From: Arthrobacter mangrovi
GTDB lineage: Bacteria; Actinomycetota; Actinomycetes; Actinomycetales; Micrococcaceae
Reading direction: 5' to 3'
Assembly (NCBI RefSeq): GCF_026011795.1
Contig: NZ_BRVS01000026.1
Span: forward strand, 62,001-126,000
DNA: 64,000 nt
Part shown: one piece after another, positions 1-64,000 of the stretch
Layout: every line of letters begins with the position of its first letter
Numbering within the stretch: position 1 is the stretch's first letter
Position numbers and translations under genes: made by a program
The notes under the pieces: model-generated
The model's input: the letters and a program-made list of their open reading frames with translations, nothing else
What the model was told of the DNA's origin: nothing
Databases searched by the model: none

Positions 1-115
1 CACAATCGGTCGAAGACGTCCGGGGGAGCGGCAGGCGGGAAACAATTTTCGCTGGAAATGCGGGCCGCAGGCGCCGAGGCAGCCGGAACCGGGCAATACA
101 CTGTGACGCACGATT

Positions 116-367
116 TTGGCCGGCATTGTGGGTGCCGTGCTAGCGGTTACGCTGGCCGCTGTTGCCTGGGTAGTGCTCCAGGTCTGGACCGCTGAGGACC
201 CGCGGGTTGAGGACCTGAACCCCGACCTGCCGCATCCCTTATCCGAACCGACCTGGCCCGGGCCGCGCCTCGACGGGCTGCTGCCCGCACGCGGCTGCAG
301 CGAGCACTACCTCTGCGCCAGCACCCATCCGTCAATGACCGTAGCCGTGCTGGTCTCGATTAGGTAG
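116..367 (+). CDS. Possible small single-pass membrane protein
   Basis: An 83-residue frame opens with TTG. Residues 3-24 are a strongly hydrophobic helix, followed by a Pro-rich soluble tail containing two cysteines. Third positions are G/C-rich, as in real genes here. Against it: there is no clear ribosome binding site, the start is TTG, and its stop codon lies inside the palindrome at 357-384 that probably controls the next gene. I do not recognise a family. It could be a genuine small membrane protein or a chance frame. Confidence 0.3.
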   Translation: MAGIVGAVLAVTLAAVAWVVLQVWTAEDPRVEDLNPDLPHPLSEPTWPGPRLDGLLPARGCSEHYLCASTHPSMTVAVLVSIR

Positions 368-384
368 ACTGGCCTACCTAATCG
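357..384. promoter_or_regulatory. Perfect inverted repeat, probable TetR operator
   Basis: CGATTAGGTAG and its exact reverse complement CTACCTAATCG face each other across a 6-base spacer (ACTGGC). The repeat ends 24 bases before the start of the TetR gene at 409. TetR-family dimers usually bind such palindromes close to their own start codon, so autoregulation of the TetR-EamA operon is the likely role. Confidence 0.8.
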
Positions 385-408
385 ATCGCGTCGAGGAGGA
401 AACGCAGG

Positions 409-1014
409 ATGGCGACGGCAAAGAGCGGCTCAGTGCAGGGCGCGACGCGCAGGAGCGGTTCCGCGCGCGCCAAGATCCTGCAGGCGGCGGCGGACCGCTT
501 CTACGCGAACGGCATCGCCGCCACTGGAATCGATACGATCACGGCTTCCGCGGGCGTGGCGAAGATGAGCCTTTACAACAACTTCCCGTCCAAGGCTGCG
601 CTGGTGGAGGCCTACATCGAGGCGCGGCACGAGGAGTGGCTGGGACTTTACGGGGCGCGCGTGGCGGACAAGGCCACACCGCAGGAGCGAGTCCTGGCCG
701 TGTTCGACGCCTACATCGATCACGCCGAGTCCGGCTACGAGCACGGGTTCCGCGGCTGCGGGCTGTTGAACGCCGCCGCCGAACTTGCCGCCGACGATCC
801 CGCCCGCGCCGCGGTGCGCCGGCACAAGGAGCAGGTCGAGGAAATCCTCGCCGGGCATCTGCGTGGACTGACCGAGGAGCGCCGCGCCGAACAGCTGGCC
901 GAACACTTTTGCTTCCTGCTGGAGGGGGCGATGGCGAGGGCGGGCCTGGAGGGCGGACCGCGCCGGCTGCTCGACGCCAAGGAGTTCGCCGCCGGAATGC
1001 TGGCCGCGCTGTGA
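409..1014 (+). CDS. TetR/AcrR family transcriptional regulator
   Basis: A 201-residue DNA-binding repressor of the TetR family. The N-terminal helix-turn-helix is at about residues 20-66, with the typical recognition stretch GVAKMSLYNNFPSK at 49-62. The C-terminal two thirds is the helical ligand-binding and dimerisation domain. A GAGGAGGA ribosome binding site lies just upstream of the ATG. A perfect palindrome 24 bases before the start is the likely operator. The downstream EamA permease starts inside this gene's stop codon region, so the two are co-transcribed, and the regulator probably controls export of a small molecule that relieves repression. The ligand cannot be read from the sequence. 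Confidence 0.93.
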   Translation: MATAKSGSVQGATRRSGSARAKILQAAADRFYANGIAATGIDTITASAGVAKMSLYNNFPSKAALVEAYIEARHEEWLGLYGARVADKATPQERVLAVFDAYIDHAESGYEHGFRGCGLLNAAAELAADDPARAAVRRHKEQVEEILAGHLRGLTEERRAEQLAEHFCFLLEGAMARAGLEGGPRRLLDAKEFAAGMLAAL

Positions 1015-1967
1015 GCGGCACCGCAAACCGCGCTGCGAAGGGCGCAGCGGCCGGCGCCGCCGCCATCCTGGTCACGTCGTTCCTGTGGGGCACCACGGGG
1101 ACGGCGGCCACGTTCGCGCCCGGCGCCGGCCCGCTGGCCATCGGGGCGGCCGCGCTCGGTATCGGCGGGCTGTTGCAGGCCGCCATCGCCGTCCCCGCTC
1201 TTCGCAGCGAGCGGGGCCGATTGCGCGCGAACGCGGGTCTGGTCGCCGTGGGCGCCCTGGCCGTGGCCATCTATCCGCTGGCCTTCTACAGCTCGATGCA
1301 CCTGGGCGGCGTCGCCATCGGCACGGTCGTGTCGCTGGCCTCGGCGCCGCTGGCCTCCGGACTGCTGGAGCGGCTGCTGGAGCGCCGGGCCCTCAGCCGC
1401 TGGTGGATGCTCGCCGCCTTCCTGGGCATCGCCGGCAGCGCGCTGCTCTGCACGTCGCGCGCCGGCGAGGCGTCGGCCTCGGTGCCGGGCACCATCGCCA
1501 GCATCGGCCTCGGCCTGGTCGCCGGCATTACCTATGCGGTCTATTCGTGGATCGTGCACCGGCTGATGCAGCAAGGGGTGGGCCGGGCCGCCTCCATGGG
1601 GGCCGTCTTCGGCGCGGGCGGAGCGCTCCTGGTCCCCGTGCTCGCGGTGACGGGCGCGCCGTTGGTGGCCTCGCCGTCGTCGTTCATGGTGGCCGCCTAC
1701 ATGGCGCTCATCCCCATGTTCGCCGGGTACTTCCTCTTCGGCTTCGGGCTCGCGCGGGTGCGGCCCAGCACGGCGACCACCCTCACGCTGGCCGAACCCG
1801 CCGTCGCCGCGGTGCTTGCGGTCCTCGTCGTCGGGGAGCGGCTGTCGGTCCTTGGCTGGGCCGGGCTTTCCGTCATCGGCGCCGCGCTGGTGGTCCTGGC
1901 ATTGGCGCCGGCCACTGTCGAGGCGGAAAGCCATGCGGCACTGGTGCCGTCGGCGGTCCGGGCCTAG
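1011..1967 (+). CDS. EamA/DMT-family permease
   Basis: An integral membrane transporter of the drug/metabolite transporter superfamily, 318 residues from the GTG at 1011. That start gives a 4-base overlap with the TetR stop (GTGA), the usual translational coupling in this window. The frame extends further upstream, but only as a shadow of the TetR gene. The protein has about ten hydrophobic segments in two EamA-like halves; the second half ends with the helix pairs around residues 240-305. Such proteins usually export amino acids or small drugs. Control by the adjacent TetR regulator is inferred. Confidence 0.9.
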   Translation: MSGTANRAAKGAAAGAAAILVTSFLWGTTGTAATFAPGAGPLAIGAAALGIGGLLQAAIAVPALRSERGRLRANAGLVAVGALAVAIYPLAFYSSMHLGGVAIGTVVSLASAPLASGLLERLLERRALSRWWMLAAFLGIAGSALLCTSRAGEASASVPGTIASIGLGLVAGITYAVYSWIVHRLMQQGVGRAASMGAVFGAGGALLVPVLAVTGAPLVASPSSFMVAAYMALIPMFAGYFLFGFGLARVRPSTATTLTLAEPAVAAVLAVLVVGERLSVLGWAGLSVIGAALVVLALAPATVEAESHAALVPSAVRA

Positions 1968-2013
1968 CCTTTCAGGCAAGGACAGCCCGAATCCGACCGC
2001 CGGGAGGCATCCC

Positions 2014-2496
2014 ATGCGTGCATCCACCCTCGCCAAGACCGCCGCCGGCGTCGCCGCCACGGCGGTATCCGGCTCGGTTGCCACCGACCCGTCCAGCGCT
2101 TGGTACCGCAGCCTGCGGAAGCCGCCGTTCCAGCCGCCGTCCGCTGTGTTTCCGGTGGTCTGGACCGCGCTCTACGCTGACATCGCGCTCTCCGGTGCCG
2201 CTGCGCTGGACGGGCTGGAGGAGCGGGTCCAGGAGGCAGAACGACGGCGGTACCTCCGCGCGTTCACCGCCAACCTGGCGCTGAACGCGGCCTGGAGCTG
2301 GCTCTTCTGGCGCAGCCGCAAGCCATGGATCGCGGCAGCCGAATGCGCCCTGCTGGCCGCGAGCAGCGCCGACCTCGTGCGCCGGACAGGCCGCGCCTCC
2401 CGGGCCGCAGGCACCGCGCTGGCACCCTACGCGCTGTGGTGCACCTTCGCGACCGTGCTCACTGCGGCCATTGCCCGGCGGAATCCGCGGGCCTGA
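2014..2496 (+). CDS. tspO: TspO/MBR family membrane protein
   Basis: A 160-residue, five-helix membrane protein of the TspO/peripheral benzodiazepine receptor family, which binds porphyrins and other hydrophobic ligands. Seen in the sequence: the N-terminal loop signature WYRSLRKPPFQPP at residues 30-42, and the Trp-rich helix LNAAWSWLFW near residue 93. The length matches the family. The ATG at 2014 follows a GGGAGG site; the frame is open upstream but overlaps the EamA gene. The gene stands alone and is followed by a strong hairpin at 2517-2556. Confidence 0.92.
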   Translation: MRASTLAKTAAGVAATAVSGSVATDPSSAWYRSLRKPPFQPPSAVFPVVWTALYADIALSGAAALDGLEERVQEAERRRYLRAFTANLALNAAWSWLFWRSRKPWIAAAECALLAASSADLVRRTGRASRAAGTALAPYALWCTFATVLTAAIARRNPRA

Positions 2497-2516
2497 CCAG
2501 GGAACGGAATCCCAAG

Positions 2517-2556
2517 GCGCTGTCCTGTCCTCGGGGGGACGTGGACAGGACAGCGC
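2517..2556. terminator. Hairpin after tspO
   Basis: Perfect 14-base arms, GCGCTGTCCTGTCC and its complement, with a 12-base loop, begin 20 bases after the tspO stop. There is no clear T-run, as is common for actinobacterial hairpin terminators. It also lies between tspO and the convergent minus-strand pseudogene, so it may act in both directions. Confidence 0.65.
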
Positions 2557-2734
2557 TCCGACCTCATCCCGGCGGAAAGCCAAGGCACGTCACCGGCGTC
2601 GGATGTGCCACTCGGCAGGGGGATGCCGTGGCACTTCCAAGGACACTATGCCAATAGGGAGTCGGGTTTGGCCCGGAAACAGCCTCTTGAGGCAATCTTG
2701 AGGAAATCTTGAGCTTCGGGTTCTCGGGCGGGCA

Positions 2735-3216
2735 CTAGCCCCTCGTGGCGTGTCCCCCGGCACAGGCGCTGCCCAGGCACTCGATGAACTCCTCGGGCCT
2801 CGTGCAGGACACCAGCAGGGTGGAGTTGCCCGTCCGGATTTGCACGGTGGGGCCGCCGACCAGATAGCCCGTGCCCTGCCTTGGGAGGATGCGCAACCCC
2901 ATTCCCTGCAGTAGCCCGGTAGTCGGCCCGGCCGAGATCTCCGTGATGTCCCGGTACAGGACTTCCGTGGAGAACACCCCCCGGCGACCGAGATTCGAAC
3001 GTCGTGCTCGCGCAGTTGCAGGCGGGCGGTCATCATTCCAATCGCCGCGAAGAGGGCAGCAACCACCGCCGCGGCGAACAACAGGGCGGGATGCCCATCG
3101 ATCCCACCCGCCAACAGGCCCGCCGTTACCACCAACCCCAGCACGCCCAGGCTCAGACGGTAGCGCTGCGGCATCATCGTCCGAAAGCTCGGATACCGCG
3201 TGCCGTCCCGGTTCAT
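2735..3216 (-). pseudogene. Frameshifted small membrane protein with PH-like domain
   Basis: Two overlapping minus-strand frames make one protein only if joined. The first part, starting at the ATG at 3216 (MNRDGTRYPSF...), contains two hydrophobic helices and ends with REHDVRISVAGG. The second part, from about 2977 to the stop at 2735, continues with VFSTEVLYRDITEIS and a beta-rich region. Together they give about 160 residues resembling bacterial PH-domain membrane proteins. The frames change at a run of six C (2977-2982, six G on the coding strand), a classic slip site. It is either a pseudogene or a sequencing indel; phase variation is possible but unsupported. Confidence 0.6.
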
Positions 3217-3341
3217 GCCCTTAACTGTTGCCGAATCCAACGACGCCGGCAACCCACTTGAGATTCCGGGAGACGTGCTGAACCCGAAGGACAACTGTTT
3301 CCCACGTATCGGAGCGCAAGTACTCTGCCGTGAGAGCACGC

Positions 3342-4181
3342 CTAGAGGTTGTCACCTGGAGTTGCGGTCTGTTTTTCTCCAACTAGGTCATCGTCAGTGT
3401 CAATGACTTCAGCATCGATGAGGGTGTCTTCGGCATCGCTGTCGAAGTTGTAGGGGTCGCCGAATGCGTGATGGGCACTTTTGACGAGTCCCACGGCAAG
3501 GGCGTAGTTCATGCCGGATCCAATTGCGATTCCCACCCCGAACGGGATGACTTTGCCAAGCACGATAATGCCTTGCTTGGTTCCGTATCGGGTGACAAAG
3601 TTTCTGCCCATCACGCCGTTGATCGCCTTAATCGCCTTCAAGGGAACTTTTTGAACTAGTTTGTTTGACCAGTGCTTTCCTGTGCGCCCGGCAACTTTGG
3701 CGGCAGCTTGATTGGCTCCGTTGCCAAGGAGCACGGTCAGTAGGAGTGTTCGTTTCCGCTCGACATCCTCAAATGTCACCCCGTGAACTTCGGCCAAGGC
3801 CAAAACGTAGAACGCAGTGACGTTTAGAGTGAGCACTGCTTCTCCACCCGCAACCGCAAGTCCTGCGGCTGTACCGAATCCAGGTATGGCTGCTGTAGAA
3901 CCAACAGCAGCTCCCTGCCCAGTCAAGGCCGCTTTGAAGTCCTTGTCGAGGATGTGAATCAAATCCGCTTCTGTGGCCTCAGGGTACTTTCTCCGTAGCT
4001 GGTTCACTCTCTTAATGGATAGTGAGCTCGCCTTCGCAATTGCTTTGTCTAGTATGTCGCCAGCTATGACACTGGTCTGATCGCCCTCTGGACTCCCCAT
4101 CGATCCGCCCCTTGTTTCAACTGTGATTGGTCCAGCGAATTCTATTTGTTTAGAGGGGAAAGAAGGCAATGAGACGGACAT
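3342..4181 (-). CDS. EcsC-like / DUF697-like hydrophobic protein
   Basis: A 279-residue protein I cannot assign firmly. A soluble N-terminal region (1-85) is followed by a Gly/Ala-rich hydrophobic segment with AAIPGFGTAAG at about 98-108. A second segment near 215-240 contains VIPFGVGIAIGSGMNYALAVG. A Gly-rich segment followed by a helix near the end recalls EcsC-type and DUF697-type proteins, which associate with membranes. The C-terminus is very acidic. Base composition is clearly lower in GC than in the neighbours, with A/T-ending codons common, which suggests recent acquisition. It is divergent from the lipoprotein at 4286. Confidence 0.6.
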   Translation of the reverse strand: MSVSLPSFPSKQIEFAGPITVETRGGSMGSPEGDQTSVIAGDILDKAIAKASSLSIKRVNQLRRKYPEATEADLIHILDKDFKAALTGQGAAVGSTAAIPGFGTAAGLAVAGGEAVLTLNVTAFYVLALAEVHGVTFEDVERKRTLLLTVLLGNGANQAAAKVAGRTGKHWSNKLVQKVPLKAIKAINGVMGRNFVTRYGTKQGIIVLGKVIPFGVGIAIGSGMNYALAVGLVKSAHHAFGDPYNFDSDAEDTLIDAEVIDTDDDLVGEKQTATPGDNL

Positions 4182-4285
4182 GGCAGCGCGTATGTCGGGG
4201 CCGGCTTACGCCGACAGTCCTGCGACTGATGAAATGGCTTCACCGTCGATTTGAGATAGCAGGAATAGAAGGATGGTTGGGGGAT

Positions 4286-4867
4286 ATGAAGAGAGCCTTG
4301 TTGCCGCTTGTGGGCTTGTTGTTGGGGGTTAGCGCGTGCGGCGCAGAAACGAGCGCTATACCGGGATCCTCGCCCGTTCCATCACCAGTTAGGACAACGA
4401 TCGAGGCAAGCGTTGCCCCGACTCCGCAGTTATTGACAATTGAAGAAGCCGGGGAATCCTACCTAGGTGCGATCTGCCCTCTAAATAAGAGCAAACAAGC
4501 AGCCAGCGATGTAGTCGAGCAGTCTTATGATGCGGCAGCAGGAGGCTATCTTCCGGGCTTGCTTGACCTGCAAGCCTCGCGAGAAGCAGCTGCGGCCGCA
4601 CGGGATCACGGCCGGAGAATGATTGAACAGCTTGTCGCGGAGGAGGAGATGTGGAGCGGCCGACCCAAGGAAACGATGCTCGATTTCACCGACGAATATT
4701 TCGTCGAAGTCTCCCATTTCAACGCTCTCGCAGATTCAGCTAGTGCTGACGATTTTCTGGCGACGTGGTCCAGCTGGCCGGATACCAAGCGACTGGGGAT
4801 GCTGTCGCAGAAACTTAGGCAGCAGCTGGAGCTGCCAGCCGACGCATCCGGGAGCTGCGGGCTGTGA
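4286..4867 (+). CDS. Predicted lipoprotein of unknown function
   Basis: A 193-residue secreted lipoprotein. I chose the ATG at 4286 because it gives a clean signal peptide with lipobox VSAC and the lipidated Cys at residue 18; the frame is open upstream to 4169 without a signal. A Ser/Pro/Thr-rich linker (about 20-50) precedes a helical domain. A CP motif near residue 62 and a CGL ending could form a disulfide. Codon use is less GC-rich than in most of the window. No family is recognised. The gene is divergent from the EcsC-like gene and convergent with the helicase. Confidence 0.7.
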   Translation: MKRALLPLVGLLLGVSACGAETSAIPGSSPVPSPVRTTIEASVAPTPQLLTIEEAGESYLGAICPLNKSKQAASDVVEQSYDAAAGGYLPGLLDLQASREAAAAARDHGRRMIEQLVAEEEMWSGRPKETMLDFTDEYFVEVSHFNALADSASADDFLATWSSWPDTKRLGMLSQKLRQQLELPADASGSCGL

Positions 4868-4886
4868 CGAAACACGTTGAGCCCTG

Positions 4887-7800
4887 CTAGGGCCGGAGGT
4901 TCAGCGGCTTCACATCGATGCCGTCCCTGATTAGGCCGAGCAGGTCATCCTGCCGGGCTTGGCCGAGGGTGAGCCTGTACTTGGCCAGGCCGGAGAGCAT
5001 GTGGTTGGTGCGGGAGACATCGCGGCTGAGGGGGTGATCCAGGAGCCGACGTTCGATCTTGTGCGGGCCGCAGTGGATCCAGTGCGGGGCGAATTCCTTG
5101 GTGGGACCATCCGGCTGGGCAGCGATGTGGTCTGATGCTGCTTGGAACAGCGCCTCCCAGGGATTGCCGACACCGGGCTTCAGTACGGCGTCGGAGTGCG
5201 CCGCTGCCACGTTCTTGCGGACCGCGTGGCCGAGGTAGCGGTGTACGCGGCCTTCACGCTGCTCGAAGTCGACCGGGCTTCCTGGAACATTCCAGTGGAT
5301 GACGGAGTGCGTCCACCAGTGGAAGTCGATGCCTTCCTGGCCCACTGAGGTTGAGGCCAGGACGAAGGGCCAGAACGGGCTGTTGAAAGCACGCCGCACG
5401 TCCGGCATGCGGCTCGTGTCGCCGTCGTCCGTTTTCGCGTTACTGTACCTGACCGCGAAGCGCACGCCCATGCGCAGGTCTTCGTGGGATTTGTCTGGGT
5501 ACTTGGCAAGCAGCTGGGCCGGCTTTAGCGACAGCGCCCTTCGCATCTCGTCGGCTATGGACCAGAGCTGTTCATTGCTGATCCCGCCTGGCGGCTGCTG
5601 GCTGCGGAGCTGGAACACGTACTCGTCCAGAACGGCCTGCAGGTTGCCGTCCTCGCAGTAGCGGAGCACCTTCTGCCAGTAGTCGCCCTCGGGATAGAGC
5701 CTGTCCAGGAGCTCAGTGGCGTCGAGCCGGTTAAAGAGCGTGCGAAGGCCCGTGGCTGCGAAGAGCGCGGCCTTCCAGAGCTCGGCTCGGTCGAAGTCCT
5801 CCGGCAGGATGCGGCCCAGCGCCCGGTACATGCAGTTGCCGGGCGAATTCAGCGCCAACTGCTCAAGCCCGTCCTCCCACTTCGGAACGTCACAACAGAT
5901 GGTCTCGAGCATTCGGTCGACATGTGCGAGATAGAGCTTGGCTTCACTATCGCGACCGTCAGTCGGCCCGGCCTCGGTGTCCTTGTCGTGACCGAGTGAC
6001 ATGAGGTAGTCGGCCACGCCCTTGATCTGCCTGCGCATGACGGCCACCCGTCCGTTCCACTGAGCCGGCAGGGCTCCGGGAATCGCGAAATAGGAGGCCC
6101 AGAGACCCATTCGCGCCGAGTCATCCACTGCAGCCGAGCCAACCATCGCCCGCCCTGCGGCAGCAACTGCAACGCGGGCGGCTTCGCCGGAAATGACGGA
6201 ACCGGAGGAAGCTGCGGCGGCGAGCGGATCCCCGGCCAGGGCGAGCGCGGCGTGGGGTACGAACAGCGAGAGCGCCGACATAGCGCGCGGCTCGCCCTCG
6301 CTGACCCGGTAGCGCAGGCGTCCCCGGAACCGCTTGCGGGCCTCCGCCGTGTTCTCGCCGTGCAGCTCGGAGCCTTTCATAATCTGCCGCTCGGCTTCGT
6401 AGGAGAGCACGGTGGTCAGGGCGCTCGGGGTTGCGTTCCACGCTGAGAACACCAGTTGTTTTGTCACAGCATTGCCTGCTTCGGAGAACGGGCCGGCGGG
6501 AGCCAGGTAGGGGAACGACGGCGGAATCCACAGTAATTGCCACCAGCCCTGGCCTGTGGTGTGGTCCCGGACTGCCCGGAACTTGGCGCTGTCCGTCTCA
6601 ATCTCGCCGTAGCGGCGGTAGGCTTCGGCATCAATGGTGCAAAGCTGTGGAAGCAGCGGCCTGACGGCTTGCACGTCGCCCTGGACACGTTCGTCTATGA
6701 CCCGACCGATTTTGTAGTCGGTCAGGAAATGGGCGAACATCGGCACCGATTTCCAGTACTCCATCGCGCTGCCGCTTTTACCGGCGCGGAAGACGGCGGA
6801 CAGCGCTTTGAAACTGCCGAGGTCCCGCGCCCGCACGTCAACCGGCGCCATGGGAATGACTTCGAGCATGTCGTCGTCGCCGAGCTGCGGCCGCTCTGTC
6901 CGGCACATGAATTGCTTCAGGGATTCTTCAATCCGTCCGGTCAGCCCGTGATCTTCGACGTGCCCCATCAACTGTCCGCGCCGTTTGTCCAGGTCGCTTA
7001 CCAGGTCTTCGATGTACCCGGGGCGTCCACGGGCGAGGAACTTGAGCAGCTGGCGGAAGTCCGAGGCATGGTCATCCCCCTCGGCGTCGCTTGCCGAGGT
7101 GTGCGCCTTGTAAGGGGTGGCCGACAGGAGAAGGAGCTTGGCGCCGTCGTAATTGAGGAACTGGCGGGCCAGTTCGGCGGCCGCGTCCTCCTCGGCGTTG
7201 TCCGGTTTATAGAGCAGGTCCCGGAACCGCTGGAATTCGTCGAGGATGATCAGGTCCGGTTCAAGGCATTCGAGGCCGGCTTGGGCCAGATCGCCGCGCA
7301 GCCCGCCGATGATCTCCCGCATTCCGGCCCGTGCAGCCTCCGGTCCGCGTTCTTCGGCCAGACGCAGTGCGCTGCGCATTTTCTCCAGGCTGCCGCTCGC
7401 GTCGGCCAGGGCTTCAAAGCGCTTGAGGACGTCCGCGGGCGGACCGGCCGGCAGGCTTATTCCAGCGCGGTAGACACGCCAGGCAAAGTTCCCGGGCTGC
7501 GAACCGGCCCGCAGCAGCTCGATCGGCGCACCGCGGTCCTCCAGCTCAAAGAGCCTGAGCCCGGCCAGCATATGGAACAGCACCGCCCGCTCGTCCGCGC
7601 GGCCGGTCGCCCCGCCCACGTTGAACGACGTGCCCGGCGTGAGCGAGATGAAGTTGACCCGCTTGCGCGTCCCCGGGGCCGGCTGAGCATCCAGTTTGCT
7701 CAGTGCCAAGGGCAGCAGCGTCAGCCGGCCGGACTCAATGATGTCCGCCTGTCCGGTGACATTGAGTCTGCCGAGATTCTGCTTGGCCAGGTCGGCGTTG

Positions 7801-8036
7801 GAACAGACATAGATGATGTCGATCCGGTCCACCCCCGAATCCGGGCGGTCCAGCAGCTCCGTCGTCTTGGCAATGACCCCGCGGGCGATCAGGGACTTCC
7901 CGAGGCCGGTTTCGTCCGCGACGAGGAAGGCCTCCGCGGACTGCTTATCCAGGTATAAGCGCCGGAAGACGTGCTCCACGGTTCTGCGCTGGAAGCCACG
8001 CAGTCCGGCCAGCACAGGTTCGGCTTCAAATCCCAC
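4887..8036 (-). CDS. SF2 helicase/translocase of a defence-type operon
   Basis: A 1,049-residue DNA-dependent ATPase of helicase superfamily 2. Motifs visible from the GTG start at 8036: Walker A ADETGLGKS (about 40-48), Walker B DEFQ (266-269), motif III SATP (305-308) and a C-terminal motif VI QREGRVHRY near residue 925. The Q after the Walker B acid is typical of SNF2-like or restriction-linked helicases. The GTG start gives an 11-base overlap with the PLD gene and follows GGAAGGAG; the longer frame to 8162 overlaps that gene without support. It is the last gene of a four-gene operon. Inferred role: ATP-driven DNA remodelling or translocation for the partner nuclease in anti-phage defence. 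Confidence 0.85.
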   Translation of the reverse strand: MGFEAEPVLAGLRGFQRRTVEHVFRRLYLDKQSAEAFLVADETGLGKSLIARGVIAKTTELLDRPDSGVDRIDIIYVCSNADLAKQNLGRLNVTGQADIIESGRLTLLPLALSKLDAQPAPGTRKRVNFISLTPGTSFNVGGATGRADERAVLFHMLAGLRLFELEDRGAPIELLRAGSQPGNFAWRVYRAGISLPAGPPADVLKRFEALADASGSLEKMRSALRLAEERGPEAARAGMREIIGGLRGDLAQAGLECLEPDLIILDEFQRFRDLLYKPDNAEEDAAAELARQFLNYDGAKLLLLSATPYKAHTSASDAEGDDHASDFRQLLKFLARGRPGYIEDLVSDLDKRRGQLMGHVEDHGLTGRIEESLKQFMCRTERPQLGDDDMLEVIPMAPVDVRARDLGSFKALSAVFRAGKSGSAMEYWKSVPMFAHFLTDYKIGRVIDERVQGDVQAVRPLLPQLCTIDAEAYRRYGEIETDSAKFRAVRDHTTGQGWWQLLWIPPSFPYLAPAGPFSEAGNAVTKQLVFSAWNATPSALTTVLSYEAERQIMKGSELHGENTAEARKRFRGRLRYRVSEGEPRAMSALSLFVPHAALALAGDPLAAAASSGSVISGEAARVAVAAAGRAMVGSAAVDDSARMGLWASYFAIPGALPAQWNGRVAVMRRQIKGVADYLMSLGHDKDTEAGPTDGRDSEAKLYLAHVDRMLETICCDVPKWEDGLEQLALNSPGNCMYRALGRILPEDFDRAELWKAALFAATGLRTLFNRLDATELLDRLYPEGDYWQKVLRYCEDGNLQAVLDEYVFQLRSQQPPGGISNEQLWSIADEMRRALSLKPAQLLAKYPDKSHEDLRMGVRFAVRYSNAKTDDGDTSRMPDVRRAFNSPFWPFVLASTSVGQEGIDFHWWTHSVIHWNVPGSPVDFEQREGRVHRYLGHAVRKNVAAAHSDAVLKPGVGNPWEALFQAASDHIAAQPDGPTKEFAPHWIHCGPHKIERRLLDHPLSRDVSRTNHMLSGLAKYRLTLGQARQDDLLGLIRDGIDVKPLNLRP

Positions 8037-9936
8037 GGCTCGCTCCTTCCGGGGCACTGCCAAGATCAGCTCCGGTCGCCTCGACCGCGGCCATCCAGAG
8101 TGAGTGCAGGTAATGGATCTCTTCCTCTTCGCCACGCAGCTCCAGCAGGCGATCGATGACAATCTTCAAGTCGGCGAAGACCGCCGGCGCGTCCGCGTTC
8201 GCGACAGCGCCGACAAGTGCTTCGAAGAGGCCCGCGGTGCCGCTGCCACCGAATCCTGACGCAAACGACCAAGCGGCGCCGGTGCCGCTGCCGGGTGGAG
8301 CCGTTTCCGGGGTGAGGAAGAGCAAGAGGAACTGGCGCAGCTTGTCCGGATCGTCGAGCTGGCGGGCAATGATTTCCTCCAGCCGGCCTTGCGGGTCCGT
8401 GCGGAGGCTGCCCTGCACGACCGTGCTCTTGCTGATCCCGCTTTCGGGGTCTTCCAGCGTCAGGATCAGGTACGGTGTTACGTCCGCGAGAGGAATGCCT
8501 GGGAAGGCGTGTTCCTGCCGGCCGGCGGCGGGGACGACGGCGGTGCTCGCCTGGGGTACGGACAGCAGCCGGAGCTGGGCCTGGAACCGGGGATCGGGCG
8601 ACCAGTCATGCGTGACGGTTACCGTGTAGGTGGGCTTGCCGCCGAGGCACTCGTCCGGGAGCGCGTCCAGCAGGAACAGTCGGCCCGCGGCATCACGCAA
8701 TGCCGACTCGAGGCGGAAGGCTGCCTCATTTTCGTCCGGCCTTGCCGCACCGCCGTCGCCCAGGTAGTCCTCGAAGGGCACGCTCTTGAGGTTTTCACGG
8801 ATCGTTTGGACGCCGAGACGGCTCTTCTTCCCACGCAGCTCCACGAGAAACTCAATGTTCCGGGTGAATCCGGCCAGCGTCGCATTCGAGGAGCCGAGCA
8901 GGGCATAGGTCCAGTGCGAGTAGTCGCAGAAGTACGCCTTCGCGTGCAGGCCGGATAGGTCCTCGGCAGTGGCCTGCTGACCGGACGCGCCCGGATCTGC
9001 CACGCCGGTGGCGGAAGATTCGGGAATCCCGAGCTCGTCGAAGGCGCTGAACTCGGTTCGCTCGTCCTCGACCGTCTCCGTGCCCAGCAGGTCAAGCTGG
9101 TCGGCGCGTGAGTAGACATAGACCTTCTCCGTCCAGCGGTCATGGAAACGCCCGATTATGGTGTCGTCCAGGAAGGGGGAGATGATCAGTTTCTCCCCGC
9201 CGAGGAAGGCTTCCTTGCCCGTCTTGCCGTTCAACCCGGGGTAGGCGTCGGGAGAACCAATATGGGCCACAACGGATCCGGTCTCCGGCTGCTCACCCGT
9301 GCCAAGGGGGCGGAAGGCCAGCTGGTCGATGCCGTCCGGCAGGTCCCACCGGACGGATCCTAAGCGGGAAGCGAGCCCGCGCAGGCGGGCCAACCGGTCG
9401 CCGTCGTAATCTACCGTGCACAGCGCCGGAAGCCGCAGAAGGAACCGGGACAGTGTTGCGCTGCTGGGCCCCGTCGCTGCAGGATTCTCCGCCGGTGCTC
9501 CATCGAGCCGGACCAACAGGTCCCAGCTGGCGTCGGGGGTGAGGTTCCGGCTGCTGCAGAGGAAGCGGTACTGGCGCTCCTCATCATTCTCGAACTCCAG
9601 GAACCAGACCTTCGGGTGGAAAAGCCCGCCACGCGGCGCGGACACCTGGTGCACCATCGGCTCGAGCAGCGCGAGCAGGTCCGACGCGTCCTTCGGGGCC
9701 TTGATGTGGCCTGCTTGGCAGAAGATATCGATCCTGTCCGACACCTTGCGCAGCGCGCTCAGCACCGCCACCGGGTTGGTGAATTCCTCGCCGGAACCGG
9801 CAACAAAACTCAGCGGGACCGACAGGGCGCTGATCATGTCCAGCGTGAAAGTGGTGCCCACGGCGTGTGAGAGCCGGAATCCGGTAGGTGGGCGCAGCTG
9901 CTCGGTCAGCGCTTGACGGTTCCCTGGATCAAGCAT
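8026..9936 (-). CDS. Phospholipase D-family nuclease (two HKD half-sites)
   Basis: A 636-residue protein of the phospholipase D/nuclease superfamily. Two HxK motifs are visible: HPK at 107-109, followed by CSSRNLT, and HAK at 331-333, followed by GSSNAT. Paired half-sites of this kind form one active site, and in defence loci the family usually cuts nucleic acid. The ATG at 9936 has GGAGG just upstream and overlaps the preceding gene's end by 8 bases; the frame extends to 9969 without a better start. Acting with the helicase downstream and the DUF6361-type protein upstream, it is the likely effector or nuclease of the system. Confidence 0.85.
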   Translation of the reverse strand: MLDPGNRQALTEQLRPPTGFRLSHAVGTTFTLDMISALSVPLSFVAGSGEEFTNPVAVLSALRKVSDRIDIFCQAGHIKAPKDASDLLALLEPMVHQVSAPRGGLFHPKVWFLEFENDEERQYRFLCSSRNLTPDASWDLLVRLDGAPAENPAATGPSSATLSRFLLRLPALCTVDYDGDRLARLRGLASRLGSVRWDLPDGIDQLAFRPLGTGEQPETGSVVAHIGSPDAYPGLNGKTGKEAFLGGEKLIISPFLDDTIIGRFHDRWTEKVYVYSRADQLDLLGTETVEDERTEFSAFDELGIPESSATGVADPGASGQQATAEDLSGLHAKAYFCDYSHWTYALLGSSNATLAGFTRNIEFLVELRGKKSRLGVQTIRENLKSVPFEDYLGDGGAARPDENEAAFRLESALRDAAGRLFLLDALPDECLGGKPTYTVTVTHDWSPDPRFQAQLRLLSVPQASTAVVPAAGRQEHAFPGIPLADVTPYLILTLEDPESGISKSTVVQGSLRTDPQGRLEEIIARQLDDPDKLRQFLLLFLTPETAPPGSGTGAAWSFASGFGGSGTAGLFEALVGAVANADAPAVFADLKIVIDRLLELRGEEEEIHYLHSLWMAAVEATGADLGSAPEGASRGI

Positions 9937-11140
9937 GGGAGACCTCCGGTGCCTTCTCAAGGCCGTCATGGACGTCGAGGACTGTTCGGCGGACCTGCTG
10001 CCAGCGAAAGGTCAGGGCGCTGACGGAACCCGGTGGTGTCCAGGCCCGCAGCCTTCGTTCATTCTTGAACCGGGAGTTCGCCTTCTTCATCAACCGCTCC
10101 CGGCGTTCGACGGCGGTGCGCACCTCGGTGTTGTCGATCAGTTTGGAAGGGTTCTGCGCTGACTCGGTGATGGCGCGGGCGAACTCGAGGGTGCTCGAAC
10201 TAATGCCGCGGTTGAGGGTCCGGGCCCGGGACAGGAAGTCCTCCAGGTCCCAGGCTGCGAGAAGCTCCTGCTTGAAAGGCCGTTCGCCTTCCCAGTTGTC
10301 CAGCAGGGCCTCCATCTTCTCAAGGAAGTCGGCGCGGCTCGGAATATGGCCGGGGACGTGCTCGGCCAGTAGCCGCTGGTAGAGAATGCTGGCACCGTTA
10401 TGGACGAACGAAAAGGCTTCGGCATCCCGCAGCCAGGTGCTCGGCTCGTCCTCCGCGCTGCGGCAGGCGGGATCCAGCCACGGGGCCCAGAATGCTGTAG
10501 CCGGGCGGTTCCCGGCCGTCACCAGGTGGGCCAGCATCGTCCCCGAGCAGGTACTCAGGATCCGTTCCTGCAGCCATTCGGCTTCAGGGTTTGTCAGTTC
10601 CAGGCCCCGGTCCTCCGTAGCCGGAAATCCCTCCGGTGGCTTGGGCAGGCTCGGGTGCCAGACTGAGAAAGCGTCCTGCCCCTCCTCGGCAACCGGCGGG
10701 TCCGAACACATCAGCTGGGCCGCCGTTGCCCGATCCACCTCTGGATTCACGATCCCGAACCGCCTCAGGGCGGACCAGTACGCGGCGGAAGGCAACTGCT
10801 GCACGGTCCTGCCTGCGTCACGACCGATGAAGCTCTGGACGCCGATCTCCTTGAACCGGTCGACCAGCCTCCGCTCCGACTCTTCGACGCGGAGCCGTAA
10901 ATGGTCCGGCTGAGCCACTCCGTGCCTGCTGGTGAGGTAAGCCCACGGCACGAGGATCATGTAGCGGGCGCCGACATGCAGTACCGACGTTCCAGGGAAG
11001 AGGCTGTTGCTGATGGCGTCGCGCAACTGTCCAGTCCCAAGATCATCGGTCGTCTCCGGCGAGCCGAACAGCTTGACCAGCTCGCGCATGCGTTGGTTCT
11101 CGTCCGTGGAGGCATCGAGCCAAGAGATCAGGGACGTCAT
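9929..11140 (-). CDS. DUF6361-type protein
   Basis: A 403-residue protein matching my memory of DUF6361: the N-terminal stretch SWLDASTDENQRM, the LGTGQLRDAISNSLFPGTS block near residues 36-54 and an ARYMILVPW segment shortly after. Proteins of this family usually sit beside PLD nucleases and helicases, as here. The biochemical role is unknown; no catalytic motif stands out. The ATG at 11140 is 7 bases after the stop of the HhH gene and follows AAGGGTGA. Its end overlaps the PLD start by 8 bases, so translation is coupled. Confidence 0.8.
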   Translation of the reverse strand: MTSLISWLDASTDENQRMRELVKLFGSPETTDDLGTGQLRDAISNSLFPGTSVLHVGARYMILVPWAYLTSRHGVAQPDHLRLRVEESERRLVDRFKEIGVQSFIGRDAGRTVQQLPSAAYWSALRRFGIVNPEVDRATAAQLMCSDPPVAEEGQDAFSVWHPSLPKPPEGFPATEDRGLELTNPEAEWLQERILSTCSGTMLAHLVTAGNRPATAFWAPWLDPACRSAEDEPSTWLRDAEAFSFVHNGASILYQRLLAEHVPGHIPSRADFLEKMEALLDNWEGERPFKQELLAAWDLEDFLSRARTLNRGISSSTLEFARAITESAQNPSKLIDNTEVRTAVERRERLMKKANSRFKNERRLRAWTPPGSVSALTFRWQQVRRTVLDVHDGLEKAPEVSHA

Positions 11141-11147
11141 GACCTAG

Positions 11148-11795
11148 TCACCCTTCCCGGGTCGACGATGCCCTCCGGCGCACGTGGTCCCAGATCGCGT
11201 GGTCCAACTGCGTAGCGTCTATTCTGAGAACCTCCGCGGAAGCAACGAGCAATGAGCGGGCTTCCGCCGGCGTCACCGTTCTTGCCAGCGCTTGGCTGAC
11301 GAACCTGACGATCCACGTATCCGCCTTGATGCCTGGAAGCCCAAGAAGCATGGTGAAGTACTCCCAGGTCACCCAGCCCAGCCCATGTACCGAGACATAT
11401 GCAAGCTTGTGCTCCTTATCGCGTGCATCGAGGTCGTCAGAATTCTGTACACCGATTCGGGCAAGGTTGGCCGCAGCTTGAATGATGCACTTGGCCTTAA
11501 GCGATCCAGAAATGACCTGCCGGTTCCCGAGAACTTGTGCGAGCTTATCGGGATCGAATTCGGCCAGGCGTCGCAAGTCATTCGGCTTGTCATCCTGGAC
11601 GTCGTCCTTATAGCGGCGGACGGCCGCGCGTACACCTGTTGTCGGCGAGCCATAATTCGCTCTGATCGACAAGACCGCGTCGATCAACGCGGACTCGATC
11701 TGCCCCGGCCAGCCAGTAGGCCGGTCCATCAGTGGCGTAGGTAGTTGGGTTTCTATTGCCGCAACCAACCGTGCGATTGAATTGTCGAGACTCAT
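11148..11795 (-). CDS. HhH DNA glycosylase/endonuclease III-like protein
   Basis: About 215 helical residues whose C-terminal half resembles helix-hairpin-helix base-excision proteins: GLGWVTWEYFTMLLGLPGIKAD is followed by a conserved-looking TWIVRFV helix, the place where the glycosylase Asp normally sits. No FeS cysteines and no certain catalytic Lys are seen. I prefer the ATG at 11795 because GGGGA lies 8 bases before it; an in-frame ATG at 11810 lacks a site. It is the first gene of the four-gene minus-strand operon. In a defence setting it might recognise modified or damaged phage DNA, which is inference. GC is lower than average. Confidence 0.7.
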   Translation of the reverse strand: MSLDNSIARLVAAIETQLPTPLMDRPTGWPGQIESALIDAVLSIRANYGSPTTGVRAAVRRYKDDVQDDKPNDLRRLAEFDPDKLAQVLGNRQVISGSLKAKCIIQAAANLARIGVQNSDDLDARDKEHKLAYVSVHGLGWVTWEYFTMLLGLPGIKADTWIVRFVSQALARTVTPAEARSLLVASAEVLRIDATQLDHAIWDHVRRRASSTREG

Positions 11796-11907
11796 CGTTT
11801 CATTCCCCATGCAGCGAGTATCGCACTGGACTCTGACAGTGTGGGCTGGCCGATGAGCCTCCGGGCTGCGTTTCTTTCGCTTTCGCGGCTATGCGAGAGG
11901 GATATGC

Positions 11908-11937
11908 AAAAAAAGACCTGCCCCCAGTGGGGACAGG
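11908..11937 (-). terminator. Rho-independent terminator reading leftward
   Basis: Read on the minus strand, a CCTGTCCCC / GGGGGCAGG hairpin is followed by a run of seven T (the A-run at 11908-11914). No minus-strand gene now lies upstream of it (to the right). It may be a relic of a lost gene, and it insulates the defence operon from leftward read-through. Confidence 0.65.
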
Positions 11938-12045
11938 ATGGATGATGCCTCTAGTGTTTCACAGGTTTGCTTTCGCGCAAAGACGTGAACCAGCCGGTTC
12001 TACCCCGGCGGAGGAAGCCGAGCGGCCACGGAATGGACCGGAGTT

Positions 12046-12333
12046 GTGACGCTGTCCGGAAGCGCGAATTCTGCCAGCCCGACGTTTGAACTGACCGGCG
12101 GCGAGACGCGCCTGAAGTACAGCTTCGAGGGCAACGAGGACTTCGTGGTGGTCGCGGCCTACCTGGAAGAAGCGGGCACGGACCTGACCCAGGACGGCGG
12201 TATCCCGCTGCTCATGCTGGACAAGCCGGAGCGCGGGGAGACGGCCGTGCACAAGTCGGGCGGCGAGTACTTCCTGGACGTCCGGGCCGCGAACATCGAC
12301 TCGTGGACCGTGACGATCGAGGAGATGAAGTAG
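12046..12333 (+). CDS. Small beta-rich protein, possibly an N-terminally truncated remnant
   Basis: A 95-residue frame from GTG with a beta-sandwich-like pattern ending in WTVTIEEMK. Hydrophilic and hydrophobic strands alternate, and there is no signal peptide or membrane helix. Proteins with this ending that I recall usually carry an N-terminal signal or anchor half. Here the frame runs upstream only to a TGA near 11983, and the added residues contain no signal. It is either a small cytosolic protein or the surviving 3' part of a larger gene. A strong terminator follows at once (12349-12380), supporting it as a former or present transcription unit. Confidence 0.5.
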   Translation: MTLSGSANSASPTFELTGGETRLKYSFEGNEDFVVVAAYLEEAGTDLTQDGGIPLLMLDKPERGETAVHKSGGEYFLDVRAANIDSWTVTIEEMK

Positions 12334-12348
12334 GTCTCTTGGGCTCGG

Positions 12349-12380
12349 TTGCTGGGCGGCTTCGGCCGCCCAGCAATTTT
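12349..12380 (+). terminator. Strong hairpin terminator with T-run
   Basis: Perfect 12-base arms TTGCTGGGCGGC / GCCGCCCAGCAA close on a UUCG-type tetraloop (TTCG) and are followed by TTTT. It sits 16 bases after the stop of the 12046 gene. Confidence 0.9.
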
Positions 12381-12461
12381 GTCAGACCCGGGAAGTACCT
12401 TGAAAGCATGGGCGGGCTGTCTCTCCGGGTGGCTCGAAGGAACAGGTTGGGGGACCGGATC

Positions 12462-14198
12462 ATGGCGGTAGAAACGTGGGAACGAAGCGGTGCGGAACTG
12501 GCTGAACATATCCGTGCCCGGCGGGACAAGCATCTTGTAGTGATCTCGCAGCGGACGGACTCGGACCTGCTGCACCTGGACGCCGAGTACGTCGGCGCCG
12601 AACTCGAGGGACTCGCCGACGTCGTCGTGGTGAAGCAAGGTCCCATAACCTATGGGCTCTCCGAATCGGTCCCGGAGGACTGGCGGGTTTACGGTGACTC
12701 GGCGCGCGCGTATCCAGCCGAACTGTCCGCCGGAATTGGACGCCCCTCCATCTTCGTAAAAGCATTCAGAACCGCCGAACGCCGGAGCAAGGCGGACGAA
12801 CTCATCGACCTCGTTAATGGCTTTCCGGTGCCGCCCGCGGCGCTTCGGCATTGCTCGGTTCAGCGGCAGACACCTGCCCAACCGGCGATCCGCACCGGCA
12901 CCATCACTGGCTTCCTGGGCGGAGGGGAACGCGCGATAGTTTCGTTTCCCTTCGGAGTGACCGGAGCCATCAGACAGGAGGACCTGGTTCCGAACGTGCG
13001 GTTGGATTGGCTGCTGGCCGCCGGCCAGGAGGTCAGCGGCCGCCTCGACCCGGAATCGAAGGTCCTGCACCTCGAAGCGGCTGTCCATATCCCGAGACTA
13101 GGGCAGGCTTACCAGTGGAACTCGCTGGTACTTTGCCTCGTGGAAGAGGCCACACCGGAGGCTGCGAAGCTGGCAGTCCTGCCCGGCCAGACGATAACCG
13201 TTCCGCTTGCGGACATCAGCTCAAACCCGCTGGACCAGGCCGACGACTTGGTGACCCCCGGCCAGATCGTCGTTGCACGGCTGCGACAGCAGTGCGGCCG
13301 CCCGAAGCTATCTCTCATTGACGTTGACGACGACGAGGACCCGGTGCGCGCACCGGTGCTGATTGCAGGTGGAACGCCATGGTTGGAACTGGGTCGAGAC
13401 CTTCTGCCGCCGACAACGGCCGAACTGGATCAACGGGCTGAGGCGGCCAAGGCGTCGGCCGCCGAAGAAGCGGCGCAGCCTTTGCCTGCTGGAGATGCTC
13501 AGCCAGTGGCCGGTCCTGCGCTCAAGCAGGTTCAGCTGCAGCTCGCGACTCTCCAGGCGCAGATGCGGCGCCTGCGCGATGACGCCGAGAAGCATGGGTC
13601 TGCGGTCCTGGAGATGGCCGGGCTGCTGGCGCAGGTGGACCAGTTGGAGCGTGAGCTGGACAAACAATCGGAGGAGCTGGACAAGCTGCGCACGGAGACG
13701 CGGCAAAAGACTGCTGAGTTGATGGCAAGCAGGTCGCGGGCACAAAAAGCCGAACGGAAGCTACGCCGGGTACAGGATCGTTCCGGGCATTTTGCTTCCC
13801 AAGAGGAGCAATTCCGGCACGAGCTGTACCTGGCCTGGGTGGAGCGGGTGTCCGCGGCGGAGAAATCCGCGCTTTGGCTTCAGGACTTCGCCGTTGGGCC
13901 CAAGCTCTTGACGTCGTTCTACGTACATTCTGAAGAGCACCGAAGGAAGGCGCTCAAGGCGTTGGTTGATTTGCTCGTCGGACGTGCGGCTAAGGTGCAA
14001 GGCCGGCAGCTCCACCAGCTGCGCATCGGCGAAGGCGGAGAAGATGCGCCGATTGTCCGTGCAGAGGATGGCGCCAGGTGCTGGCGCATGTCGGTCGAGT
14101 CCAACGCCCCGGCCGCCCGCCGCATCCATTTCTGGTGCATTCCGGGTGGGGGTATCGAACTCCACGAACTCGTGCCGCACGAGGTGACAACGGTCTGA
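12462..14198 (+). CDS. Multidomain protein: S1-like domains, coiled coil, RelE-like C-terminus
   Basis: A 578-residue protein from the ATG at 12462 (an ATG at 12408 is the alternative). The order is: an alpha/beta N-terminal region (1-120) with no known match; an S1/OB-like stretch near 144-207 (TGTITGFLGGGERAIVSF...); a second, weaker S1-like stretch ending GRPKLSLIDVDDDEDP; an acidic/Ala linker; a long heptad-rich coiled coil; and a C-terminal domain of about 120 residues ending with CWRMSVESNAPAARRIHFWCIPG, reminiscent of RelE/ParE-like RNases or mRNA interferases. An RNA-binding protein with a toxin-like tail is plausible but unproven. It lies beside the defence operon but on the opposite strand. 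Confidence 0.7.
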   Translation: MAVETWERSGAELAEHIRARRDKHLVVISQRTDSDLLHLDAEYVGAELEGLADVVVVKQGPITYGLSESVPEDWRVYGDSARAYPAELSAGIGRPSIFVKAFRTAERRSKADELIDLVNGFPVPPAALRHCSVQRQTPAQPAIRTGTITGFLGGGERAIVSFPFGVTGAIRQEDLVPNVRLDWLLAAGQEVSGRLDPESKVLHLEAAVHIPRLGQAYQWNSLVLCLVEEATPEAAKLAVLPGQTITVPLADISSNPLDQADDLVTPGQIVVARLRQQCGRPKLSLIDVDDDEDPVRAPVLIAGGTPWLELGRDLLPPTTAELDQRAEAAKASAAEEAAQPLPAGDAQPVAGPALKQVQLQLATLQAQMRRLRDDAEKHGSAVLEMAGLLAQVDQLERELDKQSEELDKLRTETRQKTAELMASRSRAQKAERKLRRVQDRSGHFASQEEQFRHELYLAWVERVSAAEKSALWLQDFAVGPKLLTSFYVHSEEHRRKALKALVDLLVGRAAKVQGRQLHQLRIGEGGEDAPIVRAEDGARCWRMSVESNAPAARRIHFWCIPGGGIELHELVPHEVTTV

Positions 14199-14427
14199 TG
14201 CACCGACGACGGCGCCTGGCGCACTCAGCCCGCCGGGCGGCGTCGTACTCCTCCGATTTCCGGGAACTTTTGCGTGCTGTCATGGCGAGGGTGTCTTGGT
14301 GCACAAATGCCAAGTTTACTTACTAATTTGCTCCGTTTGTGGTGGGATCGATAGGGAGTTCGGTTCACCGAGCAGGCCGGTAAGCAGCCGTTCCGGCCGG
14401 GGCGGCGGCCCTTGAGGAGGAGGACGT

Positions 14428-15603
14428 ATGAAGGCACTGACATGGCAGGGAAAGCGTTCGGTAAGCGTCGAGGAGGTACCGGATCCCCGGATCGAGGAGC
14501 CGACGGATGCGATAGTCCGCATCACCTCGACCGCGATCTGCGGATCGGATCTGCACCTTTACGAGGTGCTCGCTCCGTTCATGGACAAGGGCGACATCAT
14601 CGGCCATGAGCCGATGGGGATTGTCAAAGAGGTAGGCTCGGCTGTCACCCACATCAAGGTCGGCGACCGCGTGGTCATTCCGTTCAACGTGTCCTGCGGC
14701 AACTGCTTCATGTGCAAGCAGGGACTGCAGTCACAGTGCGAGACTACCCAGGTCCGTGAGTACAACAGCGGCGCGGTTTTCCTGGGCTATTCCCGTCTCT
14801 ATGGCTCGGTGCCCGGCGGACAGGCCGAGTACCTGCGTGTTCCGCACGCCGACTATGGTCCGATCAAGGTGCCGAACACCGGCGAGGACGAGCGCTACCT
14901 TTACCTCTCCGATGTCGTGCCCACTGCATGGCAGGGCGTCCAGTACGCCGCTCCGCCAGCGGGCGGCTCCCTGGCCGTGCTCGGTTTGGGCCCCGTCGGC
15001 CAGATGTCCGCCCGGATCGGCCGGCACCTGGGTTACCGGGTGCTGGCGGTCGACCCGGTCGCAGAGCGCCGGGCCATGGCGGAGCGCCACGGCATCGAGA
15101 CGTTGGAGTCTTCGGACGACGTGGTCGAGCGGTTGAGGGATCTCACCGACGGTCGCGGTCCGGACTCCGTGTTGGATGCGGTCGGGATGGAGGCCCACGG
15201 CTCACACGTTGCCGGGGTGGCGCACCAGGCAGTGGGACTGCTGCCGTCTGCGTTGGGCCGCAAGGCGATGGAGACCGCCGGAGTGGACAAGCTCAGCGCC
15301 CTTTACACCGCCATCGACGCCGTCCGGCGCGGCGGCACGATCTCGCTTAGCGGCGTGTATGGCGGCATGAAAGACCCGCTGCCGATGCTGACGATGTTCG
15401 ACAAGCAGATCCAGCTGCGTATGGGACAGTGCAACGTGAGGTCCTGGACCGACGACCTGCTGCCGCTGGTCGACGACCCCTCTGATCCGCTCGGTGTTCT
15501 CGACCTCAAAACGCACACCGCATCCCTGGATGAGGCTCCGGAGATGTACGAGAAGTTCCAGAAGAAGGAGGACGGTTGCATCAAGGTGGTGCTCAAGCCG
15601 TAA
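14428..15603 (+). CDS. Zinc-dependent alcohol dehydrogenase (formaldehyde dehydrogenase-like)
   Basis: A 391-residue medium-chain dehydrogenase. Catalytic zinc ligands fit CGSDLHLY (Cys near 38) and the GHEPMGIVKEVG block. The structural-zinc region is CGNCFMCKQGLQSQC near 90-104, with three to four cysteines. The Rossmann motif LGLGPVGQMSA follows at about 188. The pattern resembles glutathione-independent formaldehyde dehydrogenases and related polyol dehydrogenases, with a long C-terminal insertion. A GAGGAGGA site precedes the ATG. It is monocistronic, with a GC-rich hairpin downstream. Substrate uncertain; NAD(P)-dependent oxidation in the cytosol is expected. Confidence 0.88.
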   Translation: MKALTWQGKRSVSVEEVPDPRIEEPTDAIVRITSTAICGSDLHLYEVLAPFMDKGDIIGHEPMGIVKEVGSAVTHIKVGDRVVIPFNVSCGNCFMCKQGLQSQCETTQVREYNSGAVFLGYSRLYGSVPGGQAEYLRVPHADYGPIKVPNTGEDERYLYLSDVVPTAWQGVQYAAPPAGGSLAVLGLGPVGQMSARIGRHLGYRVLAVDPVAERRAMAERHGIETLESSDDVVERLRDLTDGRGPDSVLDAVGMEAHGSHVAGVAHQAVGLLPSALGRKAMETAGVDKLSALYTAIDAVRRGGTISLSGVYGGMKDPLPMLTMFDKQIQLRMGQCNVRSWTDDLLPLVDDPSDPLGVLDLKTHTASLDEAPEMYEKFQKKEDGCIKVVLKP

Positions 15604-15617
15604 CCCGGAACGCTGTT

Positions 15618-15646
15618 GGATCCCGGTCCCCGAGGGGCCGGGGTCC
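15618..15646. terminator. Hairpin after the alcohol dehydrogenase gene
   Basis: GGATCCCGGTCCC and GGGCCGGGGTCC pair with two G-U wobbles. The hairpin begins 15 bases after the stop codon and has no strong T-run. Confidence 0.5.
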
Positions 15647-15798
15647 AAAGCCTCCGCCCCGATTGTTCCTGCCCGATGCCGTGTACTTCGCCACAAACCC
15701 GGTCTTTTGGATACAGAGCCTTCCGCCGCGCGGTTGAATATCTTTTGGTAGGGCACCTACGGCGCCCGCAACCTCTTCTCCTGCGCATCTTGAGGAAC

Positions 15799-16107
15799 AT
15801 GCTCATGCACGACCTGCTGGACCAGCTCCGCAACCACACTCCGGTAAGAATTGCCCACATCGAGCGAAGCGGCGGCTCCATGGCCGTGACCCTGCGTTTC
15901 GCGGCACTCACTGCCATGCTGCACTGCTCGGGTTCCGGGCCGGCCGGGAGGAACGACGTAGAACTGCGCTACCGCGGGCAATCCTTGAGAGTCAATGGGG
16001 CGAGCGCGGCGGAACAAGCGGGCCGGATTTGGTCTTGGTGCCAGTGGCAGAGCGAGATCCGGGAACCCGCCGGCCGGGAACCGCGGAAGGTCATGGCAGA
16101 GTCATAA
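15799..16107 (+). CDS. Hypothetical small protein
   Basis: A 102-residue soluble protein from the ATG at 15799, preceded by TTGAGGAAC. The frame is open further upstream but that part reads as low-complexity. The N-terminus MLMHDLLDQLRNHTPVRIAHIERSG predicts a helix followed by a strand; the middle contains one Cys and a beta-rich ELRYRGQSLRV stretch. I recognise no family. It stands alone between the dehydrogenase and the convergent YCII gene. Confidence 0.5.
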   Translation: MLMHDLLDQLRNHTPVRIAHIERSGGSMAVTLRFAALTAMLHCSGSGPAGRNDVELRYRGQSLRVNGASAAEQAGRIWSWCQWQSEIREPAGREPRKVMAES

Positions 16108-16134
16108 CCTTCCCTGCCGCACTGCGTCGAGCCG

Positions 16135-16413
16135 TTACTTGAACCGCACGACGTCCCACTCAAGGATCCGTGCGTCCGCGAGTCCCTCGGTGGTGAACGG
16201 GTCGCCCGCGATAAATCGTTCGGCGTCCTCGCGGGAAGTGAAGATGCCCATCGACGAGCCGGCGGGATCGGAGGCCTGGAACGGTCCGAGCGCGATGAGC
16301 CCCCCGCCGTCGGCCTGGAATGCCTCGTAGTAAGCCTTGTGGCGGGGAAACGTCTCGAAGATGCGCGAACGGTCGACGCCCTGATTTAGCCGGTACATCA
16401 CAACGAATTCCAT
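16135..16413 (-). CDS. YCII-related (YciI-like) protein
   Basis: A 92-residue single-domain protein of the YCII/dimeric alpha-beta barrel type. The ATG at 16413 starts MEFVVMYRLNQG, the usual first strand. The C-terminus carries the family pattern DPFTTEGLADARILEWDVVRFK, in which the DPF motif and an aligned acidic residue form the putative active site. The length is normal for the family. The function of such proteins is mostly unknown; some act on chlorinated or reactive small molecules. It is convergent with the 15799 gene. Confidence 0.8.
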   Translation of the reverse strand: MEFVVMYRLNQGVDRSRIFETFPRHKAYYEAFQADGGGLIALGPFQASDPAGSSMGIFTSREDAERFIAGDPFTTEGLADARILEWDVVRFK

Positions 16414-16538
16414 GTGGGCGATCCTAGCGGCGCTGGTGGGGGAGCGGGAGGGCTGCCTCCAGGCTGCGATTCGGGACAGGGCGGTGGAAGCGAAACCGGT
16501 TCCACCGCCTGAAGATCCATACGGCGCGTCAGGACCTT

Positions 16539-16736
16539 GTGCAGGCACGAGAGTCAGTTGCGGAAATCGACGAGGGCGTCTGGAGTGCGGCGGCGGTGAT
16601 CCGCAGCGAGGGCAGGCCAATCGGCACGTTGTCCGCACCGTGCCCGATCTTCCGGGTAGATAGCGACAGAGCCGCGCTGGTCCTCGATGCTGTAAGGCGT
16701 ACTGCCGGCCAAATCAGCACAGCCCTCGGATCCTGA
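16539..16736 (+). pseudogene. Fragment of an IclR-family regulator (C-terminal end)
   Basis: About 65 residues match only the last part of the IclR effector-binding domain: ...EIDEGVWSAAAVIRSEGRPIGTLSAPCPIFR, followed by a closing helix ending GQISTALGS. In intact regulators this follows about 190 residues containing the winged helix, which are absent upstream in any frame. It is a decayed gene end, left by deletion or rearrangement. Confidence 0.65.
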
Positions 16737-17136
16737 CCGGGGATCCGGGCGACGCGTCACTCATGCCCGGGCGGAAGAAGGACCGTGCAGATGCCGGGAC
16801 CGGGCTTCTTCCCTGTGGTGCGACACGGCCGGCTGCAATCCGCGAAGAGGCAGCCGGCCGGTCGTCCTACCACTCACTGATAGGGAACGGCCAACGTAGC
16901 ATCGCCACCTTGGGAAGACCTGAGAGAATCATGGGAAGATTCGAGGCATGAAGGGCCGGCGCTTGGTCCGCGGCGCGCACAGCGGTACGGACGGGTATGG
17001 ACGCCGAAGCCGGCTGCTTGACCCCGACGCCGTGTCCATGGTCCCTTCTGCTCCCGCCCGGATGGTGAAGAATCCGGTAATTGATGCGCCCCAGCCTTGA
17101 AGGGAGCAAGGCAGGCAAGGCAGCGCGGCCGACGGG
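16737..17136. other. Intergenic stretch, no gene seen
   Basis: About 400 bases without a convincing coding frame. It contains a hairpin at 16827-16859 (GGCCGGCTGC / GCAGCCGGCC, 13-base loop) that could end the IclR remnant's transcript. The short open frames on both strands have no ribosome binding sites and no recognisable products. Confidence 0.5.
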
Positions 17137-17391
17137 TCAGAGCAGGACGGTGCCTGGCTCCTCTTCAGGGGAGTGTTGTCCCCCCGGCGCTTGGAGGAAG
17201 CCGTGTGTCTCCGCAAGGGTCAAGCCGGCGGCGACCGCGATTGCTTCCGGTTCATAGCCTTTGGCGATGAGTGCCTGGACGCTCTCGGACAGGTCATATT
17301 CCGCCTGGTCCAGCGCCCATTGCGTGCTTTCGACGTCGGCTGCGGCCAGCCAGACTTGCAGGACCGCCGGAGCAGAAAGGGCCTCGGGCAT
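17137..17391 (-). CDS. Hypothetical small helical protein
   Basis: An 84-residue frame from the ATG at 17391; it stays open upstream and a longer start is possible. Two amphipathic helices (STQWALDQAEYDLSESVQALI) are followed by a helix-turn-helix-like pattern, YEPEAIAVAAGLTLAETHGFL, then an acidic tail. It could be a small DNA-binding or partner-binding protein. No ribosome binding site is obvious and no family is recognised. It lies 330 bases downstream of the ALDH gene on the same strand, beyond a terminator. Confidence 0.45.
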   Translation of the reverse strand: MPEALSAPAVLQVWLAAADVESTQWALDQAEYDLSESVQALIAKGYEPEAIAVAAGLTLAETHGFLQAPGGQHSPEEEPGTVLL

Positions 17392-17667
17392 GCGGGGCTG
17401 GATGATGGTTTGGGGGTTATCCGGTACGGCGGGCTCTACAGCCTCATTTGTGGCAACCGGGTGAGAAAAAAACAACGTGCGTTTCTGTGGATGGCTCCAT
17501 GGGGGCCCTTCCAAACAGGAAGCGATACTTACGGTCGCTAAGCGAAAGAAAGCCTCATACGGGAACGAGACCGGCCGGTCTCGCTCCCGCCCAACACTAC
17601 ACCCCTCCGGCAGGACCGGGAATGCACGGTCGTGGGGCTGCCGCCAGCCCGCGACGGCGGGAGGGCG

Positions 17668-17713
17668 CGACGGCGGTGCGGTGCGGCTCCTCAGCCGCAC
17701 CGCACCGCCGTCG
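17668..17713. terminator. Very strong hairpin after the ALDH gene
   Basis: Perfect 21-base arms with a CCTC loop. It ends 13 bases from the ALDH stop codon (minus strand) and closes the ADH-ALDH operon. No T-run follows. Confidence 0.85.
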
Positions 17714-17726
17714 TTATGTGCGCTTG

Positions 17727-19184
17727 CTAGAAGGGGTAGTCGGCGATTTCCGGGCGCACGGTGAGCCACTGGAGCTCGGTGAAGGACTCCATGTTGGCCT
17801 GGTGGCCGCCGATGCGGGAGCCGTTGCCGGAGTTCTTCGTGCCGCCGAAGGGGGAGTTGGCCTCGTCGGAGACGGTCTGCTCGTTGATGTGGACCTTGCC
17901 GGAGTCGACGCGGTCGGCGATCTGCATAGCGAGGCCGACGTCGCCGAGGATCGACAGGGAGAGGCCGTACTCGTTGTTGTTGGCCAGTTCCACCGCTTCG
18001 TCGATGGTGGCGAACTTCGTCACCGGGGCGACCGGGCCGAAGATCTCGTCCTTCCACGCGGCGTTGTTCGCGTCGAGGTCGGCCAGCACGGTGGGCTGGT
18101 AGAACGGGCCGTTGTTGGTGCCGCCGGCGGCGAGCCGGGCCCCGGCGGACACGGCGTCCTGGACGATCGAGTCGATGCGCTTGAGCTGGCGCTCGTCGAT
18201 GATCGGGCCAATGGCGACGGCGCCGGTCTTCGGGTCGCCGACGGGCAGGTTCTTCGCCTTCTCGGCCAGCGCGGCGACGTAGTCCTCGTAGATGTCTTCG
18301 TGGACGATGTGCCGGCCGGTGGTCATGCAGATCTGGCCCTGGTGCATGAAGGAGCCGAAGGCGGCGGCGGAGGCGGCCTTGGCCAGGTCGGCGCCCGGAA
18401 GCACGATCATGGCGTTGTTGCCGCCGAGTTCCAGATGCACGCGTTTGAGGTTCCGGGCCGCGGATTCGCCGATCTTGCGGCCGGCGGCGGTGGAACCGGT
18501 GAAGGCGATGACGCGGACCTCGGGGGCCTCGACGACGGCGGCGCCTATGTCCGCGCCGCCGGGCAGGAGGGCCAGCAGTCCGGCGGGCAGTCCGGCTTCC
18601 TCGAAGATGCGCATCAGGGTGACGCCTCCGCTGACGGCGGTGCGGGGGTCCGGTTTGAGCAGCACGGCGTTGCCCAGCGCGAGGGCCGGGGCGACTGCGC
18701 GGATCGAGAGGATCAGCGGGAAGTTGAACGGTGCGATCACGGAGACGACGCCGACCGGACGGCGGCGGGCGAAGGACCAGCGGTTCTCGTTGGTAGTGAG
18801 GACGTCGCCGGCGGGCAGCGAGGGCAGCGCCGAGGCTTCGTAGCATTCGTTGGCCGCGACGTGGGTCTCCAGCCCTGCCTTGGGACCGATGCCACCGGAC
18901 TCGCGGACGAGCCAAGACTGGATTTCCTCGGCGTGCTCTTCCCAGAGCTGGCCGGCACGGCGCAGCACGGCGGCGCGTTCCTCGGGCTTGCGAGCGGCCC
19001 ATTCTTTCTGCGCCGCCGCGGCGGCCGCGGCCGCCTCTTTGACGTCTTCGACGGAGGCCACGCCGTAGCGGCCCAGCACATCGCCGGTGGCCGGTTCGAT
19101 GCTGTCTGCGGCTCCGCTGCCGCCCTCGCGCCAGCCGTTGACGTAGATCTTGCCATCCCACAGGGAGGTTTCAAGCAGGGACAT
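17727..19184 (-). CDS. Aldehyde dehydrogenase, benzaldehyde dehydrogenase-like
   Basis: A 485-residue NAD(P)-dependent aldehyde dehydrogenase. The catalytic Cys is in GQICMTTGR, the general base Glu in LELGGNNAMIVL, and the cofactor-binding pattern FTGSTAAGRKI lies upstream. GQICM and the overall pattern match benzaldehyde (XylC-type) and related aromatic aldehyde dehydrogenases, so oxidation of benzaldehyde-like substrates to benzoates is likely. It lies 38 bases downstream of an aryl-alcohol dehydrogenase in the same operon, giving an alcohol-to-acid pair. An AGGA-type site precedes the ATG. Confidence 0.88.
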   Translation of the reverse strand: MSLLETSLWDGKIYVNGWREGGSGAADSIEPATGDVLGRYGVASVEDVKEAAAAAAAAQKEWAARKPEERAAVLRRAGQLWEEHAEEIQSWLVRESGGIGPKAGLETHVAANECYEASALPSLPAGDVLTTNENRWSFARRRPVGVVSVIAPFNFPLILSIRAVAPALALGNAVLLKPDPRTAVSGGVTLMRIFEEAGLPAGLLALLPGGADIGAAVVEAPEVRVIAFTGSTAAGRKIGESAARNLKRVHLELGGNNAMIVLPGADLAKAASAAAFGSFMHQGQICMTTGRHIVHEDIYEDYVAALAEKAKNLPVGDPKTGAVAIGPIIDERQLKRIDSIVQDAVSAGARLAAGGTNNGPFYQPTVLADLDANNAAWKDEIFGPVAPVTKFATIDEAVELANNNEYGLSLSILGDVGLAMQIADRVDSGKVHINEQTVSDEANSPFGGTKNSGNGSRIGGHQANMESFTELQWLTVRPEIADYPF

Positions 19185-19222
19185 TTGCCGTCCTTTCGGT
19201 GTTTTGCTGGTTCGTTCTGGAG

Positions 19223-20338
19223 CTAGCCGGCCGTCTTCAGCACGGCCTTGATGGTGCCGCCGGAGGTGGAGTCCGCCACGGCCTGGTCGATCTCGTCAAA
19301 GCCGTAGTACTTGACCAGCTTGTCGAAGGGGAAGCGGCCGGCCTTGTAGAGCGCGATCAGTCCGGGAATCAGCTGCTGGGACGTGGTGGAGCCGCCGAGG
19401 GTGCCGATGATCCGCTTGCCCCACAGCGTGCGCAGGTGGTCCACGGAGAACCGGGCCTCGGCGGGGGCGCCGCCGATCAGGATCAGCGTTCCCAGCATTC
19501 CGACCGCATCGGCCGCCTCTTCGAGCACCTTGATGTTGCCGGTGCACTCCAGCACGTAATCGGCCGGTCCGCCGCAGATCCGCTGGATCTCCTCGAGGGC
19601 GTTGACCTTTCCGGAGTTGATCGTGTGGGTGGCGCCGAATTCGCGGGCCAGCTCCAGCCGCGAATCGTGCAGGTCGATGGCGATGATCGTGGCGGCCGGC
19701 GTGTTCTTCGCGGCCATCACGGCGGCGAGGCCGACGGCACCGGCTCCGTACACCACCAGGGACTGGCCGGGTTCCGGCTTTGCGGTGTTGAATACGGCGC
19801 CGGCGCCGGTAGTGATGCCGCAGGCCAGCGGGCCGACGAGTTCCAGCGGGATGTCCCGGTCCACCTTCACCAGCGACGACGCCAGGGCCAGTGAGTAGTC
19901 CGCGAACGACGACTGGCCGAAGAAGTGGCCGGAGATCCTGCTGCCGTCGGCCCGGGTGTACGCGGACGTGCCGGCGTCGGGTCCCTTGAACCGCGCGCCG
20001 CTGACCAGCGCCTCGCCCAGGCGCAGGCAGTACCGGTGTTCGCCGCGCAGGCAGTTTTTGCACTCGCCGCAGTACGGCCAGCCCATAATGACGTGGTCGC
20101 CCACGGCCACGTTGGACACGCCCGGGCCGACCGCCTCGACCACGCCGGCGCCCTCGTGGCCCAGCACGCCCGGCAGCGGCAGCGGCATGTCGCCCGCCTG
20201 GGTGATCAGGTCGGTGTGGCAGAGTCCGACGGCGGCGACCTTCACCAGCACTTCGCCCGGCCCGGGTGCCCCCAGCTCGAGCTCCTCGCTAACAAACGGG
20301 GCATCCTTGCCCTCGACCACCAGCGCATTGATCTTCAT
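19223..20338 (-). CDS. Zinc-dependent aryl-alcohol (benzyl-alcohol-type) dehydrogenase
   Basis: A 371-residue class III-like medium-chain dehydrogenase. The ATG at 20338 is preceded by GAGGAG; the frame is open to 20371. Catalytic zinc ligands are in GLCHTDL and GHEGAGVV. Structural zinc cysteines are in CGECKNCLRGEHRYC. The coenzyme motif VVYGAGAVGLAAV is in the middle. The fit to benzyl alcohol dehydrogenases (XylB-type) is good, and the partner ALDH 38 bases downstream supports oxidation of a benzylic alcohol to the acid. Expression is probably regulated with the acid pathways elsewhere; no dedicated regulator is adjacent. Confidence 0.87.
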   Translation of the reverse strand: MKINALVVEGKDAPFVSEELELGAPGPGEVLVKVAAVGLCHTDLITQAGDMPLPLPGVLGHEGAGVVEAVGPGVSNVAVGDHVIMGWPYCGECKNCLRGEHRYCLRLGEALVSGARFKGPDAGTSAYTRADGSRISGHFFGQSSFADYSLALASSLVKVDRDIPLELVGPLACGITTGAGAVFNTAKPEPGQSLVVYGAGAVGLAAVMAAKNTPAATIIAIDLHDSRLELAREFGATHTINSGKVNALEEIQRICGGPADYVLECTGNIKVLEEAADAVGMLGTLILIGGAPAEARFSVDHLRTLWGKRIIGTLGGSTTSQQLIPGLIALYKAGRFPFDKLVKYYGFDEIDQAVADSTSGGTIKAVLKTAG

Positions 20339-20582
20339 GCCACGCTCCTCGTCAAGTTGTTGATGCGTCAATCATTTCCCTTTGGCTGCGCCGAGTCAAA
20401 GATCCTCCGGGAGGGAAAGAGCCGTATCCACTTCCTGCGGCCATACTTCCCCAGAATCCGGCCCGAAGCCAGAACCTCCGCCCGGTGACGTGGACAAACA
20501 TTCGCGAGAAACCGCCGTCGTTGTTTGCTTGCCCGGCGGGCTGCGGGGGCGGACGATTGTTTCCTAGCCTCAGGAGGCACCC

Positions 20583-21596
20583 ATGCGGGTCGGTTACCGG
20601 ACACTGCGGGCCGCGGCCGTGGCGGCCTCCCTCCTGGCGGCTCTGGCCGGGGGCCTGCTGCTCTGGCTGCGGTTCAGCCCGCTTCCGCTGGCGGTGCTGC
20701 TGCGGGTCCTCGCGGACCGCGACGGGCGGCGCACAGCGGAGGCAATGGCGCAGCACGTGCCGGACGGGATCGCCGAACTGCTGGACCAGCACTATCTCGG
20801 CCACCGGGTGCACACTTACCTGGACGTGTTCTTTCCCCGGGAAGCGGCGGAGGAGTCGCTGCGCCTGCCGACGGTGGTCTGGATCCATGGCGGCGCGTGG
20901 ATTTCAGGCAACAAGAACGACGTCGCCAATTACCTCAGGATCCTGGCCTCCTACGGTTTCACTACCGTCGGGGTCGATTATTCGCTGGCCCACACGCGGC
21001 GCTATCCGGCCCCGGTCCGCCAGAGTGCCGCTGCGCTGCGCTACCTCGAGCAGCACGCCGGCCGGCTGCACATCGACACGGAACGGATCGTGCTGGCCGG
21101 GGATTCGGCCGGCGCGCAGATCGCGGCGCAGCTGGCGCTGGTGGTCGCCGACGCGGACTATGCCGGGAAGCTGGGCATCGCGTCGCCCATCGGTGCGGAG
21201 AAGCTGCGCGCCGTGCTGCTGCACTGCGGGGCCTACGACCTCTCGCTCGCCGGGGCCGACCAGGCCGGGAACCAGAACTATCTGCGCACCGTGCTCTGGT
21301 CCTACACCGGGGCCAGGGACTACCTGGAGCGGCCGTACATCGCGCTGGCGTCGGTCGCCCAGCACGTGGACGGGAGGTTCCCGCCGGCCTTCGTCTCCGC
21401 CGGCAAGGCCGACCCGCTGCTGCCGCACTCGCTGGGGCTGGTGACCGCGCTCAAGGCGAAGGGTGCCGAGGTGGAGGAGTTTTTCCCCGGGACGGAGAAG
21501 GGGCCGGGACACCAGTACCAGTTCGACCTGCGCCTGGAGGCGGCGTGGGAGGTGCTGCGGCTCAGCGTGGAGTTCCTCCGCCGCAGGACGGACTGA
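20583..21596 (+). CDS. Alpha/beta hydrolase (HSL-type esterase) with N-terminal membrane helix
   Basis: A 337-residue esterase or lipase of the hormone-sensitive-lipase type. The oxyanion motif HGGAW lies near residue 102 and the nucleophile elbow GDSAG near 174. Asp (GKADPLLP region) and His (GPGHQYQF) follow in triad order. Residues 8-30 form a hydrophobic helix, so the enzyme is probably membrane-anchored and faces outward, or it carries an uncleaved signal. CAGGAGG precedes the ATG. It is divergent from the ADH-ALDH operon; a shared promoter region of about 240 bases separates them. Confidence 0.88.
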   Translation: MRVGYRTLRAAAVAASLLAALAGGLLLWLRFSPLPLAVLLRVLADRDGRRTAEAMAQHVPDGIAELLDQHYLGHRVHTYLDVFFPREAAEESLRLPTVVWIHGGAWISGNKNDVANYLRILASYGFTTVGVDYSLAHTRRYPAPVRQSAAALRYLEQHAGRLHIDTERIVLAGDSAGAQIAAQLALVVADADYAGKLGIASPIGAEKLRAVLLHCGAYDLSLAGADQAGNQNYLRTVLWSYTGARDYLERPYIALASVAQHVDGRFPPAFVSAGKADPLLPHSLGLVTALKAKGAEVEEFFPGTEKGPGHQYQFDLRLEAAWEVLRLSVEFLRRRTD

Positions 21597-21676
21597 GGGG
21601 GTCCCGGACTGGCGGGGCGCCACAATGCGCGGTGCGGGTGCGTAGCGCTGCGGCGGGCGCTGGTAGCGTCGCGTGC

Positions 21677-22774
21677 ATGATCGAGATCACGGGCGCCCTG
21701 CAGCGGCAGGCATGGATGGACAAGCGGCTGCCGCCGGTCGAGCAGCTGGACGGCGGGCTGTGGTCCGTGCCGGTGGTCTTCCCGAACAATCCCATGCGCT
21801 ACACGCTGAGCTATGTGATGGTCGACGGCGGCGACTGCCTGGTCATCGATCCGGGCTTCGATTCGGATGCGGGTTATGCCCAGCTCGGCGCGGCGCTGGA
21901 ACGGATCGGTCCCGGGATCTCCGGAGTCACCGGGGTCTTCGCGACGCACTACCATGCGGACCATCTGGGGATGGCGCGGAGGGTGGCGGACGCCGCCGGC
22001 ACATGGGTTGCAGTGGGTCGGCTGGACCGCGACGTCCTGCGTGGCTACGGGGAGCCGGGCGGGGCGATGGAGGAAGACCGGTTGCAGTACCGCGGATGGG
22101 GCGTGCCAGCGGAAAAGCTGGCTGAGGTACTGCTGCCGCCGCGCGCGTTCGAACGGATCCGCGAGGAGGCGGCGGTTGACCTGGTGCTGGACGGCGGCGA
22201 GGAGCTGCCGGTCGGGTCCCGCGTCCTGCGGACGGAGTCGACGCCGGGGCATACCCCCGGGCACCTGATGCTCTGGGACGACGCCGCCCGGCTGGTGCTC
22301 AGCGGCGACCACATCCTCCCGCGCATCACGCCGAACGTCTCGCTGGTTCCGCACGAGCATCCCGACCCGCTGCGCAGTTACCTGACGTCGCTTGAGCGCA
22401 CGGCGGAGGCGGAGGACCACGAGGTGCTGCCGGCCCACGAGTACCGGTTCAGGGGCATCGGCGCCCGGGCCCGTGCCCTGCGGGCGCACTCGATGGAGCG
22501 GCTCGACGAAGTCCTTGCCGCCCTCGAAGCCCAGGCCGATCCGACCGTCTACAGCGTCGCGGGCCGGATCGGGTGGTCGCGCGGCTGGGAATCACTCGGC
22601 GGCTTCCAGCTGCGGATAGCGCTGAGCGAGACGGCCGCGCACATCCAGTACCTCGCGACGTCGGGGCTCCACTCCGGCGTCCCGGGGCTGCCCGCCGTGC
22701 CGGCTGCTTCGGGCGGGCCGGCCGTGCCGGAGGCGGCGTCGGGCATCGGGGTGCCGGCGGCGGGGTCATCCTAG
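21677..22774 (+). CDS. MBL-fold metallohydrolase
   Basis: A 365-residue metallo-beta-lactamase-fold hydrolase. The metal motif THYHADHLG is at about 90-98. A second His is in TPGHTPGHL and the bridging Asp in LVLSGDHILP. A C-terminal winged-helix-like region and a Gly/Ala/Pro tail follow. The pattern matches the glyoxalase II/LACTB2-like group. The start at 21677 has no strong ribosome binding site but the domain begins at once (residue 1). It follows the esterase by 80 bases on the same strand. Substrate unknown. Confidence 0.85.
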   Translation: MIEITGALQRQAWMDKRLPPVEQLDGGLWSVPVVFPNNPMRYTLSYVMVDGGDCLVIDPGFDSDAGYAQLGAALERIGPGISGVTGVFATHYHADHLGMARRVADAAGTWVAVGRLDRDVLRGYGEPGGAMEEDRLQYRGWGVPAEKLAEVLLPPRAFERIREEAAVDLVLDGGEELPVGSRVLRTESTPGHTPGHLMLWDDAARLVLSGDHILPRITPNVSLVPHEHPDPLRSYLTSLERTAEAEDHEVLPAHEYRFRGIGARARALRAHSMERLDEVLAALEAQADPTVYSVAGRIGWSRGWESLGGFQLRIALSETAAHIQYLATSGLHSGVPGLPAVPAASGGPAVPEAASGIGVPAAGSS

Positions 22775-23073
22775 AACCACCCCAGTAAACGAAACTAGGG
22801 TCCTTTGGCAGTGGTCAAACGCTCTACAAGCGACCAGACTGAAGGTGGTTGCAGCGTCTTCCTTGGGGGCGGCTGGTAACGGCCGGGGTGGCAACACCCG
22901 AGAATCGCAGCCCGCGAAATGGCTTGAAGTGAGTTGGCTTGGGGAGGCCTGACTTCGGGCCATTTCGTTTGTCCGCTCCTTTTCGGCTCCGGTTTGCCGC
23001 CGAGGGCTTTCTCCGGGCGGCGTTGGCTACACTGGCCTCGTTGACCGACCGATGCCGAAGAGCTGGAGGAACG
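22775..23073. other. Intergenic stretch, no gene seen
   Basis: About 300 bases between the MBL gene and the TetR-C-like gene. I see no convincing frame and no clear operator. The sequence in front of 23074 does not encode a helix-turn-helix in any frame. Confidence 0.5.
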
Positions 23074-23532
23074 ATGTTCAGGCCGGGGGCGCCCCTCGAA
23101 GAAATCGAAGAGGACGTCGAATCGATAATCACGGAGCTGGTGCACGAGCTGGGCAGGACCGCGGAGGCGGACCCGGAACCCGCGGGGGCGGAGGAACGGG
23201 CATACATCAAGGCCTTCTCCGACGCCCGCGCCAACAGCGCCGGCGACCAGGCTGGACTGCTGGCCACGGCCATCGGGCGGCCGAACCTCGCCGAGGCGCT
23301 CATCTACCTGAACCGCCGGCTGGACCGGATGGACCTGGATCCGCAGGACCCGGCGGGCATCATCGGCATCATCGTGCGGCTGGCAATGGACGGGCTGTGG
23401 GTCAGCGACATCCTCGACGACACGCGGTTCAGTCCGGCGGAACGCCGGAAGATCACGGACATCCTGACCGGCATGACCTACCTGACGGACAGCCACCTGG
23501 AGAAGCTGGAAGCCCAGGCGGCACGGCGCTAA
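23074..23532 (+). CDS. Orphan TetR C-terminal-like protein
   Basis: A 152-residue all-helical protein. The segment PNLAEALIYLNRRLDRMD, followed by IVRLAMDGLWVSDIL, resembles the C-terminal ligand and dimerisation domain of TetR proteins, but no N-terminal helix-turn-helix exists in this frame. The ATG at 23074 has an ideal GGAGGA site, so translation of the short form looks real. It could be a ligand-binding partner or a dominant partner of a full TetR protein. A perfect 14-base-pair hairpin follows (23547-23578). Confidence 0.6.
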   Translation: MFRPGAPLEEIEEDVESIITELVHELGRTAEADPEPAGAEERAYIKAFSDARANSAGDQAGLLATAIGRPNLAEALIYLNRRLDRMDLDPQDPAGIIGIIVRLAMDGLWVSDILDDTRFSPAERRKITDILTGMTYLTDSHLEKLEAQAARR

Positions 23533-23546
23533 GGCCGGCGCGCAAG

Positions 23547-23578
23547 GGGCCTGGCCGCGGCACGCCGCGGCCAGGCCC
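23547..23578 (+). terminator. Hairpin terminator
   Basis: Perfect 14-base arms, GGGCCTGGCCGCGG and its complement, around a CACG loop, 15 bases after the stop at 23532. Confidence 0.8.
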
Positions 23579-23694
23579 TGGAACCGTGCCCGGAGCTACG
23601 AAAATCCGGTGCTTCCGGCCCTTCCTGACCGGCCTTCCCGGCGGTACGCTGAGGGCTAATCAACGGTTGGCCCGCTTCTTTCGGGAGTGCTGTC

Positions 23695-24447
23695 ATGACC
23701 AGTGCAGACGTCGTCCGCTCAGCCGGAACGGAGCTATTCGTCAACCGCGATCCCGAAGCCGTGGACCGCTACTATGCGCCCAACTACCGCCAGCATTCCC
23801 CGCTGGCGCCGGACGGGCCGGAGGCGCTGCGGCGCTTCGTCGGGCACCTGCCGCTGGACTTCCGGTTCGAACCGCTGCGCATTCTCGAGGACGGCGACAT
23901 GGTGGTCATCCACTGCGTCTACCACGGCCTCGGACCGACGCCGATGGTCGCGTTCAACGTCTTCCGTGTGCTCGGCGACCGGCTGGCCGAGCACTGGGAG
24001 GTGCTGGCGCCGCTGGCCCAGGACTCCGTCAGCGGACACTCCCAGGTGGACGGTCCGACCGAGGTCACCGATCTGGACAAGACGCTCGCCAACAAGGCCC
24101 TCGTGGGCGAGTTCGCGCAGAAGGTCCTGATGGAGCGGGACTACGCGGTCGTGGAGAACTACGTCGCCCGCGACTTCGCCCAGCACAATCCCGAGGCCGG
24201 CGACGGGCTGGAAGGCATTGAAGCCGCGCTGGCGGTCTGGGCGACGCAGGGCCGCCCGCTGACGCACCGGATGATCCACAGGATTGTCGGGCAGGGGAAT
24301 TTCGTGCTGACTGTTGCCGAGGGCGAGTTCGGCGTCCCGGTGGCGCTGTACGACCTGTGGCGCCTGGAAGACAGCCTGATTGTGGAGCACTGGGACGTGA
24401 TCCAGCCCGTGCCGTTCGAGATGCCGCACGGCAACGGGTTCTTCTGA
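23695..24447 (+). CDS. Tandem SnoaL-like (NTF2-fold) protein
   Basis: A 250-residue protein made of two SnoaL-like halves, about 1-115 and 130-245. Both share the pattern VxxxYxxDFxQHxPxxxDG...EAL and a closing W..EHW(D/E)V strand (EHWEVLAPLAQD and EHWDVIQPVPFE). The NTF2 fold usually forms a small-molecule binding pocket, as in polyketide cyclases and limonene epoxide hydrolases. The duplication inside one chain is less usual than dimers of single domains. It is monocistronic. Function unknown. Confidence 0.8.
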   Translation: MTSADVVRSAGTELFVNRDPEAVDRYYAPNYRQHSPLAPDGPEALRRFVGHLPLDFRFEPLRILEDGDMVVIHCVYHGLGPTPMVAFNVFRVLGDRLAEHWEVLAPLAQDSVSGHSQVDGPTEVTDLDKTLANKALVGEFAQKVLMERDYAVVENYVARDFAQHNPEAGDGLEGIEAALAVWATQGRPLTHRMIHRIVGQGNFVLTVAEGEFGVPVALYDLWRLEDSLIVEHWDVIQPVPFEMPHGNGFF

Positions 24448-24515
24448 GCCGCGAAATTGACGGTGGGGCCGCCTACTCTGGATGACGAAGCGTTGCCTGG
24501 AGATCCGGAGGCCCG

Positions 24516-25640
24516 ATGGGCGTGATGAACGACCTGCTGGGTCCGCCTGCCGTCGCGGGCCTGCGCGACGTCCTGGCCCGGGCAGCGGGCCGGCCGGACT
24601 GGCCCGCGCTCGCCGCTGCGGCGGAGCGGCTCGAACCGCTCGCGCTGCGTGCCCGCGCGGACCTGCTGGCGGCGGCGCTCCTGTCCGACCTTTCCGGCCA
24701 AATCAGCGGCGGCGGAGACGGGGCCGGCTACCGGCGGGCGGCGTCCGTCTTCCGGGCGGCGCTGGAGGATCCGCAGTTCACGGGCTGGCCGATCTGGCCG
24801 GTCAGCGAGGCGGCGGTGACCCTGGCGCTGCGGGACGGGAGCGCGCGGTCCTTCGACGACGCGCTGGCACTGCTGGCGGAGCTGACCCCGCGGCTCACCA
24901 GCGAGTTCGCCATCCGGCGGCTGCTCATCGGGGATCTCGACCGCTCGCTGGCCATCATCGCGGACTGGACGCGCCATCCGGACGGGCACGTGCGGCGGCT
25001 GGCGAGCGAGGGAACCCGGCCCTACCTGCCCTGGGCCGTGCGCGTCCCGGAGATCATCGCCAGGCCTGCTGCAACGCTCCCGCTCCTGGACGCGCTGCAC
25101 GGCGACAAGTCCGGCGATGTCAGGCGCTCGGTGGCCAACCATCTGAACGACGTGGCCCGGCACGCGCCGGACGAGGTGGTGGCGGCGGCCGGACGCTGGA
25201 GCGCGGATCCTGGGGCGAACACTGCCTGGGTGGTGCGGCACGGGCTGCGGACCCTGGTGAAGAAGGCCCATCCCGGGGCGCTCGCCCTTCTCGGTTTCAC
25301 CGCCGGCAGCGTGTCGGTGTCGATCCCGGAGCTGGACCGCGGCACCGTGCACCTGCCCGGGGAACTCGGCTTCGCCGTCGTTGTCACTAATAACTCCGGG
25401 GAGCCGGCGCGCGTCGCCGTGGACTACCTGGTCCATTACGTGAAAGCCAACGGTTCGCTCGCGCCGAAGGTGTTCAAACTGGCGGTCGCGGAGCTGGCGC
25501 CGGGGGAGTCCCGGCAGCTGAGCAAGACCCACGCTTTCCGGCAGATGACCACGCGCGTCCACTACACGGGACGGCACGGAATCCAGGTCCAGGCAAACGG
25601 AACGTTGTCCGCCAAGGCGGAGTTCGACGTCGTTAGCTGA
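24516..25640 (+). CDS. DNA alkylation repair protein, AlkC-like
   Basis: A 374-residue HEAT-like repeat protein. Helical repeats (about 15-270) with SEFAIRRLLIGD, DWTRHPDGHVRRLASEGTRPYLPWA and NTAWVVRHGLRTLVK match the AlkC/AlkD type of 3-methyladenine glycosylases, which remove positively charged alkylated bases without base flipping. Residues about 270-374 form an Ig-like beta domain, characteristic of the AlkC branch. A GGAGG site precedes the ATG. It stands alone. The identification is from pattern memory; the repair activity is inferred. Confidence 0.8.
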   Translation: MGVMNDLLGPPAVAGLRDVLARAAGRPDWPALAAAAERLEPLALRARADLLAAALLSDLSGQISGGGDGAGYRRAASVFRAALEDPQFTGWPIWPVSEAAVTLALRDGSARSFDDALALLAELTPRLTSEFAIRRLLIGDLDRSLAIIADWTRHPDGHVRRLASEGTRPYLPWAVRVPEIIARPAATLPLLDALHGDKSGDVRRSVANHLNDVARHAPDEVVAAAGRWSADPGANTAWVVRHGLRTLVKKAHPGALALLGFTAGSVSVSIPELDRGTVHLPGELGFAVVVTNNSGEPARVAVDYLVHYVKANGSLAPKVFKLAVAELAPGESRQLSKTHAFRQMTTRVHYTGRHGIQVQANGTLSAKAEFDVVS

Positions 25641-25649
25641 CGTCCGCCG

Positions 25650-26186
25650 TCAGTCCAGGCTGGTTTCGGTGGTGGTGTGCGCGTGGCCGCTGCCCTCGGC
25701 CTGCAGTTCGCCGGTCAGTTCGTGCAGGCCCTGCACCGCCGCGACCAGGGAAAGATCCGGCTGCTCGACGATGAACGGCAGCAGGAGCCGGTTCTCCTTC
25801 TCGAGATGCAGCGCGAAGAGCCGCTCCAATGCGGTGGCCACGGCCGCCGCGCGGACATCGGACAGGCCGCGCAGCTCCTCGAGGGTGTTGACGATGGTGC
25901 GGTGCTCCACCAGCATGCCGGTGACGAGCATCGAGGCCTCGGGCCGCTCCCGGGCCATCTCGTAGAGGAACTTCTCCTCCGCCAGGGCGTGCGGCAGCAG
26001 CTCGTTCTCGCACCACTCCACCAGCGTGTCCTTGGCGTCGTGCGCGGCCGAAGCGTCGCGCTCCTGCACGGCTTCCGCCAGGAGGGCCGTCAGGTGCTGC
26101 ATGCGCTGGAGCATCTGCGCGTGGTGGTGTTCGACGGCGGCCAGTGCGTGCCGATCGCTCGCTGCGTCCTTGCCTTCATTGACCAT
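25650..26186 (-). CDS. Hemerythrin-domain protein
   Basis: A 178-residue hemerythrin/HHE cation-binding protein. Metal-ligand residues fit the spacing: EHHHAQM near the start, HALAEEKFLY, EHRTIVN, and HLEKENRLLLP later. Such proteins bind a di-iron centre and sense or handle oxygen, NO or iron. I chose the ATG at 26186; the frame is open to 26285. The His-rich C-terminus (GHAHTTTETS) may be flexible. It is convergent with alkC and divergent from gntP. Confidence 0.85.
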   Translation of the reverse strand: MVNEGKDAASDRHALAAVEHHHAQMLQRMQHLTALLAEAVQERDASAAHDAKDTLVEWCENELLPHALAEEKFLYEMARERPEASMLVTGMLVEHRTIVNTLEELRGLSDVRAAAVATALERLFALHLEKENRLLLPFIVEQPDLSLVAAVQGLHELTGELQAEGSGHAHTTTETSLD

Positions 26187-26297
26187 GCCCGCATTCCCTT
26201 CAACGGCTCCGGCGGGGTACGTCCCCATGCTTCCAGCACGGGCGGCGCCCGTCCAGAGCCGTCGGCCCCTTCCCGGTGCTTGCAATGTGAGTCGAAT

Positions 26298-26310
26298 CCC
26301 ATAATATGGG
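26298..26310. promoter_or_regulatory. Palindrome CCCATAATATGGG, possible IclR operator
   Basis: A 13-base palindrome lies 84 bases before the gntP start. Its core CCATAATATGG closely matches CCACATTATGG at 31005-31015 and CCACAATGTGA at 31024-31034 in front of the ABC operon. The IclR gene between the two operons is the natural candidate regulator. Confidence 0.6.
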
Positions 26311-26393
26311 TTGCAGTCTTGTGGCCGCAGTCACAGTGCCAACGTTGCCGACGCCTTCACCGCTGAGGGCCCGTCCGATTGGAATCCTTCTCT

Positions 26394-27854
26394 ATGTCCG
26401 ACATTGCCGTTCTGGTCAACACCGCGGTGGCCGTCCTCGCCACCGTGGTGCTGATCGTCAGGTTCAGGGTGAATCCCGTTATCTCGCTCGTGATCGGCTC
26501 CGTCTACCTCGGGCTCTCCACCGGGCTGGGCGTGGCCAAAACGGTGGAGACCATCACCGGCGGGTTCGGCGAGATCATGGTGGAGGTCGGCCTGCTGATC
26601 GCCTTCGGCGTGCTGATGGGCTCCATCCTCAACGAGACCGGGGCCATCCGCCGCCTGGTCGAGCACCTCCTGCGGGTCTTCGGGCCCAAGCGGCTGCCCT
26701 ACACCATGGGCCTGGCCATCGGGACGGCGCTGCAGTCCATCTTCCTGGACGTGCTGCTGGTGATTTCGGCTCCGCTGGCCCGCCGGCTGGCGCCGAAGAT
26801 CGGCAAGCTCGGCACGGCCCGGATGGCCACGGCGATGGCGATCGCGCTGGAGTGCGGCATTGTGTTCATGGTCCCCGGCGTCGCGGCGCTGGCCCTGGCC
26901 GGCCTGCTCGGCGTGCCGCTGGGCAAGATGCTGGTGTTCGGCCTGGTGCTGATTATTCCGACCATCATCATCTCGATCGCGATCATGTCCTTCCTGTTCC
27001 ATAAGGGCTTCTGGAACGAGGCCAAGGACGAGGATTCGACCTTCATCGAGGACGACGGCGAAGCATCCGGCGCCGGTGCAGCCGCCGGTGGGAACTCCTC
27101 TGGCGGCGCGAACCCCGGCAGGGCTAGTTCTCCGTCGGGCGGTTCCGGTGCCGAAGGGCTCGAGCCCGCCCCCGCGGCGGTGGCCGTCGCGGAGCGCCCG
27201 GAGGAGAAGGAAGCGCCCCTGCTGGTGCTCTTTGCCCCGCTGCTGACCGCCTTGCTGCTGATCGGAGCCGGCGCCGTCGTGGAGATCCTCGAGCTCGAGA
27301 TCGCCTGGCTGCAGCTGCTCGGCAACCCGGTGATCGCCCTGCTGATCGGCTTGATCGGCACCGGCGTGGTGGGCCGCTTCACCGTCGGCCAGGCGCGGGT
27401 GGAGAACGCCATCACCACGGGCTTCAAGGAGAGCGGCCAGATCCTGATCCTGACCGGTGTGGGCGGCTCGCTCGCGGCCACGGTCGCCGCCGCCGGGCTG
27501 GGCGACATCCTCGGCGGCTTCTTCTCCGCCAGCACCGTGGCGCCGCTCCTCGTGGTGTGGGGCATCGCCGCCGTGCTGCACATCGCCGTCGGCAGCGTCA
27601 CGCTGTCCGCCATCACGGCGGCGGGCCTGCTCGCGCCCATCGCCCCGGCACTCGGCATCGATCCGGTGCTGATCGCCCTCGCCGCCGGCGCCGGCTCGCT
27701 GTTCATGGTGCACGTCACCAGCAACACCTTCTGGCTGCTGCAGTCGCTGCTGGGCCAGAGCGTCCGCGGCGCGCTGAAGTCGGTGACGGTCGGCGTTTCG
27801 GTGGCGTCCGTCGTCGCTATCCTGCTGATCCTGCCGATGAGCCTGTTCCTCTAG
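26394..27854 (+). CDS. GntP-family permease
   Basis: A 486-residue proton-coupled organic acid transporter of the gluconate/GntP family, with about 12 membrane helices; LNETGAIRRLVEHLL and LECGIVFMVPGVAALALAG are typical blocks. A hydrophilic loop near 205-265 is an unusually long, low-complexity Gly/Ala/Ser/Pro insertion rich in acidic residues. I prefer the ATG at 26394 to a TTG at 26379. It is the first gene of an operon with a CoA-transferase and an HMG-CoA-lyase-like enzyme, so it probably imports the acid they degrade. A palindrome upstream (26298-26310) suggests IclR control. Confidence 0.85.
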   Translation: MSDIAVLVNTAVAVLATVVLIVRFRVNPVISLVIGSVYLGLSTGLGVAKTVETITGGFGEIMVEVGLLIAFGVLMGSILNETGAIRRLVEHLLRVFGPKRLPYTMGLAIGTALQSIFLDVLLVISAPLARRLAPKIGKLGTARMATAMAIALECGIVFMVPGVAALALAGLLGVPLGKMLVFGLVLIIPTIIISIAIMSFLFHKGFWNEAKDEDSTFIEDDGEASGAGAAAGGNSSGGANPGRASSPSGGSGAEGLEPAPAAVAVAERPEEKEAPLLVLFAPLLTALLLIGAGAVVEILELEIAWLQLLGNPVIALLIGLIGTGVVGRFTVGQARVENAITTGFKESGQILILTGVGGSLAATVAAAGLGDILGGFFSASTVAPLLVVWGIAAVLHIAVGSVTLSAITAAGLLAPIAPALGIDPVLIALAAGAGSLFMVHVTSNTFWLLQSLLGQSVRGALKSVTVGVSVASVVAILLILPMSLFL

Positions 27855-27893
27855 ACGCCGCTGCAAGCCAGACATAAGTACCAAAGGAAAACG

Positions 27894-29144
27894 ATGAGTG
27901 AGAACGAGATTGCGCCGCTCGCGGGCGTGCGCGTGCTGGAGCTGGGCAATTACATCGCGGCGCCGACGGCCGGAAGGCTGCTGGCGGACTTCGGCGCCGA
28001 GGTGATCAAGGTGGAGCGGCCGGGCACCGGCGACGAGCTGCGCAACTGGCGGCTCTACCGGGGCAAGACGTCCATGCTGTACCGGACAATCAACCGGAAC
28101 AAGAAGTCGGTGGTGCTGGACCTGCGCACCGAGGCCGGCCGCAAGGCGGTGCTGGCGCTGGTGGCCGAGTGTGACATCCTGCTGGAGAACTTCCGCCCGG
28201 GCACGTTGGAGAAGTGGGGGCTGGGCCCCGAGGTGCTGAACGAGGCCAATCCGGAGCTGGTGATCACGCGGATTTCCGCCTTCGGGCAGACCGGCCCGCT
28301 GTCGGAGCGGCCGGGCTTCGCCGCGGTCGCCGAGGCCTACAGCGGTTTCCGCAACCTGGTAGGCGATCCTGACCGGGCCCCGGTGCGGGTGGGCGTGTCC
28401 ATCGGGGACTCGATCGCTGGGCTGTACGCGGCTTTCGGTTCGGTGATGAGCCTGTTCCAGCGGGAAGGACGACGGCGGCAGGGGACTTCCGCGGTGCCGC
28501 TGCGCGAGCGGGTGGTCGACGTGGCGCTGCACGAGGCCATGTTCTCCATGATGGAGTCGCTGATCCCGGACTACGAGGGCTACGGCGTCCGCCGCGAACG
28601 GGTCGGCGGGCGGATGGAGGGAATTGCGCCGTCGAACGCCTATGTCTGCGCGGACGGGGGCAGCATCGTCGTGGCCGGCAACGGCGATGGCATCTACAAG
28701 CGCTACATGGACACCATCGGGCGGCCGGACCTGGGCATCGATCCCGGGCTGCAGTCCAACGACGGCCGCTGGGCACGCCGCGAGGAGCTGGATGAGGCGA
28801 TCGGGGAGTGGGCCGCGGGCCGCAGCGTCGCGGAAGCGCTGGCGGCCCTGGACGCTGCCGGGGTGCCCGCCGGTCCGATCTACACCGCGGCGGATATCGT
28901 CGAGGATGAGCAGTATGCCGCCCGCCGGATGGTCCAGAAGTTCGACGTCTCCACCGGCGAGGAGGTGCTGCGCGATGTCGGTTTCCCGGGCGTGGTGCCG
29001 GTCATCGGCGGAGAATCGCTGCCGATCCGCAACCTGGGGCCGGACCTGGGCGAGCACACGGACGAGGTGCTCGGCGGGCTGCTGGGCATGGATGCGAAGG
29101 CAATCGATGCGGCCGCCGGCCGCGAGGAGGCAATGCAGGGATGA
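27894..29144 (+). CDS. Family III CoA-transferase (CaiB/BaiF)
   Basis: A 416-residue cytosolic CoA-transferase. The N-terminal VRVLELGNYIAAPTAGRLLADFGAEVIKVERP is the family hallmark; the catalytic Asp is in GVSIGDSIAGLYAAF near residue 178. The enzyme activates a carboxylic acid by moving CoA from a donor such as succinyl-CoA. It overlaps the next gene by 4 bases (ATGA) and follows gntP by 39 bases. In this operon the likely acceptor is a branched hydroxy-dicarboxylate that the downstream lyase then cleaves. Confidence 0.9.
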   Translation: MSENEIAPLAGVRVLELGNYIAAPTAGRLLADFGAEVIKVERPGTGDELRNWRLYRGKTSMLYRTINRNKKSVVLDLRTEAGRKAVLALVAECDILLENFRPGTLEKWGLGPEVLNEANPELVITRISAFGQTGPLSERPGFAAVAEAYSGFRNLVGDPDRAPVRVGVSIGDSIAGLYAAFGSVMSLFQREGRRRQGTSAVPLRERVVDVALHEAMFSMMESLIPDYEGYGVRRERVGGRMEGIAPSNAYVCADGGSIVVAGNGDGIYKRYMDTIGRPDLGIDPGLQSNDGRWARREELDEAIGEWAAGRSVAEALAALDAAGVPAGPIYTAADIVEDEQYAARRMVQKFDVSTGEEVLRDVGFPGVVPVIGGESLPIRNLGPDLGEHTDEVLGGLLGMDAKAIDAAAGREEAMQG

Positions 29145-30103
29145 GCTTCACCTTTGAACCGCGGGCCGCGCTGCGGGATGTGACGCTGCGGGACGGCCTG
29201 CAGCTGACCGGGAAGATGCTCTCCACCGCCCGGAAGGTGGAGATCGTGCGGGAACTCGTGCGCCTCGGGGTACCGGAGATCGAGCTCGGATCGATGGCCC
29301 GGGAGGACCTGGTACCGCCCATGGCCAACACGCTGGAGGTGGTGGAGCAGCTGACGCCGGAGGAACTGGAGCGCTGCTGGATCTGGGTCGCTACCCCGGG
29401 CCACGTGGCCAAGGCAGCGGCGGCCGGCGCGCGCAATTTCCAGTACTGCTTCTCCGCCTCTGACTCGCACAACCAGGCCAACATCGGCCGCAGCACCGAG
29501 GCCAGCCTGGCAGCGCTGCCGCAAGCGGTCGAGTATGCCCGGGCCGCCGGCGGGCGGATCCAGCTGTGCATCGCCACGTCCTTCACCTGCCCCTTCGAAG
29601 GGCTGGTTCCCGAGGACCGCGTGCTGGCGATCGCCAACGATCCGCGCGCCGAGGGCACCTGCGACATCGTCATCTGCGACACCCTGGGCCAGGCGGTTCC
29701 AGCCCAGGTGGCGTCGCTGATCCGGCGGGTCAGGGAGGAAACTCCGGCGCGGCGGATCGTCTACCACGGGCACGACACCTGGGGGCTGGGCGTGGCCAAC
29801 ACACTGGCCGCGATTTCGGCCGGCGCCGAGCTGGTGGACGGAGCCCTCGGCGGGCTCGGCGGCTGCCCGTTTGCCCCCGGGGCGAGCGGCAACACCTCAT
29901 CGGAGGACATCCTGTTCGCGACCCGGCCCGGGTGGCTGACCCCGGAATCCTTCGGCGCGATGGTGGAGCTGTCGGAGAAGCTGCTGGCCGAACTGGGCGA
30001 ACCGAACCGGTCCAAGTCCGCGCAGGGGGCCCGTTCCAAGGCCGAGGCCTTCGAATGGGTCATCGCCGGCGGCCCCGACCCCGCCTGCGACCGGAGCAGC
30101 TAA
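29141..30103 (+). CDS. Hydroxymethylglutaryl-CoA lyase family enzyme
   Basis: A 320-residue TIM-barrel lyase of the HMGL-like family. DVTLRDGLQ near residue 13 provides the metal-binding Asp and active-site Arg; HGHDTWGLGVANTLAA gives the His ligands; GLGGCPFAPGASGNTSSED is the HMG-CoA lyase signature with the catalytic loop Cys. It cleaves HMG-CoA or a related 3-hydroxy-3-methyl-acyl-CoA (for instance citramalyl-CoA or a longer homologue) into a ketoacid and acetyl-CoA. With the upstream transferase it forms a two-step route: acid to CoA ester, then cleavage. Confidence 0.88.
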   Translation: MSFTFEPRAALRDVTLRDGLQLTGKMLSTARKVEIVRELVRLGVPEIELGSMAREDLVPPMANTLEVVEQLTPEELERCWIWVATPGHVAKAAAAGARNFQYCFSASDSHNQANIGRSTEASLAALPQAVEYARAAGGRIQLCIATSFTCPFEGLVPEDRVLAIANDPRAEGTCDIVICDTLGQAVPAQVASLIRRVREETPARRIVYHGHDTWGLGVANTLAAISAGAELVDGALGGLGGCPFAPGASGNTSSEDILFATRPGWLTPESFGAMVELSEKLLAELGEPNRSKSAQGARSKAEAFEWVIAGGPDPACDRSS

Positions 30104-30111
30104 CCACGGAG

Positions 30112-30909
30112 TCAGGAGGCGGCTTCGCCGGGGAAACGGCCGCCGATGATCCTGGTCATGCGCTCGGCGGTCTGCAGCAGAGTCTCCACCCAGCCCTCGC
30201 ACACCTCCCGGGGCATCCGCAGGGTGGGGCCGCTGATCGTCACGGCCCCAACCAATCCGGCCGAGGAGTCGAAGACCGGCGCCGACAGGCCGGAGGCGCC
30301 GGTCTCGCGCTCGTCGGTGGTGATCGCGAAGCCGTCGGTGCGGGTCTGCTTGACCACGGCCTGCAGGTCCTCGGAGCTGGTGATGGTGGATTCCGTAATG
30401 GACTCCAGCGGCTCCTTCAGGACGCGGTCCAGCAGTTCCGCGTCCCACGCGAGCAGGACGCGGCCGGCGGAACCGGCGTGCAGCGGCATGATCTTGCCCA
30501 GGTGCATTTCCCGCCGCAGCGCGTGCCGGGTCTCGGCGATCCCGACACATACCCGGTACCGCTGTTCGGCCTTGAAGAAGCATGCGGTCTCGCCGGTGGC
30601 ATCGCGCAGGTCCTTCAGCAGCGGGTTGAGCACGTCGAGGATTTCCTTGCCACGCGTGGCCGGCGCCGCCCAGTACGCCATCTTCAGGCCGATCCGGTAG
30701 GCGTCGTCCTCCCGGTCCAGGAAGCCCTGGGCGGTGAGGTTGGTGACCAGCCGCTGCACGGTGGACGTCGGCATTCCGGTGGCCTCGCGGATGCCGGCCA
30801 GCGTCAGCACGGGCCGGGTGAGCGAAAAGGCGTCCAGAATGGCGCTGATCTTGGCGAGCACAAGCAGGGGATTGTTTCCCGGCTTGGCGGGCGATTGCGG
30901 GGCGGGCAT
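30112..30909 (-). CDS. IclR-family transcriptional regulator
   Basis: A 265-residue regulator from the ATG at 30909. The N-terminal winged helix (about 18-75) includes REATGMPTSTVQRLVTNLTAQGFLDRE. The C-terminal effector domain includes GKIMPLHAGSAGRVLLAW and ends with VFDSSAGLVGAVTISGPTLRM. It is convergent with the lyase gene (8-base gap) and divergent from the ABC operon. Palindromes in front of both gntP and the ABC gene support it as the local regulator of acid uptake and catabolism. The effector is unknown. Confidence 0.88.
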   Translation of the reverse strand: MPAPQSPAKPGNNPLLVLAKISAILDAFSLTRPVLTLAGIREATGMPTSTVQRLVTNLTAQGFLDREDDAYRIGLKMAYWAAPATRGKEILDVLNPLLKDLRDATGETACFFKAEQRYRVCVGIAETRHALRREMHLGKIMPLHAGSAGRVLLAWDAELLDRVLKEPLESITESTITSSEDLQAVVKQTRTDGFAITTDERETGASGLSAPVFDSSAGLVGAVTISGPTLRMPREVCEGWVETLLQTAERMTRIIGGRFPGEAAS

Positions 30910-31004
30910 GGCAGTCAGGCTAGCCCCGGCGGGCCGATGCGGCAACACGTAACGGACGACGGCGGCGGGCTTGGAATGTGACGAAGGTTACTGTTAGCAT
31001 GAGT

Positions 31005-31034
31005 CCACATTATGGCGGCGAACCCACAATGTGA
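31005..31034. promoter_or_regulatory. Two operator-like half-palindromes before the ABC operon
   Basis: CCACATTATGG (31005-31015) and CCACAATGTGA (31024-31034) are spaced 19 bases apart start to start. Both resemble the palindrome before gntP. They lie between the divergent IclR and ABC genes, about 120 bases before the ABC start. Confidence 0.55.
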
Positions 31035-31152
31035 ACCCACAAGGTTCGCTTGCGGAGCCGCGGACCGGCCCCGACCGGTACAGCTCTGAAGGCGGTTTCC
31101 GCACCGCTTCAACCTGAATGGAACGTGGGTCCTTGGGGGCTCGGGAGAGATC

Positions 31153-31995
31153 ATGACGCTATCTTCGGCTGGAACGCCGACGCAGTATGCGGTGGAGCTG
31201 CAGGGCTGCACCAAGCAATTTTCGACGCCGGGCGGCGGCACCTATTTCGCCGTGCGGGACATCGACCTGAAGGTCGAACCGGGCCGCTTCGTCTCGATCG
31301 TCGGGCCGACCGGATCCGGCAAGTCGACCATCCTGAACATGGCCGCCGGCCTGCTCAAGCCGTCCTCGGGGACGGCGAGCAGCTTCGGCGCACCCGTGCA
31401 CGGGGTCAACCGCCGCGCCTCCTACATGTTCCAGCAGGATGCCCTGCTGCCGTGGAAGACCGTGATCGAGAACGTCAGCCTCGGGCTGACCATGGCCGGC
31501 GTCGGCAAGGCCGAAGCCCATTCCGAGGCGCAGCGCTGGCTGGAGAAGGTCGGCCTGAAGAACTTCGCGGACCGGTATCCGCACCAGCTCAGCGGCGGGA
31601 TGCGCAAGCGCACCGCGGTGGCCCAGGCCTGGATCGTCAATCCGGACATCCTCCTGATGGACGAGCCGTTCTCAGCGCTGGACGTGCAGACGCGCCAGAT
31701 CATGGAGAACGAGCTGCTGGCGCTCTGGCAGGAATCCGGCAAGGCGGTGGTCTTCATCACCCATGACCTGGACGAGGCAATCGCGCTCTCCGACGAAGTG
31801 GTCATCCTGGGCGCAGGGCCGGGGAGCACCGTCGTCGGCAATTACGAGATCACGATCCCGCGCCCCCGCGACCTGCTCGACATCCGGGACGACCCGAAGT
31901 TCGTGGAACTGCACCGCGAAATCTGGGGCCGGCTGAAGATCGAAGTTTCCAAGACCTACGAGGCCGCCCGTGCGGAAGAAGGTGAAGTGGCGTGA
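31153..31995 (+). CDS. ABC transporter ATP-binding protein, NitT/TauT type
   Basis: A 280-residue ATPase of the nitrate/sulfonate/taurine importer class. Walker A GPTGSGKST is at 51-59, the Q-loop at FQQDALLPWK, the signature LSGGMRKR, Walker B ILLMDEP and the switch His in FITHDLDEA. GAGAG precedes the ATG. It is the first gene of a three-gene operon; the permease start overlaps its stop (GTGA). The substrate may be an organic acid rather than nitrate, because the operon shares operator-like sites with gntP; this is inference. Confidence 0.93.
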   Translation: MTLSSAGTPTQYAVELQGCTKQFSTPGGGTYFAVRDIDLKVEPGRFVSIVGPTGSGKSTILNMAAGLLKPSSGTASSFGAPVHGVNRRASYMFQQDALLPWKTVIENVSLGLTMAGVGKAEAHSEAQRWLEKVGLKNFADRYPHQLSGGMRKRTAVAQAWIVNPDILLMDEPFSALDVQTRQIMENELLALWQESGKAVVFITHDLDEAIALSDEVVILGAGPGSTVVGNYEITIPRPRDLLDIRDDPKFVELHREIWGRLKIEVSKTYEAARAEEGEVA

Positions 31996-32840
31996 CCGTC
32001 CTGAACAGCCGCAAGGCCCTCAAGCCTGCTCCCGGCGAGGGCACCACTGCCGCCCGCGCGCGGCGGCGCAACGGCACCTCCGACGGCATGATGCGGGTGT
32101 ACCAGCTGGTCCTGGCCGCCGTCGTGCTCGGCGCCTGGGAACTGCTCGGCCGTGCGGGGATCATCGACGAGTTCTTCTTCCCGCTACCCTCGGACATCCT
32201 GGCCACCGTCTGGTCCTGGATCTCCACCGGCTACGTCTTCCCGCACCTGTGGATCACGATGCAGGAAGCGCTGCTGGCCTTCGCGGTCGGTACCGCCGCC
32301 GGGTTGTTCCTGGGCTTCCTGCTCGCGCGGGTGCGCTTCCTGGAGCGGCTCTTCGACCCGTTCCTGCAGATGTTCAATGCGCTGCCGCGCGTGGTGCTGG
32401 CGCCGATTTTCCTGCTCTGGTTCGGCCTCGGCATCTGGTCCAAGGTGGCCTTCGGCTTCACCCTGGTGTTCTTCATCGTCTTCTTCAACACCCTCGAGGG
32501 CGTGAAGAACGTGGACCGCGTGCTGGTGGACAATGCCAGGATGCTCGGCGCCTCGGAGAAGCAGCTGCTGCGCCACGTTTTCATTCCCAGCGCCCTGACC
32601 TGGATCTTCTCAAGCCTGCACATCAGCGTCGGCTTCGCCATCACCGGCGCGGTGGTCGGGGAATACCTCGGCGCCTCGGCGGGCGTGGGCTACGCGATCG
32701 CCCAGGCCCAGGGCGTCTTCGACACCCAGGGCGTGTTCGCCGGCATGTTCATCCTCATGATCGTGGTGCTGATCATCGACCTGCTGGTCAACCGGCTGGA
32801 GAGGTACCTGCTCCGGTGGCGCCCGGTCCAGTCTTCCTGA
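31992..32840 (+). CDS. ABC transporter permease, NitT/TauT type
   Basis: A 282-residue inner-membrane permease with about six hydrophobic helices and the coupling-loop EAA-like motif DNARMLGASEKQLLRHVFIPSALTW near residues 175-199. The GTG start overlaps the ATPase stop codon. It pairs with the ATPase before it and the binding protein after it. Confidence 0.92.
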   Translation: MTVLNSRKALKPAPGEGTTAARARRRNGTSDGMMRVYQLVLAAVVLGAWELLGRAGIIDEFFFPLPSDILATVWSWISTGYVFPHLWITMQEALLAFAVGTAAGLFLGFLLARVRFLERLFDPFLQMFNALPRVVLAPIFLLWFGLGIWSKVAFGFTLVFFIVFFNTLEGVKNVDRVLVDNARMLGASEKQLLRHVFIPSALTWIFSSLHISVGFAITGAVVGEYLGASAGVGYAIAQAQGVFDTQGVFAGMFILMIVVLIIDLLVNRLERYLLRWRPVQSS

Positions 32841-32895
32841 CCATCCCTAGCATTCCCTACCATTCCGCTCACGCATTCCTGAAGGGACCTATCCC

Positions 32896-33984
32896 ATGAA
32901 CCATCCGGAGAACCGCCGCAGCCGCCGGCTCCGCCGTTTCAAGCCCCTGGCCGCCGCCGCGGCCCTCGTCCTCGCGCTGGCCGCCTGCGGCGCGCCGGCC
33001 TCGGCTCCGCCCGGGCAGCAGGGCAGCGGCGAGGCCCAGGACGGGGCCGCCGGCGGCGACAAGATCGTCATCGGCGTCGGCGGGCAGACCCTGCTGACCT
33101 ACATGCCGACCACGCTCGCGCAGGAACTCGGCTACTACGAGGACGAGGGCCTTAATGTCGAGCTGCAGGACCTGCAGGGCGGCTCCAAGGCCCTGACCGC
33201 CATGCTCGGCGGCAGCACCGACGTGACCAGCGGCTACTACGAGCACACCATCCAGATGCAGGCCAAGAACCAGCCGATCAAGGCCTTCGTCGACATGGGC
33301 CTGTCCTCCGGCCTCGCCCTCGTGGTGGCGCCGGACCAGGAAGGCAGCATCAAGTCCATCGCGGACCTGAAGGGCAAGAACGTCGGCGTCACCTCGCCGG
33401 GCTCCTCGACAGACATGTTCGTCAAGTACCTGCTGGCGGAGAACGGCATGAAGAAGGAGGACGCTTCCGTCTCTGCGATCGGCGCCGGCTCCTCCGCGGT
33501 TGCCGCCGTCGAAAACGGGCAGGTGGACGCCGCCGTCATGCTCGAACCGGATGTCACCGTGCTGGCCAAGCGCCTGGGCAAGGACCCGGTCATCATCCAG
33601 GACGTCCGCACCCTGGACGGCCTGAAGGCCGTCTTCGGCACCGAAGCCTGGCCGTCCTCCAGCCTCTACGCGAAGACCGACTGGCTCGAGCAGAATCCGG
33701 AGGACGCCAAGAAGCTGGCCAGCGCGATCAAGCGCACGCTGGAGTACATCCAGACGCACTCCGGCAAGGAGATCGCGGCCGAAATGCCGGAGAAGTACGC
33801 CGGCGGCGACGTCGACCAGTACGCCGCGGTGATCGAGGAGCTGAAGGCAACCCTCAGCAAGGACGGGGCCTTCACCGAAGAGGGCGCCGAGGCCGTGCTC
33901 AAGACGCAGCGGATCGCCAACCCCGAGGTGGGCGACAAGGAGATCGACCTGTCGACGACCTACACCAACGAGTTCGTGCAGTAA
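32896..33984 (+). CDS. ABC transporter substrate-binding lipoprotein, NitT/TauT type
   Basis: A 362-residue secreted binding protein. The signal peptide has lipobox LAAC with Cys at residue 31. The mature protein has the SsuA/NMT1-like two-lobe pattern: VIGVGGQTLLTYMPTTLAQELGYYEDEGLNVEL, then LKGKNVGVTSPGSSTDMFVKYLL. It lies 55 bases after the permease and ends the operon, followed by a hairpin at 34000-34033. Ligand unknown; the fold is used for sulfonates, taurine, pyrimidine precursors and aromatic acids. Confidence 0.9.
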   Translation: MNHPENRRSRRLRRFKPLAAAAALVLALAACGAPASAPPGQQGSGEAQDGAAGGDKIVIGVGGQTLLTYMPTTLAQELGYYEDEGLNVELQDLQGGSKALTAMLGGSTDVTSGYYEHTIQMQAKNQPIKAFVDMGLSSGLALVVAPDQEGSIKSIADLKGKNVGVTSPGSSTDMFVKYLLAENGMKKEDASVSAIGAGSSAVAAVENGQVDAAVMLEPDVTVLAKRLGKDPVIIQDVRTLDGLKAVFGTEAWPSSSLYAKTDWLEQNPEDAKKLASAIKRTLEYIQTHSGKEIAAEMPEKYAGGDVDQYAAVIEELKATLSKDGAFTEEGAEAVLKTQRIANPEVGDKEIDLSTTYTNEFVQ

Positions 33985-33999
33985 TCCTCCCCGCCCGCA

Positions 34000-34033
34000 C
34001 GCCGGCCGCTCCCGCCCGAGGGGGCGGTCGGCG
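34000..34033 (+). terminator. Hairpin after the ABC operon
   Basis: A 13-base-pair stem with two G-U pairs (CGCCGGCCGCTCC against GGGGCGGTCGGCG), 8-base loop, beginning 15 bases after the binding-protein stop. Confidence 0.6.
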
Positions 34034-34131
34034 TCGTTAAGGAAAACAAGGCTGCCCTGCCTCTGGCCAGCACAAATAGGCAGGTATAGCCTGAGCGTGG
34101 CCGCCGTTTCCCGAGTGCAGTGAGGTGTCCC

Positions 34132-36567
34132 GTGCCGGATCGAATCGCGGATATCTGGGGAACCCGCACCCCTTATGGACAGGGCGGGAACTGGCCGGTG
34201 AGGGTGGACACGAAGCTGGCCGACGGCGTCGCCAAGGCGGACGTCGACCGCTGGGTGAAGTCCGCCTGCCTGCTCTGCAGCAACGGCTGCGGCTGCGACA
34301 TCGCGGTCAAGGACGGCCGCATGGTCGGCATCCGGGGCCGCGCGGAGGACCGGGTCAACCACGGGCGGCTGGGACCCAAGGGGCTGTTCGCCAGCTGGCA
34401 GGGGGTGGACAACCGGGACCGGCTTACCGTGCCCCTGGTCCGCGAGGACGGGCGCCTCGTGGAGGCGGACTGGGACACCGCGATGGGGCGGATCGCCGAG
34501 CGCAGCCGCGCGCTGCTGGAGGAGAAGGGGCCGCTGTCGCACGGCTTCTACACCAGCGGCCAGCTGTTCCTCGAGGAGTACTACGCGCTCGCCGTGCTGG
34601 GCAAGGCCGGAATCGGCACGCCGCACATGGACGGCAACACCCGGCTCTGCACCGCGACGGCGGCGGCATCGCTCAAGGAGTCCTTCGGCGCGGACGGGCA
34701 GCCCGGCAGCTACACCGACATCGACGAGTGCGACGCCATCTTCCTGTACGGGCACAACATGGCCGAGACCCAGACGGTGCTGTGGGCCCGGGTGCTGGAC
34801 CGGATCGCCGGGCCGGACCGGCCGCGGGTCGTGTGCGTGGATCCCCGCGACACCGAGGTTGCCCGGCACGCCGACGTCCACCTGCCGGTGCGGCCCGGGA
34901 CCAACCTCGCGCTGATGCACGGCCTGGTCCGCGAGGTGGTCGCGAACGGCTGGGTCGACGAGGACTACGTCGCCGGGCACACGCAGCGGTTCGGCGACCT
35001 GCTCGCCGCGGTGGAACCGTGGACACCCGAGGCCGTGGCCGAAACCTGCGGAGTGGCGGCGGCGGACGTGCGCCGGGCGGCGGAAATTTTCGGCACCTCG
35101 CAGCGGGTGCTCTCGACCGTGCTGCAGGGCTTCTACCAGTCGTGGCAGGCGACGGCGTCCTCCTGCCAGGTCAACAACCTGCACCTGCTGCGCGGCATGC
35201 TGGGCCGGCCCGGCTGCGGCCTGCTGCAGATGAACGGCCAGCCGACGGCGCAGAACAACCGCGAATGCGGGGCCGACGGCGACCTGCCGGGCTTCCGCAA
35301 CTGGGAAAACCCGAAGCATGTCCGCGAGCTGGCGGAGCTGTGGGGCGTCGACGAGCTGAAGATCCCGCACTGGGCGTCGCCGACCCACGCGGCCCAGATC
35401 TTCCGCTACGCCGAGCAGGGGTCCATCGGGTTCCTATGGATCTCGGCGACCAATCCGGCGGTGTCCATGCCCGAGCTGCCGCGGATGCGCCGGATCCTGG
35501 CCAAGCCCGAGCTGTTCCTGGTGGTGCAGGACCTGTACCTGACGGAGACGGCGCAGTACGCGGACGTAGTGCTGCCGGCGGCGGCGTGGGGCGAGAAGAC
35601 CGGCACCTTCACCAACGTCGACCGCACCGTGCACCTCTCGGACCAGGCCGTCGAGCCGCCGGGGCAGGCCCGCAGCGACCTGGACATCTTCCTCGACTAC
35701 TCGCGCCGCATGGGCTTCGCCCGCAACGACGGCTCTCCGCTGCTGGACTGGACCGGCCCCGAGGACGCCTTCCGGGCATGGCAGGAATGCAGCCGCGGCC
35801 GTCCCTGCGACTACTCCGGCATGTCCTACGCCATGCTCCGGGAACGCGGCGGCATCCAGTGGCCCTGCAACGACGAGCACCCGGACGGACTGGATCGGCT
35901 CTACACGGACGGGACCTTCTCCACCGATGCGGCTTACTGCGAAACCTACGGCCATGACCTGACCACCGGGGCCACGGTCGGACCGACCGCCTACCGGGCG
36001 ATGGCTCCGGCGGGCCGGGCGCTGTTCAAGACGGCGCCGTACTCGCCGCCGCCGGAGGAACCCAGCGATGAGTACCCGCTGCGCTACACCACCGGCCGGA
36101 CGGCCTACCACTTCCACACGCGCACCAAGACGGGCCGGGCACCCCAGCTGAACGCGGCCGCGCCGGGCATGTGGATCGAGCTCTCCGCCGCCGACGCCCA
36201 GCGGTACGGGATCGGCGAAGGCGACATCGCCGTCGTGAGTTCCGCCCGCGGACGGATCACCGCCCCGGTGCGGATCGGCGACGTCCGCGAGGGCACGGTG
36301 TTCGCGCCGTTCCACTTCGGCTACTGGGACACGGGCGGCTCGCCGGACGACCACCCCCGCGCGGCCAACGAGCTGACCATGACCGAATGGGACGCGGTGT
36401 CGAAGCAGCCGATCTTCAAGACCGCCGCCGTCCGGCTGGAAAAGGCTGCGGCCGGGAGCGGGCCGGCGCCGGCCCCGACCACCACCGCGTCGCGGCCGGC
36501 GCAGCCCGGGACGGTGCCCGCCACGATCGGCGGGGCCGCCGCCGAGGCGAGGGAGGAACCAGCATGA
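34132..36567 (+). CDS. Molybdopterin oxidoreductase (nitrate reductase/formate dehydrogenase-like)
   Basis: An 811-residue DMSO-reductase-family enzyme. Near the N-terminus, Cys 46, 49 and 53 (CLLCSNGC) would hold an iron-sulfur cluster, but the usual fourth Cys in the GxLCxKG motif is Gly (GRLGPKG, residue 81). A Mo-ligand Cys fits NTRLCTATAA (Cys 173), as in assimilatory nitrate reductases. MNGQPTAQNNRECG is a typical cofactor-loop block. The C-terminal beta barrel with VFAPFHFGYWD binds the second pterin. No signal peptide, so it is cytosolic. GTG 34132 after TGAGGTG is preferred to GTG 34120. The next gene starts inside its stop (ATGA). The reaction is uncertain; no electron-transfer subunit is adjacent. 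Confidence 0.85.
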   Translation: MPDRIADIWGTRTPYGQGGNWPVRVDTKLADGVAKADVDRWVKSACLLCSNGCGCDIAVKDGRMVGIRGRAEDRVNHGRLGPKGLFASWQGVDNRDRLTVPLVREDGRLVEADWDTAMGRIAERSRALLEEKGPLSHGFYTSGQLFLEEYYALAVLGKAGIGTPHMDGNTRLCTATAAASLKESFGADGQPGSYTDIDECDAIFLYGHNMAETQTVLWARVLDRIAGPDRPRVVCVDPRDTEVARHADVHLPVRPGTNLALMHGLVREVVANGWVDEDYVAGHTQRFGDLLAAVEPWTPEAVAETCGVAAADVRRAAEIFGTSQRVLSTVLQGFYQSWQATASSCQVNNLHLLRGMLGRPGCGLLQMNGQPTAQNNRECGADGDLPGFRNWENPKHVRELAELWGVDELKIPHWASPTHAAQIFRYAEQGSIGFLWISATNPAVSMPELPRMRRILAKPELFLVVQDLYLTETAQYADVVLPAAAWGEKTGTFTNVDRTVHLSDQAVEPPGQARSDLDIFLDYSRRMGFARNDGSPLLDWTGPEDAFRAWQECSRGRPCDYSGMSYAMLRERGGIQWPCNDEHPDGLDRLYTDGTFSTDAAYCETYGHDLTTGATVGPTAYRAMAPAGRALFKTAPYSPPPEEPSDEYPLRYTTGRTAYHFHTRTKTGRAPQLNAAAPGMWIELSAADAQRYGIGEGDIAVVSSARGRITAPVRIGDVREGTVFAPFHFGYWDTGGSPDDHPRAANELTMTEWDAVSKQPIFKTAAVRLEKAAAGSGPAPAPTTTASRPAQPGTVPATIGGAAAEAREEPA

Positions 36568-37025
36568 AACTGCCCGTCTACCTCGGCCTGCTGCACCAGT
36601 CCGAAGCAACCCTGGCCGAGTCCTACCGGCAGGTGGCGGAAGGCCACGGGGAAGAGCCCGATGTCCACTTCCTCTGCCTGACGCTGGCCCGCCAGTGCGA
36701 CGCCCACCAGGACGCGCTGGCGCCCATCATCGGGCGCTACGGCGAATGCACCGAAGACGACGAGCCCGAGCGGCTGCACCACGAGGGCCTCTCCAAAACC
36801 CGCTCCGGCCCGGTGGGACTGCTGCGGGACCTGCAGGACCTGTACCTGATGGCCAACCTCGTGGATATCACCTGGACCATGGTGAAGCAGGCCGCGCAGG
36901 GGCTGCAGGACGCGGAACTGCTGGACGTGATCGCCCGGTGCGACGGCGAGACCGAGGTCCAGCTGCACTGGCTGAAAACCCGGATGAAGCAGGCGGCTCC
37001 GCAAGCCCTGATCGCCGCGTCCTGA
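36564..37025 (+). CDS. Small helical (ferritin-like?) partner of the molybdoenzyme
   Basis: A 153-residue all-helical protein, translationally coupled to the molybdoenzyme (ATGA). It begins MKLPVYLGLLHQSEATLAESYRQVAEGHGEEPDVHFLC and contains several His/Glu pairs (HQSE, CDAHQD, LHHEGL, ETEVQLHW), suggesting a four-helix bundle that may bind metal. Such small partners are often chaperones or accessory electron carriers, but I recognise no exact family. GGGAGGA precedes the ATG. Confidence 0.7.
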   Translation: MKLPVYLGLLHQSEATLAESYRQVAEGHGEEPDVHFLCLTLARQCDAHQDALAPIIGRYGECTEDDEPERLHHEGLSKTRSGPVGLLRDLQDLYLMANLVDITWTMVKQAAQGLQDAELLDVIARCDGETEVQLHWLKTRMKQAAPQALIAAS

Positions 37026-37123
37026 AATTGCGCTAACGACGGCGTTTCCAACCGCCGTGCGCGGGCGTATCCTTCCGATTGGGGGAGCAGATCACCGGTC
37101 TGTCGGTACTCGAGGAGGAGACC

Positions 37124-37267
37124 ATGCCGGACAAGTCACCGCATAAGCACGAACCCAAGAAGCAGGCCAAGGGCGCAACGATCAAGCAGAAGCGCGCCGA
37201 GAAGCGGGCTAAACATATTGTCGAAGGTCCCGCGGATCCCGTGGCCCACATCAAGAAGCGCGGCTGA
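37124..37267 (+). CDS. Small basic protein
   Basis: A 47-residue, very Lys-rich protein (MPDKSPHKHEPKKQAKGATIK...) from the ATG at 37124, preceded by an ideal GAGGAGGAG site. It is probably disordered and may bind nucleic acid. Tiny lysine-rich proteins of this kind recur in related actinobacteria, from memory. Function unknown. Confidence 0.65.
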   Translation: MPDKSPHKHEPKKQAKGATIKQKRAEKRAKHIVEGPADPVAHIKKRG

Positions 37268-37349
37268 CGCGCAGGCGGCCGGTCCCGGCGGCGGGGCCGG
37301 CCGTTTCCATGCTTGTTTCTTAGTCCGTAGCCGTCGCGCGCCCCGGCGG

Positions 37350-37381
37350 CTCAGCGCAGGAACAGCTCAGCGCAGGAACAG
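37350..37381. repeat. Exact 16-base tandem duplication
   Basis: CTCAGCGCAGGAACAG occurs twice back to back (37350-37365 and 37366-37381). The second copy contains the stop and last codons of the PAP2 gene; the first copy repeats them just downstream of the stop. It looks like a recent slippage or duplication event with no coding effect. Confidence 0.9.
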
Positions 37382-37954
37382 CATGTACACCGCGAAGATG
37401 GCCAGGCCTGAGGCCCAGCCGGCCAGCACCTGCGCCCACGAGTGGTCCCCGAGCTGGACCCGGGACCAGCCGACGGCAAGCGGCAGCACGCTCCAGAGCA
37501 CCCCCAGCGGCATGGAGGCGGAGGCGAGCACGGCGGCGAAGAACGCGGCGACGGCGGCGTGGACCGAGAGTTTCCAGACCAGGTTGACCGCCATCGAGAG
37601 CGCGAGCCCGAGCAGCACCGTGAAGATCAGCCGGTGGAAGGCCAGCGCCGCGTCCATCAGGGACAGGATCCAGAGGCCCACGATGATCGAGACGCCGGTG
37701 AAGGCCATGACCGGTCCGCGCTGGCTCCGGTTGCCAATATGGTGGTCGCTGAGCGTCCCGTGCCGCGCCAGCACGTAGACGGTGGCGAAGGGCAGCGCGG
37801 TGACGAAGAGGATGGCCACGGCCACCTCGGCCAGGGTGACCTCCGGCAGGATCAGCGGCGACGCGGCCAGCACGAGTGTGACCAGCACCGTGGGCGCGAA
37901 GGCCTCGGTGATGAAGCGCGCCGTCCTGTGGCGCCGCGTCGGCTGCTCTGGCAC
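37367..37954 (-). CDS. PAP2-like membrane phosphatase
   Basis: A 195-residue polytopic protein with five to six helices. The C-terminal segments WKLSVHAAVAAFFAAV and GWSRVQLGDHSWAQVLAGW fit motifs 2 and 3 of PAP2 phosphatases (SxH and SRxxxxxHxxxxxxxG), though the first K-rich motif is weak. Such proteins act on lipid phosphates or on membrane pyrophosphates. ATG at 37954. It is convergent with the small basic protein and follows SoxR on the same strand with its own start. Confidence 0.75.
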   Translation of the reverse strand: MPEQPTRRHRTARFITEAFAPTVLVTLVLAASPLILPEVTLAEVAVAILFVTALPFATVYVLARHGTLSDHHIGNRSQRGPVMAFTGVSIIVGLWILSLMDAALAFHRLIFTVLLGLALSMAVNLVWKLSVHAAVAAFFAAVLASASMPLGVLWSVLPLAVGWSRVQLGDHSWAQVLAGWASGLAIFAVYMLFLR

Positions 37955-38029
37955 TTTTCCAGCGTAGCGCCGCGGCCGCCGGATGGAGCCGGACGGAGCC
38001 GGCCGACGCCGGTGCTTGTGCTTCCCTGC

Positions 38030-38500
38030 TCAGTCGGCTGGACGGGCCGGGGGCAGCAGCCGCCGCGGGCCGGGCCCGGCGTCGCCGAGGATGTCGGACG
38101 GATTGTAGAGCTTGCAGCTCCGGAGCGAGAGGCAGCCGCAGCCGATGCAGCCGGTGAGATCGTCGCGCAGCCGCTGGAGCTGGTCGATCCTGGCGTCCAG
38201 CTGCTCGCGCCAGCCGGCGGAGAGCCGCTTCCAGTCCGCCTTGGTCGGCGCCTTGTCCTGCGGCAGGGTGTCCAGCGCGGCCTTAATGTCCCGCAGCGGT
38301 ATGCCGAGCTGTTGGGAGACCCGGATAAAGGACACCCGGCGCAGCATGTCCCGCCGGTAGCGCCGCTGGTTTCCGCCCGTGCGGCGGCTGGAGATGAGGC
38401 CTTCCTTCTCGTAGAAGTGCAGGGCGGACACCGCCGCGCCGGTGCGTTCGGACAATTCTCCCGGGGTGAGCTCCTTGTGCCCGGAATCGGGTTTCTCCAC
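38030..38500 (-). CDS. soxR: Redox-sensitive activator SoxR
   Basis: A 156-residue MerR-family regulator. The winged helix at about 11-75 (GELSERTGAAVSALHFYEKEGL) and dimerisation helix are followed by the [2Fe-2S] site CIGCGCLSLRSC, with Cys at 118, 121, 123 and 129. The GTG at 38500 follows GAAGGGG; the frame upstream is antisense to other sequence. In actinobacteria SoxR senses redox-active compounds and induces a few oxidoreductases and transporters. Here a canonical SoxR box (38521-38538) lies between soxR and the divergent quinone oxidoreductase-MFS pair, its evident targets. Confidence 0.95.
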   Translation of the reverse strand: MEKPDSGHKELTPGELSERTGAAVSALHFYEKEGLISSRRTGGNQRRYRRDMLRRVSFIRVSQQLGIPLRDIKAALDTLPQDKAPTKADWKRLSAGWREQLDARIDQLQRLRDDLTGCIGCGCLSLRSCKLYNPSDILGDAGPGPRRLLPPARPAD

Positions 38501-38516
38501 CGCGGCCCCTTCCTGC

Positions 38517-38547
38517 TTGACCTCAAGCGTACTTGAGGTTGTTGGCT
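38517..38547 (+). promoter_or_regulatory. SoxR box within a stretched promoter
   Basis: CCTCAAG-CGTA-CTTGAGG (38521-38538) is an almost perfect match to the known SoxR box. It overlaps a TTGACC -35 (38517-38522), which is followed after 19 bases by a weak -10 TTGGCT (38542-38547). The long spacer with the operator inside is the classic MerR-type arrangement. It drives the oxidoreductase at 38624 and may also autoregulate soxR. Confidence 0.9.
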
Positions 38548-38623
38548 GGTCAAGACGCGGCCGAATCCGGCCGGGCCACCGGCCGGCTAAAGGCCCGGTT
38601 CCATCGATACAGCGGAGCAGAAT

Positions 38624-39589
38624 ATGCACGGAATCATCCAGCGGGCCTTCGGCGGTCCGGACGTCCTGCGCTTCGAGGAGCGGCCGGAGCTGCAGTCCGC
38701 ACCGGGCCAGGCCCGGATCGCCGTGCTGGCCAGCGGCGTGCACCTGCTGGACGCCGGTATCCGCAGCGGCACCAGCTTCGGCGCGCTGCCCAAGCCGGAG
38801 CTGCCCATGGTCCCCGGCCGCGAGGTGGCCGGCCGCGTGGATGCCGTGGGTGGGGGCGTGGACCCGGCCTGGCTGGGCCGCCCGGTGGTGGCGCATCTGG
38901 GCGCCGCCAGCGGCGGTTATGCGGAGCAGGCCCTAGCCGCCGCGGCCTCGCTGCACGCCGTACCGGAGGGGTTGGACGCGGCAACGGCGGTTGCGGCGAT
39001 TGGTACCGGCCGGACGGCCGCGCTCATCGTGGAACAGGTGGAGATCCGGCCCGATGACATCGTGCTGGTGCCCTCTGCCGCCGGGGGACTGGGCGTGCTG
39101 CTGGTCCAGGCAGCCAAGGCCGCCGGCGCATGGATAGCGGGCCTCGCGGGGTCGGACGAAAAGGTGCGTATCGCGCGGAATGCAGGCGCCGACGTCGTTG
39201 TTAACTACCGCAGCCCCGGCTGGGCGGAAGAATTGGAACGGCTGCCGCGGCCTACGCTGGTGTTCGACGGCGTGGGCGGGCACGTGGGCCGGGTTGCCTT
39301 CGAGTTGCTGGCAGAGGGCGGGCGGCAACTGGTGTTCGGCTGGTCCTCGGGTGGACGGAACGACTACTCGCATCCGGCCAAGACCACGGCCAGCCTGCTG
39401 GGGCCGGTCAACGCAGAGCGGCTCCGCGCACTGGAGGCGGAGGCCCTGGCCCGCGCGGCGGACGGATCGCGGGTTCCGCTGGTCGGCAGCAGCTTTCCGC
39501 TGGCCTCGGCCGCCGAGGCCCACCGCGCGCTCGAGGCTAGGGAAACATACGGCAAAATAGTGCTTCTGACCGAAGGAGACCTGGCATGA
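38624..39589 (+). CDS. Quinone oxidoreductase-like zinc-independent dehydrogenase
   Basis: A 321-residue medium-chain reductase of the quinone oxidoreductase type, lacking zinc ligands. The NADPH motif VLVPSAAGGLGVLLVQAAKAAGA lies near residues 147-169; the N-terminal MHGIIQRAFGGPDVLRFEE is typical. It reduces quinones or enones in the cytosol. It is the first gene after the SoxR box and overlaps the MFS gene (ATGA), so it belongs to the SoxR response against redox-cycling compounds. Confidence 0.88.
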   Translation: MHGIIQRAFGGPDVLRFEERPELQSAPGQARIAVLASGVHLLDAGIRSGTSFGALPKPELPMVPGREVAGRVDAVGGGVDPAWLGRPVVAHLGAASGGYAEQALAAAASLHAVPEGLDAATAVAAIGTGRTAALIVEQVEIRPDDIVLVPSAAGGLGVLLVQAAKAAGAWIAGLAGSDEKVRIARNAGADVVVNYRSPGWAEELERLPRPTLVFDGVGGHVGRVAFELLAEGGRQLVFGWSSGGRNDYSHPAKTTASLLGPVNAERLRALEAEALARAADGSRVPLVGSSFPLASAAEAHRALEARETYGKIVLLTEGDLA

Positions 39590-40944
39590 CCGTGGAGCTG
39601 GCGCCGGCGCCGCTGCTGTCCAAAACCTACCGCGCCACCACCGCCGGAATCTTCGCGCTCGCCTTCCTCTTCGCCTTCGAGGCGATCGCCGTCGCGACCG
39701 TCATGCCGGTGGTCGGCCGCGAACTGGACGGCCTGTCGCTGTACGCCATTGCCTTTTCCGCGCCCCTGGCCGTCGGCGTCATCGCCACCGCGATGGCCGG
39801 CGGCTGGATCGACGCGCGCGGCCCCGGCCCGGCGCTGCGCACGGGCGTGGGGCTCTTCGTCGCCGGGCTCATCGCCGCGGCGTTCGCGCCCAGCATGCCG
39901 GTCTTCCTGGTGGGCCGCGGGGTCCAGGGCTTCGGCTCCGGGCTGGCGGGCGTGGGGCTGTACGTGCTGATCGCGAAGGCGTACCCCGAGGGCATGCGCG
40001 CCCGCGCCTTCACCGTGCTGACCAGCGGCTGGGTGCTGCCGGCGCTTGCGGGGCCGGCGATCGCGGGGCTGATCAACCACTTGGCGGGCTGGCGGTGGGT
40101 CTTCGGCGGCGCCCCGCTGTTCGCCGTCGTCGCCTATCTTGCCCTCGCCCCGGCCCTGAGCACCACCCGGCAGGAAGGGGTGTGGAAGAACGACGGCGGG
40201 CGCACGGCATGGGCGGCGATAGTCGCCGCCGGGATCCTCGGCGTGGGGTTCGCCGGGCAGCGCAGCCTGGACTGGTGGATCGTGCTCGCCGTCGCGGCGG
40301 TGGCGGCCGTGCTGCTGGCCGCACCCCGGCTGCTCCCCAAAGGAACGTGGCTGTTCCGGCGCGGCCTGCCCGCGGTGATCTCGGTCCGCGGTTTGATCGG
40401 AGCCGGCTTTTTCGGTGCAGAGGTCTACCTGCCGCTGGCGCTGGTGGAACACCGGGGCTTCACGCCCACCGAAGCCGGCCTGCTGCTGACTACCTCGGCG
40501 GTCGCCTGGTTCTCGGGGTCCTGGCTGGCGGCCAACCTGCCGTTCCTCGCCGGCAAGGTCATGCGGGTGCGGCTGGGCACCGGGCTGGTCACGGCCGGAG
40601 TAGGCCTCGCGGTCCTTAGCCTGGACGCCCAGGTGCCGGTCGCCGTCGTTGTTGTTGGCTGGGCGATGGCAGGCCTGGGCATCGGCATGGCGTTCTCCAC
40701 GCTGTCGGTGCTGCTGCTGGACCACTCGGCGGACGGCGAAGAAGGCAGCAACAGTTCGGCGCTGCAGATCAACGATGCGGTGGTGCAGTCGCTCTACCTG
40801 GCGCTGGGCAGCATCGCCTTTGCCGCCCTCCTGCCGGTGGCGCCGCTCTGGGGCTTCATCACGGCCTTCGGCGGCTCCTTCGCGATCGCCCTGCTGGCGC
40901 TGCTGCTGACCCGCCGGCTGGCAGGAGCGCCTGGGCGGGGGTGA
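39586..40944 (+). CDS. MFS drug-efflux-type transporter
   Basis: A 452-residue major facilitator with about 12-14 helices. The DARGPG loop between helices 2 and 3 and GRGVQGFGSGLAGVGLYVLIAKAYPE match drug:H+ antiporters. It is co-transcribed with the SoxR-controlled oxidoreductase (4-base overlap), so it probably exports a redox-active compound or its reduced product. This pairing of reductase and exporter is typical of actinobacterial SoxR regulons. Confidence 0.88.
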   Translation: MTVELAPAPLLSKTYRATTAGIFALAFLFAFEAIAVATVMPVVGRELDGLSLYAIAFSAPLAVGVIATAMAGGWIDARGPGPALRTGVGLFVAGLIAAAFAPSMPVFLVGRGVQGFGSGLAGVGLYVLIAKAYPEGMRARAFTVLTSGWVLPALAGPAIAGLINHLAGWRWVFGGAPLFAVVAYLALAPALSTTRQEGVWKNDGGRTAWAAIVAAGILGVGFAGQRSLDWWIVLAVAAVAAVLLAAPRLLPKGTWLFRRGLPAVISVRGLIGAGFFGAEVYLPLALVEHRGFTPTEAGLLLTTSAVAWFSGSWLAANLPFLAGKVMRVRLGTGLVTAGVGLAVLSLDAQVPVAVVVVGWAMAGLGIGMAFSTLSVLLLDHSADGEEGSNSSALQINDAVVQSLYLALGSIAFAALLPVAPLWGFITAFGGSFAIALLALLLTRRLAGAPGRG

Positions 40945-41014
40945 TCCGGGGACAGGTGCCGGAGCTCTTCCCGGGACCCAAGGTTTCTGCAACCCTCCGG
41001 AAGATGCTGGACGC

Positions 41015-41029
41015 GTCAACTTTTGACGA
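41015..41029. promoter_or_regulatory. Palindrome CGTCAA-CTT-TTGACG before doxX-like gene
   Basis: Perfect 6-base arms with a 3-base spacer lie 33 bases before the DoxX start. The right arm TTGACG could also serve as a -35. It may be a MarR-type or other operator; no regulator is adjacent. Confidence 0.45.
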
Positions 41030-41061
41030 CGCTGGTCCGCTCTGTCCATAAGGAGAGTCCC

Positions 41062-41517
41062 ATGTCCATCCCTACCAGCACCAGCACCACCAGATCCGTT
41101 TCGAACATTGCCATTACCCTGCTGCGCGTCGTCGTTGGCCTGGTCTTCGTCGCCTACGGCTGGCAGAAGATCAGCACCAATACGATCGCCGGCGTCACCG
41201 GCTACTTCACCTCGATCGGCGTGCCCCTGCCCGAGCTGATGGCTCCCTTCATTGCCTACCTTGAGTTGCTCGGCGGCGCCGCACTGATCCTTGGCCTGCT
41301 CACCCGGCCGCTGGCGCTGTTGTTCGTCTGCGACATGATCGGCGCGGCGATCTTCGCCCACCTGCCCTCCGGCTTCTATGTGGAGAACGGCGGCTACTCG
41401 CAGGTGCTGCTCCTCGGCACCGCATCGCTGGCCATCGCGCTGATCGGGCCCGGCCCGTACTCGGTGGACCGCTACCTCTTCGGCCGGACGGAATCCAGGG
41501 CCTCGGTCCTGGCCTGA
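41062..41517 (+). CDS. DoxX-family membrane protein
   Basis: A 151-residue, four-helix membrane protein. RVVVGLVFVAYGWQKI and the central APFIAYLELLGGAALILGLLTR block define DoxX. Members are linked to oxidative stress and to thiol or quinone chemistry at the membrane. An AAGGAGAG site precedes the ATG at 41062. It is monocistronic, convergent with the TMEM175 gene, with a terminator between. Confidence 0.88.
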   Translation: MSIPTSTSTTRSVSNIAITLLRVVVGLVFVAYGWQKISTNTIAGVTGYFTSIGVPLPELMAPFIAYLELLGGAALILGLLTRPLALLFVCDMIGAAIFAHLPSGFYVENGGYSQVLLLGTASLAIALIGPGPYSVDRYLFGRTESRASVLA

Positions 41518-41579
41518 ATGCCGGCCATGGCCGGAAAATACCGGTCATGGCCATAACGCCGGCGGAGCCCGGGTGGATG

Positions 41580-41605
41580 GCGGGAGCCTGGTTCCAGGCT
41601 CCCGC
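41580..41605. terminator. Bidirectional hairpin terminator
   Basis: Perfect 12-base arms GCGGGAGCCTGG / CCAGGCTCCCGC with a TT loop between the convergent doxX-like and TMEM175-like genes. Confidence 0.8.
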
Positions 41606-41616
41606 TTCTGCCGTCT

Positions 41617-42210
41617 TCAGCCCTTCCGGTCCGCCTCGGCGGCCAGGAACCGCTCCACCCGGCGGTCCGGAATCAGCCAGATCGCGGCGACCACGGTGTA
41701 GGCGGCCACGGCCAGCAGGGGATTGACGAACGACAGCCCGATCCCGACGAGGTAGATGGCCGGCGAGACCTTCCCCTTCCAGTCCCGCCCCGTGGCCCGT
41801 GCCAGCGGACCGTCCCGCCCCTGCTGCCGGATGAGCGCCGATTCCAGCAGGTAATAGGCAACCGCCGCCAGCAGCAGGTTGATCCCGTACACGAGCACGG
41901 GGACCTGCGGAAAGCCGGATTCGTCCATCCAGCGCGTGGTGAACGGAAAGAGCGAGAGCCAAAACAACAGGTGCAGGTTCGCCCACAGGATCGTGCCGTT
42001 GATCTTCCCCGCCAGATGGAGCATGTGGTGGTGGTTGTTCCAGTAGATGCCCACGTACACGAAGCTCAGCAAATAGCTGTAAAAGCCCGGCAACTCCTGC
42101 GCCAGGCCGGTCCATGTGGGCTCCTCAGGCACACGGAGTTCGAGCACCATGATCGTGATGATGATGGCCAGGACGCCGTCGCTGAAGGCCTCCAGCCGGT
42201 TCCTGTTCAT
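41617..42210 (-). CDS. TMEM175/DUF1211-type membrane protein
   Basis: A 197-residue protein with six helices. The first helix RLEAFSDGVLAIIITIMVLEL contains the FSD motif of TMEM175 potassium channels; bacterial members have one such repeat and form tetramers that pass K+. The ATG at 42210 follows AAGGA; an ATG at 42228 is weaker. Monocistronic. Confidence 0.9.
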   Translation of the reverse strand: MNRNRLEAFSDGVLAIIITIMVLELRVPEEPTWTGLAQELPGFYSYLLSFVYVGIYWNNHHHMLHLAGKINGTILWANLHLLFWLSLFPFTTRWMDESGFPQVPVLVYGINLLLAAVAYYLLESALIRQQGRDGPLARATGRDWKGKVSPAIYLVGIGLSFVNPLLAVAAYTVVAAIWLIPDRRVERFLAAEADRKG

Positions 42211-42303
42211 GTTTGGTCCTTCATGCATGAATCATGGTCACCGCCCGGCCCGTTTGGGAAGCAGGCACTTGGAACGGTCACCAACGGCTCCAGCGAATGC
42301 CCA

Positions 42304-42309
42304 TATGAT
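42304..42309 (+). promoter_or_regulatory. Putative -10 element TATGAT for PaaX-like gene 1
   Basis: TATGAT sits 40 bases before the start at 42349. The same or a near-identical hexamer precedes two other units of the catabolic island (44586 TATGAT, 48309 TACGAT). No good -35 is present at 17 bases, so an activator may be needed. Confidence 0.4.
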
Positions 42310-42348
42310 GGCCGTAACCCCGCAGTCGACACCGAGGAGCCATACGCC

Positions 42349-43200
42349 ATGCCGCCGCCCCGCACCCAGCGGCCACTCCACCAGCAGCTGGTCGTCACGC
42401 TGTACGGGTTGTATGCAGGGAAGGCAGGAGGGTCCTTCCGGGTCGCAGCGCTTGTCGCGATGCTCGCCGATTTGGGCGTGGATGAACAGTCAGCGCGATC
42501 CACGGTCTCCAGGCTGAAGGCCAAAGGTACTCTGCTCAGCCGGCGTGATGACGGCGTGGCACGCTACGTCCTGTCAGGCGATGTCTTGGACATATTCAAT
42601 GCCGACGACCAGCGCATTTTCGCCCCGGAGCGGTCCAGGCCTGAAGATCCATGGGCGTTGGTGGTTTTCTCGGTGCCGGAGGCAGAACGTAACCGGCGTT
42701 ATGAACTCCGGTCGGAGCTGACCAGCTTGGGCTTCGGATTCGTGGCCGCAGGTGTCGCGATCGCGCCAAGTATGGTGATGGACCAGGCCATGGAACGGCT
42801 CGCCGCGCGGGGGCTGGACCGATATACGGAGTATTTCTCGGGCGATTATCTGAAGGGCGGGGATATCAGGGCGCAGGTCCCGCGATGGTGGGACCTGGAG
42901 TTGCTCGACAGGCAGTACTCGGCCTTCATCGACAGCTACGAATCCCTGGCCCGACTTTGGCAGGAACGTGTCCAAGCGGGGAAATTGCCGTCCGGCGCTG
43001 ACCGGTTGGAAGCCTTCCAAACCTATGTGCCGATGCTGACCCTGTGGCGGAAGTTTCCCTACCGGGATCCGAACTTGCCTCTGGAATATCTGCCCGCGGG
43101 CTGGCAGGCGCCACGCGCGAAGCAGGCGTTCCTGACGCTGCACGGCATCCTTCGGGCGCCGGCGGAGGATCATGCAGATGAGCTGCTTCGGACGCGGTGA
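42349..43200 (+). CDS. PaaX-family transcriptional regulator 1
   Basis: A 283-residue regulator of the PaaX type. The N-terminal winged helix RPLHQQLVVTLYGLYAG...LGVDEQSARSTVSRLKAKGTLLSRR (about 8-65) is followed by the PaaX-like middle domain (EAERNRRYELRSELTSLGFGF) and the C-terminal block YVPMLTLWRKFPYRDPNLPLEYLPAGWQ. PaaX proteins repress aromatic catabolic genes and respond to aryl-CoA esters. GAGGAG precedes the ATG. It closely resembles the second copy at 50645, so the two form a paralogous pair around the catabolic island. Its 3' end overlaps the convergent hydrolase by 31 bases. Confidence 0.9.
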   Translation: MPPPRTQRPLHQQLVVTLYGLYAGKAGGSFRVAALVAMLADLGVDEQSARSTVSRLKAKGTLLSRRDDGVARYVLSGDVLDIFNADDQRIFAPERSRPEDPWALVVFSVPEAERNRRYELRSELTSLGFGFVAAGVAIAPSMVMDQAMERLAARGLDRYTEYFSGDYLKGGDIRAQVPRWWDLELLDRQYSAFIDSYESLARLWQERVQAGKLPSGADRLEAFQTYVPMLTLWRKFPYRDPNLPLEYLPAGWQAPRAKQAFLTLHGILRAPAEDHADELLRTR

Positions 43201-43943
43201 ACCTGGGCCGGTACCTTGTCCATCCATCCGCGCACGAATGGCCATGTAGGCGAGGCCGGATCGATTGCGTCCAAGTGGTCCAGGCCATAGGGAGAGACGA
43301 AGTCGATGCGGTCGCCTGCCATCCGGGCCCGGGCAATGAAGTCCAATGAGTGCTCAACCGGCACCCGCTGGTCCACGGCGCCATGGACCACCAACGCCGG
43401 CGTACCCAGCGGCAGCTGCCTGACAGGGGAAGCGCCTGCATAGATCCCAGGGGCCTGCTCCGGCGATGCGCCGAAGAATTCCGCGGCAGCGTTCTCGCCG
43501 AGGCCTTCCCTGTGCGTGCGCGCGGCGTCGGTGACAGGAGCGAGGGCCACGACGGCATCCAGTTGGTCTGCGGCCAGCAAGGCCAGCTGCCCGCCTACCG
43601 AATGCCCGACGCCGACCAGCGGGCCGGGTGCGGCTCGGCGCCAGGCAGAAGCAGCGATGGCGGAGACGGACGAGCGCACGTCCTGACCGGTCTCGGGCCA
43701 GCCGCCGCCGTTGCCTCCGCGCCGGTATTCGACGTTGGCTACTGCCCAGCCTTGCCGGACCAGATCCCGCGCCAGGGGAACCATGAGTGAAGCATCGAAC
43801 CTGGCACGCCAATAGCCGCCGTGCACCAAGACAACCACGCCCCGGGAAGATCCGGGTACGGCAGAATCCCAGCATTGAATAGTCTGCGGGGCATGAGGGC
43901 CGTAGCTGAGCGTCAGCACTGGCGTGGCAGGATCTGGTTCCAA
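43170..43943 (-). CDS. Alpha/beta hydrolase, kynurenine-formamidase-like
   Basis: A 257-residue serine hydrolase. HGGYW at 41-45 is the oxyanion motif typical of kynurenine formamidases and some amidases; the nucleophile elbow is GHSVGG at 113-118; Asp and His follow in DQRVPVEH and LDHLDAID. The start is TTG at 43943, supported by AAAGGA 7 bases upstream. It lies downstream of cupin 1 beyond a hairpin, on the same strand. In this island it could hydrolyse an N-formyl or other amide or ester linked to an aminobenzoate, which is inference. Confidence 0.82.
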   Translation of the reverse strand: MEPDPATPVLTLSYGPHAPQTIQCWDSAVPGSSRGVVVLVHGGYWRARFDASLMVPLARDLVRQGWAVANVEYRRGGNGGGWPETGQDVRSSVSAIAASAWRRAAPGPLVGVGHSVGGQLALLAADQLDAVVALAPVTDAARTHREGLGENAAAEFFGASPEQAPGIYAGASPVRQLPLGTPALVVHGAVDQRVPVEHSLDFIARARMAGDRIDFVSPYGLDHLDAIDPASPTWPFVRGWMDKVPAQVHRVRSSSSA

Positions 43944-43964
43944 GATGTTGTCCTTTGCTGTTGT

Positions 43965-43996
43965 CCGGTGCCCGACGTAGACGAGCCGGGCACCGG
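43965..43996 (-). terminator. Hairpin between cupin 1 and the hydrolase
   Basis: CCGGTGCCCG and CGGGCACCGG form a perfect 10-base-pair stem, 12-base loop, starting 13 bases after the cupin 1 stop on the minus strand. It may attenuate read-through into the hydrolase. Confidence 0.6.
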
Positions 43997-44009
43997 AGGC
44001 GGGTTTCTG

Positions 44010-44495
44010 TCAGGCTCCGGGGACAGCGCCCGGCGGGAGGAAATCCACGTCGTGCAATGCAGAACGCCGGACGACTTCCTCCGGATCGTCCAGATCATGC
44101 AGCTGGTCGAAGAGCTGGGAGAGCCGGCCGGCCGGACTGACCCAGAACAGCGACTTTCCCGGAGTTTCGCCCTTGTTGTAGTAGGCGTGGGGAAGGCCCT
44201 TGGGCATGCGCACAGTGTCACCAGGTCCAGCCGTCGTCCACTCGCCGTCGAGGTAGAGCGTATAGACGCCCTCCATCACGTATATGTGCTCGTCCTGCGT
44301 CGGATGGACATGCGGGGGAACTCCGGTGCCGGTCGGATCCAGGGACAGCCATGCGAAGCTGGAGGCGCTCTCGACCTTCGCCAAGTACGTGTGGCCGAGC
44401 ACGTTCCAGGTCTTGTTTCCCATGGCCTCGCTTGCGAGCGTAATGCCTTTCGGCAGATCGCCCAGCACAATTTCCGTTTCTTGCTGCATTTCCAT
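44010..44495 (-). CDS. Cupin-domain protein 1
   Basis: A 161-residue single cupin. Motif 1 is read in GVPPHVHPTQDEHIYVMEG (His, His, Glu ligands) and motif 2 in GPGDTVRMPKGLPHAYYN. It binds a divalent metal and resembles quercetinase-like or small dioxygenase cupins. The ATG at 44495 has GAAAGGA upstream. It is transcribed leftward from a promoter (TTGCGA-17-TATCGA) that shares its -35 palindrome with the divergent MBL-MFS operon, tying it to the island's regulation. Reaction unknown. Confidence 0.82.
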   Translation of the reverse strand: MEMQQETEIVLGDLPKGITLASEAMGNKTWNVLGHTYLAKVESASSFAWLSLDPTGTGVPPHVHPTQDEHIYVMEGVYTLYLDGEWTTAGPGDTVRMPKGLPHAYYNKGETPGKSLFWVSPAGRLSQLFDQLHDLDDPEEVVRRSALHDVDFLPPGAVPGA

Positions 44496-44545
44496 GACAG
44501 ATCCTTTCGTCGAGCATCGGTGCGGCCAGCATGGCAGAGGATCCA

Positions 44546-44591
44546 TCGATATGCAATGGCTATTGCGATCGCAAAAAGTACTACATATGAT
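44546..44591. promoter_or_regulatory. Divergent promoters sharing palindrome TTGCGATCGCAA
   Basis: The 12-base palindrome at 44563-44574 supplies a -35 TTGCGA on both strands. Rightward: TTGCGA, 17 bases, TATGAT (44586-44591), toward the MBL-MFS operon. Leftward: TTGCGA, 17 bases, TATCGA (44551-44546), toward cupin 1. A protein bound at the palindrome would block or alter both promoters. A CGATCG-centred palindrome occurs at the same geometry at 48287-48296. Confidence 0.7.
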
Positions 44592-44700
44592 GTGTGTCAC
44601 GTTCCTGCCGGCCCGGTCCGGCTCAGTGAATCTTGCAAACCGCCAGCTGCGCTGACAGCCGCGGTATCCGCCCACCCATCAAGGAAGACGAGGGGCACTT

Positions 44701-45756
44701 ATGAGCAATTCAGCACCAGGAATGTCCGTCCACACACTAGGCACCGGCGGCGGCCCGATCGTTTCCAGCAGCCGCGCCGGCACAAGCACCGTGGTTTGCG
44801 TCGACGGTGCGGCTTATGTCATCGACTGCGGCATGGGCAGCATCCGCAACTACCGGTCGAGCTGCGCATGGTCGGATCTCCGAGGAATTTTCCTCACCCA
44901 CCACCACTCAGACCACGTCTACGACCTCGGCTCGTTCCTGGTCACAGGCTGGCAAGTCCCCGGGGAGTCCTTCAGCCGCCCCATCCATGTGTTCGGGCCG
45001 GGCAGGCCGCAGCGGATTCCTGCGTTGGACCAAGAGCATGCCGCGCAGGTTGATGAACGGACAGCCGGAAGGACCATGGCGGGTACGGTTGAGGTGGTCG
45101 ACGCGCTGCTGGACCGGGTTTTTGCCTCGGATATTTGCATCCGCATGGCAGATGAAGGTCGTGAAGAGCCGCACAATTGGGTGGTAGCCCACGACATCGC
45201 GATCCCGGATTCAGTGCCAGCGGATCCCGTCGAAGCGCGCCACCCGGCAATGGACCCGTTCGAGATCTATAAGGACGAGCTGGTGACGATCACGGCGATC
45301 CTGGTAGACCACCGGCTCTGTTATCCAGCCTTTGCCTTCCGCGTGGATTCCGCCTACGGTTCGGTGGTGGTCTCCGGCGACACCGCTTACTCGGAGAACT
45401 GCATCCGCCTTGCCCGCGGGGCGGATCTGCTCCTGCACGAAGTCATGGACCTGGACGCCATCCTGGCTACCTTCCCTGATGGGCCCACCCGTGACGGCAT
45501 CGAGATCCACCTGAGGGAATCCCACACGTCTTTCGAGGAAGTGGGCAAGGTCGCCCAGGCGGCCGGTGCGGGAAGGCTGGTCCTGCACCATATTGTGCCG
45601 AATACCCCTGGTGCTGCAGACCTGCAGAAGATCAAGGCGGGGGCCGCGAAGGATTTTTCTGGCCCGGTGCAGGTTGCGGAAGACAATGACTGCTTCATCA
45701 TCGCATCGACGCCTTCGCTGTCCGCCCCGCGTGAGGAAGCGGAGGTCATGGCATGA
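44701..45756 (+). CDS. MBL-fold hydrolase of the catabolic island
   Basis: A 351-residue metallo-beta-lactamase-fold enzyme. The metal motif THHHSDH is near 66-72; the bridging Asp is in SVVVSGDTAYSENC and a final His in VLHHIVPN. It resembles the RNase Z/arylsulfatase-like branch and has an insertion in the middle (EEPHNWVVAHDIAIPDS). In catabolic clusters such enzymes open lactones or hydrolyse esters, thioesters or cyclic amides. It overlaps the MFS gene by 4 bases (ATGA) and is driven by the divergent promoter at 44563-44591. Confidence 0.83.
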   Translation: MSNSAPGMSVHTLGTGGGPIVSSSRAGTSTVVCVDGAAYVIDCGMGSIRNYRSSCAWSDLRGIFLTHHHSDHVYDLGSFLVTGWQVPGESFSRPIHVFGPGRPQRIPALDQEHAAQVDERTAGRTMAGTVEVVDALLDRVFASDICIRMADEGREEPHNWVVAHDIAIPDSVPADPVEARHPAMDPFEIYKDELVTITAILVDHRLCYPAFAFRVDSAYGSVVVSGDTAYSENCIRLARGADLLLHEVMDLDAILATFPDGPTRDGIEIHLRESHTSFEEVGKVAQAAGAGRLVLHHIVPNTPGAADLQKIKAGAAKDFSGPVQVAEDNDCFIIASTPSLSAPREEAEVMA

Positions 45757-47207
45757 CCACGCAGAGCCAAATCCCGGCACATACCCTGCGTGCCGCCGTC
45801 GTACACGGCCGGATGAACCGGCGCGCGTGGCTGGTGACCGGAGCCCTGGTGGTCTTCCAGATCATCAATTTCGCCGACAAAGCGGTCATTGGCCTCGTCG
45901 CAGATCCAGCGATGCGGGACCTGGGGCTGACGGCAGGCGAATTCGGTTTCATAGGAAGCGCCTTCTTCTTCCTCTTCGCGGTTTCTGCCGTTGCCGTCGG
46001 TTTCCTGGCCGGCAAGGTCCCCACCCGCTGGATCATCCTCACGATGGGCATCTCCTGGGCAGTCCTGCAGTTCCCGATGCTCTTCGGCGGGGGTGCCGCT
46101 GTCCTACTGGTCACCCGCATCCTGCTGGGAGCAGCGGAAGGGCCGGCGACGCCGATCAGCCTGCAGCACGTCCACGGCTGGTTCCCCGCCAAGGAGCGGG
46201 GCCTGCCGAGCAGCCTGGTCGCCATCGGCTCGACTCTGGGGCCAATTGTTGCTGCGCCGGTGCTGGCGTGGATTATCGCCAACCCTGCCCTTGGCTGGCG
46301 CTGGGCCTTCGGCTTCCTGGGCATTGTCGGCCTGCTGTGGTCCCTGTGCTGGCTGGTGGTCGGACGGGACGGGCCCTACAGCCACACCAGGAAGCAGGAG
46401 GAGGGTGCAGAGCCTGCGGCGGAAGAGACGAAGCCGGGGCCTCTCCCGGGCTCGGAGGCTCGTGCCGGCACGGGAAACAGCATCGCCGACAGAGCCGACT
46501 TGCTAAAGATTGTGCCCATCCGCAGAATCCTTGGCACGCGCATGTTCGTCGCTGCGGTGCTGGCCGGCGCAGGCTGCTTTTGGGCCCAGGGGTTCCTGAC
46601 CACCTGGTCGCCGAAATATTTGGCCTCGGTGGTGGCGCTTCCGCCGGAAATGATCGGGCTTTTCTCGACCTTCCCGTGGATCCTCGGGGCTCTGGCTCTA
46701 CTGGCCCTAGGATATGGATCCCGCTTCCTGATGCGTCGCGGGGTTACGGTCCGGTGGGCGCTCGGTGCGTTGTTCGGAGCCACCTTGCTGTGCTCCGGAA
46801 TCTGCTTCCTGCTGCTGCCCGGACTCGGCGGCACGCCCGCTGTCATCGTGGTCACCCTAGGTGCCGGTCTGGCAATGACCTACCCGCTGGCGCCTACCGC
46901 AGTGGCCTTCGCCGTCTGTTCCAAGCAGCGCGCAGCAGTCATGGCAACGCTGACGGGGTTGGCATCTTTGGGAGGGGTCATAGCTCCGGCAATGGTGGGA
47001 TCGCTCATGGACAGCGCCGGGTACGTGCCGGCGCCGAAGGGGGTGCGGGAAACCGCCGAGATGGCGGCCCTGCTCGCCGAGGGCATGAACTCGGCGTTCT
47101 GGATGATCGGCATCTACCTGATTGTCGTCGGAGTGGGCAGCGTCCTGCTGCTCAACCCCGACCGCACGGCCAGCAGGTTGCAGGAAAAGTTCGTCTACAA
47201 CGGCTGA
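45753..47207 (+). CDS. MFS transporter, anion:cation symporter type
   Basis: A 484-residue major facilitator with 12 helices. The N-terminal FQIINFADKAVIGLVADPAMRDLGLTAGEFGFIGSAFF and the GAAEGPATPISLQHVHGWFPAKERG block fit the ACS family, which imports organic anions such as phthalate, hexuronates and vanillate. It is coupled to the MBL gene, so it probably imports the substrate of that enzyme. It ends at a strong bidirectional terminator. Confidence 0.88.
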   Translation: MTTQSQIPAHTLRAAVVHGRMNRRAWLVTGALVVFQIINFADKAVIGLVADPAMRDLGLTAGEFGFIGSAFFFLFAVSAVAVGFLAGKVPTRWIILTMGISWAVLQFPMLFGGGAAVLLVTRILLGAAEGPATPISLQHVHGWFPAKERGLPSSLVAIGSTLGPIVAAPVLAWIIANPALGWRWAFGFLGIVGLLWSLCWLVVGRDGPYSHTRKQEEGAEPAAEETKPGPLPGSEARAGTGNSIADRADLLKIVPIRRILGTRMFVAAVLAGAGCFWAQGFLTTWSPKYLASVVALPPEMIGLFSTFPWILGALALLALGYGSRFLMRRGVTVRWALGALFGATLLCSGICFLLLPGLGGTPAVIVVTLGAGLAMTYPLAPTAVAFAVCSKQRAAVMATLTGLASLGGVIAPAMVGSLMDSAGYVPAPKGVRETAEMAALLAEGMNSAFWMIGIYLIVVGVGSVLLLNPDRTASRLQEKFVYNG

Positions 47208-47293
47208 TGGAACCTCCGCCGGGGGTGCGGCATCGGGGTTACGCAAGCTCCGATGCCGCCCCTTCCGGAGGAATACGGGGTTTCGCGGACAAC

Positions 47294-47328
47294 AGAAGGA
47301 CCGGCGTCGTTACGACGCCGGTCCTTCT
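47294..47328. terminator. Perfect bidirectional hairpin terminator
   Basis: AGAAGGACCGGCGTCG and its exact complement (16 base pairs) with a TTA loop, between the convergent MFS and cyclase genes. The outer AGAAGG/CCTTCT gives a T-rich exit on both strands. Confidence 0.9.
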
Positions 47329-47348
47329 GCGCTCTGGGTCAGACAGGC

Positions 47349-48164
47349 TCAGGAACTGCGCGGCACGAGGGCGAGCACCCTCGCGGGGCTGCCGGTTCCG
47401 CCAACAATCGGCAGCGGAGCCACGATCAGCATCGCCCCGCGCGGAGGCAGCTGGGCGAGGTTCTGCAGGGAGGTTAGGCCGTACTTGTCCGCACCGAGCA
47501 GGTAGTAATGCATGGGGAAGATCGGCTCCAGCGTCCCTGCCTTGCCGGCGTCGATTCCCACGGTCTCGACTCCGAAACCTGCAATGCCGGTCCGCGAGAG
47601 CCACTGGGCGCATGCGGCCGAGGCCCCGGGAGTGTGGGAGCCGGACTCGTCAGCGTTGAGGAACCTTTCGCGGTCCCGGGCGAAGGCGTCCCAACCGGTG
47701 CGGTACAACACCCAGCCGCCTTCGGGCAGGGGCCCATGCTGTTCTTCCCAGGCCTGGATGTGTTCGACCTCGAGCAGGAAGTCCGGGTCGGCGGCGGCTT
47801 CGGCCGTGAAATCGAGGACGACGGCGGGGCCGATGAGGCGGGGGAGCGGAATGTCCGCTACGTCGTGGCTGTGACGCCCGGTCACCCAGTGGATGGGGGC
47901 ATCGATGTGCGTGCCGATATGTTCGCCGGTGTGGATATTCTGGTGCTTCCAGAACGGACCCGGCTCGTCGTACTCGCTCACGGTCTCCAGGCTGAAATCG
48001 ATGAGGTTCGCGAACGGCTCCGGTAGCCGGAGTGTCGGGGTCTCATGGCTGAGGCGGTTAGTGAGGTCGACGATTTCGACGTCATGGCCCGCCAGAGCGT
48101 CGAGGAGACCGACCAGAGGGCCGCCGGTACGGTGGGATACGGTATTGGTGGTTTCGGAAGACAT
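47349..48164 (-). CDS. Cyclase-family (KynB/isatin-hydrolase-type) amidohydrolase
   Basis: A 271-residue metal-dependent hydrolase of the cyclase superfamily. The signature HIGTHIDAPIHW (about residues 84-95) is the HxGTHxDxPxH motif shared by bacterial arylformamidases (KynB) and isatin hydrolases. VDLTNRLSHETP near the start and the FGVETVGIDAG block are typical. Either activity would yield an anthranilate precursor (kynurenine or isatinate), matching the CoA ligase and monooxygenase downstream. It is divergent from the thioesterase-ThDP-PaaX operon across a palindromic promoter region. Confidence 0.85.
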   Translation of the reverse strand: MSSETTNTVSHRTGGPLVGLLDALAGHDVEIVDLTNRLSHETPTLRLPEPFANLIDFSLETVSEYDEPGPFWKHQNIHTGEHIGTHIDAPIHWVTGRHSHDVADIPLPRLIGPAVVLDFTAEAAADPDFLLEVEHIQAWEEQHGPLPEGGWVLYRTGWDAFARDRERFLNADESGSHTPGASAACAQWLSRTGIAGFGVETVGIDAGKAGTLEPIFPMHYYLLGADKYGLTSLQNLAQLPPRGAMLIVAPLPIVGGTGSPARVLALVPRSS

Positions 48165-48268
48165 TCATCCAGCTTTCGGATCGTGGGATGGCATGGCCCC
48201 GGTCACAGAGCGACGGCGGTCGTCCATGTCTATCACCGAAGTGCGGCCGTTTCCAGGTTCCCGCACGA

Positions 48269-48314
48269 CTTCTATTGCTCCGGCTAGACGATCGTCAATT
48301 TTTCGACATACGAT
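48269..48314. promoter_or_regulatory. Divergent promoter region with palindrome GACGATCGTC
   Basis: A 10-base palindrome at 48287-48296 is centred 17.5 bases before TACGAT (48309-48314), the likely -10 of the thioesterase operon; the same distance occurs at 44563-44591. Leftward, TGACGA and TAGAAG at 17 bases spacing could drive the cyclase gene. Confidence 0.6.
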
Positions 48315-48375
48315 GGTAGCCAGAACCCGGAAGGCTTCCCCGAACGGGGAGGATGCCCCCGGGAGAGGAGAAACC

Positions 48376-48825
48376 ATGGACGCGCAGGTGAATGAGCAGC
48401 AGGCGGAGTGCACCGGGGCCAGCATCGAGCGGACCGTCGAGTGGGCCGATACCGATGCTGCGGGGCACCAGCACAACTCAGCGATCATGCGCTGGGTCGA
48501 GGCGGCCGAGGCCGAGCTGTTCCGCAGGTTGGACTTGCCGGACTATTTTCCCTGCGCTCCTCGGGTCCAGCAGGTCATCAACTATCAGGCAAAACTGTGG
48601 TTCGGCCAGCGCGTCACGGCAACCCTGCATGTCCGGAACGTGGGCCGGACCTCGCTGACCTTCGCCTTCGAGGTGCATGGCCAGCCGCACGAAAAGTCGT
48701 CCGGCGGGCTCGCGGCGTACGGCACCTTCACTACGGCCTACGTCCCCGAGGGTGCCGACCGGGCAGCGCCCTGGCCGGAACACATCCGTGCCGCTCTCGC
48801 CCGCGGAACTTCCGTCCCGGCCTGA
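48376..48825 (+). CDS. 4HBT-type acyl-CoA thioesterase
   Basis: A 149-residue hot-dog thioesterase. EWADTDAAGHQHNSAIMRWVEAAEAELFRRL carries the catalytic Asp and the family's GHxxxxxxxR pattern. The ATG at 48376 follows GAGAGGAG. It is the first gene of an operon with the ThDP enzyme and PaaX copy 2. It probably releases CoA from an aryl- or acyl-CoA intermediate, or rescues CoA. It is a second thioesterase in the island, unrelated in sequence to the TesB-type one at 53500. Confidence 0.85.
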   Translation: MDAQVNEQQAECTGASIERTVEWADTDAAGHQHNSAIMRWVEAAEAELFRRLDLPDYFPCAPRVQQVINYQAKLWFGQRVTATLHVRNVGRTSLTFAFEVHGQPHEKSSGGLAAYGTFTTAYVPEGADRAAPWPEHIRAALARGTSVPA

Positions 48826-48896
48826 ACGGGCCACAGGTTCCACGTCGACAGACGATTCAGACTGTTTTCCAGACGCTTTCCCAGGAGGAGGCTTTC

Positions 48897-50642
48897 ATGA
48901 CTGCTACCAGCACCCAAGCCGCGCAGAGCGGCGCAGCCGCGACCGGAGCTGCCGAAGGGGCTCTGCACTCCCGCCCGGAGCCCCGCCCGGCCGCCAACGT
49001 TGCGGAACTCGTCGGTTACACCCTGGCGCAGCTCGGGGTTGGCCACGTCTTCGGCGTCGTCGGCAGCGGGAACTTCGTGGTGACTAACGCCTTGCGGCGG
49101 CACGGGGTGCCGTTCACCGCTGCCCGGCACGAGGGCGGTGCGGCGACCATGGCCGACGCGTACGGGCGGATGTCCGGCAAGGTCGGCGTCGTCTCCACCC
49201 ATCAGGGCTGCGGCCTGACGAACGCGGCCACTGGGATCGGGGAGGCGGCCAAGAGCCGCACGCCGATGATCGTACTGACGGCGGATACCGCTGCCTCCGC
49301 CATTCGGTCGAATTTCAAGATCGACCAGGACGGCCTGGCGCGCAGTATCGGGGCGGTAGCCGAGCGCATCCATTCGCCGCACAGCGCGGTGGCGGACACC
49401 GTGCGGGCCTACCGCACCGCCGTGAACGAGCGGCGGACCGTGGTGCTCTCACTGCCAACGGATATCCAGGCCGCGCCGGTCCCGGAAGGAACCTCGGCCG
49501 TCATTGGTCGCTTGGAGGCACCGCAGACGGTGCGGCCGAACGCCGACGCCGTAGCGCGGCTCGCGGGGTTGATTCGCGCAGCGCAGCGGCCAGTGTTCGT
49601 GGCCGGTCGCGGAGCCCGCGGAGCCGGCGAGGAAATAGCCGCGCTGGCCGAGGCGAGCGGCGCGCTGGTGGCGACCTCCGCCGTCGCACACGGACTGTTT
49701 AACGGCGACCCTTTCAACCTCGGCATATCCGGCGGCTTTTCCTCGCCCTTCACCGCCGCAACGATTGCGGACGCCGACTTGGTCGTCGGCTGGGGGTGCG
49801 CGCTGAACATGTGGACGATGCGGCATGGCTCCCTGATTAGCGCGGACGCGAAGGTAGTGCAGGTCGACGTCGAGGACGCCGCGCTCGGCGCCAACCGGCC
49901 GGTTGACCTCGGCGTGCTGGGCGACTGCGCCGAGACTGCGGCAGCCGTCCTGGAGGAGCTGCAGTCGGCAGTGCACCGGGCCTCGGGGCTGCGCACGCCG
50001 GAGACAGCGGCGCGCATTGTGGCTGAGTCCCGGTGGAATGACGTGGAAACCACGGACCTTTCGACCGGGGAAGCAATCGACCCGCGGGTCCTGAGCCGTG
50101 AGCTGGACAAAATCCTGCCGATGGGGCGGATCGTGTCGGTGGACTCCGGAAACTTCATGGGATATCCGAGCGCGTACCTGTCAGTGCCGGACGAGTATGG
50201 ATTCTGCTTCACGCAGGCTTTCCAGTCGATCGGGCTGGGCCTGTACACGGCGCTCGGCGCGGCGATAGCCCGGCCGGACCGCCTGCCCGTGCTCGGTGCA
50301 GGCGACGGTGGATTCCTGATGTCGATCTCGGAGCTGGAGACCGCGGTGCGGGAGCAGATCCCGCTGGTGGCAATTGTGTACAACGACTCCGCGTACGGCG
50401 CCGAAGTACACCACTTCGACGCCGACGAAGAGGACCTGCAGGTCGTGAAGTTCCCGCAGACGGACATCGCGTCGATCGCGCGGGGCTACGGCGCCGAAGC
50501 GGTCACCGTGCGCACCGAAGAGGATCTGGCCGCCGTGGCCGGCTGGGTTAGCGGGCCTCGGGAGAAGCCGCTGGTCATCGACGCGCGGATCGCATCCGAC
50601 GGCGGCGCCTGGTGGCTCGCCGAAGCTTTCAAGGGCCACTGA
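48897..50642 (+). CDS. Thiamine-diphosphate enzyme, acetolactate-synthase/benzoylformate-decarboxylase-like
   Basis: A 581-residue ThDP enzyme. The catalytic Glu lies in RHEGGAATMADAYGRMSG; the central FAD/ADP-like domain is present; the ThDP motif begins GDGGFLMSISELETA and continues to NDSAYG. A disordered Ala-rich N-terminus precedes the domain. The ATG at 48897 follows AGGAGGAG. In this setting a decarboxylase acting on a 2-oxo acid next to an aromatic ring is attractive, for instance isatinate formed from isatin, but acetolactate- or oxalyl-CoA-type reactions cannot be excluded. Confidence 0.82.
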   Translation: MTATSTQAAQSGAAATGAAEGALHSRPEPRPAANVAELVGYTLAQLGVGHVFGVVGSGNFVVTNALRRHGVPFTAARHEGGAATMADAYGRMSGKVGVVSTHQGCGLTNAATGIGEAAKSRTPMIVLTADTAASAIRSNFKIDQDGLARSIGAVAERIHSPHSAVADTVRAYRTAVNERRTVVLSLPTDIQAAPVPEGTSAVIGRLEAPQTVRPNADAVARLAGLIRAAQRPVFVAGRGARGAGEEIAALAEASGALVATSAVAHGLFNGDPFNLGISGGFSSPFTAATIADADLVVGWGCALNMWTMRHGSLISADAKVVQVDVEDAALGANRPVDLGVLGDCAETAAAVLEELQSAVHRASGLRTPETAARIVAESRWNDVETTDLSTGEAIDPRVLSRELDKILPMGRIVSVDSGNFMGYPSAYLSVPDEYGFCFTQAFQSIGLGLYTALGAAIARPDRLPVLGAGDGGFLMSISELETAVREQIPLVAIVYNDSAYGAEVHHFDADEEDLQVVKFPQTDIASIARGYGAEAVTVRTEEDLAAVAGWVSGPREKPLVIDARIASDGGAWWLAEAFKGH

Positions 50643-50644
50643 AA

Positions 50645-51520
50645 ATGATCGACATTCCCGCTCCTCCGCTGCAGCATCAGCAGCTGATCCTGACTATTTA
50701 TGGCCTGTACGGGCGGCGCGGCGGCGGGCCATTGCCGGTCTCGGTCCTGATCGACATGCTCGGAGACCTCGGCCATGATGCTCCTGGTGTCCGTTCGGCT
50801 GTGTCGAGGCTGAAGGCCAAGGGCGTCCTCAACAGCGTCAAGTCGGGCGGGGTGGCGAAATACGAGTTGTCGCCGCGCTCGCTGGAAATGGTCAACGAGG
50901 GCGATGAGCGCATCTTCGCGCCCTATCGGGGAGCCCCCGGAGGCCAGTGGATGCTGGCGATATTCTCCGTTCCGGAGTCGATGCGGGACCGGCGGCACCA
51001 GCTCCGGACGGAACTGACGCGCCTGGGCTTCGGGTCCATGGCAGCAGGCGTGTGGATCGCACCGGCGGATGTGCGTGAAGGTGCGAAGCGGCGGCTTTCT
51101 TCCCGCGGGCTGGCCGATTACGTCGAGTTCTTCACCGGCGATTACGCCGCCGAGGGGGACATGCGCCAGCGGGTTGCACAGTGGTGGGACCTGGACGCGC
51201 TGGGCAGCCAAATCGCTGAATTCATGGAGTACTACCAGACCGCGCTGGATGATTGGTCAGGCGTGCTGGGCCAAGACCCGGAGGCGGCCCTGGCGCAATC
51301 TACGGCGCAGCTGCGCCGCGACGCCTTCCGGTACTACGTTCCCATGCTCACGCTGTGGCGGCGCCTGCCCTACCGCGACCCCGGTCTGCCGCTCGAATAT
51401 CTGCCCGAGGGCTGGCAGGGGCCCGAGGCACGGCGCATCTTCTTCGGGACCCATGACCTGATCGCGCCCTTGGCCGAAGTCCACGCCATGTCGCTGGTCA
51501 CCAAAGCCGAGGCGGCCTAG
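50645..51520 (+). CDS. PaaX-family transcriptional regulator 2
   Basis: A 291-residue PaaX-type regulator, the paralogue of copy 1 at 42349: QLILTIYGLYG...VRSAVSRLKAKGVLNSV at the N-terminus and FRYYVPMLTLWRRLPYRDPGLPLEYLPEGWQ near the end. It starts 2 bases after the ThDP gene's stop, so it is the last gene of that operon and autoregulated with it. An aryl-CoA such as anthraniloyl-CoA or salicylyl-CoA is the expected effector (family knowledge plus inference). A perfect terminator follows. Confidence 0.9.
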   Translation: MIDIPAPPLQHQQLILTIYGLYGRRGGGPLPVSVLIDMLGDLGHDAPGVRSAVSRLKAKGVLNSVKSGGVAKYELSPRSLEMVNEGDERIFAPYRGAPGGQWMLAIFSVPESMRDRRHQLRTELTRLGFGSMAAGVWIAPADVREGAKRRLSSRGLADYVEFFTGDYAAEGDMRQRVAQWWDLDALGSQIAEFMEYYQTALDDWSGVLGQDPEAALAQSTAQLRRDAFRYYVPMLTLWRRLPYRDPGLPLEYLPEGWQGPEARRIFFGTHDLIAPLAEVHAMSLVTKAEAA

Positions 51521-51535
51521 CTTCGCCAGGCAAAC

Positions 51536-51576
51536 GACAGCGGCCCGGCCGGCAACATGCCGGCCGGGCCGCTGTC
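51536..51576. terminator. Perfect 19-bp bidirectional hairpin
   Basis: GACAGCGGCCCGGCCGGCA and its exact complement with an ACA loop, between the convergent PaaX 2 and RidA-like genes. Confidence 0.9.
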
Positions 51577-51591
51577 GGCCTGGGCGGTTAC

Positions 51592-52008
51592 TTAGCGGTC
51601 CTGGATCACCGCGACGCCCTGGATCTCGATCAGGGCTTCCTTCTGCCAGAGTCGGCTGACGCCGATCCCCGCCATGGCGGGGTACTCGGTGCCGGCCATC
51701 TGGCGCCAGAGCTTGCCGATCTCTCGGCCGTTGGCCATGTAATCGTCCACGTCCGTGAGGTAAATGGTCACGCTGACGAGGTCCTCGGGGCGGCCGCCGG
51801 CCTCTTCCAAGGTGGCCAGGACGTTGGAGAAGGCCTGCTTGAACTGCTCCACGATGCCGCCGGGGACGATGTTCATGTCCTTGTCCAGTGCGGTTTGTCC
51901 GCCGAGGTAGACCGTGTTGCCTGCCAGGATGCCGTGGGCGTAGCCCGAGGGCTTGGGCAGTGACTCGGGGTTGATGGTGCGGTTGGCTACTGCGGTCTGG
52001 TTGCTCAT
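51592..52008 (-). CDS. RidA/YjgF-family protein
   Basis: A 138-residue trimeric enamine/imine deaminase-type protein. GILAGNTVYLGGQTALDKD, VSVTIYLTDVDDYMANG and YPAMAGIGVSRLWQKEALIEIQGVAV are family blocks, but the usual catalytic Arg of RidA (in the PxR motif of true RidA) is not evident; the line reads PAMAGIGV. Related proteins include 2-aminomuconate deaminase. In an amino-aromatic pathway it could release ammonia from a ring-opened enamine. It is divergent from the FAA-hydrolase operon. Confidence 0.85.
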   Translation of the reverse strand: MSNQTAVANRTINPESLPKPSGYAHGILAGNTVYLGGQTALDKDMNIVPGGIVEQFKQAFSNVLATLEEAGGRPEDLVSVTIYLTDVDDYMANGREIGKLWRQMAGTEYPAMAGIGVSRLWQKEALIEIQGVAVIQDR

Positions 52009-52149
52009 TGCTGCTCCCTTGGCTCGGTGTGTCCGATTTCACAAAATTCCGAAAAAACCTCTGTGCAGATCCTTTCGACCGTGCTACGTTGAGCATATGT
52101 GACGGCCGTAAAAAAGTCGACACATCGAAACCCGGAGGAGATCAACAGC

Positions 52150-53007
52150 GTGAAACTAGCCACTCTGCGCACCGGCGCAGCAACAACGACGGCGGCGGTC
52201 CTGACGGGCGCGGAGACCTACCTGCCGCTGCCCGCTAGTGATGTCGGCGCCTTGATCGCGGCCCCGGCTTGGCGGGTGCGCACGGAGGAAGCGGTGCGCA
52301 CGGCACCCGCATCCGCCGTCGTGCAGGTTTCCGGATCGCAGCTGGCGCCGCTGCTGCCGCATGCCGGCAAAGTCATTTGCTGCGGACTGAACTACGGAGA
52401 CCACATCCAGGAGATGGGGCGGGAACTGCCGGAGTACCCGACGTTGTTCGCCAAGTTCGCCGACACACTGGCCGGTCCGTCGGACGAGCTCGACGTGCAC
52501 GGCAGCGACAGGGTGGACTGGGAATCCGAGCTGGCCGTGGTGGTAGGGGCGACGCTCACCCGTGCCGATGAATCCCAGGCGGCCGCGGCGATAGCCGGCT
52601 ACACGGTGGCCAACGACCTCTCCATGAGGGACTGGCAGAACCGGACCCTGCAGTGGTTCCAGGGCAAAGCCTTTGACGCCAGCACCCCGGTGGGGCCGGT
52701 GCTGGCCACGGCTGACGAGTTCGACGGCAGCGGCTTCGAGGTGCGCGGCTACGTCAACGGCGAACTCGTCCAGCGGGGACACACGCGGACGCTCGTCTTC
52801 GGTCCGGCGCGGCTGCTGTCCTACATCTCGCAATTCACCACATTGCGCCCGGGGGACCTGGTCCTGACCGGGACGCCGGGCGGAGTGGGAATGGGCATGA
52901 CACCGCCGCGCTTCCTGCAGGACGGCGACACGATCACGACCGAAATCGACGGGATTGGCCGGCTGGAAAACCGTGTCCGGATCCGTCAACTGGCACTGAA
53001 CAACTGA
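52150..53007 (+). CDS. Fumarylacetoacetate-hydrolase family enzyme
   Basis: A 285-residue FAH-family hydrolase from the GTG at 52150, preceded by GGAGGAG. ICCGLNYGDHIQEMG (catalytic His), VDWESELAVVVG (metal Glu residues), YTVANDLSMRDWQ and the LRPGDLVLTGTPGGVGMG loop are characteristic. It cleaves a C-C bond of a 2,4-diketo acid such as fumarylpyruvate or a ring-cleavage product. It is the first gene of a five- or six-gene + strand operon (FAH, cupin, thioesterase, CoA ligase, monooxygenase, transporter). Confidence 0.88.
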   Translation: MKLATLRTGAATTTAAVLTGAETYLPLPASDVGALIAAPAWRVRTEEAVRTAPASAVVQVSGSQLAPLLPHAGKVICCGLNYGDHIQEMGRELPEYPTLFAKFADTLAGPSDELDVHGSDRVDWESELAVVVGATLTRADESQAAAAIAGYTVANDLSMRDWQNRTLQWFQGKAFDASTPVGPVLATADEFDGSGFEVRGYVNGELVQRGHTRTLVFGPARLLSYISQFTTLRPGDLVLTGTPGGVGMGMTPPRFLQDGDTITTEIDGIGRLENRVRIRQLALNN

Positions 53008-53020
53008 GAAGGAGCAGGAC

Positions 53021-53503
53021 ATGAGCGAGACAGCTACCGAATACCGCACCGAGGGAGACAACTCGATCTACGCCGGTGCTGACGGCAAGGTCGTGCCCGT
53101 AGTAACCCGCGGGGGCAGCGAGGACACAAACACCGCCCAGTCCGGGGACTGCGTACGGGTGTCCGGCGTCAGTATCCAGCACACGCCGGCGACCAAGATC
53201 TGGTTCGGCCAGGTCTCCAACGTCCCTGGGTACCGTTCCCTGCCGCACCACCATGGCGAGGCTGAAACGGGGGGCTACGTGCTGCGCGGCCACGGCCGGA
53301 TCTACTTCGGCGAGGACTACTCCGAGTTCATCGATATGAAGACCGGCGACTGGGTGTTCGTGCCGCCGTTCATGCCGCACGTTGAGGCGAACATGTCGGT
53401 CACCGAAGAGCTGGTGTGGCTGACGGCCCGTACGCCGGAGAACATTGTGGTCAACCTTGAGGACGTAGCGGACGAATCGCTGGAAGGATACCGGCGGGCA
53501 TGA
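53021..53503 (+). CDS. Cupin-domain protein 2, candidate ring-cleavage dioxygenase
   Basis: A 160-residue single-domain cupin. Motif 1 G(70)-x5-HxH(76, 78)-x3-E(82) and motif 2 with His 120 (GDWVFVPPFMPH) give a 2-His/Glu plus His metal site. The size is like 3-hydroxyanthranilate 3,4-dioxygenase and much shorter than gentisate 1,2-dioxygenases. It lies 13 bases after the FAH gene and its stop overlaps the thioesterase start (ATGA). As the only oxygenase-like protein near the FAH enzyme, it is the best candidate to open an aromatic ring in this cluster; unproven. Confidence 0.8.
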   Translation: MSETATEYRTEGDNSIYAGADGKVVPVVTRGGSEDTNTAQSGDCVRVSGVSIQHTPATKIWFGQVSNVPGYRSLPHHHGEAETGGYVLRGHGRIYFGEDYSEFIDMKTGDWVFVPPFMPHVEANMSVTEELVWLTARTPENIVVNLEDVADESLEGYRRA

Positions 53504-54378
53504 ACATAGCAACAGGCACCTTGACTGCCGAAACCTTCCTGCGCGCCGTCGATTTGGAAGCCGTTGAGCCGCAAGTCTTCGACGAGGCCTACGAAGCCAC
53601 GACGCAATACGTCCCGTGGCCCAAGGCCTACGGCGGCGACATGGTGGCCCAGTCCGCGGCGGCCATGATGCGCTCCGTCGGCACGGACCGCCAGTTGCAT
53701 TCCATGCACAGCTACTTCATGCGCCCGGTCGATATCGGCGCCGTGGTCCGCTACGAGGTGGAGAACCTGCGGGACGGCCGCGGCTATTCCACCCGCAGCG
53801 TGCGCGGCTACCAGGGCGGCAAGACCGTGTTCGCCGCGATGGGCTCCTTCCACGTGCCCGAGGAGGGGCCGGAATTCCAGCCGGAGATGCCGGCGGCAGT
53901 GGAACCGGAGTCGCTGCGGAGCGCCGCTGAAGCACTGTACGGCATCGAGGGCGACGCCGCAGCCTACTGGTCCACGGGCCGCAGCTTCGACATGCGCCAT
54001 GTTCCCGGCCCCGTGTACGTGGAGGTCGAGGGCGAACAGGTCCCGCAGCAGGCCGTCTGGGTCAAGGCGTTCGACCAGCTGCCCGACGGAGCCGACCTGC
54101 ACCGCACGGCGCTGGCCTACGTCTGCGACTACACCATTCTGGAGCCGATCCTGCGGGCACATGGCCACTACTGGGCAGAACCCGGCCTAGTCACCGCAAG
54201 CCTGGACCACTCGATGTGGTTCCACCGCGAGGGCCGCGCAGACGATTGGGTGCTCTACGCCCAGGAAGCTGTTTCCGGACAACGCAACCGGGGGCTGGCC
54301 ACCGGCCGGTTCTTCGACCGCTCGGGCCGCCTGCTGGCCACCGTTGCCCAAGAAGGCATGATCCGCGCCGCACGCTGA
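53500..54378 (+). CDS. TesB-type double-hot-dog acyl-CoA thioesterase
   Basis: A 292-residue acyl-CoA thioesterase with two hot-dog domains. YGGDMVAQSAAAMMRSV and LHSMHSYFMRPVD in the first half, and the closing SLDHSMWFHREGRADDWVLYAQEAVSGQRNRGLATGRFFDRSGRLLATVAQEGMIR, follow the TesB pattern with a catalytic Asp (LDHSMWFH). It probably frees a hydroxylated aryl acid from its CoA ester after the monooxygenase step. It starts inside the cupin stop. Confidence 0.87.
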   Translation: MNIATGTLTAETFLRAVDLEAVEPQVFDEAYEATTQYVPWPKAYGGDMVAQSAAAMMRSVGTDRQLHSMHSYFMRPVDIGAVVRYEVENLRDGRGYSTRSVRGYQGGKTVFAAMGSFHVPEEGPEFQPEMPAAVEPESLRSAAEALYGIEGDAAAYWSTGRSFDMRHVPGPVYVEVEGEQVPQQAVWVKAFDQLPDGADLHRTALAYVCDYTILEPILRAHGHYWAEPGLVTASLDHSMWFHREGRADDWVLYAQEAVSGQRNRGLATGRFFDRSGRLLATVAQEGMIRAAR

Positions 54379-54456
54379 GCCCCGGCGGCATCCCTACCAT
54401 CGGCGATGCCACCCAGGCTCCGCGGCCCTCACATCCATCCCACTGAAAGGAACGCC

Positions 54457-56112
54457 ATGGAACTGTCCCCGTCAGCACATGTGGACTCGTTCACGCGCGA
54501 CCACCTCCCGCCGGCCGAGCAGTGGCCAGTGCTTGAATTCACCCTCCCCGAACTGCAGTATCCGGACCGCCTCAACGCCGCGGCGGTCCTCATCGACGAC
54601 GCCGTGGCAACCTTCGGCCCGGAGCGTCCGGCCCTGCACACGCCCGATGGGGAAACCTGGACGTACGGCGAACTGCAGCAGCGCGCCAACCAGGTCGCCC
54701 AGGTCCTGGCCGAGGACCTCGGCGTCGTGCCTGGCAACCGGGTTCTCCTGCGCGGACCGAACAACCCCTGGCTCGTGGCAGCTTGGCTCGGCGTACTCAA
54801 GGCCGGCGCCGTCGTCGTCACCACCATGCCCGTGCTGCGCGCCAGCGAAGTCGCCAAGATCTGCGAACTGACCCGCCCGGTCGCGGCCATTTCGGACCAC
54901 CGTTTCGCAGCCGAACTGCCGCATGCGCTGGGTGCGGACACCGTCGTCCTTACCTATGGAGCTAACGACGACGGCGACCTCACCGCCCGCTGTGCGTCCA
55001 AGAGCGGGGCGTTCGACAACGTCGCCACAGCCGCCGACGATGTCGCGCTGCTGGGACCTACCTCGGGCACCACCGGCACGCCCAAGATCACCATGCACTT
55101 CCACCGCGACATACTCGCCAACGCGGACACCTTCGCCCGCCACATTTTGAAGCCGACGGCCGACGACGTCTTCGCAGGCTCGCCGCCGCTGGCCTTCACT
55201 TTCGGGCTGGGCGGTCTGGTGGTCTTCCCGCTGCGGTTCGGTGCCTCCGCGCTGCTGACCGAACGGGCGACCCCAATGGAGCTGGCCCGCCACGCCGCCG
55301 CAGCCGGAGCGACCGTGCTCTTCACCGCACCGACGGCCTACCGTGCCATCCTCAAGGACGGCGGGGCCGACCTGCTCAAAGGCCTGCGTCTGGCTGTGTC
55401 CGCCGGCGAACACCTGCCCAAGGAAACATGGGAAGCCGTGCAGTCGGCCACCGGGCTCACGCTGGTCAACGGAATCGGGGCCACGGAAATGCTGCACGTC
55501 TTTATCTCGGCCGCCGGCGAGGACATCCGCCCCGGCGCCACCGGCGTGGCGGTGCCCGGCTTCCGGGCCACGGTCCTGGACGCGGACGGCAACGAAGCCG
55601 GCCCGAACGAGCCGGGGCGGCTGGCCGTGATCGGCCCTACCGGCTGCCGCTACCTGGACGATGACCGCCAACTGAACTATGTCCACGACGGTTGGAACAT
55701 CACCGGGGATACCTTCGTGCGCGACGAGGACGGGTACTTCTACTACCAGGCACGCTCGGACAACATGATCATCTCCTCGGGATACAACATCGGTGCCCCC
55801 GAGGTGGAGGCGGCGATCGATCAGCATCCGGACGTCGTTGAAAATGCCGTGGTCGGCCGGCCGGATCCGGAGCGCGGGAGCGTTGTGTGCGCGTTTATTG
55901 TGCTGCGCGAGGGCGTGCAGCCGGACGATGCCAAGCGCAAGGAGATCCAGGACTTCGTCAAGGCGACCATTGCGCCCTACAAGTATCCGCGGGACGTGCG
56001 GTTCGTGACCGAACTGCCCCGCAACCCCAGCGGCAAACTGCAGCACTTCAGGCTGCGCGACGCGCTCGGGGACGAATCTGCAGAATTAGCCGGCGCCGGC
56101 CAGGGCCGCTGA
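54457..56112 (+). CDS. Benzoate/2-aminobenzoate-CoA ligase
   Basis: A 551-residue AMP-forming ligase. The P-loop TSGTTGTPK is at 202-210; NGIGATEM is the adenylation motif; DGWNITGDTFVRDEDGYFYYQARSDN and the final PSGKLQHF with catalytic Lys complete the domain. The general pattern is that of benzoate-CoA ligases, including 2-aminobenzoate-CoA ligases. It activates the aromatic acid in the cytosol with ATP and CoA. The ATG at 54457 follows GAAAGGAA. The next gene encodes the matching CoA-ester monooxygenase, which supports an ortho-substituted benzoate as substrate. Confidence 0.87.
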   Translation: MELSPSAHVDSFTRDHLPPAEQWPVLEFTLPELQYPDRLNAAAVLIDDAVATFGPERPALHTPDGETWTYGELQQRANQVAQVLAEDLGVVPGNRVLLRGPNNPWLVAAWLGVLKAGAVVVTTMPVLRASEVAKICELTRPVAAISDHRFAAELPHALGADTVVLTYGANDDGDLTARCASKSGAFDNVATAADDVALLGPTSGTTGTPKITMHFHRDILANADTFARHILKPTADDVFAGSPPLAFTFGLGGLVVFPLRFGASALLTERATPMELARHAAAAGATVLFTAPTAYRAILKDGGADLLKGLRLAVSAGEHLPKETWEAVQSATGLTLVNGIGATEMLHVFISAAGEDIRPGATGVAVPGFRATVLDADGNEAGPNEPGRLAVIGPTGCRYLDDDRQLNYVHDGWNITGDTFVRDEDGYFYYQARSDNMIISSGYNIGAPEVEAAIDQHPDVVENAVVGRPDPERGSVVCAFIVLREGVQPDDAKRKEIQDFVKATIAPYKYPRDVRFVTELPRNPSGKLQHFRLRDALGDESAELAGAGQGR

Positions 56113-56125
56113 AAGGACTACGGAC

Positions 56126-58525
56126 ATGAAGATTGCAATCGTTGGTGGAGGACCCGGCGGCCTGTACTTCGGCGCGCTGATGAAGCAGCTGGATCCGGCC
56201 CACGAGGTGACCGTATGGGAACGCAACGCGGCCAGCGACACGTTCGGTTTCGGCGTCGTGTTTTCCGATGAAACCCTCGGCGGGATCGGGAACGCAGACG
56301 CGGTCGTGGCCGACTACATGAGCCGCCGCTTCGCCCGCTGGTCGGACATCGACATCCATTTCAAGAACGAGACCATCACCGTCGGCGGGCAGGGCTTCGC
56401 CGCGATGAGCCGCAAGGAACTGCTCGAACTGCTGCAGCGCCGCTGCACCGAACTCGGGGTGGACCTGCGCTTTTCGACCATCGCTCCGCCGGTGGAGGAA
56501 CTCGAGGCCGGATACGACCTGGTGCTGGCCTCGGACGGAATCAACTCGCAGATCCGCGCGAAGTACGCCGAGTCCTTCGGGCCGGACCTTGATCCGCGTC
56601 CGAACAAGTTCATGTGGCTGGGCACCAACCAGGTATTCGAAGCCTTCAAGTTCTTCGTCAAGGAGACGGAGTTCGGCGTCATGCAGATCCACGGCTACCC
56701 GTACTCGGATGCCGGCTCAACCTTCATCGTGGAAATGCACGAGGATGTTTGGCGTGCGGCCGGCTTCGACGAAACCGCCGACAGCGTCTTCCCGCCCGGG
56801 GTCTCCGACGAGAAGGCCATCGCGAAGATCCGCGGAATCTTCGCCGAAGAACTCGACGGGTACCAGGTGCTGGCCAACAACTCCAAGTGGCTGAACTTCA
56901 CCACGGTGCGCAACCGCAACTGGCGGCACGGCAATGTCGTGCTGCTCGGCGACGCGGCGCACACCGCGCACTTCTCCATCGGCTCGGGAACCAAACTGGC
57001 CATGGAGGACGCGCTCGCCCTCGCCGCGTGCCTGCACGAGCAGCAGGACCTGGAATCTGCGCTCGCCGCCTATGAACTTGAGCGGCGCCCGGTGGTCGAA
57101 TCGACCCAGCGTGCCGCCCAGGCGTCGCTGGAATGGTTCGAGCGGATCGGTCAGTACAAGGACCAGCACCCGACCCAGTTCGCGTTCAACCTGCTCACGC
57201 GCAGCCGGCGCATCACCCAGGACAACCTGCGGCTGCGTGATCCCGAATTCGCCGAGCTGGTGGAGCGGCACTTCGCCCAGTCCCAGGGCCTGCAGCAGGT
57301 GGCGCCGGCGATGTTCCAGCCCTACACGATCGGCGGCCTGGAGCTGAAGAACCGGATCATCGTCTCGCCCATGGACATGTATTCCGCGGTGGACGGCGTA
57401 CCCGGGGATTTCCACAAGGTGCACCTTGGCAGCAAGGCGCTCGGCGGCGCCGGCCTGGTGATGACCGAGATGGTCTGTGTCTCCGAAGAAGGGCGCATCA
57501 CTCCCGGCTGCACCGGGCTGTACAACGACGTCCAGAAGGACAACTGGAGGGACATTGTCGGCTTTGTCCACGGGCAGTCGAGCGCGAAAATCGGCGTCCA
57601 GCTCGGCCACGCCGGCCGCAAGGCCTCGACCCGCCTGATGTGGGAAGGGATCGACGAGCCGCTGGAATCCGGCAACTGGGAAGCGGTCGGACCTTCGGCC
57701 CTGCCATACGGCCCGGGCAGCCAGACACCGCGGGAGATCGACCGTGCCGGGATGCATAAGGTGAAAGCCGACTTCGTGGCTGCCACCCGGCGCGCCGCGG
57801 AAGCGGGCTTCGACCTGCTCGAGGTCCATGCCGCGCACGGCTACCTGCTCTCCTCCTTCCTCTCGCCGATCGCCAACAAGCGAACCGACGAATTCGGAGG
57901 CTCCCTGCAGAACCGGCTGCGCTTCCCCCTCGACGTCTTCGACGCCGTCCGCGAAGCCTGGCCCGCGGAAAAGCCGCTGACCGTACGGATCTCGGCGACG
58001 GACTGGATCGAGGGCGGCAATACCCTGGATGACGCCGTGGAAATCGCCAGGGCGTTCGCCGCCCACGGCGCCGACGGGATCGATGTCTCCACCGGCCAGA
58101 TCGGCAAGGAAGAAGCGCCGGCGTACGGGCGCAGCTACCAGACCCCGTACGCCGACCGCATCCGGCAGGAAGTAGCCGAACCAGCAGGAATCGCCGTCAT
58201 CGCCGTCGGAGCCATTTCCTCCTACGACGACGCCAACTCGATCCTCCTGGCGGGCCGCGCCGACCTGATTGCCCTTGGCCGCACCCACCTGTACAACCCG
58301 CAGTGGACCCTGCACGCCGCCGCCGAGCAGGAATACAAAGGCCAGGGCGCCGAGTGGATTCCGCAGTTCCGGGCCGGCCGGCGTAAGCCGCCGAGCTCCC
58401 GCACCGACGCGGTCCGGCCCCGGCTGTCGCTGCTGCGCGACACCGAGGACGAACAATCGCCCAGCCATCTGCGGTGGAAGCCGACCACGGCACCCCGGCA
58501 CGGCGAGCCGGCGCTGGCCAAGTAA
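56126..58525 (+). CDS. Fused flavin monooxygenase / OYE reductase (2-aminobenzoyl-CoA monooxygenase/reductase or salicylyl-CoA 5-hydroxylase type)
   Basis: A 799-residue two-domain flavoenzyme. The N-terminal FAD monooxygenase has GGGPGGLY (8-15) and LGDAAHTAHFSIGSG near 273. From about residue 394 an old-yellow-enzyme TIM barrel follows (QPYTIGGLELKNRIIVSPMDMYSA, VQLGHAGRKAS, DLLEVHAAHGYLLSSFLSP). This fusion is characteristic of 2-aminobenzoyl-CoA monooxygenase/reductase and of proteins annotated as bifunctional salicylyl-CoA 5-hydroxylase/oxidoreductase. It hydroxylates, and may reduce, an aryl-CoA ring using O2 and NAD(P)H. It follows the ligase by 13 bases. Confidence 0.9.
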   Translation: MKIAIVGGGPGGLYFGALMKQLDPAHEVTVWERNAASDTFGFGVVFSDETLGGIGNADAVVADYMSRRFARWSDIDIHFKNETITVGGQGFAAMSRKELLELLQRRCTELGVDLRFSTIAPPVEELEAGYDLVLASDGINSQIRAKYAESFGPDLDPRPNKFMWLGTNQVFEAFKFFVKETEFGVMQIHGYPYSDAGSTFIVEMHEDVWRAAGFDETADSVFPPGVSDEKAIAKIRGIFAEELDGYQVLANNSKWLNFTTVRNRNWRHGNVVLLGDAAHTAHFSIGSGTKLAMEDALALAACLHEQQDLESALAAYELERRPVVESTQRAAQASLEWFERIGQYKDQHPTQFAFNLLTRSRRITQDNLRLRDPEFAELVERHFAQSQGLQQVAPAMFQPYTIGGLELKNRIIVSPMDMYSAVDGVPGDFHKVHLGSKALGGAGLVMTEMVCVSEEGRITPGCTGLYNDVQKDNWRDIVGFVHGQSSAKIGVQLGHAGRKASTRLMWEGIDEPLESGNWEAVGPSALPYGPGSQTPREIDRAGMHKVKADFVAATRRAAEAGFDLLEVHAAHGYLLSSFLSPIANKRTDEFGGSLQNRLRFPLDVFDAVREAWPAEKPLTVRISATDWIEGGNTLDDAVEIARAFAAHGADGIDVSTGQIGKEEAPAYGRSYQTPYADRIRQEVAEPAGIAVIAVGAISSYDDANSILLAGRADLIALGRTHLYNPQWTLHAAAEQEYKGQGAEWIPQFRAGRRKPPSSRTDAVRPRLSLLRDTEDEQSPSHLRWKPTTAPRHGEPALAK

Positions 58526-58635
58526 TCTTGGCCGGAAAGCGGTTCACCTGCGTTCCAGGCGGGAGGCAGCTCACACTGCCTCCCGCCATCCTGCCTAGCA
58601 CCACCTGCTCACTCCAATGACGAAATGAGATCCAT

Positions 58636-59988
58636 GTGGCAACTGCTGCCGTAAACACCTGGAATATCCCGCCGCGCACCACGCGGCTGGTTCTTTTCTG
58701 CTGCTGGCTGGCCATCCTGGCCGAAGGCTACGACGTCGGCGTGCTCGGCGCCGTCCTCCCCGCCCTGGCCGAGTACCGTGCCTGGGACCTGAGTCCGCTG
58801 GAGCTCGGCGGACTCGGTGCCTACGCGTTGGTAGGCATGCTTTTCGGAGCCCTGTTCATCGGCACGCTCAGCGACCTTTACGGGCGCAAGAGGATGCTGC
58901 TCCTCTCGATGCTGATCTTCACGCTGACGCAATTAGGGGCGGCAATGGCGCCGACGCCGGAATTGTTCGGCCTGTTCCGCCTCCTGGGCGGGCTCGGCAT
59001 GGGCGGCGTGATCCCGGTGGCGGCCGCCTTGACCATCGAATACTCGGCTCCGAACAAACGCTCCTACAACTACGGTGTCATGTACTCCGGTTACTCGCTG
59101 GGCATCGTAGCCGCGGCCTTGGTGGCGCTGTTCCTGCTGCCCGTGGCCGGGTGGCGGTGGGTCATTGCGATCGGGGCGCTGCCGGTTGTCTTGCTGCCGT
59201 TCATAGCCAAGATGCTGCCGGAGTCCCTGGACTATCTGGAGTCGAAGGGCAAGCGCGACGACGCCGACCGACTGGCAACCCGGTTGGGCATCGCCCCGTA
59301 CGTTCCGGCCGTTGCCTCGAAACCAGCAGGAGGCGCCGCCGAACCTTGGTGGCGGACGATCACGACAATGTTCTCGCCCCGGTACCTGCGCTCTACGGTC
59401 TTTTTCTGGATTTCCCTGTTCTGCGGCATGGTCCTGGTCTACGGGTTGAATACCTGGCTGCCGTCCATCATGAAGTCCGCAGGTTACGACCTGGGTTCCT
59501 CTTTGGCCTTCCTCCTCGTGTTCAGCCTTGCCTCTGCAGCCGGAGGGCTGGCCTTGGGCCGGGCTGCGGACAAGTATGGGCAGAAGCTCATTCTCGTGGT
59601 GTTCTACCTGCTTGGCGGCGTGGGAATCCTGCTCCTCATGTTCCCCGGCAGCATGGTCGTCAATCTGCTGTTTGTAGCGTTCGCGGGCATTGGTTCCATC
59701 TCAACTTCGCTGGTGCTCACGGGGTACATCGCTGACTACTACCCCGCCAACATCCGGGCTACGGCGACCGGTTGGGCTCTCAGCTTCGCACGGATCGGAG
59801 CAATCTCCGGGCCACTAATCGGTGGGTGGATCGGAAGCGCGGAATTGCCCTTCGAATGGAACTTCATGATTTTTGCCGGAATTGCGGGGTTGGCGGCCGT
59901 TGCGGTCGCCCTGATTCCGAAGCGCAGGGCTGTGACGACGACGGATCAGACGTCAGGCGACGAAACGGTCGACATCGCCTCCCGCTGA
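58636..59988 (+). CDS. MFS aromatic acid:H+ symporter (AAHS type)
   Basis: A 450-residue major facilitator. FCCWLAILAEGYDVGVLGAVLPALA, the GTLSDLYGRKR loop and LPESLDYLESKGK are hallmarks of the AAHS family (benzoate, 4-hydroxybenzoate, salicylate importers). The GTG at 58636 is the only fitting start; an overlapping ATG at 58634 is out of frame. It lies about 110 bases after the monooxygenase and ends at a strong hairpin. It probably supplies the aromatic acid that the ligase activates. Confidence 0.9.
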   Translation: MATAAVNTWNIPPRTTRLVLFCCWLAILAEGYDVGVLGAVLPALAEYRAWDLSPLELGGLGAYALVGMLFGALFIGTLSDLYGRKRMLLLSMLIFTLTQLGAAMAPTPELFGLFRLLGGLGMGGVIPVAAALTIEYSAPNKRSYNYGVMYSGYSLGIVAAALVALFLLPVAGWRWVIAIGALPVVLLPFIAKMLPESLDYLESKGKRDDADRLATRLGIAPYVPAVASKPAGGAAEPWWRTITTMFSPRYLRSTVFFWISLFCGMVLVYGLNTWLPSIMKSAGYDLGSSLAFLLVFSLASAAGGLALGRAADKYGQKLILVVFYLLGGVGILLLMFPGSMVVNLLFVAFAGIGSISTSLVLTGYIADYYPANIRATATGWALSFARIGAISGPLIGGWIGSAELPFEWNFMIFAGIAGLAAVAVALIPKRRAVTTTDQTSGDETVDIASR

Positions 59989-60004
59989 GCTGTGCGTCCA
60001 GCTA

Positions 60005-60044
60005 GCGCAAGGCGCCGTCCTGGCAGAGGGGCGGCGCCTTGCGC
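60005..60044 (+). terminator. Hairpin after the AAHS transporter
   Basis: Perfect 13-base arms GCGCAAGGCGCCG / CGGCGCCTTGCGC, 14-base loop, starting 17 bases after the stop. Confidence 0.8.
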
Positions 60045-60089
60045 GTCTGCATCTCCTACTTCCCGAAGCGCGGCGGTACTCTATGGCGC

Positions 60090-60821
60090 ATGGAGATCAT
60101 CCTTGTTCCCGGGTTCTGGCTGGATGCTTCGTCATGGTCGGAGGTGACGCCGCCCTTGACGGTCGCCGGGCACCGGGTGCACCCGCTGACCCTGCCCGGC
60201 CTGGAATCGCGGGAAGCGCCGCGGAAGGGGATCGGACTGCGGGACCATATCGACGCCGTCGTCAAGGAAGTGGACCGGATCGGCGGACGGGTGGTCCTGG
60301 TGGGGCACTCGGGCGGGGGCGCCATTATCTACGGGGCGGCGGATGCGCGGCCGGATTCGGTGGCGCGCTGCATCTACGTGGACGCCGGGCCGCTGGCGGA
60401 GGGCGGCGTGATCAATGACGAACTGCCGGCGGAGGGAGACGAGGTGCCGCTGCCGCCGTGGGAGGGCTTCGAGGACGGCGACCTGGTGGACTTGGACGAG
60501 GAGCTGCGGGCGATGTTCCGTGCCCGGGCCATCCCGCAGCCGAAGGGGGTCGCCTATGACAAGATGCGGCTTAGCGATGAGCGTCGCTTCGAGGTTCCCG
60601 CCACGATTATCGCCTGCGAGTTTCCCTCGTCACTGCTGCGCGAATGGATCGACGCCGGGCACCCGTTCGTTTCGGAGCTGGCCCGCATCCGGGACGTCGA
60701 GTATGTCGACCTGCCGACCGGGCACTGGCCGCAGTTCACCAAGCCGGCCGAGCTCGGCCAGGCGATCCTGGCGGCGGTGGAGCGGACTGCGGTGGAACGG
60801 ACTGCCGGCCGGACCGGCTGA
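60090..60821 (+). CDS. Alpha/beta hydrolase
   Basis: A 243-residue hydrolase. The likely nucleophile Ser is in GHSGGGAI near residue 71; RIRDVEYVDLPTGHWPQFTKP supplies the late His. The pattern fits the esterase/thioesterase-like branch that starts IILVPGFWLDASSW. I choose the ATG at 60090. It has no ribosome binding site, but a TACTCT hexamer sits 8 bases upstream, so the mRNA may be leaderless, which is common in actinobacteria. It is convergent with the usp gene. Confidence 0.8.
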   Translation: MEIILVPGFWLDASSWSEVTPPLTVAGHRVHPLTLPGLESREAPRKGIGLRDHIDAVVKEVDRIGGRVVLVGHSGGGAIIYGAADARPDSVARCIYVDAGPLAEGGVINDELPAEGDEVPLPPWEGFEDGDLVDLDEELRAMFRARAIPQPKGVAYDKMRLSDERRFEVPATIIACEFPSSLLREWIDAGHPFVSELARIRDVEYVDLPTGHWPQFTKPAELGQAILAAVERTAVERTAGRTG

Positions 60822-60832
60822 GCCTGCGGCGG

Positions 60833-61228
60833 TCAGTTCCGGGGGCCGACCAGCGGCTTGACCGCGTGCACCGCGCAGCCGGCCTCGAGGATCACGCGCT
60901 GGGCGGTGCTGCCGAGGATCAGCTTTCCCACGCGGGAGCGGCGGCGGACGCCGATGACGACGAGTTCGACGTCATCCTCATAGGAAACGTCGACGATCAG
61001 GTCTCCCGGGTCGTCATTGCCGACCATGTGGCGCACCTTCGTCGGAATGCCGGCGGCCTGGGCGCGCTCCAGCAGGCCGGCCAGTTCGGCCTGGGCCTGC
61101 TCGGTGTTGTCGGCTGAACCCGGGCCGAGGATACGCAGGTCGGTGCCGCGCAGGACGGCCTCGTCGATGGCTGCGGCCAGGGCGGCGCGGCCCTCGTCGG
61201 TCGGGACAAAGCCCACGGCAACGCTCAT
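60833..61228 (-). CDS. Universal stress protein (UspA family)
   Basis: A 131-residue single UspA domain. The ATP-binding motif is GVRRRSRVGKLILGSTAQRV (G-x2-R...G-x9-GS). GAGAGGA precedes the ATG at 61228. Such proteins respond to stress or carbon state and bind ATP. It overlaps no neighbour and is convergent with the hydrolase, 22 bases from the dehydrogenase stop on the same strand. Confidence 0.9.
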   Translation of the reverse strand: MSVAVGFVPTDEGRAALAAAIDEAVLRGTDLRILGPGSADNTEQAQAELAGLLERAQAAGIPTKVRHMVGNDDPGDLIVDVSYEDDVELVVIGVRRRSRVGKLILGSTAQRVILEAGCAVHAVKPLVGPRN

Positions 61229-61250
61229 GGTGATCCTCTCTCCGCTGGTG

Positions 61251-62201
61251 CTACTTGACGGGTGTTTCGAGCGTGCCCTCGCTGAGGAAGCGCCGGAGGT
61301 TGGCCAGGGTCAGCGCGGCCATGTCCGCCCGGGTTTCGTGGGTTCCGCTGCCCAGGTGCGGCAGCACGACCACGTTCTCCATCTCCAGGAGCTGCGCGGG
61401 AACGCGCGGCTCGTCTTCGAAGACGTCCAGCCCCGCGCCGGCCAGCCGGCCTTCGGTCAGGGCATCGACGAGGGCGGCCTCGTCGACGACGGTGCCGCGG
61501 GCGATGTTGACCAGGTAGTCCTCGGGGCCGAGGGCCGCCAGGACCTCGGCGTCCACGAGCTTCTGCGACGCCGGTCCGCCTGCCGCGGCGACGACCAGGA
61601 CGTCGGAGCGGCGGGCTAGTTCCACCAAGGAGTCCACGTATTCGTAGGCCACGCCCTCGACCGGGCGGCGGTTGTGGTACGCGATGGTGCAGTCAAAACC
61701 CTCCAGCCGGCGGGCGATGACCTTGCCGATCCGGCCGAGGCCGAGGATGCCCACGCGCTTGCCGCTCGCCTTGGTGGCCAGCGGGTAGTTGCCCTTCGCC
61801 TCCCATTCGCCGCGGCGCACGTAGCGGTCGGCGGCGCTGATCCGGCGCAGCACATCCACGTAGAGTGCGATGGCCGTGTCGGCGACGCAGTCGTTGAGGA
61901 CATCCGGGGTGTTGCTGACGCCGATGCCGCGTTCCGCGGCCTGGTCCACGTCCGTGGTGTCATAGCCGACGCCGAAATTGATGACTGCCTGCAGGTTGGG
62001 CAGGGCGTGCATCAGTTCAGTGCCGACGCCGAATCGTCCGGACGTGACGGCCACGGTGAACTCCGCGCCGCGCTCGTCCAGGAAGATGCGGCGGCCTTCG
62101 GCGTCGTCCGGCAGCCGGACGGCGTCGTAATCGTGGATGAGGACATCTCCGACGGCCGGCATCAGCGGACCTACCTGGAGGACGGCGTGGGGCATAGACA
62201 T
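61251..62201 (-). CDS. D-2-hydroxyacid dehydrogenase
   Basis: A 316-residue NAD(P)-dependent dehydrogenase of the glyoxylate/hydroxypyruvate reductase type. INFGVGYDTTDVDQAAERGI leads into the Rossmann motif GILGLGRIGKVIARRL; the catalytic Arg, Glu and His fall in VVAAAGG, ARGTVVDEAALVDAL and VVLPHLGSGTHETR. I chose the ATG at 62201; the frame runs to 62342 without support. It probably reduces glyoxylate, hydroxypyruvate or a related 2-keto acid. Substrate not fixed by the sequence. Confidence 0.9.
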   Translation of the reverse strand: MSMPHAVLQVGPLMPAVGDVLIHDYDAVRLPDDAEGRRIFLDERGAEFTVAVTSGRFGVGTELMHALPNLQAVINFGVGYDTTDVDQAAERGIGVSNTPDVLNDCVADTAIALYVDVLRRISAADRYVRRGEWEAKGNYPLATKASGKRVGILGLGRIGKVIARRLEGFDCTIAYHNRRPVEGVAYEYVDSLVELARRSDVLVVAAAGGPASQKLVDAEVLAALGPEDYLVNIARGTVVDEAALVDALTEGRLAGAGLDVFEDEPRVPAQLLEMENVVVLPHLGSGTHETRADMAALTLANLRRFLSEGTLETPVK

Positions 62202-62504
62202 ACGGCGAGCGTAGTGAGGACATCGATTCAGGTCCAACACGGAATTTGGATGAATCAATGCCCTTGGGGTATCGGTTCTCGGGGCAGTTCGAAAACCCCC
62301 GGAAATCCGCGGAAGTGTGGCCGCTGTCACATGGAGAACCATCGGCGGCGGAGTCCTTCACGTCTCCGACATGGACAAACCTCCCTTGACGCGGTTGAAG
62401 GCGCATCGGGAAGCTGTTTGCCAGCACCGACCCCTGGCCTCGAGCACAGATCGCTTCGAAGCCGCAACCGTGTGGGGCGCGTGACCCAGATTCCGGAGGA
62501 TTCA
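62202..62504. other. Divergent promoter region with inverted repeat
   Basis: About 300 bases separate the divergent dehydrogenase and ABC binding-protein genes. An imperfect inverted repeat GATTCAGGTCCAA ... TTGGATGAATC at 62225-62256 (8-base centre) lies 24 bases from the dehydrogenase start and could be an operator. No gene seen. Confidence 0.45.
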
Positions 62505-64000
62505 ATGATGTCTTCACTTCGCACCCAAGGGCAGTTCGCCCTGCGGCTCTCCGCCGTGGCTGCCGGCGGAACACTGCTGCTGAGCGGCTGCTCGGTGGCC
62601 AACTCGGAAAGCGCCGGCGGCGCGACCGCCGCCAGCTCGGACACCATCCGCGTGGTGCTGCAGCAGGAGCCGCCGACGCTGGAACCCTGCGAGGCCAACC
62701 TGACGAGCACCGGCGTGGTGGACCGCTCGACGATCACCGAGCCGTTGATCGAGCGCAACCCGACCAGCGGCGAGCTAGAGCCGAAGCTGGCCACCGAGTG
62801 GGAGTCCAAGGACAACAAGGCCTGGACGCTGACCCTGCGCGAGGGCGTGAAGTTCCACGACGGCAGCGACTTCACCGCCGAGGATGCCGCCGCGACGATC
62901 GAGCGCGCGGTGAACTCCAAGCTTGGCTGCAACGTCGAGGGCTACGTCTTCGGCGACCAGGACCTGGACGTGAAGGCCGTCAACGACACCACCCTGCAGG
63001 TCACCGCCCAGGAGGCGGACCCGATCCTGCCGCTGCGGCTGTCCTTCCTGGAAGTAGTGCCGGCGGAAACCTCGGACACGGAGAAGGTCCGGGAGCCCAT
63101 CGGCACGGGCCCCTACCAGCTCGAGCAGTGGGACGCGGGCCAGAAGATCACCCTGGCCCGGTTCGACGGCTACTGGGGCGAGAAGCCGGCGTACGCCAAG
63201 GCTGAGTACCAGTGGCGTGCCGAGAGCAGCGTCCGCGCGGCGATGATCACCTCCGGCGAGGCCGACATCGCGACCGGGCTGAGCCCCGAGGACAACATCG
63301 GCGACCTGGGCGTCTCCTACCCGAACAACGAGACGGTCGCACTGCGCATGCACAGCGACACGGCTCCGTTCAACGACATCCGGATCCGGCAGGCCGTCAA
63401 CTACGCCATCGATAAGGAAGGCATCGTCGCCAGCCTCTACGGCGGACGCGACAAGGTCGCGGCGCAGCTGGTGCCCTCCGGCGTCGTCGGGCATAACGAG
63501 TCCCTGCAGGCCTGGCCGTTCGACCTGGAGAAGGCGAAGCAGCTGGTGGCCGAGGCCAAGGCCGACGGCGTTGATACCAGCGCGCAGATCGACATGGTCG
63601 TGCGCAGCGCGCAGTTCCCGAAGATCGAGGAACTGGGCCAGGTGCTCCAGGAGCAGCTGACCCAGGCCGGCCTGAACGTCAAGCTGCAGATGCTCGAGAC
63701 CAGCCAGCACCTGACCTACCAGGTCCGGCCGTTCGCCAAGTCCGACGGCGCGCTGATGCTCATGACGCAGCACGGCAACCAGGCCGGCGACGCGGCGTTC
63801 ACGGTGGACCAGTACATGCGGACCGACGGCGCGCAGAGCGCGTTCGGCACCCCCGAGCTTGACGCCCTGATCAAGAAGGCCGACGCCGCCACCGGCGAGG
63901 ACCGGCAGAAGGCCTTCGAGGAGGTCTTCTCCTACCAGAACGACAAGGTGGTGCAGTTCGCCCACATCGCCCACCAGACCGGCATGATCGGCAAGGCGGC
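62505..64000 (+). CDS. Peptide/opine-type ABC binding lipoprotein (5' part)
   Basis: The first 498 residues of a family 5 solute-binding protein; the gene continues past the window edge. The signal peptide has lipobox LLSGC with Cys near residue 29. RVVLQQEPPTLEPCEANLTSTGVVDRS and LATEWESKDNKAWTLTLREGVKFHDGSDFTAEDAAATIERA are family blocks; VRQAVNYAIDKEGIV-type and late TGMIGKAA segments follow. CCGGAGGA precedes the ATG at 62505 (an ATG at 62508 is also possible). The ligand could be a peptide, opine or metal complex. Confidence 0.9.
   Translation, partial: MMSSLRTQGQFALRLSAVAAGGTLLLSGCSVANSESAGGATAASSDTIRVVLQQEPPTLEPCEANLTSTGVVDRSTITEPLIERNPTSGELEPKLATEWESKDNKAWTLTLREGVKFHDGSDFTAEDAAATIERAVNSKLGCNVEGYVFGDQDLDVKAVNDTTLQVTAQEADPILPLRLSFLEVVPAETSDTEKVREPIGTGPYQLEQWDAGQKITLARFDGYWGEKPAYAKAEYQWRAESSVRAAMITSGEADIATGLSPEDNIGDLGVSYPNNETVALRMHSDTAPFNDIRIRQAVNYAIDKEGIVASLYGGRDKVAAQLVPSGVVGHNESLQAWPFDLEKAKQLVAEAKADGVDTSAQIDMVVRSAQFPKIEELGQVLQEQLTQAGLNVKLQMLETSQHLTYQVRPFAKSDGALMLMTQHGNQAGDAAFTVDQYMRTDGAQSAFGTPELDALIKKADAATGEDRQKAFEEVFSYQNDKVVQFAHIAHQTGMIGKA

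Follow-up and report, generated by a model that had tools for sequence, protein, structure and literature searches.

The closest known relative of the locus analyzed here is the MeqR2 system of plasmid pAL1 from Arthrobacter sp. Rue61a, in which MeqR2 is reportedly a PaaX-type repressor with the operator TGACGNNCGTcA and anthraniloyl-CoA as effector. The palindrome TGACGnnCGTCA, used below as a search motif, is what we take to be the MeqR2 operator. Our window (the whole 64-kb stretch of Arthrobacter mangrovi DNA analyzed) resembles pAL1 in several respects: the same lower-pathway genes adjoin a divergent ridA/fah pair, a 40.8-kb stretch of the plasmid carries that pathway together with exact TGACGnnCGTCA at three places, and the two PaaX-family proteins of the window, PaaX2 and PaaX1, are 47% and 44% identical to MeqR2 (and 49% to each other). 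However, one of the sites described here, site 1, is TTGCGATCGCAA inside a longer dyad, PaaX1 belongs to a clade that contains neither MeqR1 nor MeqR2, and the upper pathway consists of an isatin hydrolase plus a cupin/metallo-beta-lactamase-fold (MBL) module, whereas pAL1 has quinaldine genes. The other system to consider is the E. coli-type PaaX of phenylacetate degradation (TIGR02277; PDB 8a39, which is also the PDB match of PaaX1, E 1.2e-15). PaaX1 and PaaX2 each have the PaaX, PaaX_M and PaaX_C domains above the Pfam cut-offs and thus belong to the broad PaaX repressor family, but they reach only about half of the cut-off of the TIGR02277 equivalog (138.2 and 133.6 bits versus 264.55), and they lie among anthranilate/isatin genes instead of paa genes. 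Our literature search returned nothing linking PaaX with isatin, nothing on MeqR2 and no operator for these proteins; in the portion of PMC13186573 (phenylacetate pathway) that was available, the words “operator” and “binding site” were not found.

The genes and predicted sites of the island are as follows.

42349-43200, forward strand: paaX1, PaaX-family repressor gene of its own clade, linked to the module abH-cup/mbl-mfs1
43170-43943, reverse strand: abH, alpha/beta hydrolase of the BD-FAE family, in the leftward operon of site 1
44010-44495, reverse strand: cup, cupin enzyme gene (Cupin_2), leading the leftward operon
44528-44556, reverse strand: best candidate leftward promoter, with -35 TTGCAT (44551-44556), 17 bp and extended -10 TGC-CATGCT (44528-44536)
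44549-44588, no strand: whole dyad of site 1 (about 40 bp), made up of an ATATGCA arm, the TTGCGATCGCAA core and a right arm ending in CATAT
44563-44574, no strand: core of site 1, TTGCGATCGCAA, with its left half also serving as -35 of the rightward promoter
44586-44591, forward strand: rightward -10 TATGAT, 17 bp from the -35 TTGCGA (44563-44568)
44701-45756, forward strand: mbl, MBL-fold hydrolase, leading the rightward operon
45753-47207, forward strand: mfs1, MFS transporter gene that follows mbl in the rightward operon
47349-48164, reverse strand: isaH, isatin hydrolase homologue, left of site 2
48286-48297, no strand: site 2, AGACGATCGTCA, one mismatch from TGACGnnCGTCA, overlapping the -35 region of a promoter with -10 TACGAT (48309-48314)
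48376-48825, forward strand: thio, 4HBT thioesterase, leading the thio-tpp-paaX2 run
48897-50642, forward strand: tpp, thiamine-diphosphate enzyme
50624-51520, forward strand: paaX2, gene for a PaaX-family repressor in the PaaX2/MeqR grade, overlapping the end of tpp
51592-52008, reverse strand: ridA, RidA-family gene named after its annotated pAL1 counterpart, left of site 3
52100-52111, no strand: site 3, TGACGGCCGTAA, between ridA and fah, one mismatch from TGACGnnCGTCA
52150-58525, forward strand: fah-cup2-tesB-acs-hyd, anthraniloyl-CoA lower-pathway genes in the annotated pAL1 order

The 3' end of paaX1 overlaps abH in a convergent arrangement. The match of isaH is to the isatin hydrolase of PDB 5nmp (E 1e-72), fah carries an FAA_hydrolase domain (Pfam) and starts, as read by eye, with the GTG at 52150, and hyd scores 1232.8 bits against NF006101 (cut-off, 1078). 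No precise names were obtained for cup (80-99% identity within its family), abH or mbl. A close homologue of hyd, of the 2-aminobenzoyl-CoA monooxygenase/reductase type, is present in all 22 family genomes that have the cupin/hydrolase/MBL/MFS module, its overall frequency being 76 of 395 family genomes. The PaaX1 clade (17 rows, support 100/100) is found, in the genomes searched, always beside this module.

An earlier sequence-only reading had pointed to two palindromes centered on CGATCG at the same distance from a -10 box. Both are present, TTGCGATCGCAA at 44563-44574 and GACGATCGTC at 48287-48296, and the geometry is exact, their centers (44568/69 and 48291/92) lying 17.5 bases 5' of TATGAT and TACGAT, respectively. 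CGATCG as a stand-alone motif was dropped since it is too common (32 in the window versus 41 expected), and perfect 12-bp palindromes are equally unremarkable (38 versus ca. 31 in the 64 kb). The spaced motif CGATCG-N14-TAYGAT, in contrast, occurs twice in the window versus 0.015 times on average over 200 Markov sequences, and three times in the whole 4.43-Mb genome versus none in the reversed control. The third copy precedes a second anthranilate island on contig 27 and is without TGACGnnCGTCA within one mismatch. It should be noted that the Markov rate scaled to the genome gives about one copy by chance, and hence the evidential weight comes from the placing, all three being located before PaaX-linked aromatic operons. 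TTGCGATCGCAA itself is found a single time in the genome.

Site 1 was compared across 24 genomes with the divergent cup/mbl pair, 21 of whose loci entered the promoter alignment. The palindrome is conserved in these orthologous loci, with TTGCGATCG in 22 of the 24 genomes, the exact 12-mer TTGCGATCGCAA in 11 and a pairwise identity of the core of 0.91 (median over 144 windows, 0.55). The best score of the site 1 weight matrix was -2.2 bits in four loci that have cup without an adjoining mbl. The outer arms of the dyad pair in 81.5% of the cells in register, versus 1-41% when slid by one to four bases (24 genomes). Eighteen genomes have PaaX1 and six do not. The base after CGATCG is C in 16/18 of the former and 0/6 of the latter, core palindromy is 0.92 versus 0.61, and the arms pair in 86% of the cells with PaaX1 and still in 69% without it. 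The six genomes retain the TTGCG left half, for which the -35 role alone could account. Since they represent about three lineages, the association between PaaX1 and the palindrome rests on few independent events, and two genomes (G017 and G104) have PaaX1 yet an altered right half.

The same reading had placed two divergent promoters on this palindrome, and one of them held. The rightward TTGCGA-17-TAnnnT is kept in 24/24 genomes, and TTGCGA-17-TATGAT was the sole match of the consensus promoter scan between 44450 and 44750. The leftward TTGCGA-17-TATCGA is present in the window, but its -10 is not conserved (sixth base T in 5/21 aligned loci, two of which begin CATTTT). A better candidate for the leftward promoter appears to be TTGCAT-17/18-TGnCAnGCT, which the consensus scan did not list: the TGnCAnGCT element is found in 21/21 aligned loci (GAAGCT in one row), 17 to 18 bases from a TTGCAT-like hexamer that has turned TATACA-like in three of them.

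Sites 2 and 3 belong to a different class. Both fit the TGACGnnCGTCA palindrome within a promoter region and thus correspond to the motif taken here as the MeqR2-type operator; site 3, absent from the earlier reading, accompanies a probable extended -10 of fah (TGC-TACGTT at 52082-52090, read by eye). Allowing one mismatch at most, TGACGnnCGTCA was found upstream of ridA in 16/18 cases and of fah in 14/16 (0.2-0.3 by chance), as well as before thio (10/17), isaH (8/12) and mfs2 (4/6). The seven thio promoters without it include those of G163, G038 and G136, of the same genus. Genome-wide, the motif at this stringency gave 237 matches, whereas the reversed control gave 158, and with so many matches no regulon can be delimited. 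We also discarded a fourth, autoregulatory operator before paaX1 (TGATGGCCGTAA at 42306), as relatives mostly have a TAGGAT/TATGAT-type -10 there; a site within one mismatch was found in 0/24 paaX1 upstream regions.

The palindromes are thus conserved, probable switch sites before genes of anthranilate-type aromatic degradation. Both sites of the earlier reading look like promoter-overlapping operators, and several transcription units are involved, as it had proposed. PaaX-type proteins are also the best candidates to bind them, but the single regulator postulated there is only partly supported: the sites fall into two related operator classes (TTGCGATCG[C]AA and TGACGnnCGTCA), most likely read by two sister repressors, given that the classes almost never cross over in 24 loci and that the two PaaX paralogues are of different clades. 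Overall, we consider it probable that PaaX2 is the protein for sites 2 and 3, and PaaX1 that for site 1. TGACGnnCGTCA marks pAL1 and matches the operator reported for MeqR2, and on these grounds we regard sites 2 and 3 as probable operators of the PaaX2/MeqR2 type. Bound PaaX2 would keep four units silent (isaH, thio-tpp-paaX2, ridA and fah-hyd), and its release would be brought about by an aryl-CoA, probably anthraniloyl-CoA. Site 1 would be a diverged operator dedicated to cup-abH and mbl-mfs1, and the neighboring PaaX1 is the protein most likely to bind it. Binding would shut mbl-mfs1 directly, because the left half of site 1 is the rightward -35, and cup-abH would be shut by a repressor placed immediately before the -35 of cup-abH or extending across it. 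We infer the protein-site pairing, the repression and the effector, the direct basis being sequence conservation, promoter geometry, gene linkage, the two motif classes and the PaaX clades.

It seems unlikely that all three sites are recognized by one PaaX, or by either of the two alike, through their common CG-NN-CG core, with the classes reflecting promoter constraints (TTGCGA as -35) instead of two specificities. The shared core, the geometry that site 1 has in common with site 2 and the almost identical presumed recognition helices of both PaaX groups would fit, as would G391, in which a single PaaX match (E <= 1e-20) goes together with site 1 (TTGCGATCGTCAA) as well as sites of the TGACGnnCGTCA type upstream of thio and ridA. 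However, crossover between the classes is very rare: TGACGnnCGTCA within one mismatch precedes cup in 1/24 and mbl in 1/24, both being the same site in G017. With the site 1 weight matrix, site 2 scores below 5 bits, but one match before thio appears in G163 (23 bits) and one in G378 (15.5 bits). Moreover, the split genomes G168 and G156 have PaaX1 and site 1 in one place and another PaaX with TGACGnnCGTCA sites elsewhere, and the core of site 1 is less symmetric without PaaX1. Less probable still is an unlinked regulator of another family at site 1, with the PaaX genes controlling only sites 2 and 3. Site 1 is four mismatches from TGACGnnCGTCA by letter comparison, outside the MeqR2-type motif, and in Paenalcaligenes the same four genes lie beside a gene that looks AraC-type by eye, with no PaaX match and no site 1 match in 21 kb; however, the CG-NN-CG core is common to the sites, and all 24 divergent-pair genomes have a PaaX gene in the 16-21 kb surrounding site 1 (or in the window). 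That the conserved stretch is mere promoter sequence with chance palindromy is very improbable, for although its left half is the -35 and palindromes of 12 bp occur frequently, the YCG of the spacer is conserved in 24/24 genomes, the composite is almost restricted to the cup/mbl locus (22 of 23 matches in 24 genomes, 0 in controls) and the core pairs at 84% in register versus 1-38% when slid by one to four bases.

Returning to two sister repressors, a more tentative possibility is that PaaX1 and PaaX2 split an ancestral CG-NN-CG operator into two specificities and that PaaX1 reads the ca. 40-bp dyad, which has ATATGCA/TGCATAT arms on either side of its 12-bp core and extends across both divergent promoters; two dimers might cooperate in this. 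Such a dyad is longer than the MeqR2 operator of 12 bp, and its core loses symmetry in genomes without PaaX1. If true, the 24 genomes would form a natural series in which to follow, base by base, repressor duplication and operator divergence. The predicted operators might also serve as anthraniloyl-CoA sensors, and an uncharacterized cupin/hydrolase/MBL/MFS module would be tied to anthranilate metabolism.

Three palindromic sites lie between divergent genes of the anthranilate island and its neighbor module:

44563-44574, site 1, between the divergent genes cup and mbl
48286-48297, site 2, between isaH and thio
52100-52111, site 3, TGACGGCCGTAA, core CGGCCG, between ridA and fah

The sequence-only reading had described sites 1 and 2 as CGATCG-centered palindromes preceding a TAYGAT -10, and both palindromes, their centers and the two hexamers are where it placed them. 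Site 3, with its CGGCCG core, is passed over by a CGATCG search. CGATCG by itself is not enriched, and 12-bp palindromes are commonplace. The combination CGATCG-N14-TAYGAT occurs twice in the 64 kb, versus a mean of 0.015 in Markov sequence, and three times in the whole genome (reversed control, 0); as the Markov rate scaled to the genome predicts about one by chance, the placing of these copies outweighs their number. The third copy, more than one mismatch away from the TGACGnnCGTCA motif of sites 2 and 3, lies on contig 27, where genes for a thioesterase and a PaaX2 paralogue follow it. This copy belongs to a second, near-identical anthranilate island (38000-55200; hyd 96%, PaaX2 91%), in which CGATCG-N14-TATGAT precedes thio and TGACGGCCGTAA precedes fah; the 20 kb taken there yielded no close tpp, isaH or cup|mbl module.

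The genome (4.43 Mb) belongs to the Arthrobacter crystallopoietes group of the Micrococcaceae, and the nearest named relative found is A. crystallopoietes BAB-32 (MBL protein 90% identical). The gene order is paaX1, abH, cup | mbl, mfs1, isaH | thio, tpp, paaX2, ridA | fah, cup2, tesB, acs, hyd, with the names ridA, cup2, tesB and acs borrowed from the annotated counterparts of these genes on plasmid pAL1. The 3' ends of the convergent paaX1 and abH share about 30 bases (window 43170-43200).

Some match to MBL exists in 235 of 395 family genomes, but a close one (69 to 100%) in only 22, our own included; outside these, identity reaches 45% among the matches listed. In all 22, cup is divergent to mbl. 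The site 1 core has a pairwise identity of 0.91 in a 21-row alignment, versus a median of 0.55 over 144 windows. In a set of 24 genomes (family genomes, G179 and two from another family of the same order), TTGCGATCG, the conserved core, was present in 22, the exact 12-mer in 11, and TTGCGA with TAnnnT at 17 bp in all. The composite pattern, with one mismatch allowed, matched 23 places (control, 0), 22 of them at site 1 and one elsewhere, in G433; there was none in G378 and G391, where the -10 is TACTCT. Four loci with cup but without an adjacent mbl have no site 1 (best score, -2.2 bits). The arms around the core, ATATGCA/TGCATAT, pair in 81.5% of cells in register versus 1 to 41% when slid by 1 to 4 columns, which makes site 1 a dyad of about 40 bp. 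Just past the rightward -10, at the expected start site, many loci keep TGA-N6-TCA(C) (window 44588-44599 and relatives), resembling a weak TGACGnnCGTCA; the G017 copy has one mismatch.

Part of this conservation may instead serve promoters: the rightward -10 begins within the right arm, and the left arm includes TTGCAT, which is the -35 of the better candidate for a leftward promoter. In the leftward promoter proposed earlier, TTGCGA-17-TATCGA, the -10 is unconserved, and 5 of 21 rows have T as its sixth base (variants include TATCAA, TATCGG, TATTGA, CACTTG and TAGTGG). An extended -10, TGnCAnGCT (GAAGCT in one row), is present in 21/21 rows, 17 to 18 bases from a hexamer that is TTGCAT-like in 18 and TATACA-like in three, of genus g9. 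This promoter was absent from the output of a plain consensus scan.

In a midpoint-rooted tree of 35 PaaX proteins, with several deep forks open, the 17 module-linked proteins including PaaX1 form one clade (support 100/100); PaaX2 and the MeqR proteins of pAL1 both fall outside it, as does the PaaX beside the module in G287, G378, G384 and G391. G433 and G587, with PaaX1 matches of 40 to 41% at most, were left out of the tree. Away from the module, no PaaX1-like protein above 54% was found in the 22 genomes searched, and the best match in four genomes with cup alone was 45%. C follows CGATCG in 16 of 18 genomes with PaaX1 versus 0 of the 6 that lack it, which represent about three independent lineages (one-sided p 0.0002 with kinship ignored). 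Core palindromy is 0.92 with PaaX1 versus 0.61 without, and outer-arm pairing 0.86 versus 0.69. Against the link between PaaX1 and site 1, however, genomes lacking PaaX1 also retain the TTGCG half, which the -35 alone could maintain there. The putative recognition helices are nearly alike (mostly RST[VI]SRLK in PaaX1, RS[AS]VSRLK in the others). The sharp differences come later, outside the DNA-binding domain: Y in 17/17 PaaX1 versus H in 18/18 others at alignment column 138, mostly E after it versus mostly Q in PaaX2/MeqR proteins at 139, and A in 16/17 versus W in 18/18 at 157. Judging from the alignment, these columns are candidate effector-pocket differences and would fit a different effector.

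Comparison of the regions upstream of thio, isaH and ridA|fah yielded TGACGnnCGTCA, of which site 2 is a member. Across 31 loci, with one mismatch allowed and a range from 200 bases upstream through the first 20 bases of the gene, it precedes ridA in 16/18, fah in 14/16, thio in 10/17, isaH in 8/12 and mfs2 in 4/6, versus a chance expectation of 0.05 to 0.39 per gene; these counts are not independent, because one site is counted for both genes of a divergent pair and some genes appear in both the paaX1 and the paaX2 row. It is found before cup2 in 2/18, cup in 1/24 and mbl in 1/24, and never upstream of tpp (15), paaX1, abH or mfs1 (24 each), paaX2 (26), tesB or hyd (18 each) or acs (19). The thio regions without it include those of the same-genus G163, G038 and G136, in which the left half is degraded (TGTACGATCGTA, TATACGCCCGTCA) or missing. 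Among five genus relatives the thio -10 (TACCAT, TATGAT, TACGAT, TATCAT, TAAAAT) keeps, by eye, a constant distance.

Two PaaX-related regulators of the Rue61a linear plasmid take part in the control of quinaldine degradation, according to the Rue61a genome paper (PMC3534580). Derived from the window's relatives before any comparison with pAL1, TGACGnnCGTCA occurs exactly at L055 19778, 39963 and 40369 in a 40.8-kb pAL1 stretch, and with one mismatch in the ridA|fah intergenic region and two other places. The operator of MeqR2, the PaaX-type repressor of pAL1, is reportedly TGACGNNCGTcA, and its effector anthraniloyl-CoA.

Control is most likely by repression. On site 1, a PaaX dimer would cover the rightward -35 and spacer and sit about ten bases upstream of the leftward -35, while PaaX2 on sites 2 and 3 would cover the promoters of isaH, thio-tpp-paaX2, ridA and fah-hyd. 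By analogy with MeqR2, the repressor would be freed by an aryl-CoA, probably anthraniloyl-CoA.

The isaH product matches solved isatin hydrolases (E 1e-72). An indole review has an Arthrobacter turning indole into isatin and anthranilic acid, and gives the 2-aminobenzoyl-CoA route among the fates of anthranilate (PMC6221969). The close relatives L033 and L040 have no tpp or isaH match in the stretch, and paaX2 directly follows thio; in L032 and L042 tpp is present but isaH has no match, so the presence of the isatin branch varies, and its genes do not always go together. In a Paenalcaligenes metagenome bin (L036 8500-12450), cup, abH, mbl and mfs1 all run in the same direction and adjoin a gene resembling, by eye, an AraC-type regulator; the stretch has no PaaX or site 1 match, apparently the same genes under a different regulator.

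Since hyd is found in 22/22 module genomes versus 76/395 in the family (hypergeometric 1e-17, ignoring kinship), the genes of the module (cupin, hydrolase, MBL and MFS) probably feed into the anthranilate pathway. The sites are real and conserved and largely extend a known regulatory type; what is new is that cup|mbl carries a second class of operator, that this class is associated with a distinct PaaX clade, and that there is a third site, missed earlier.
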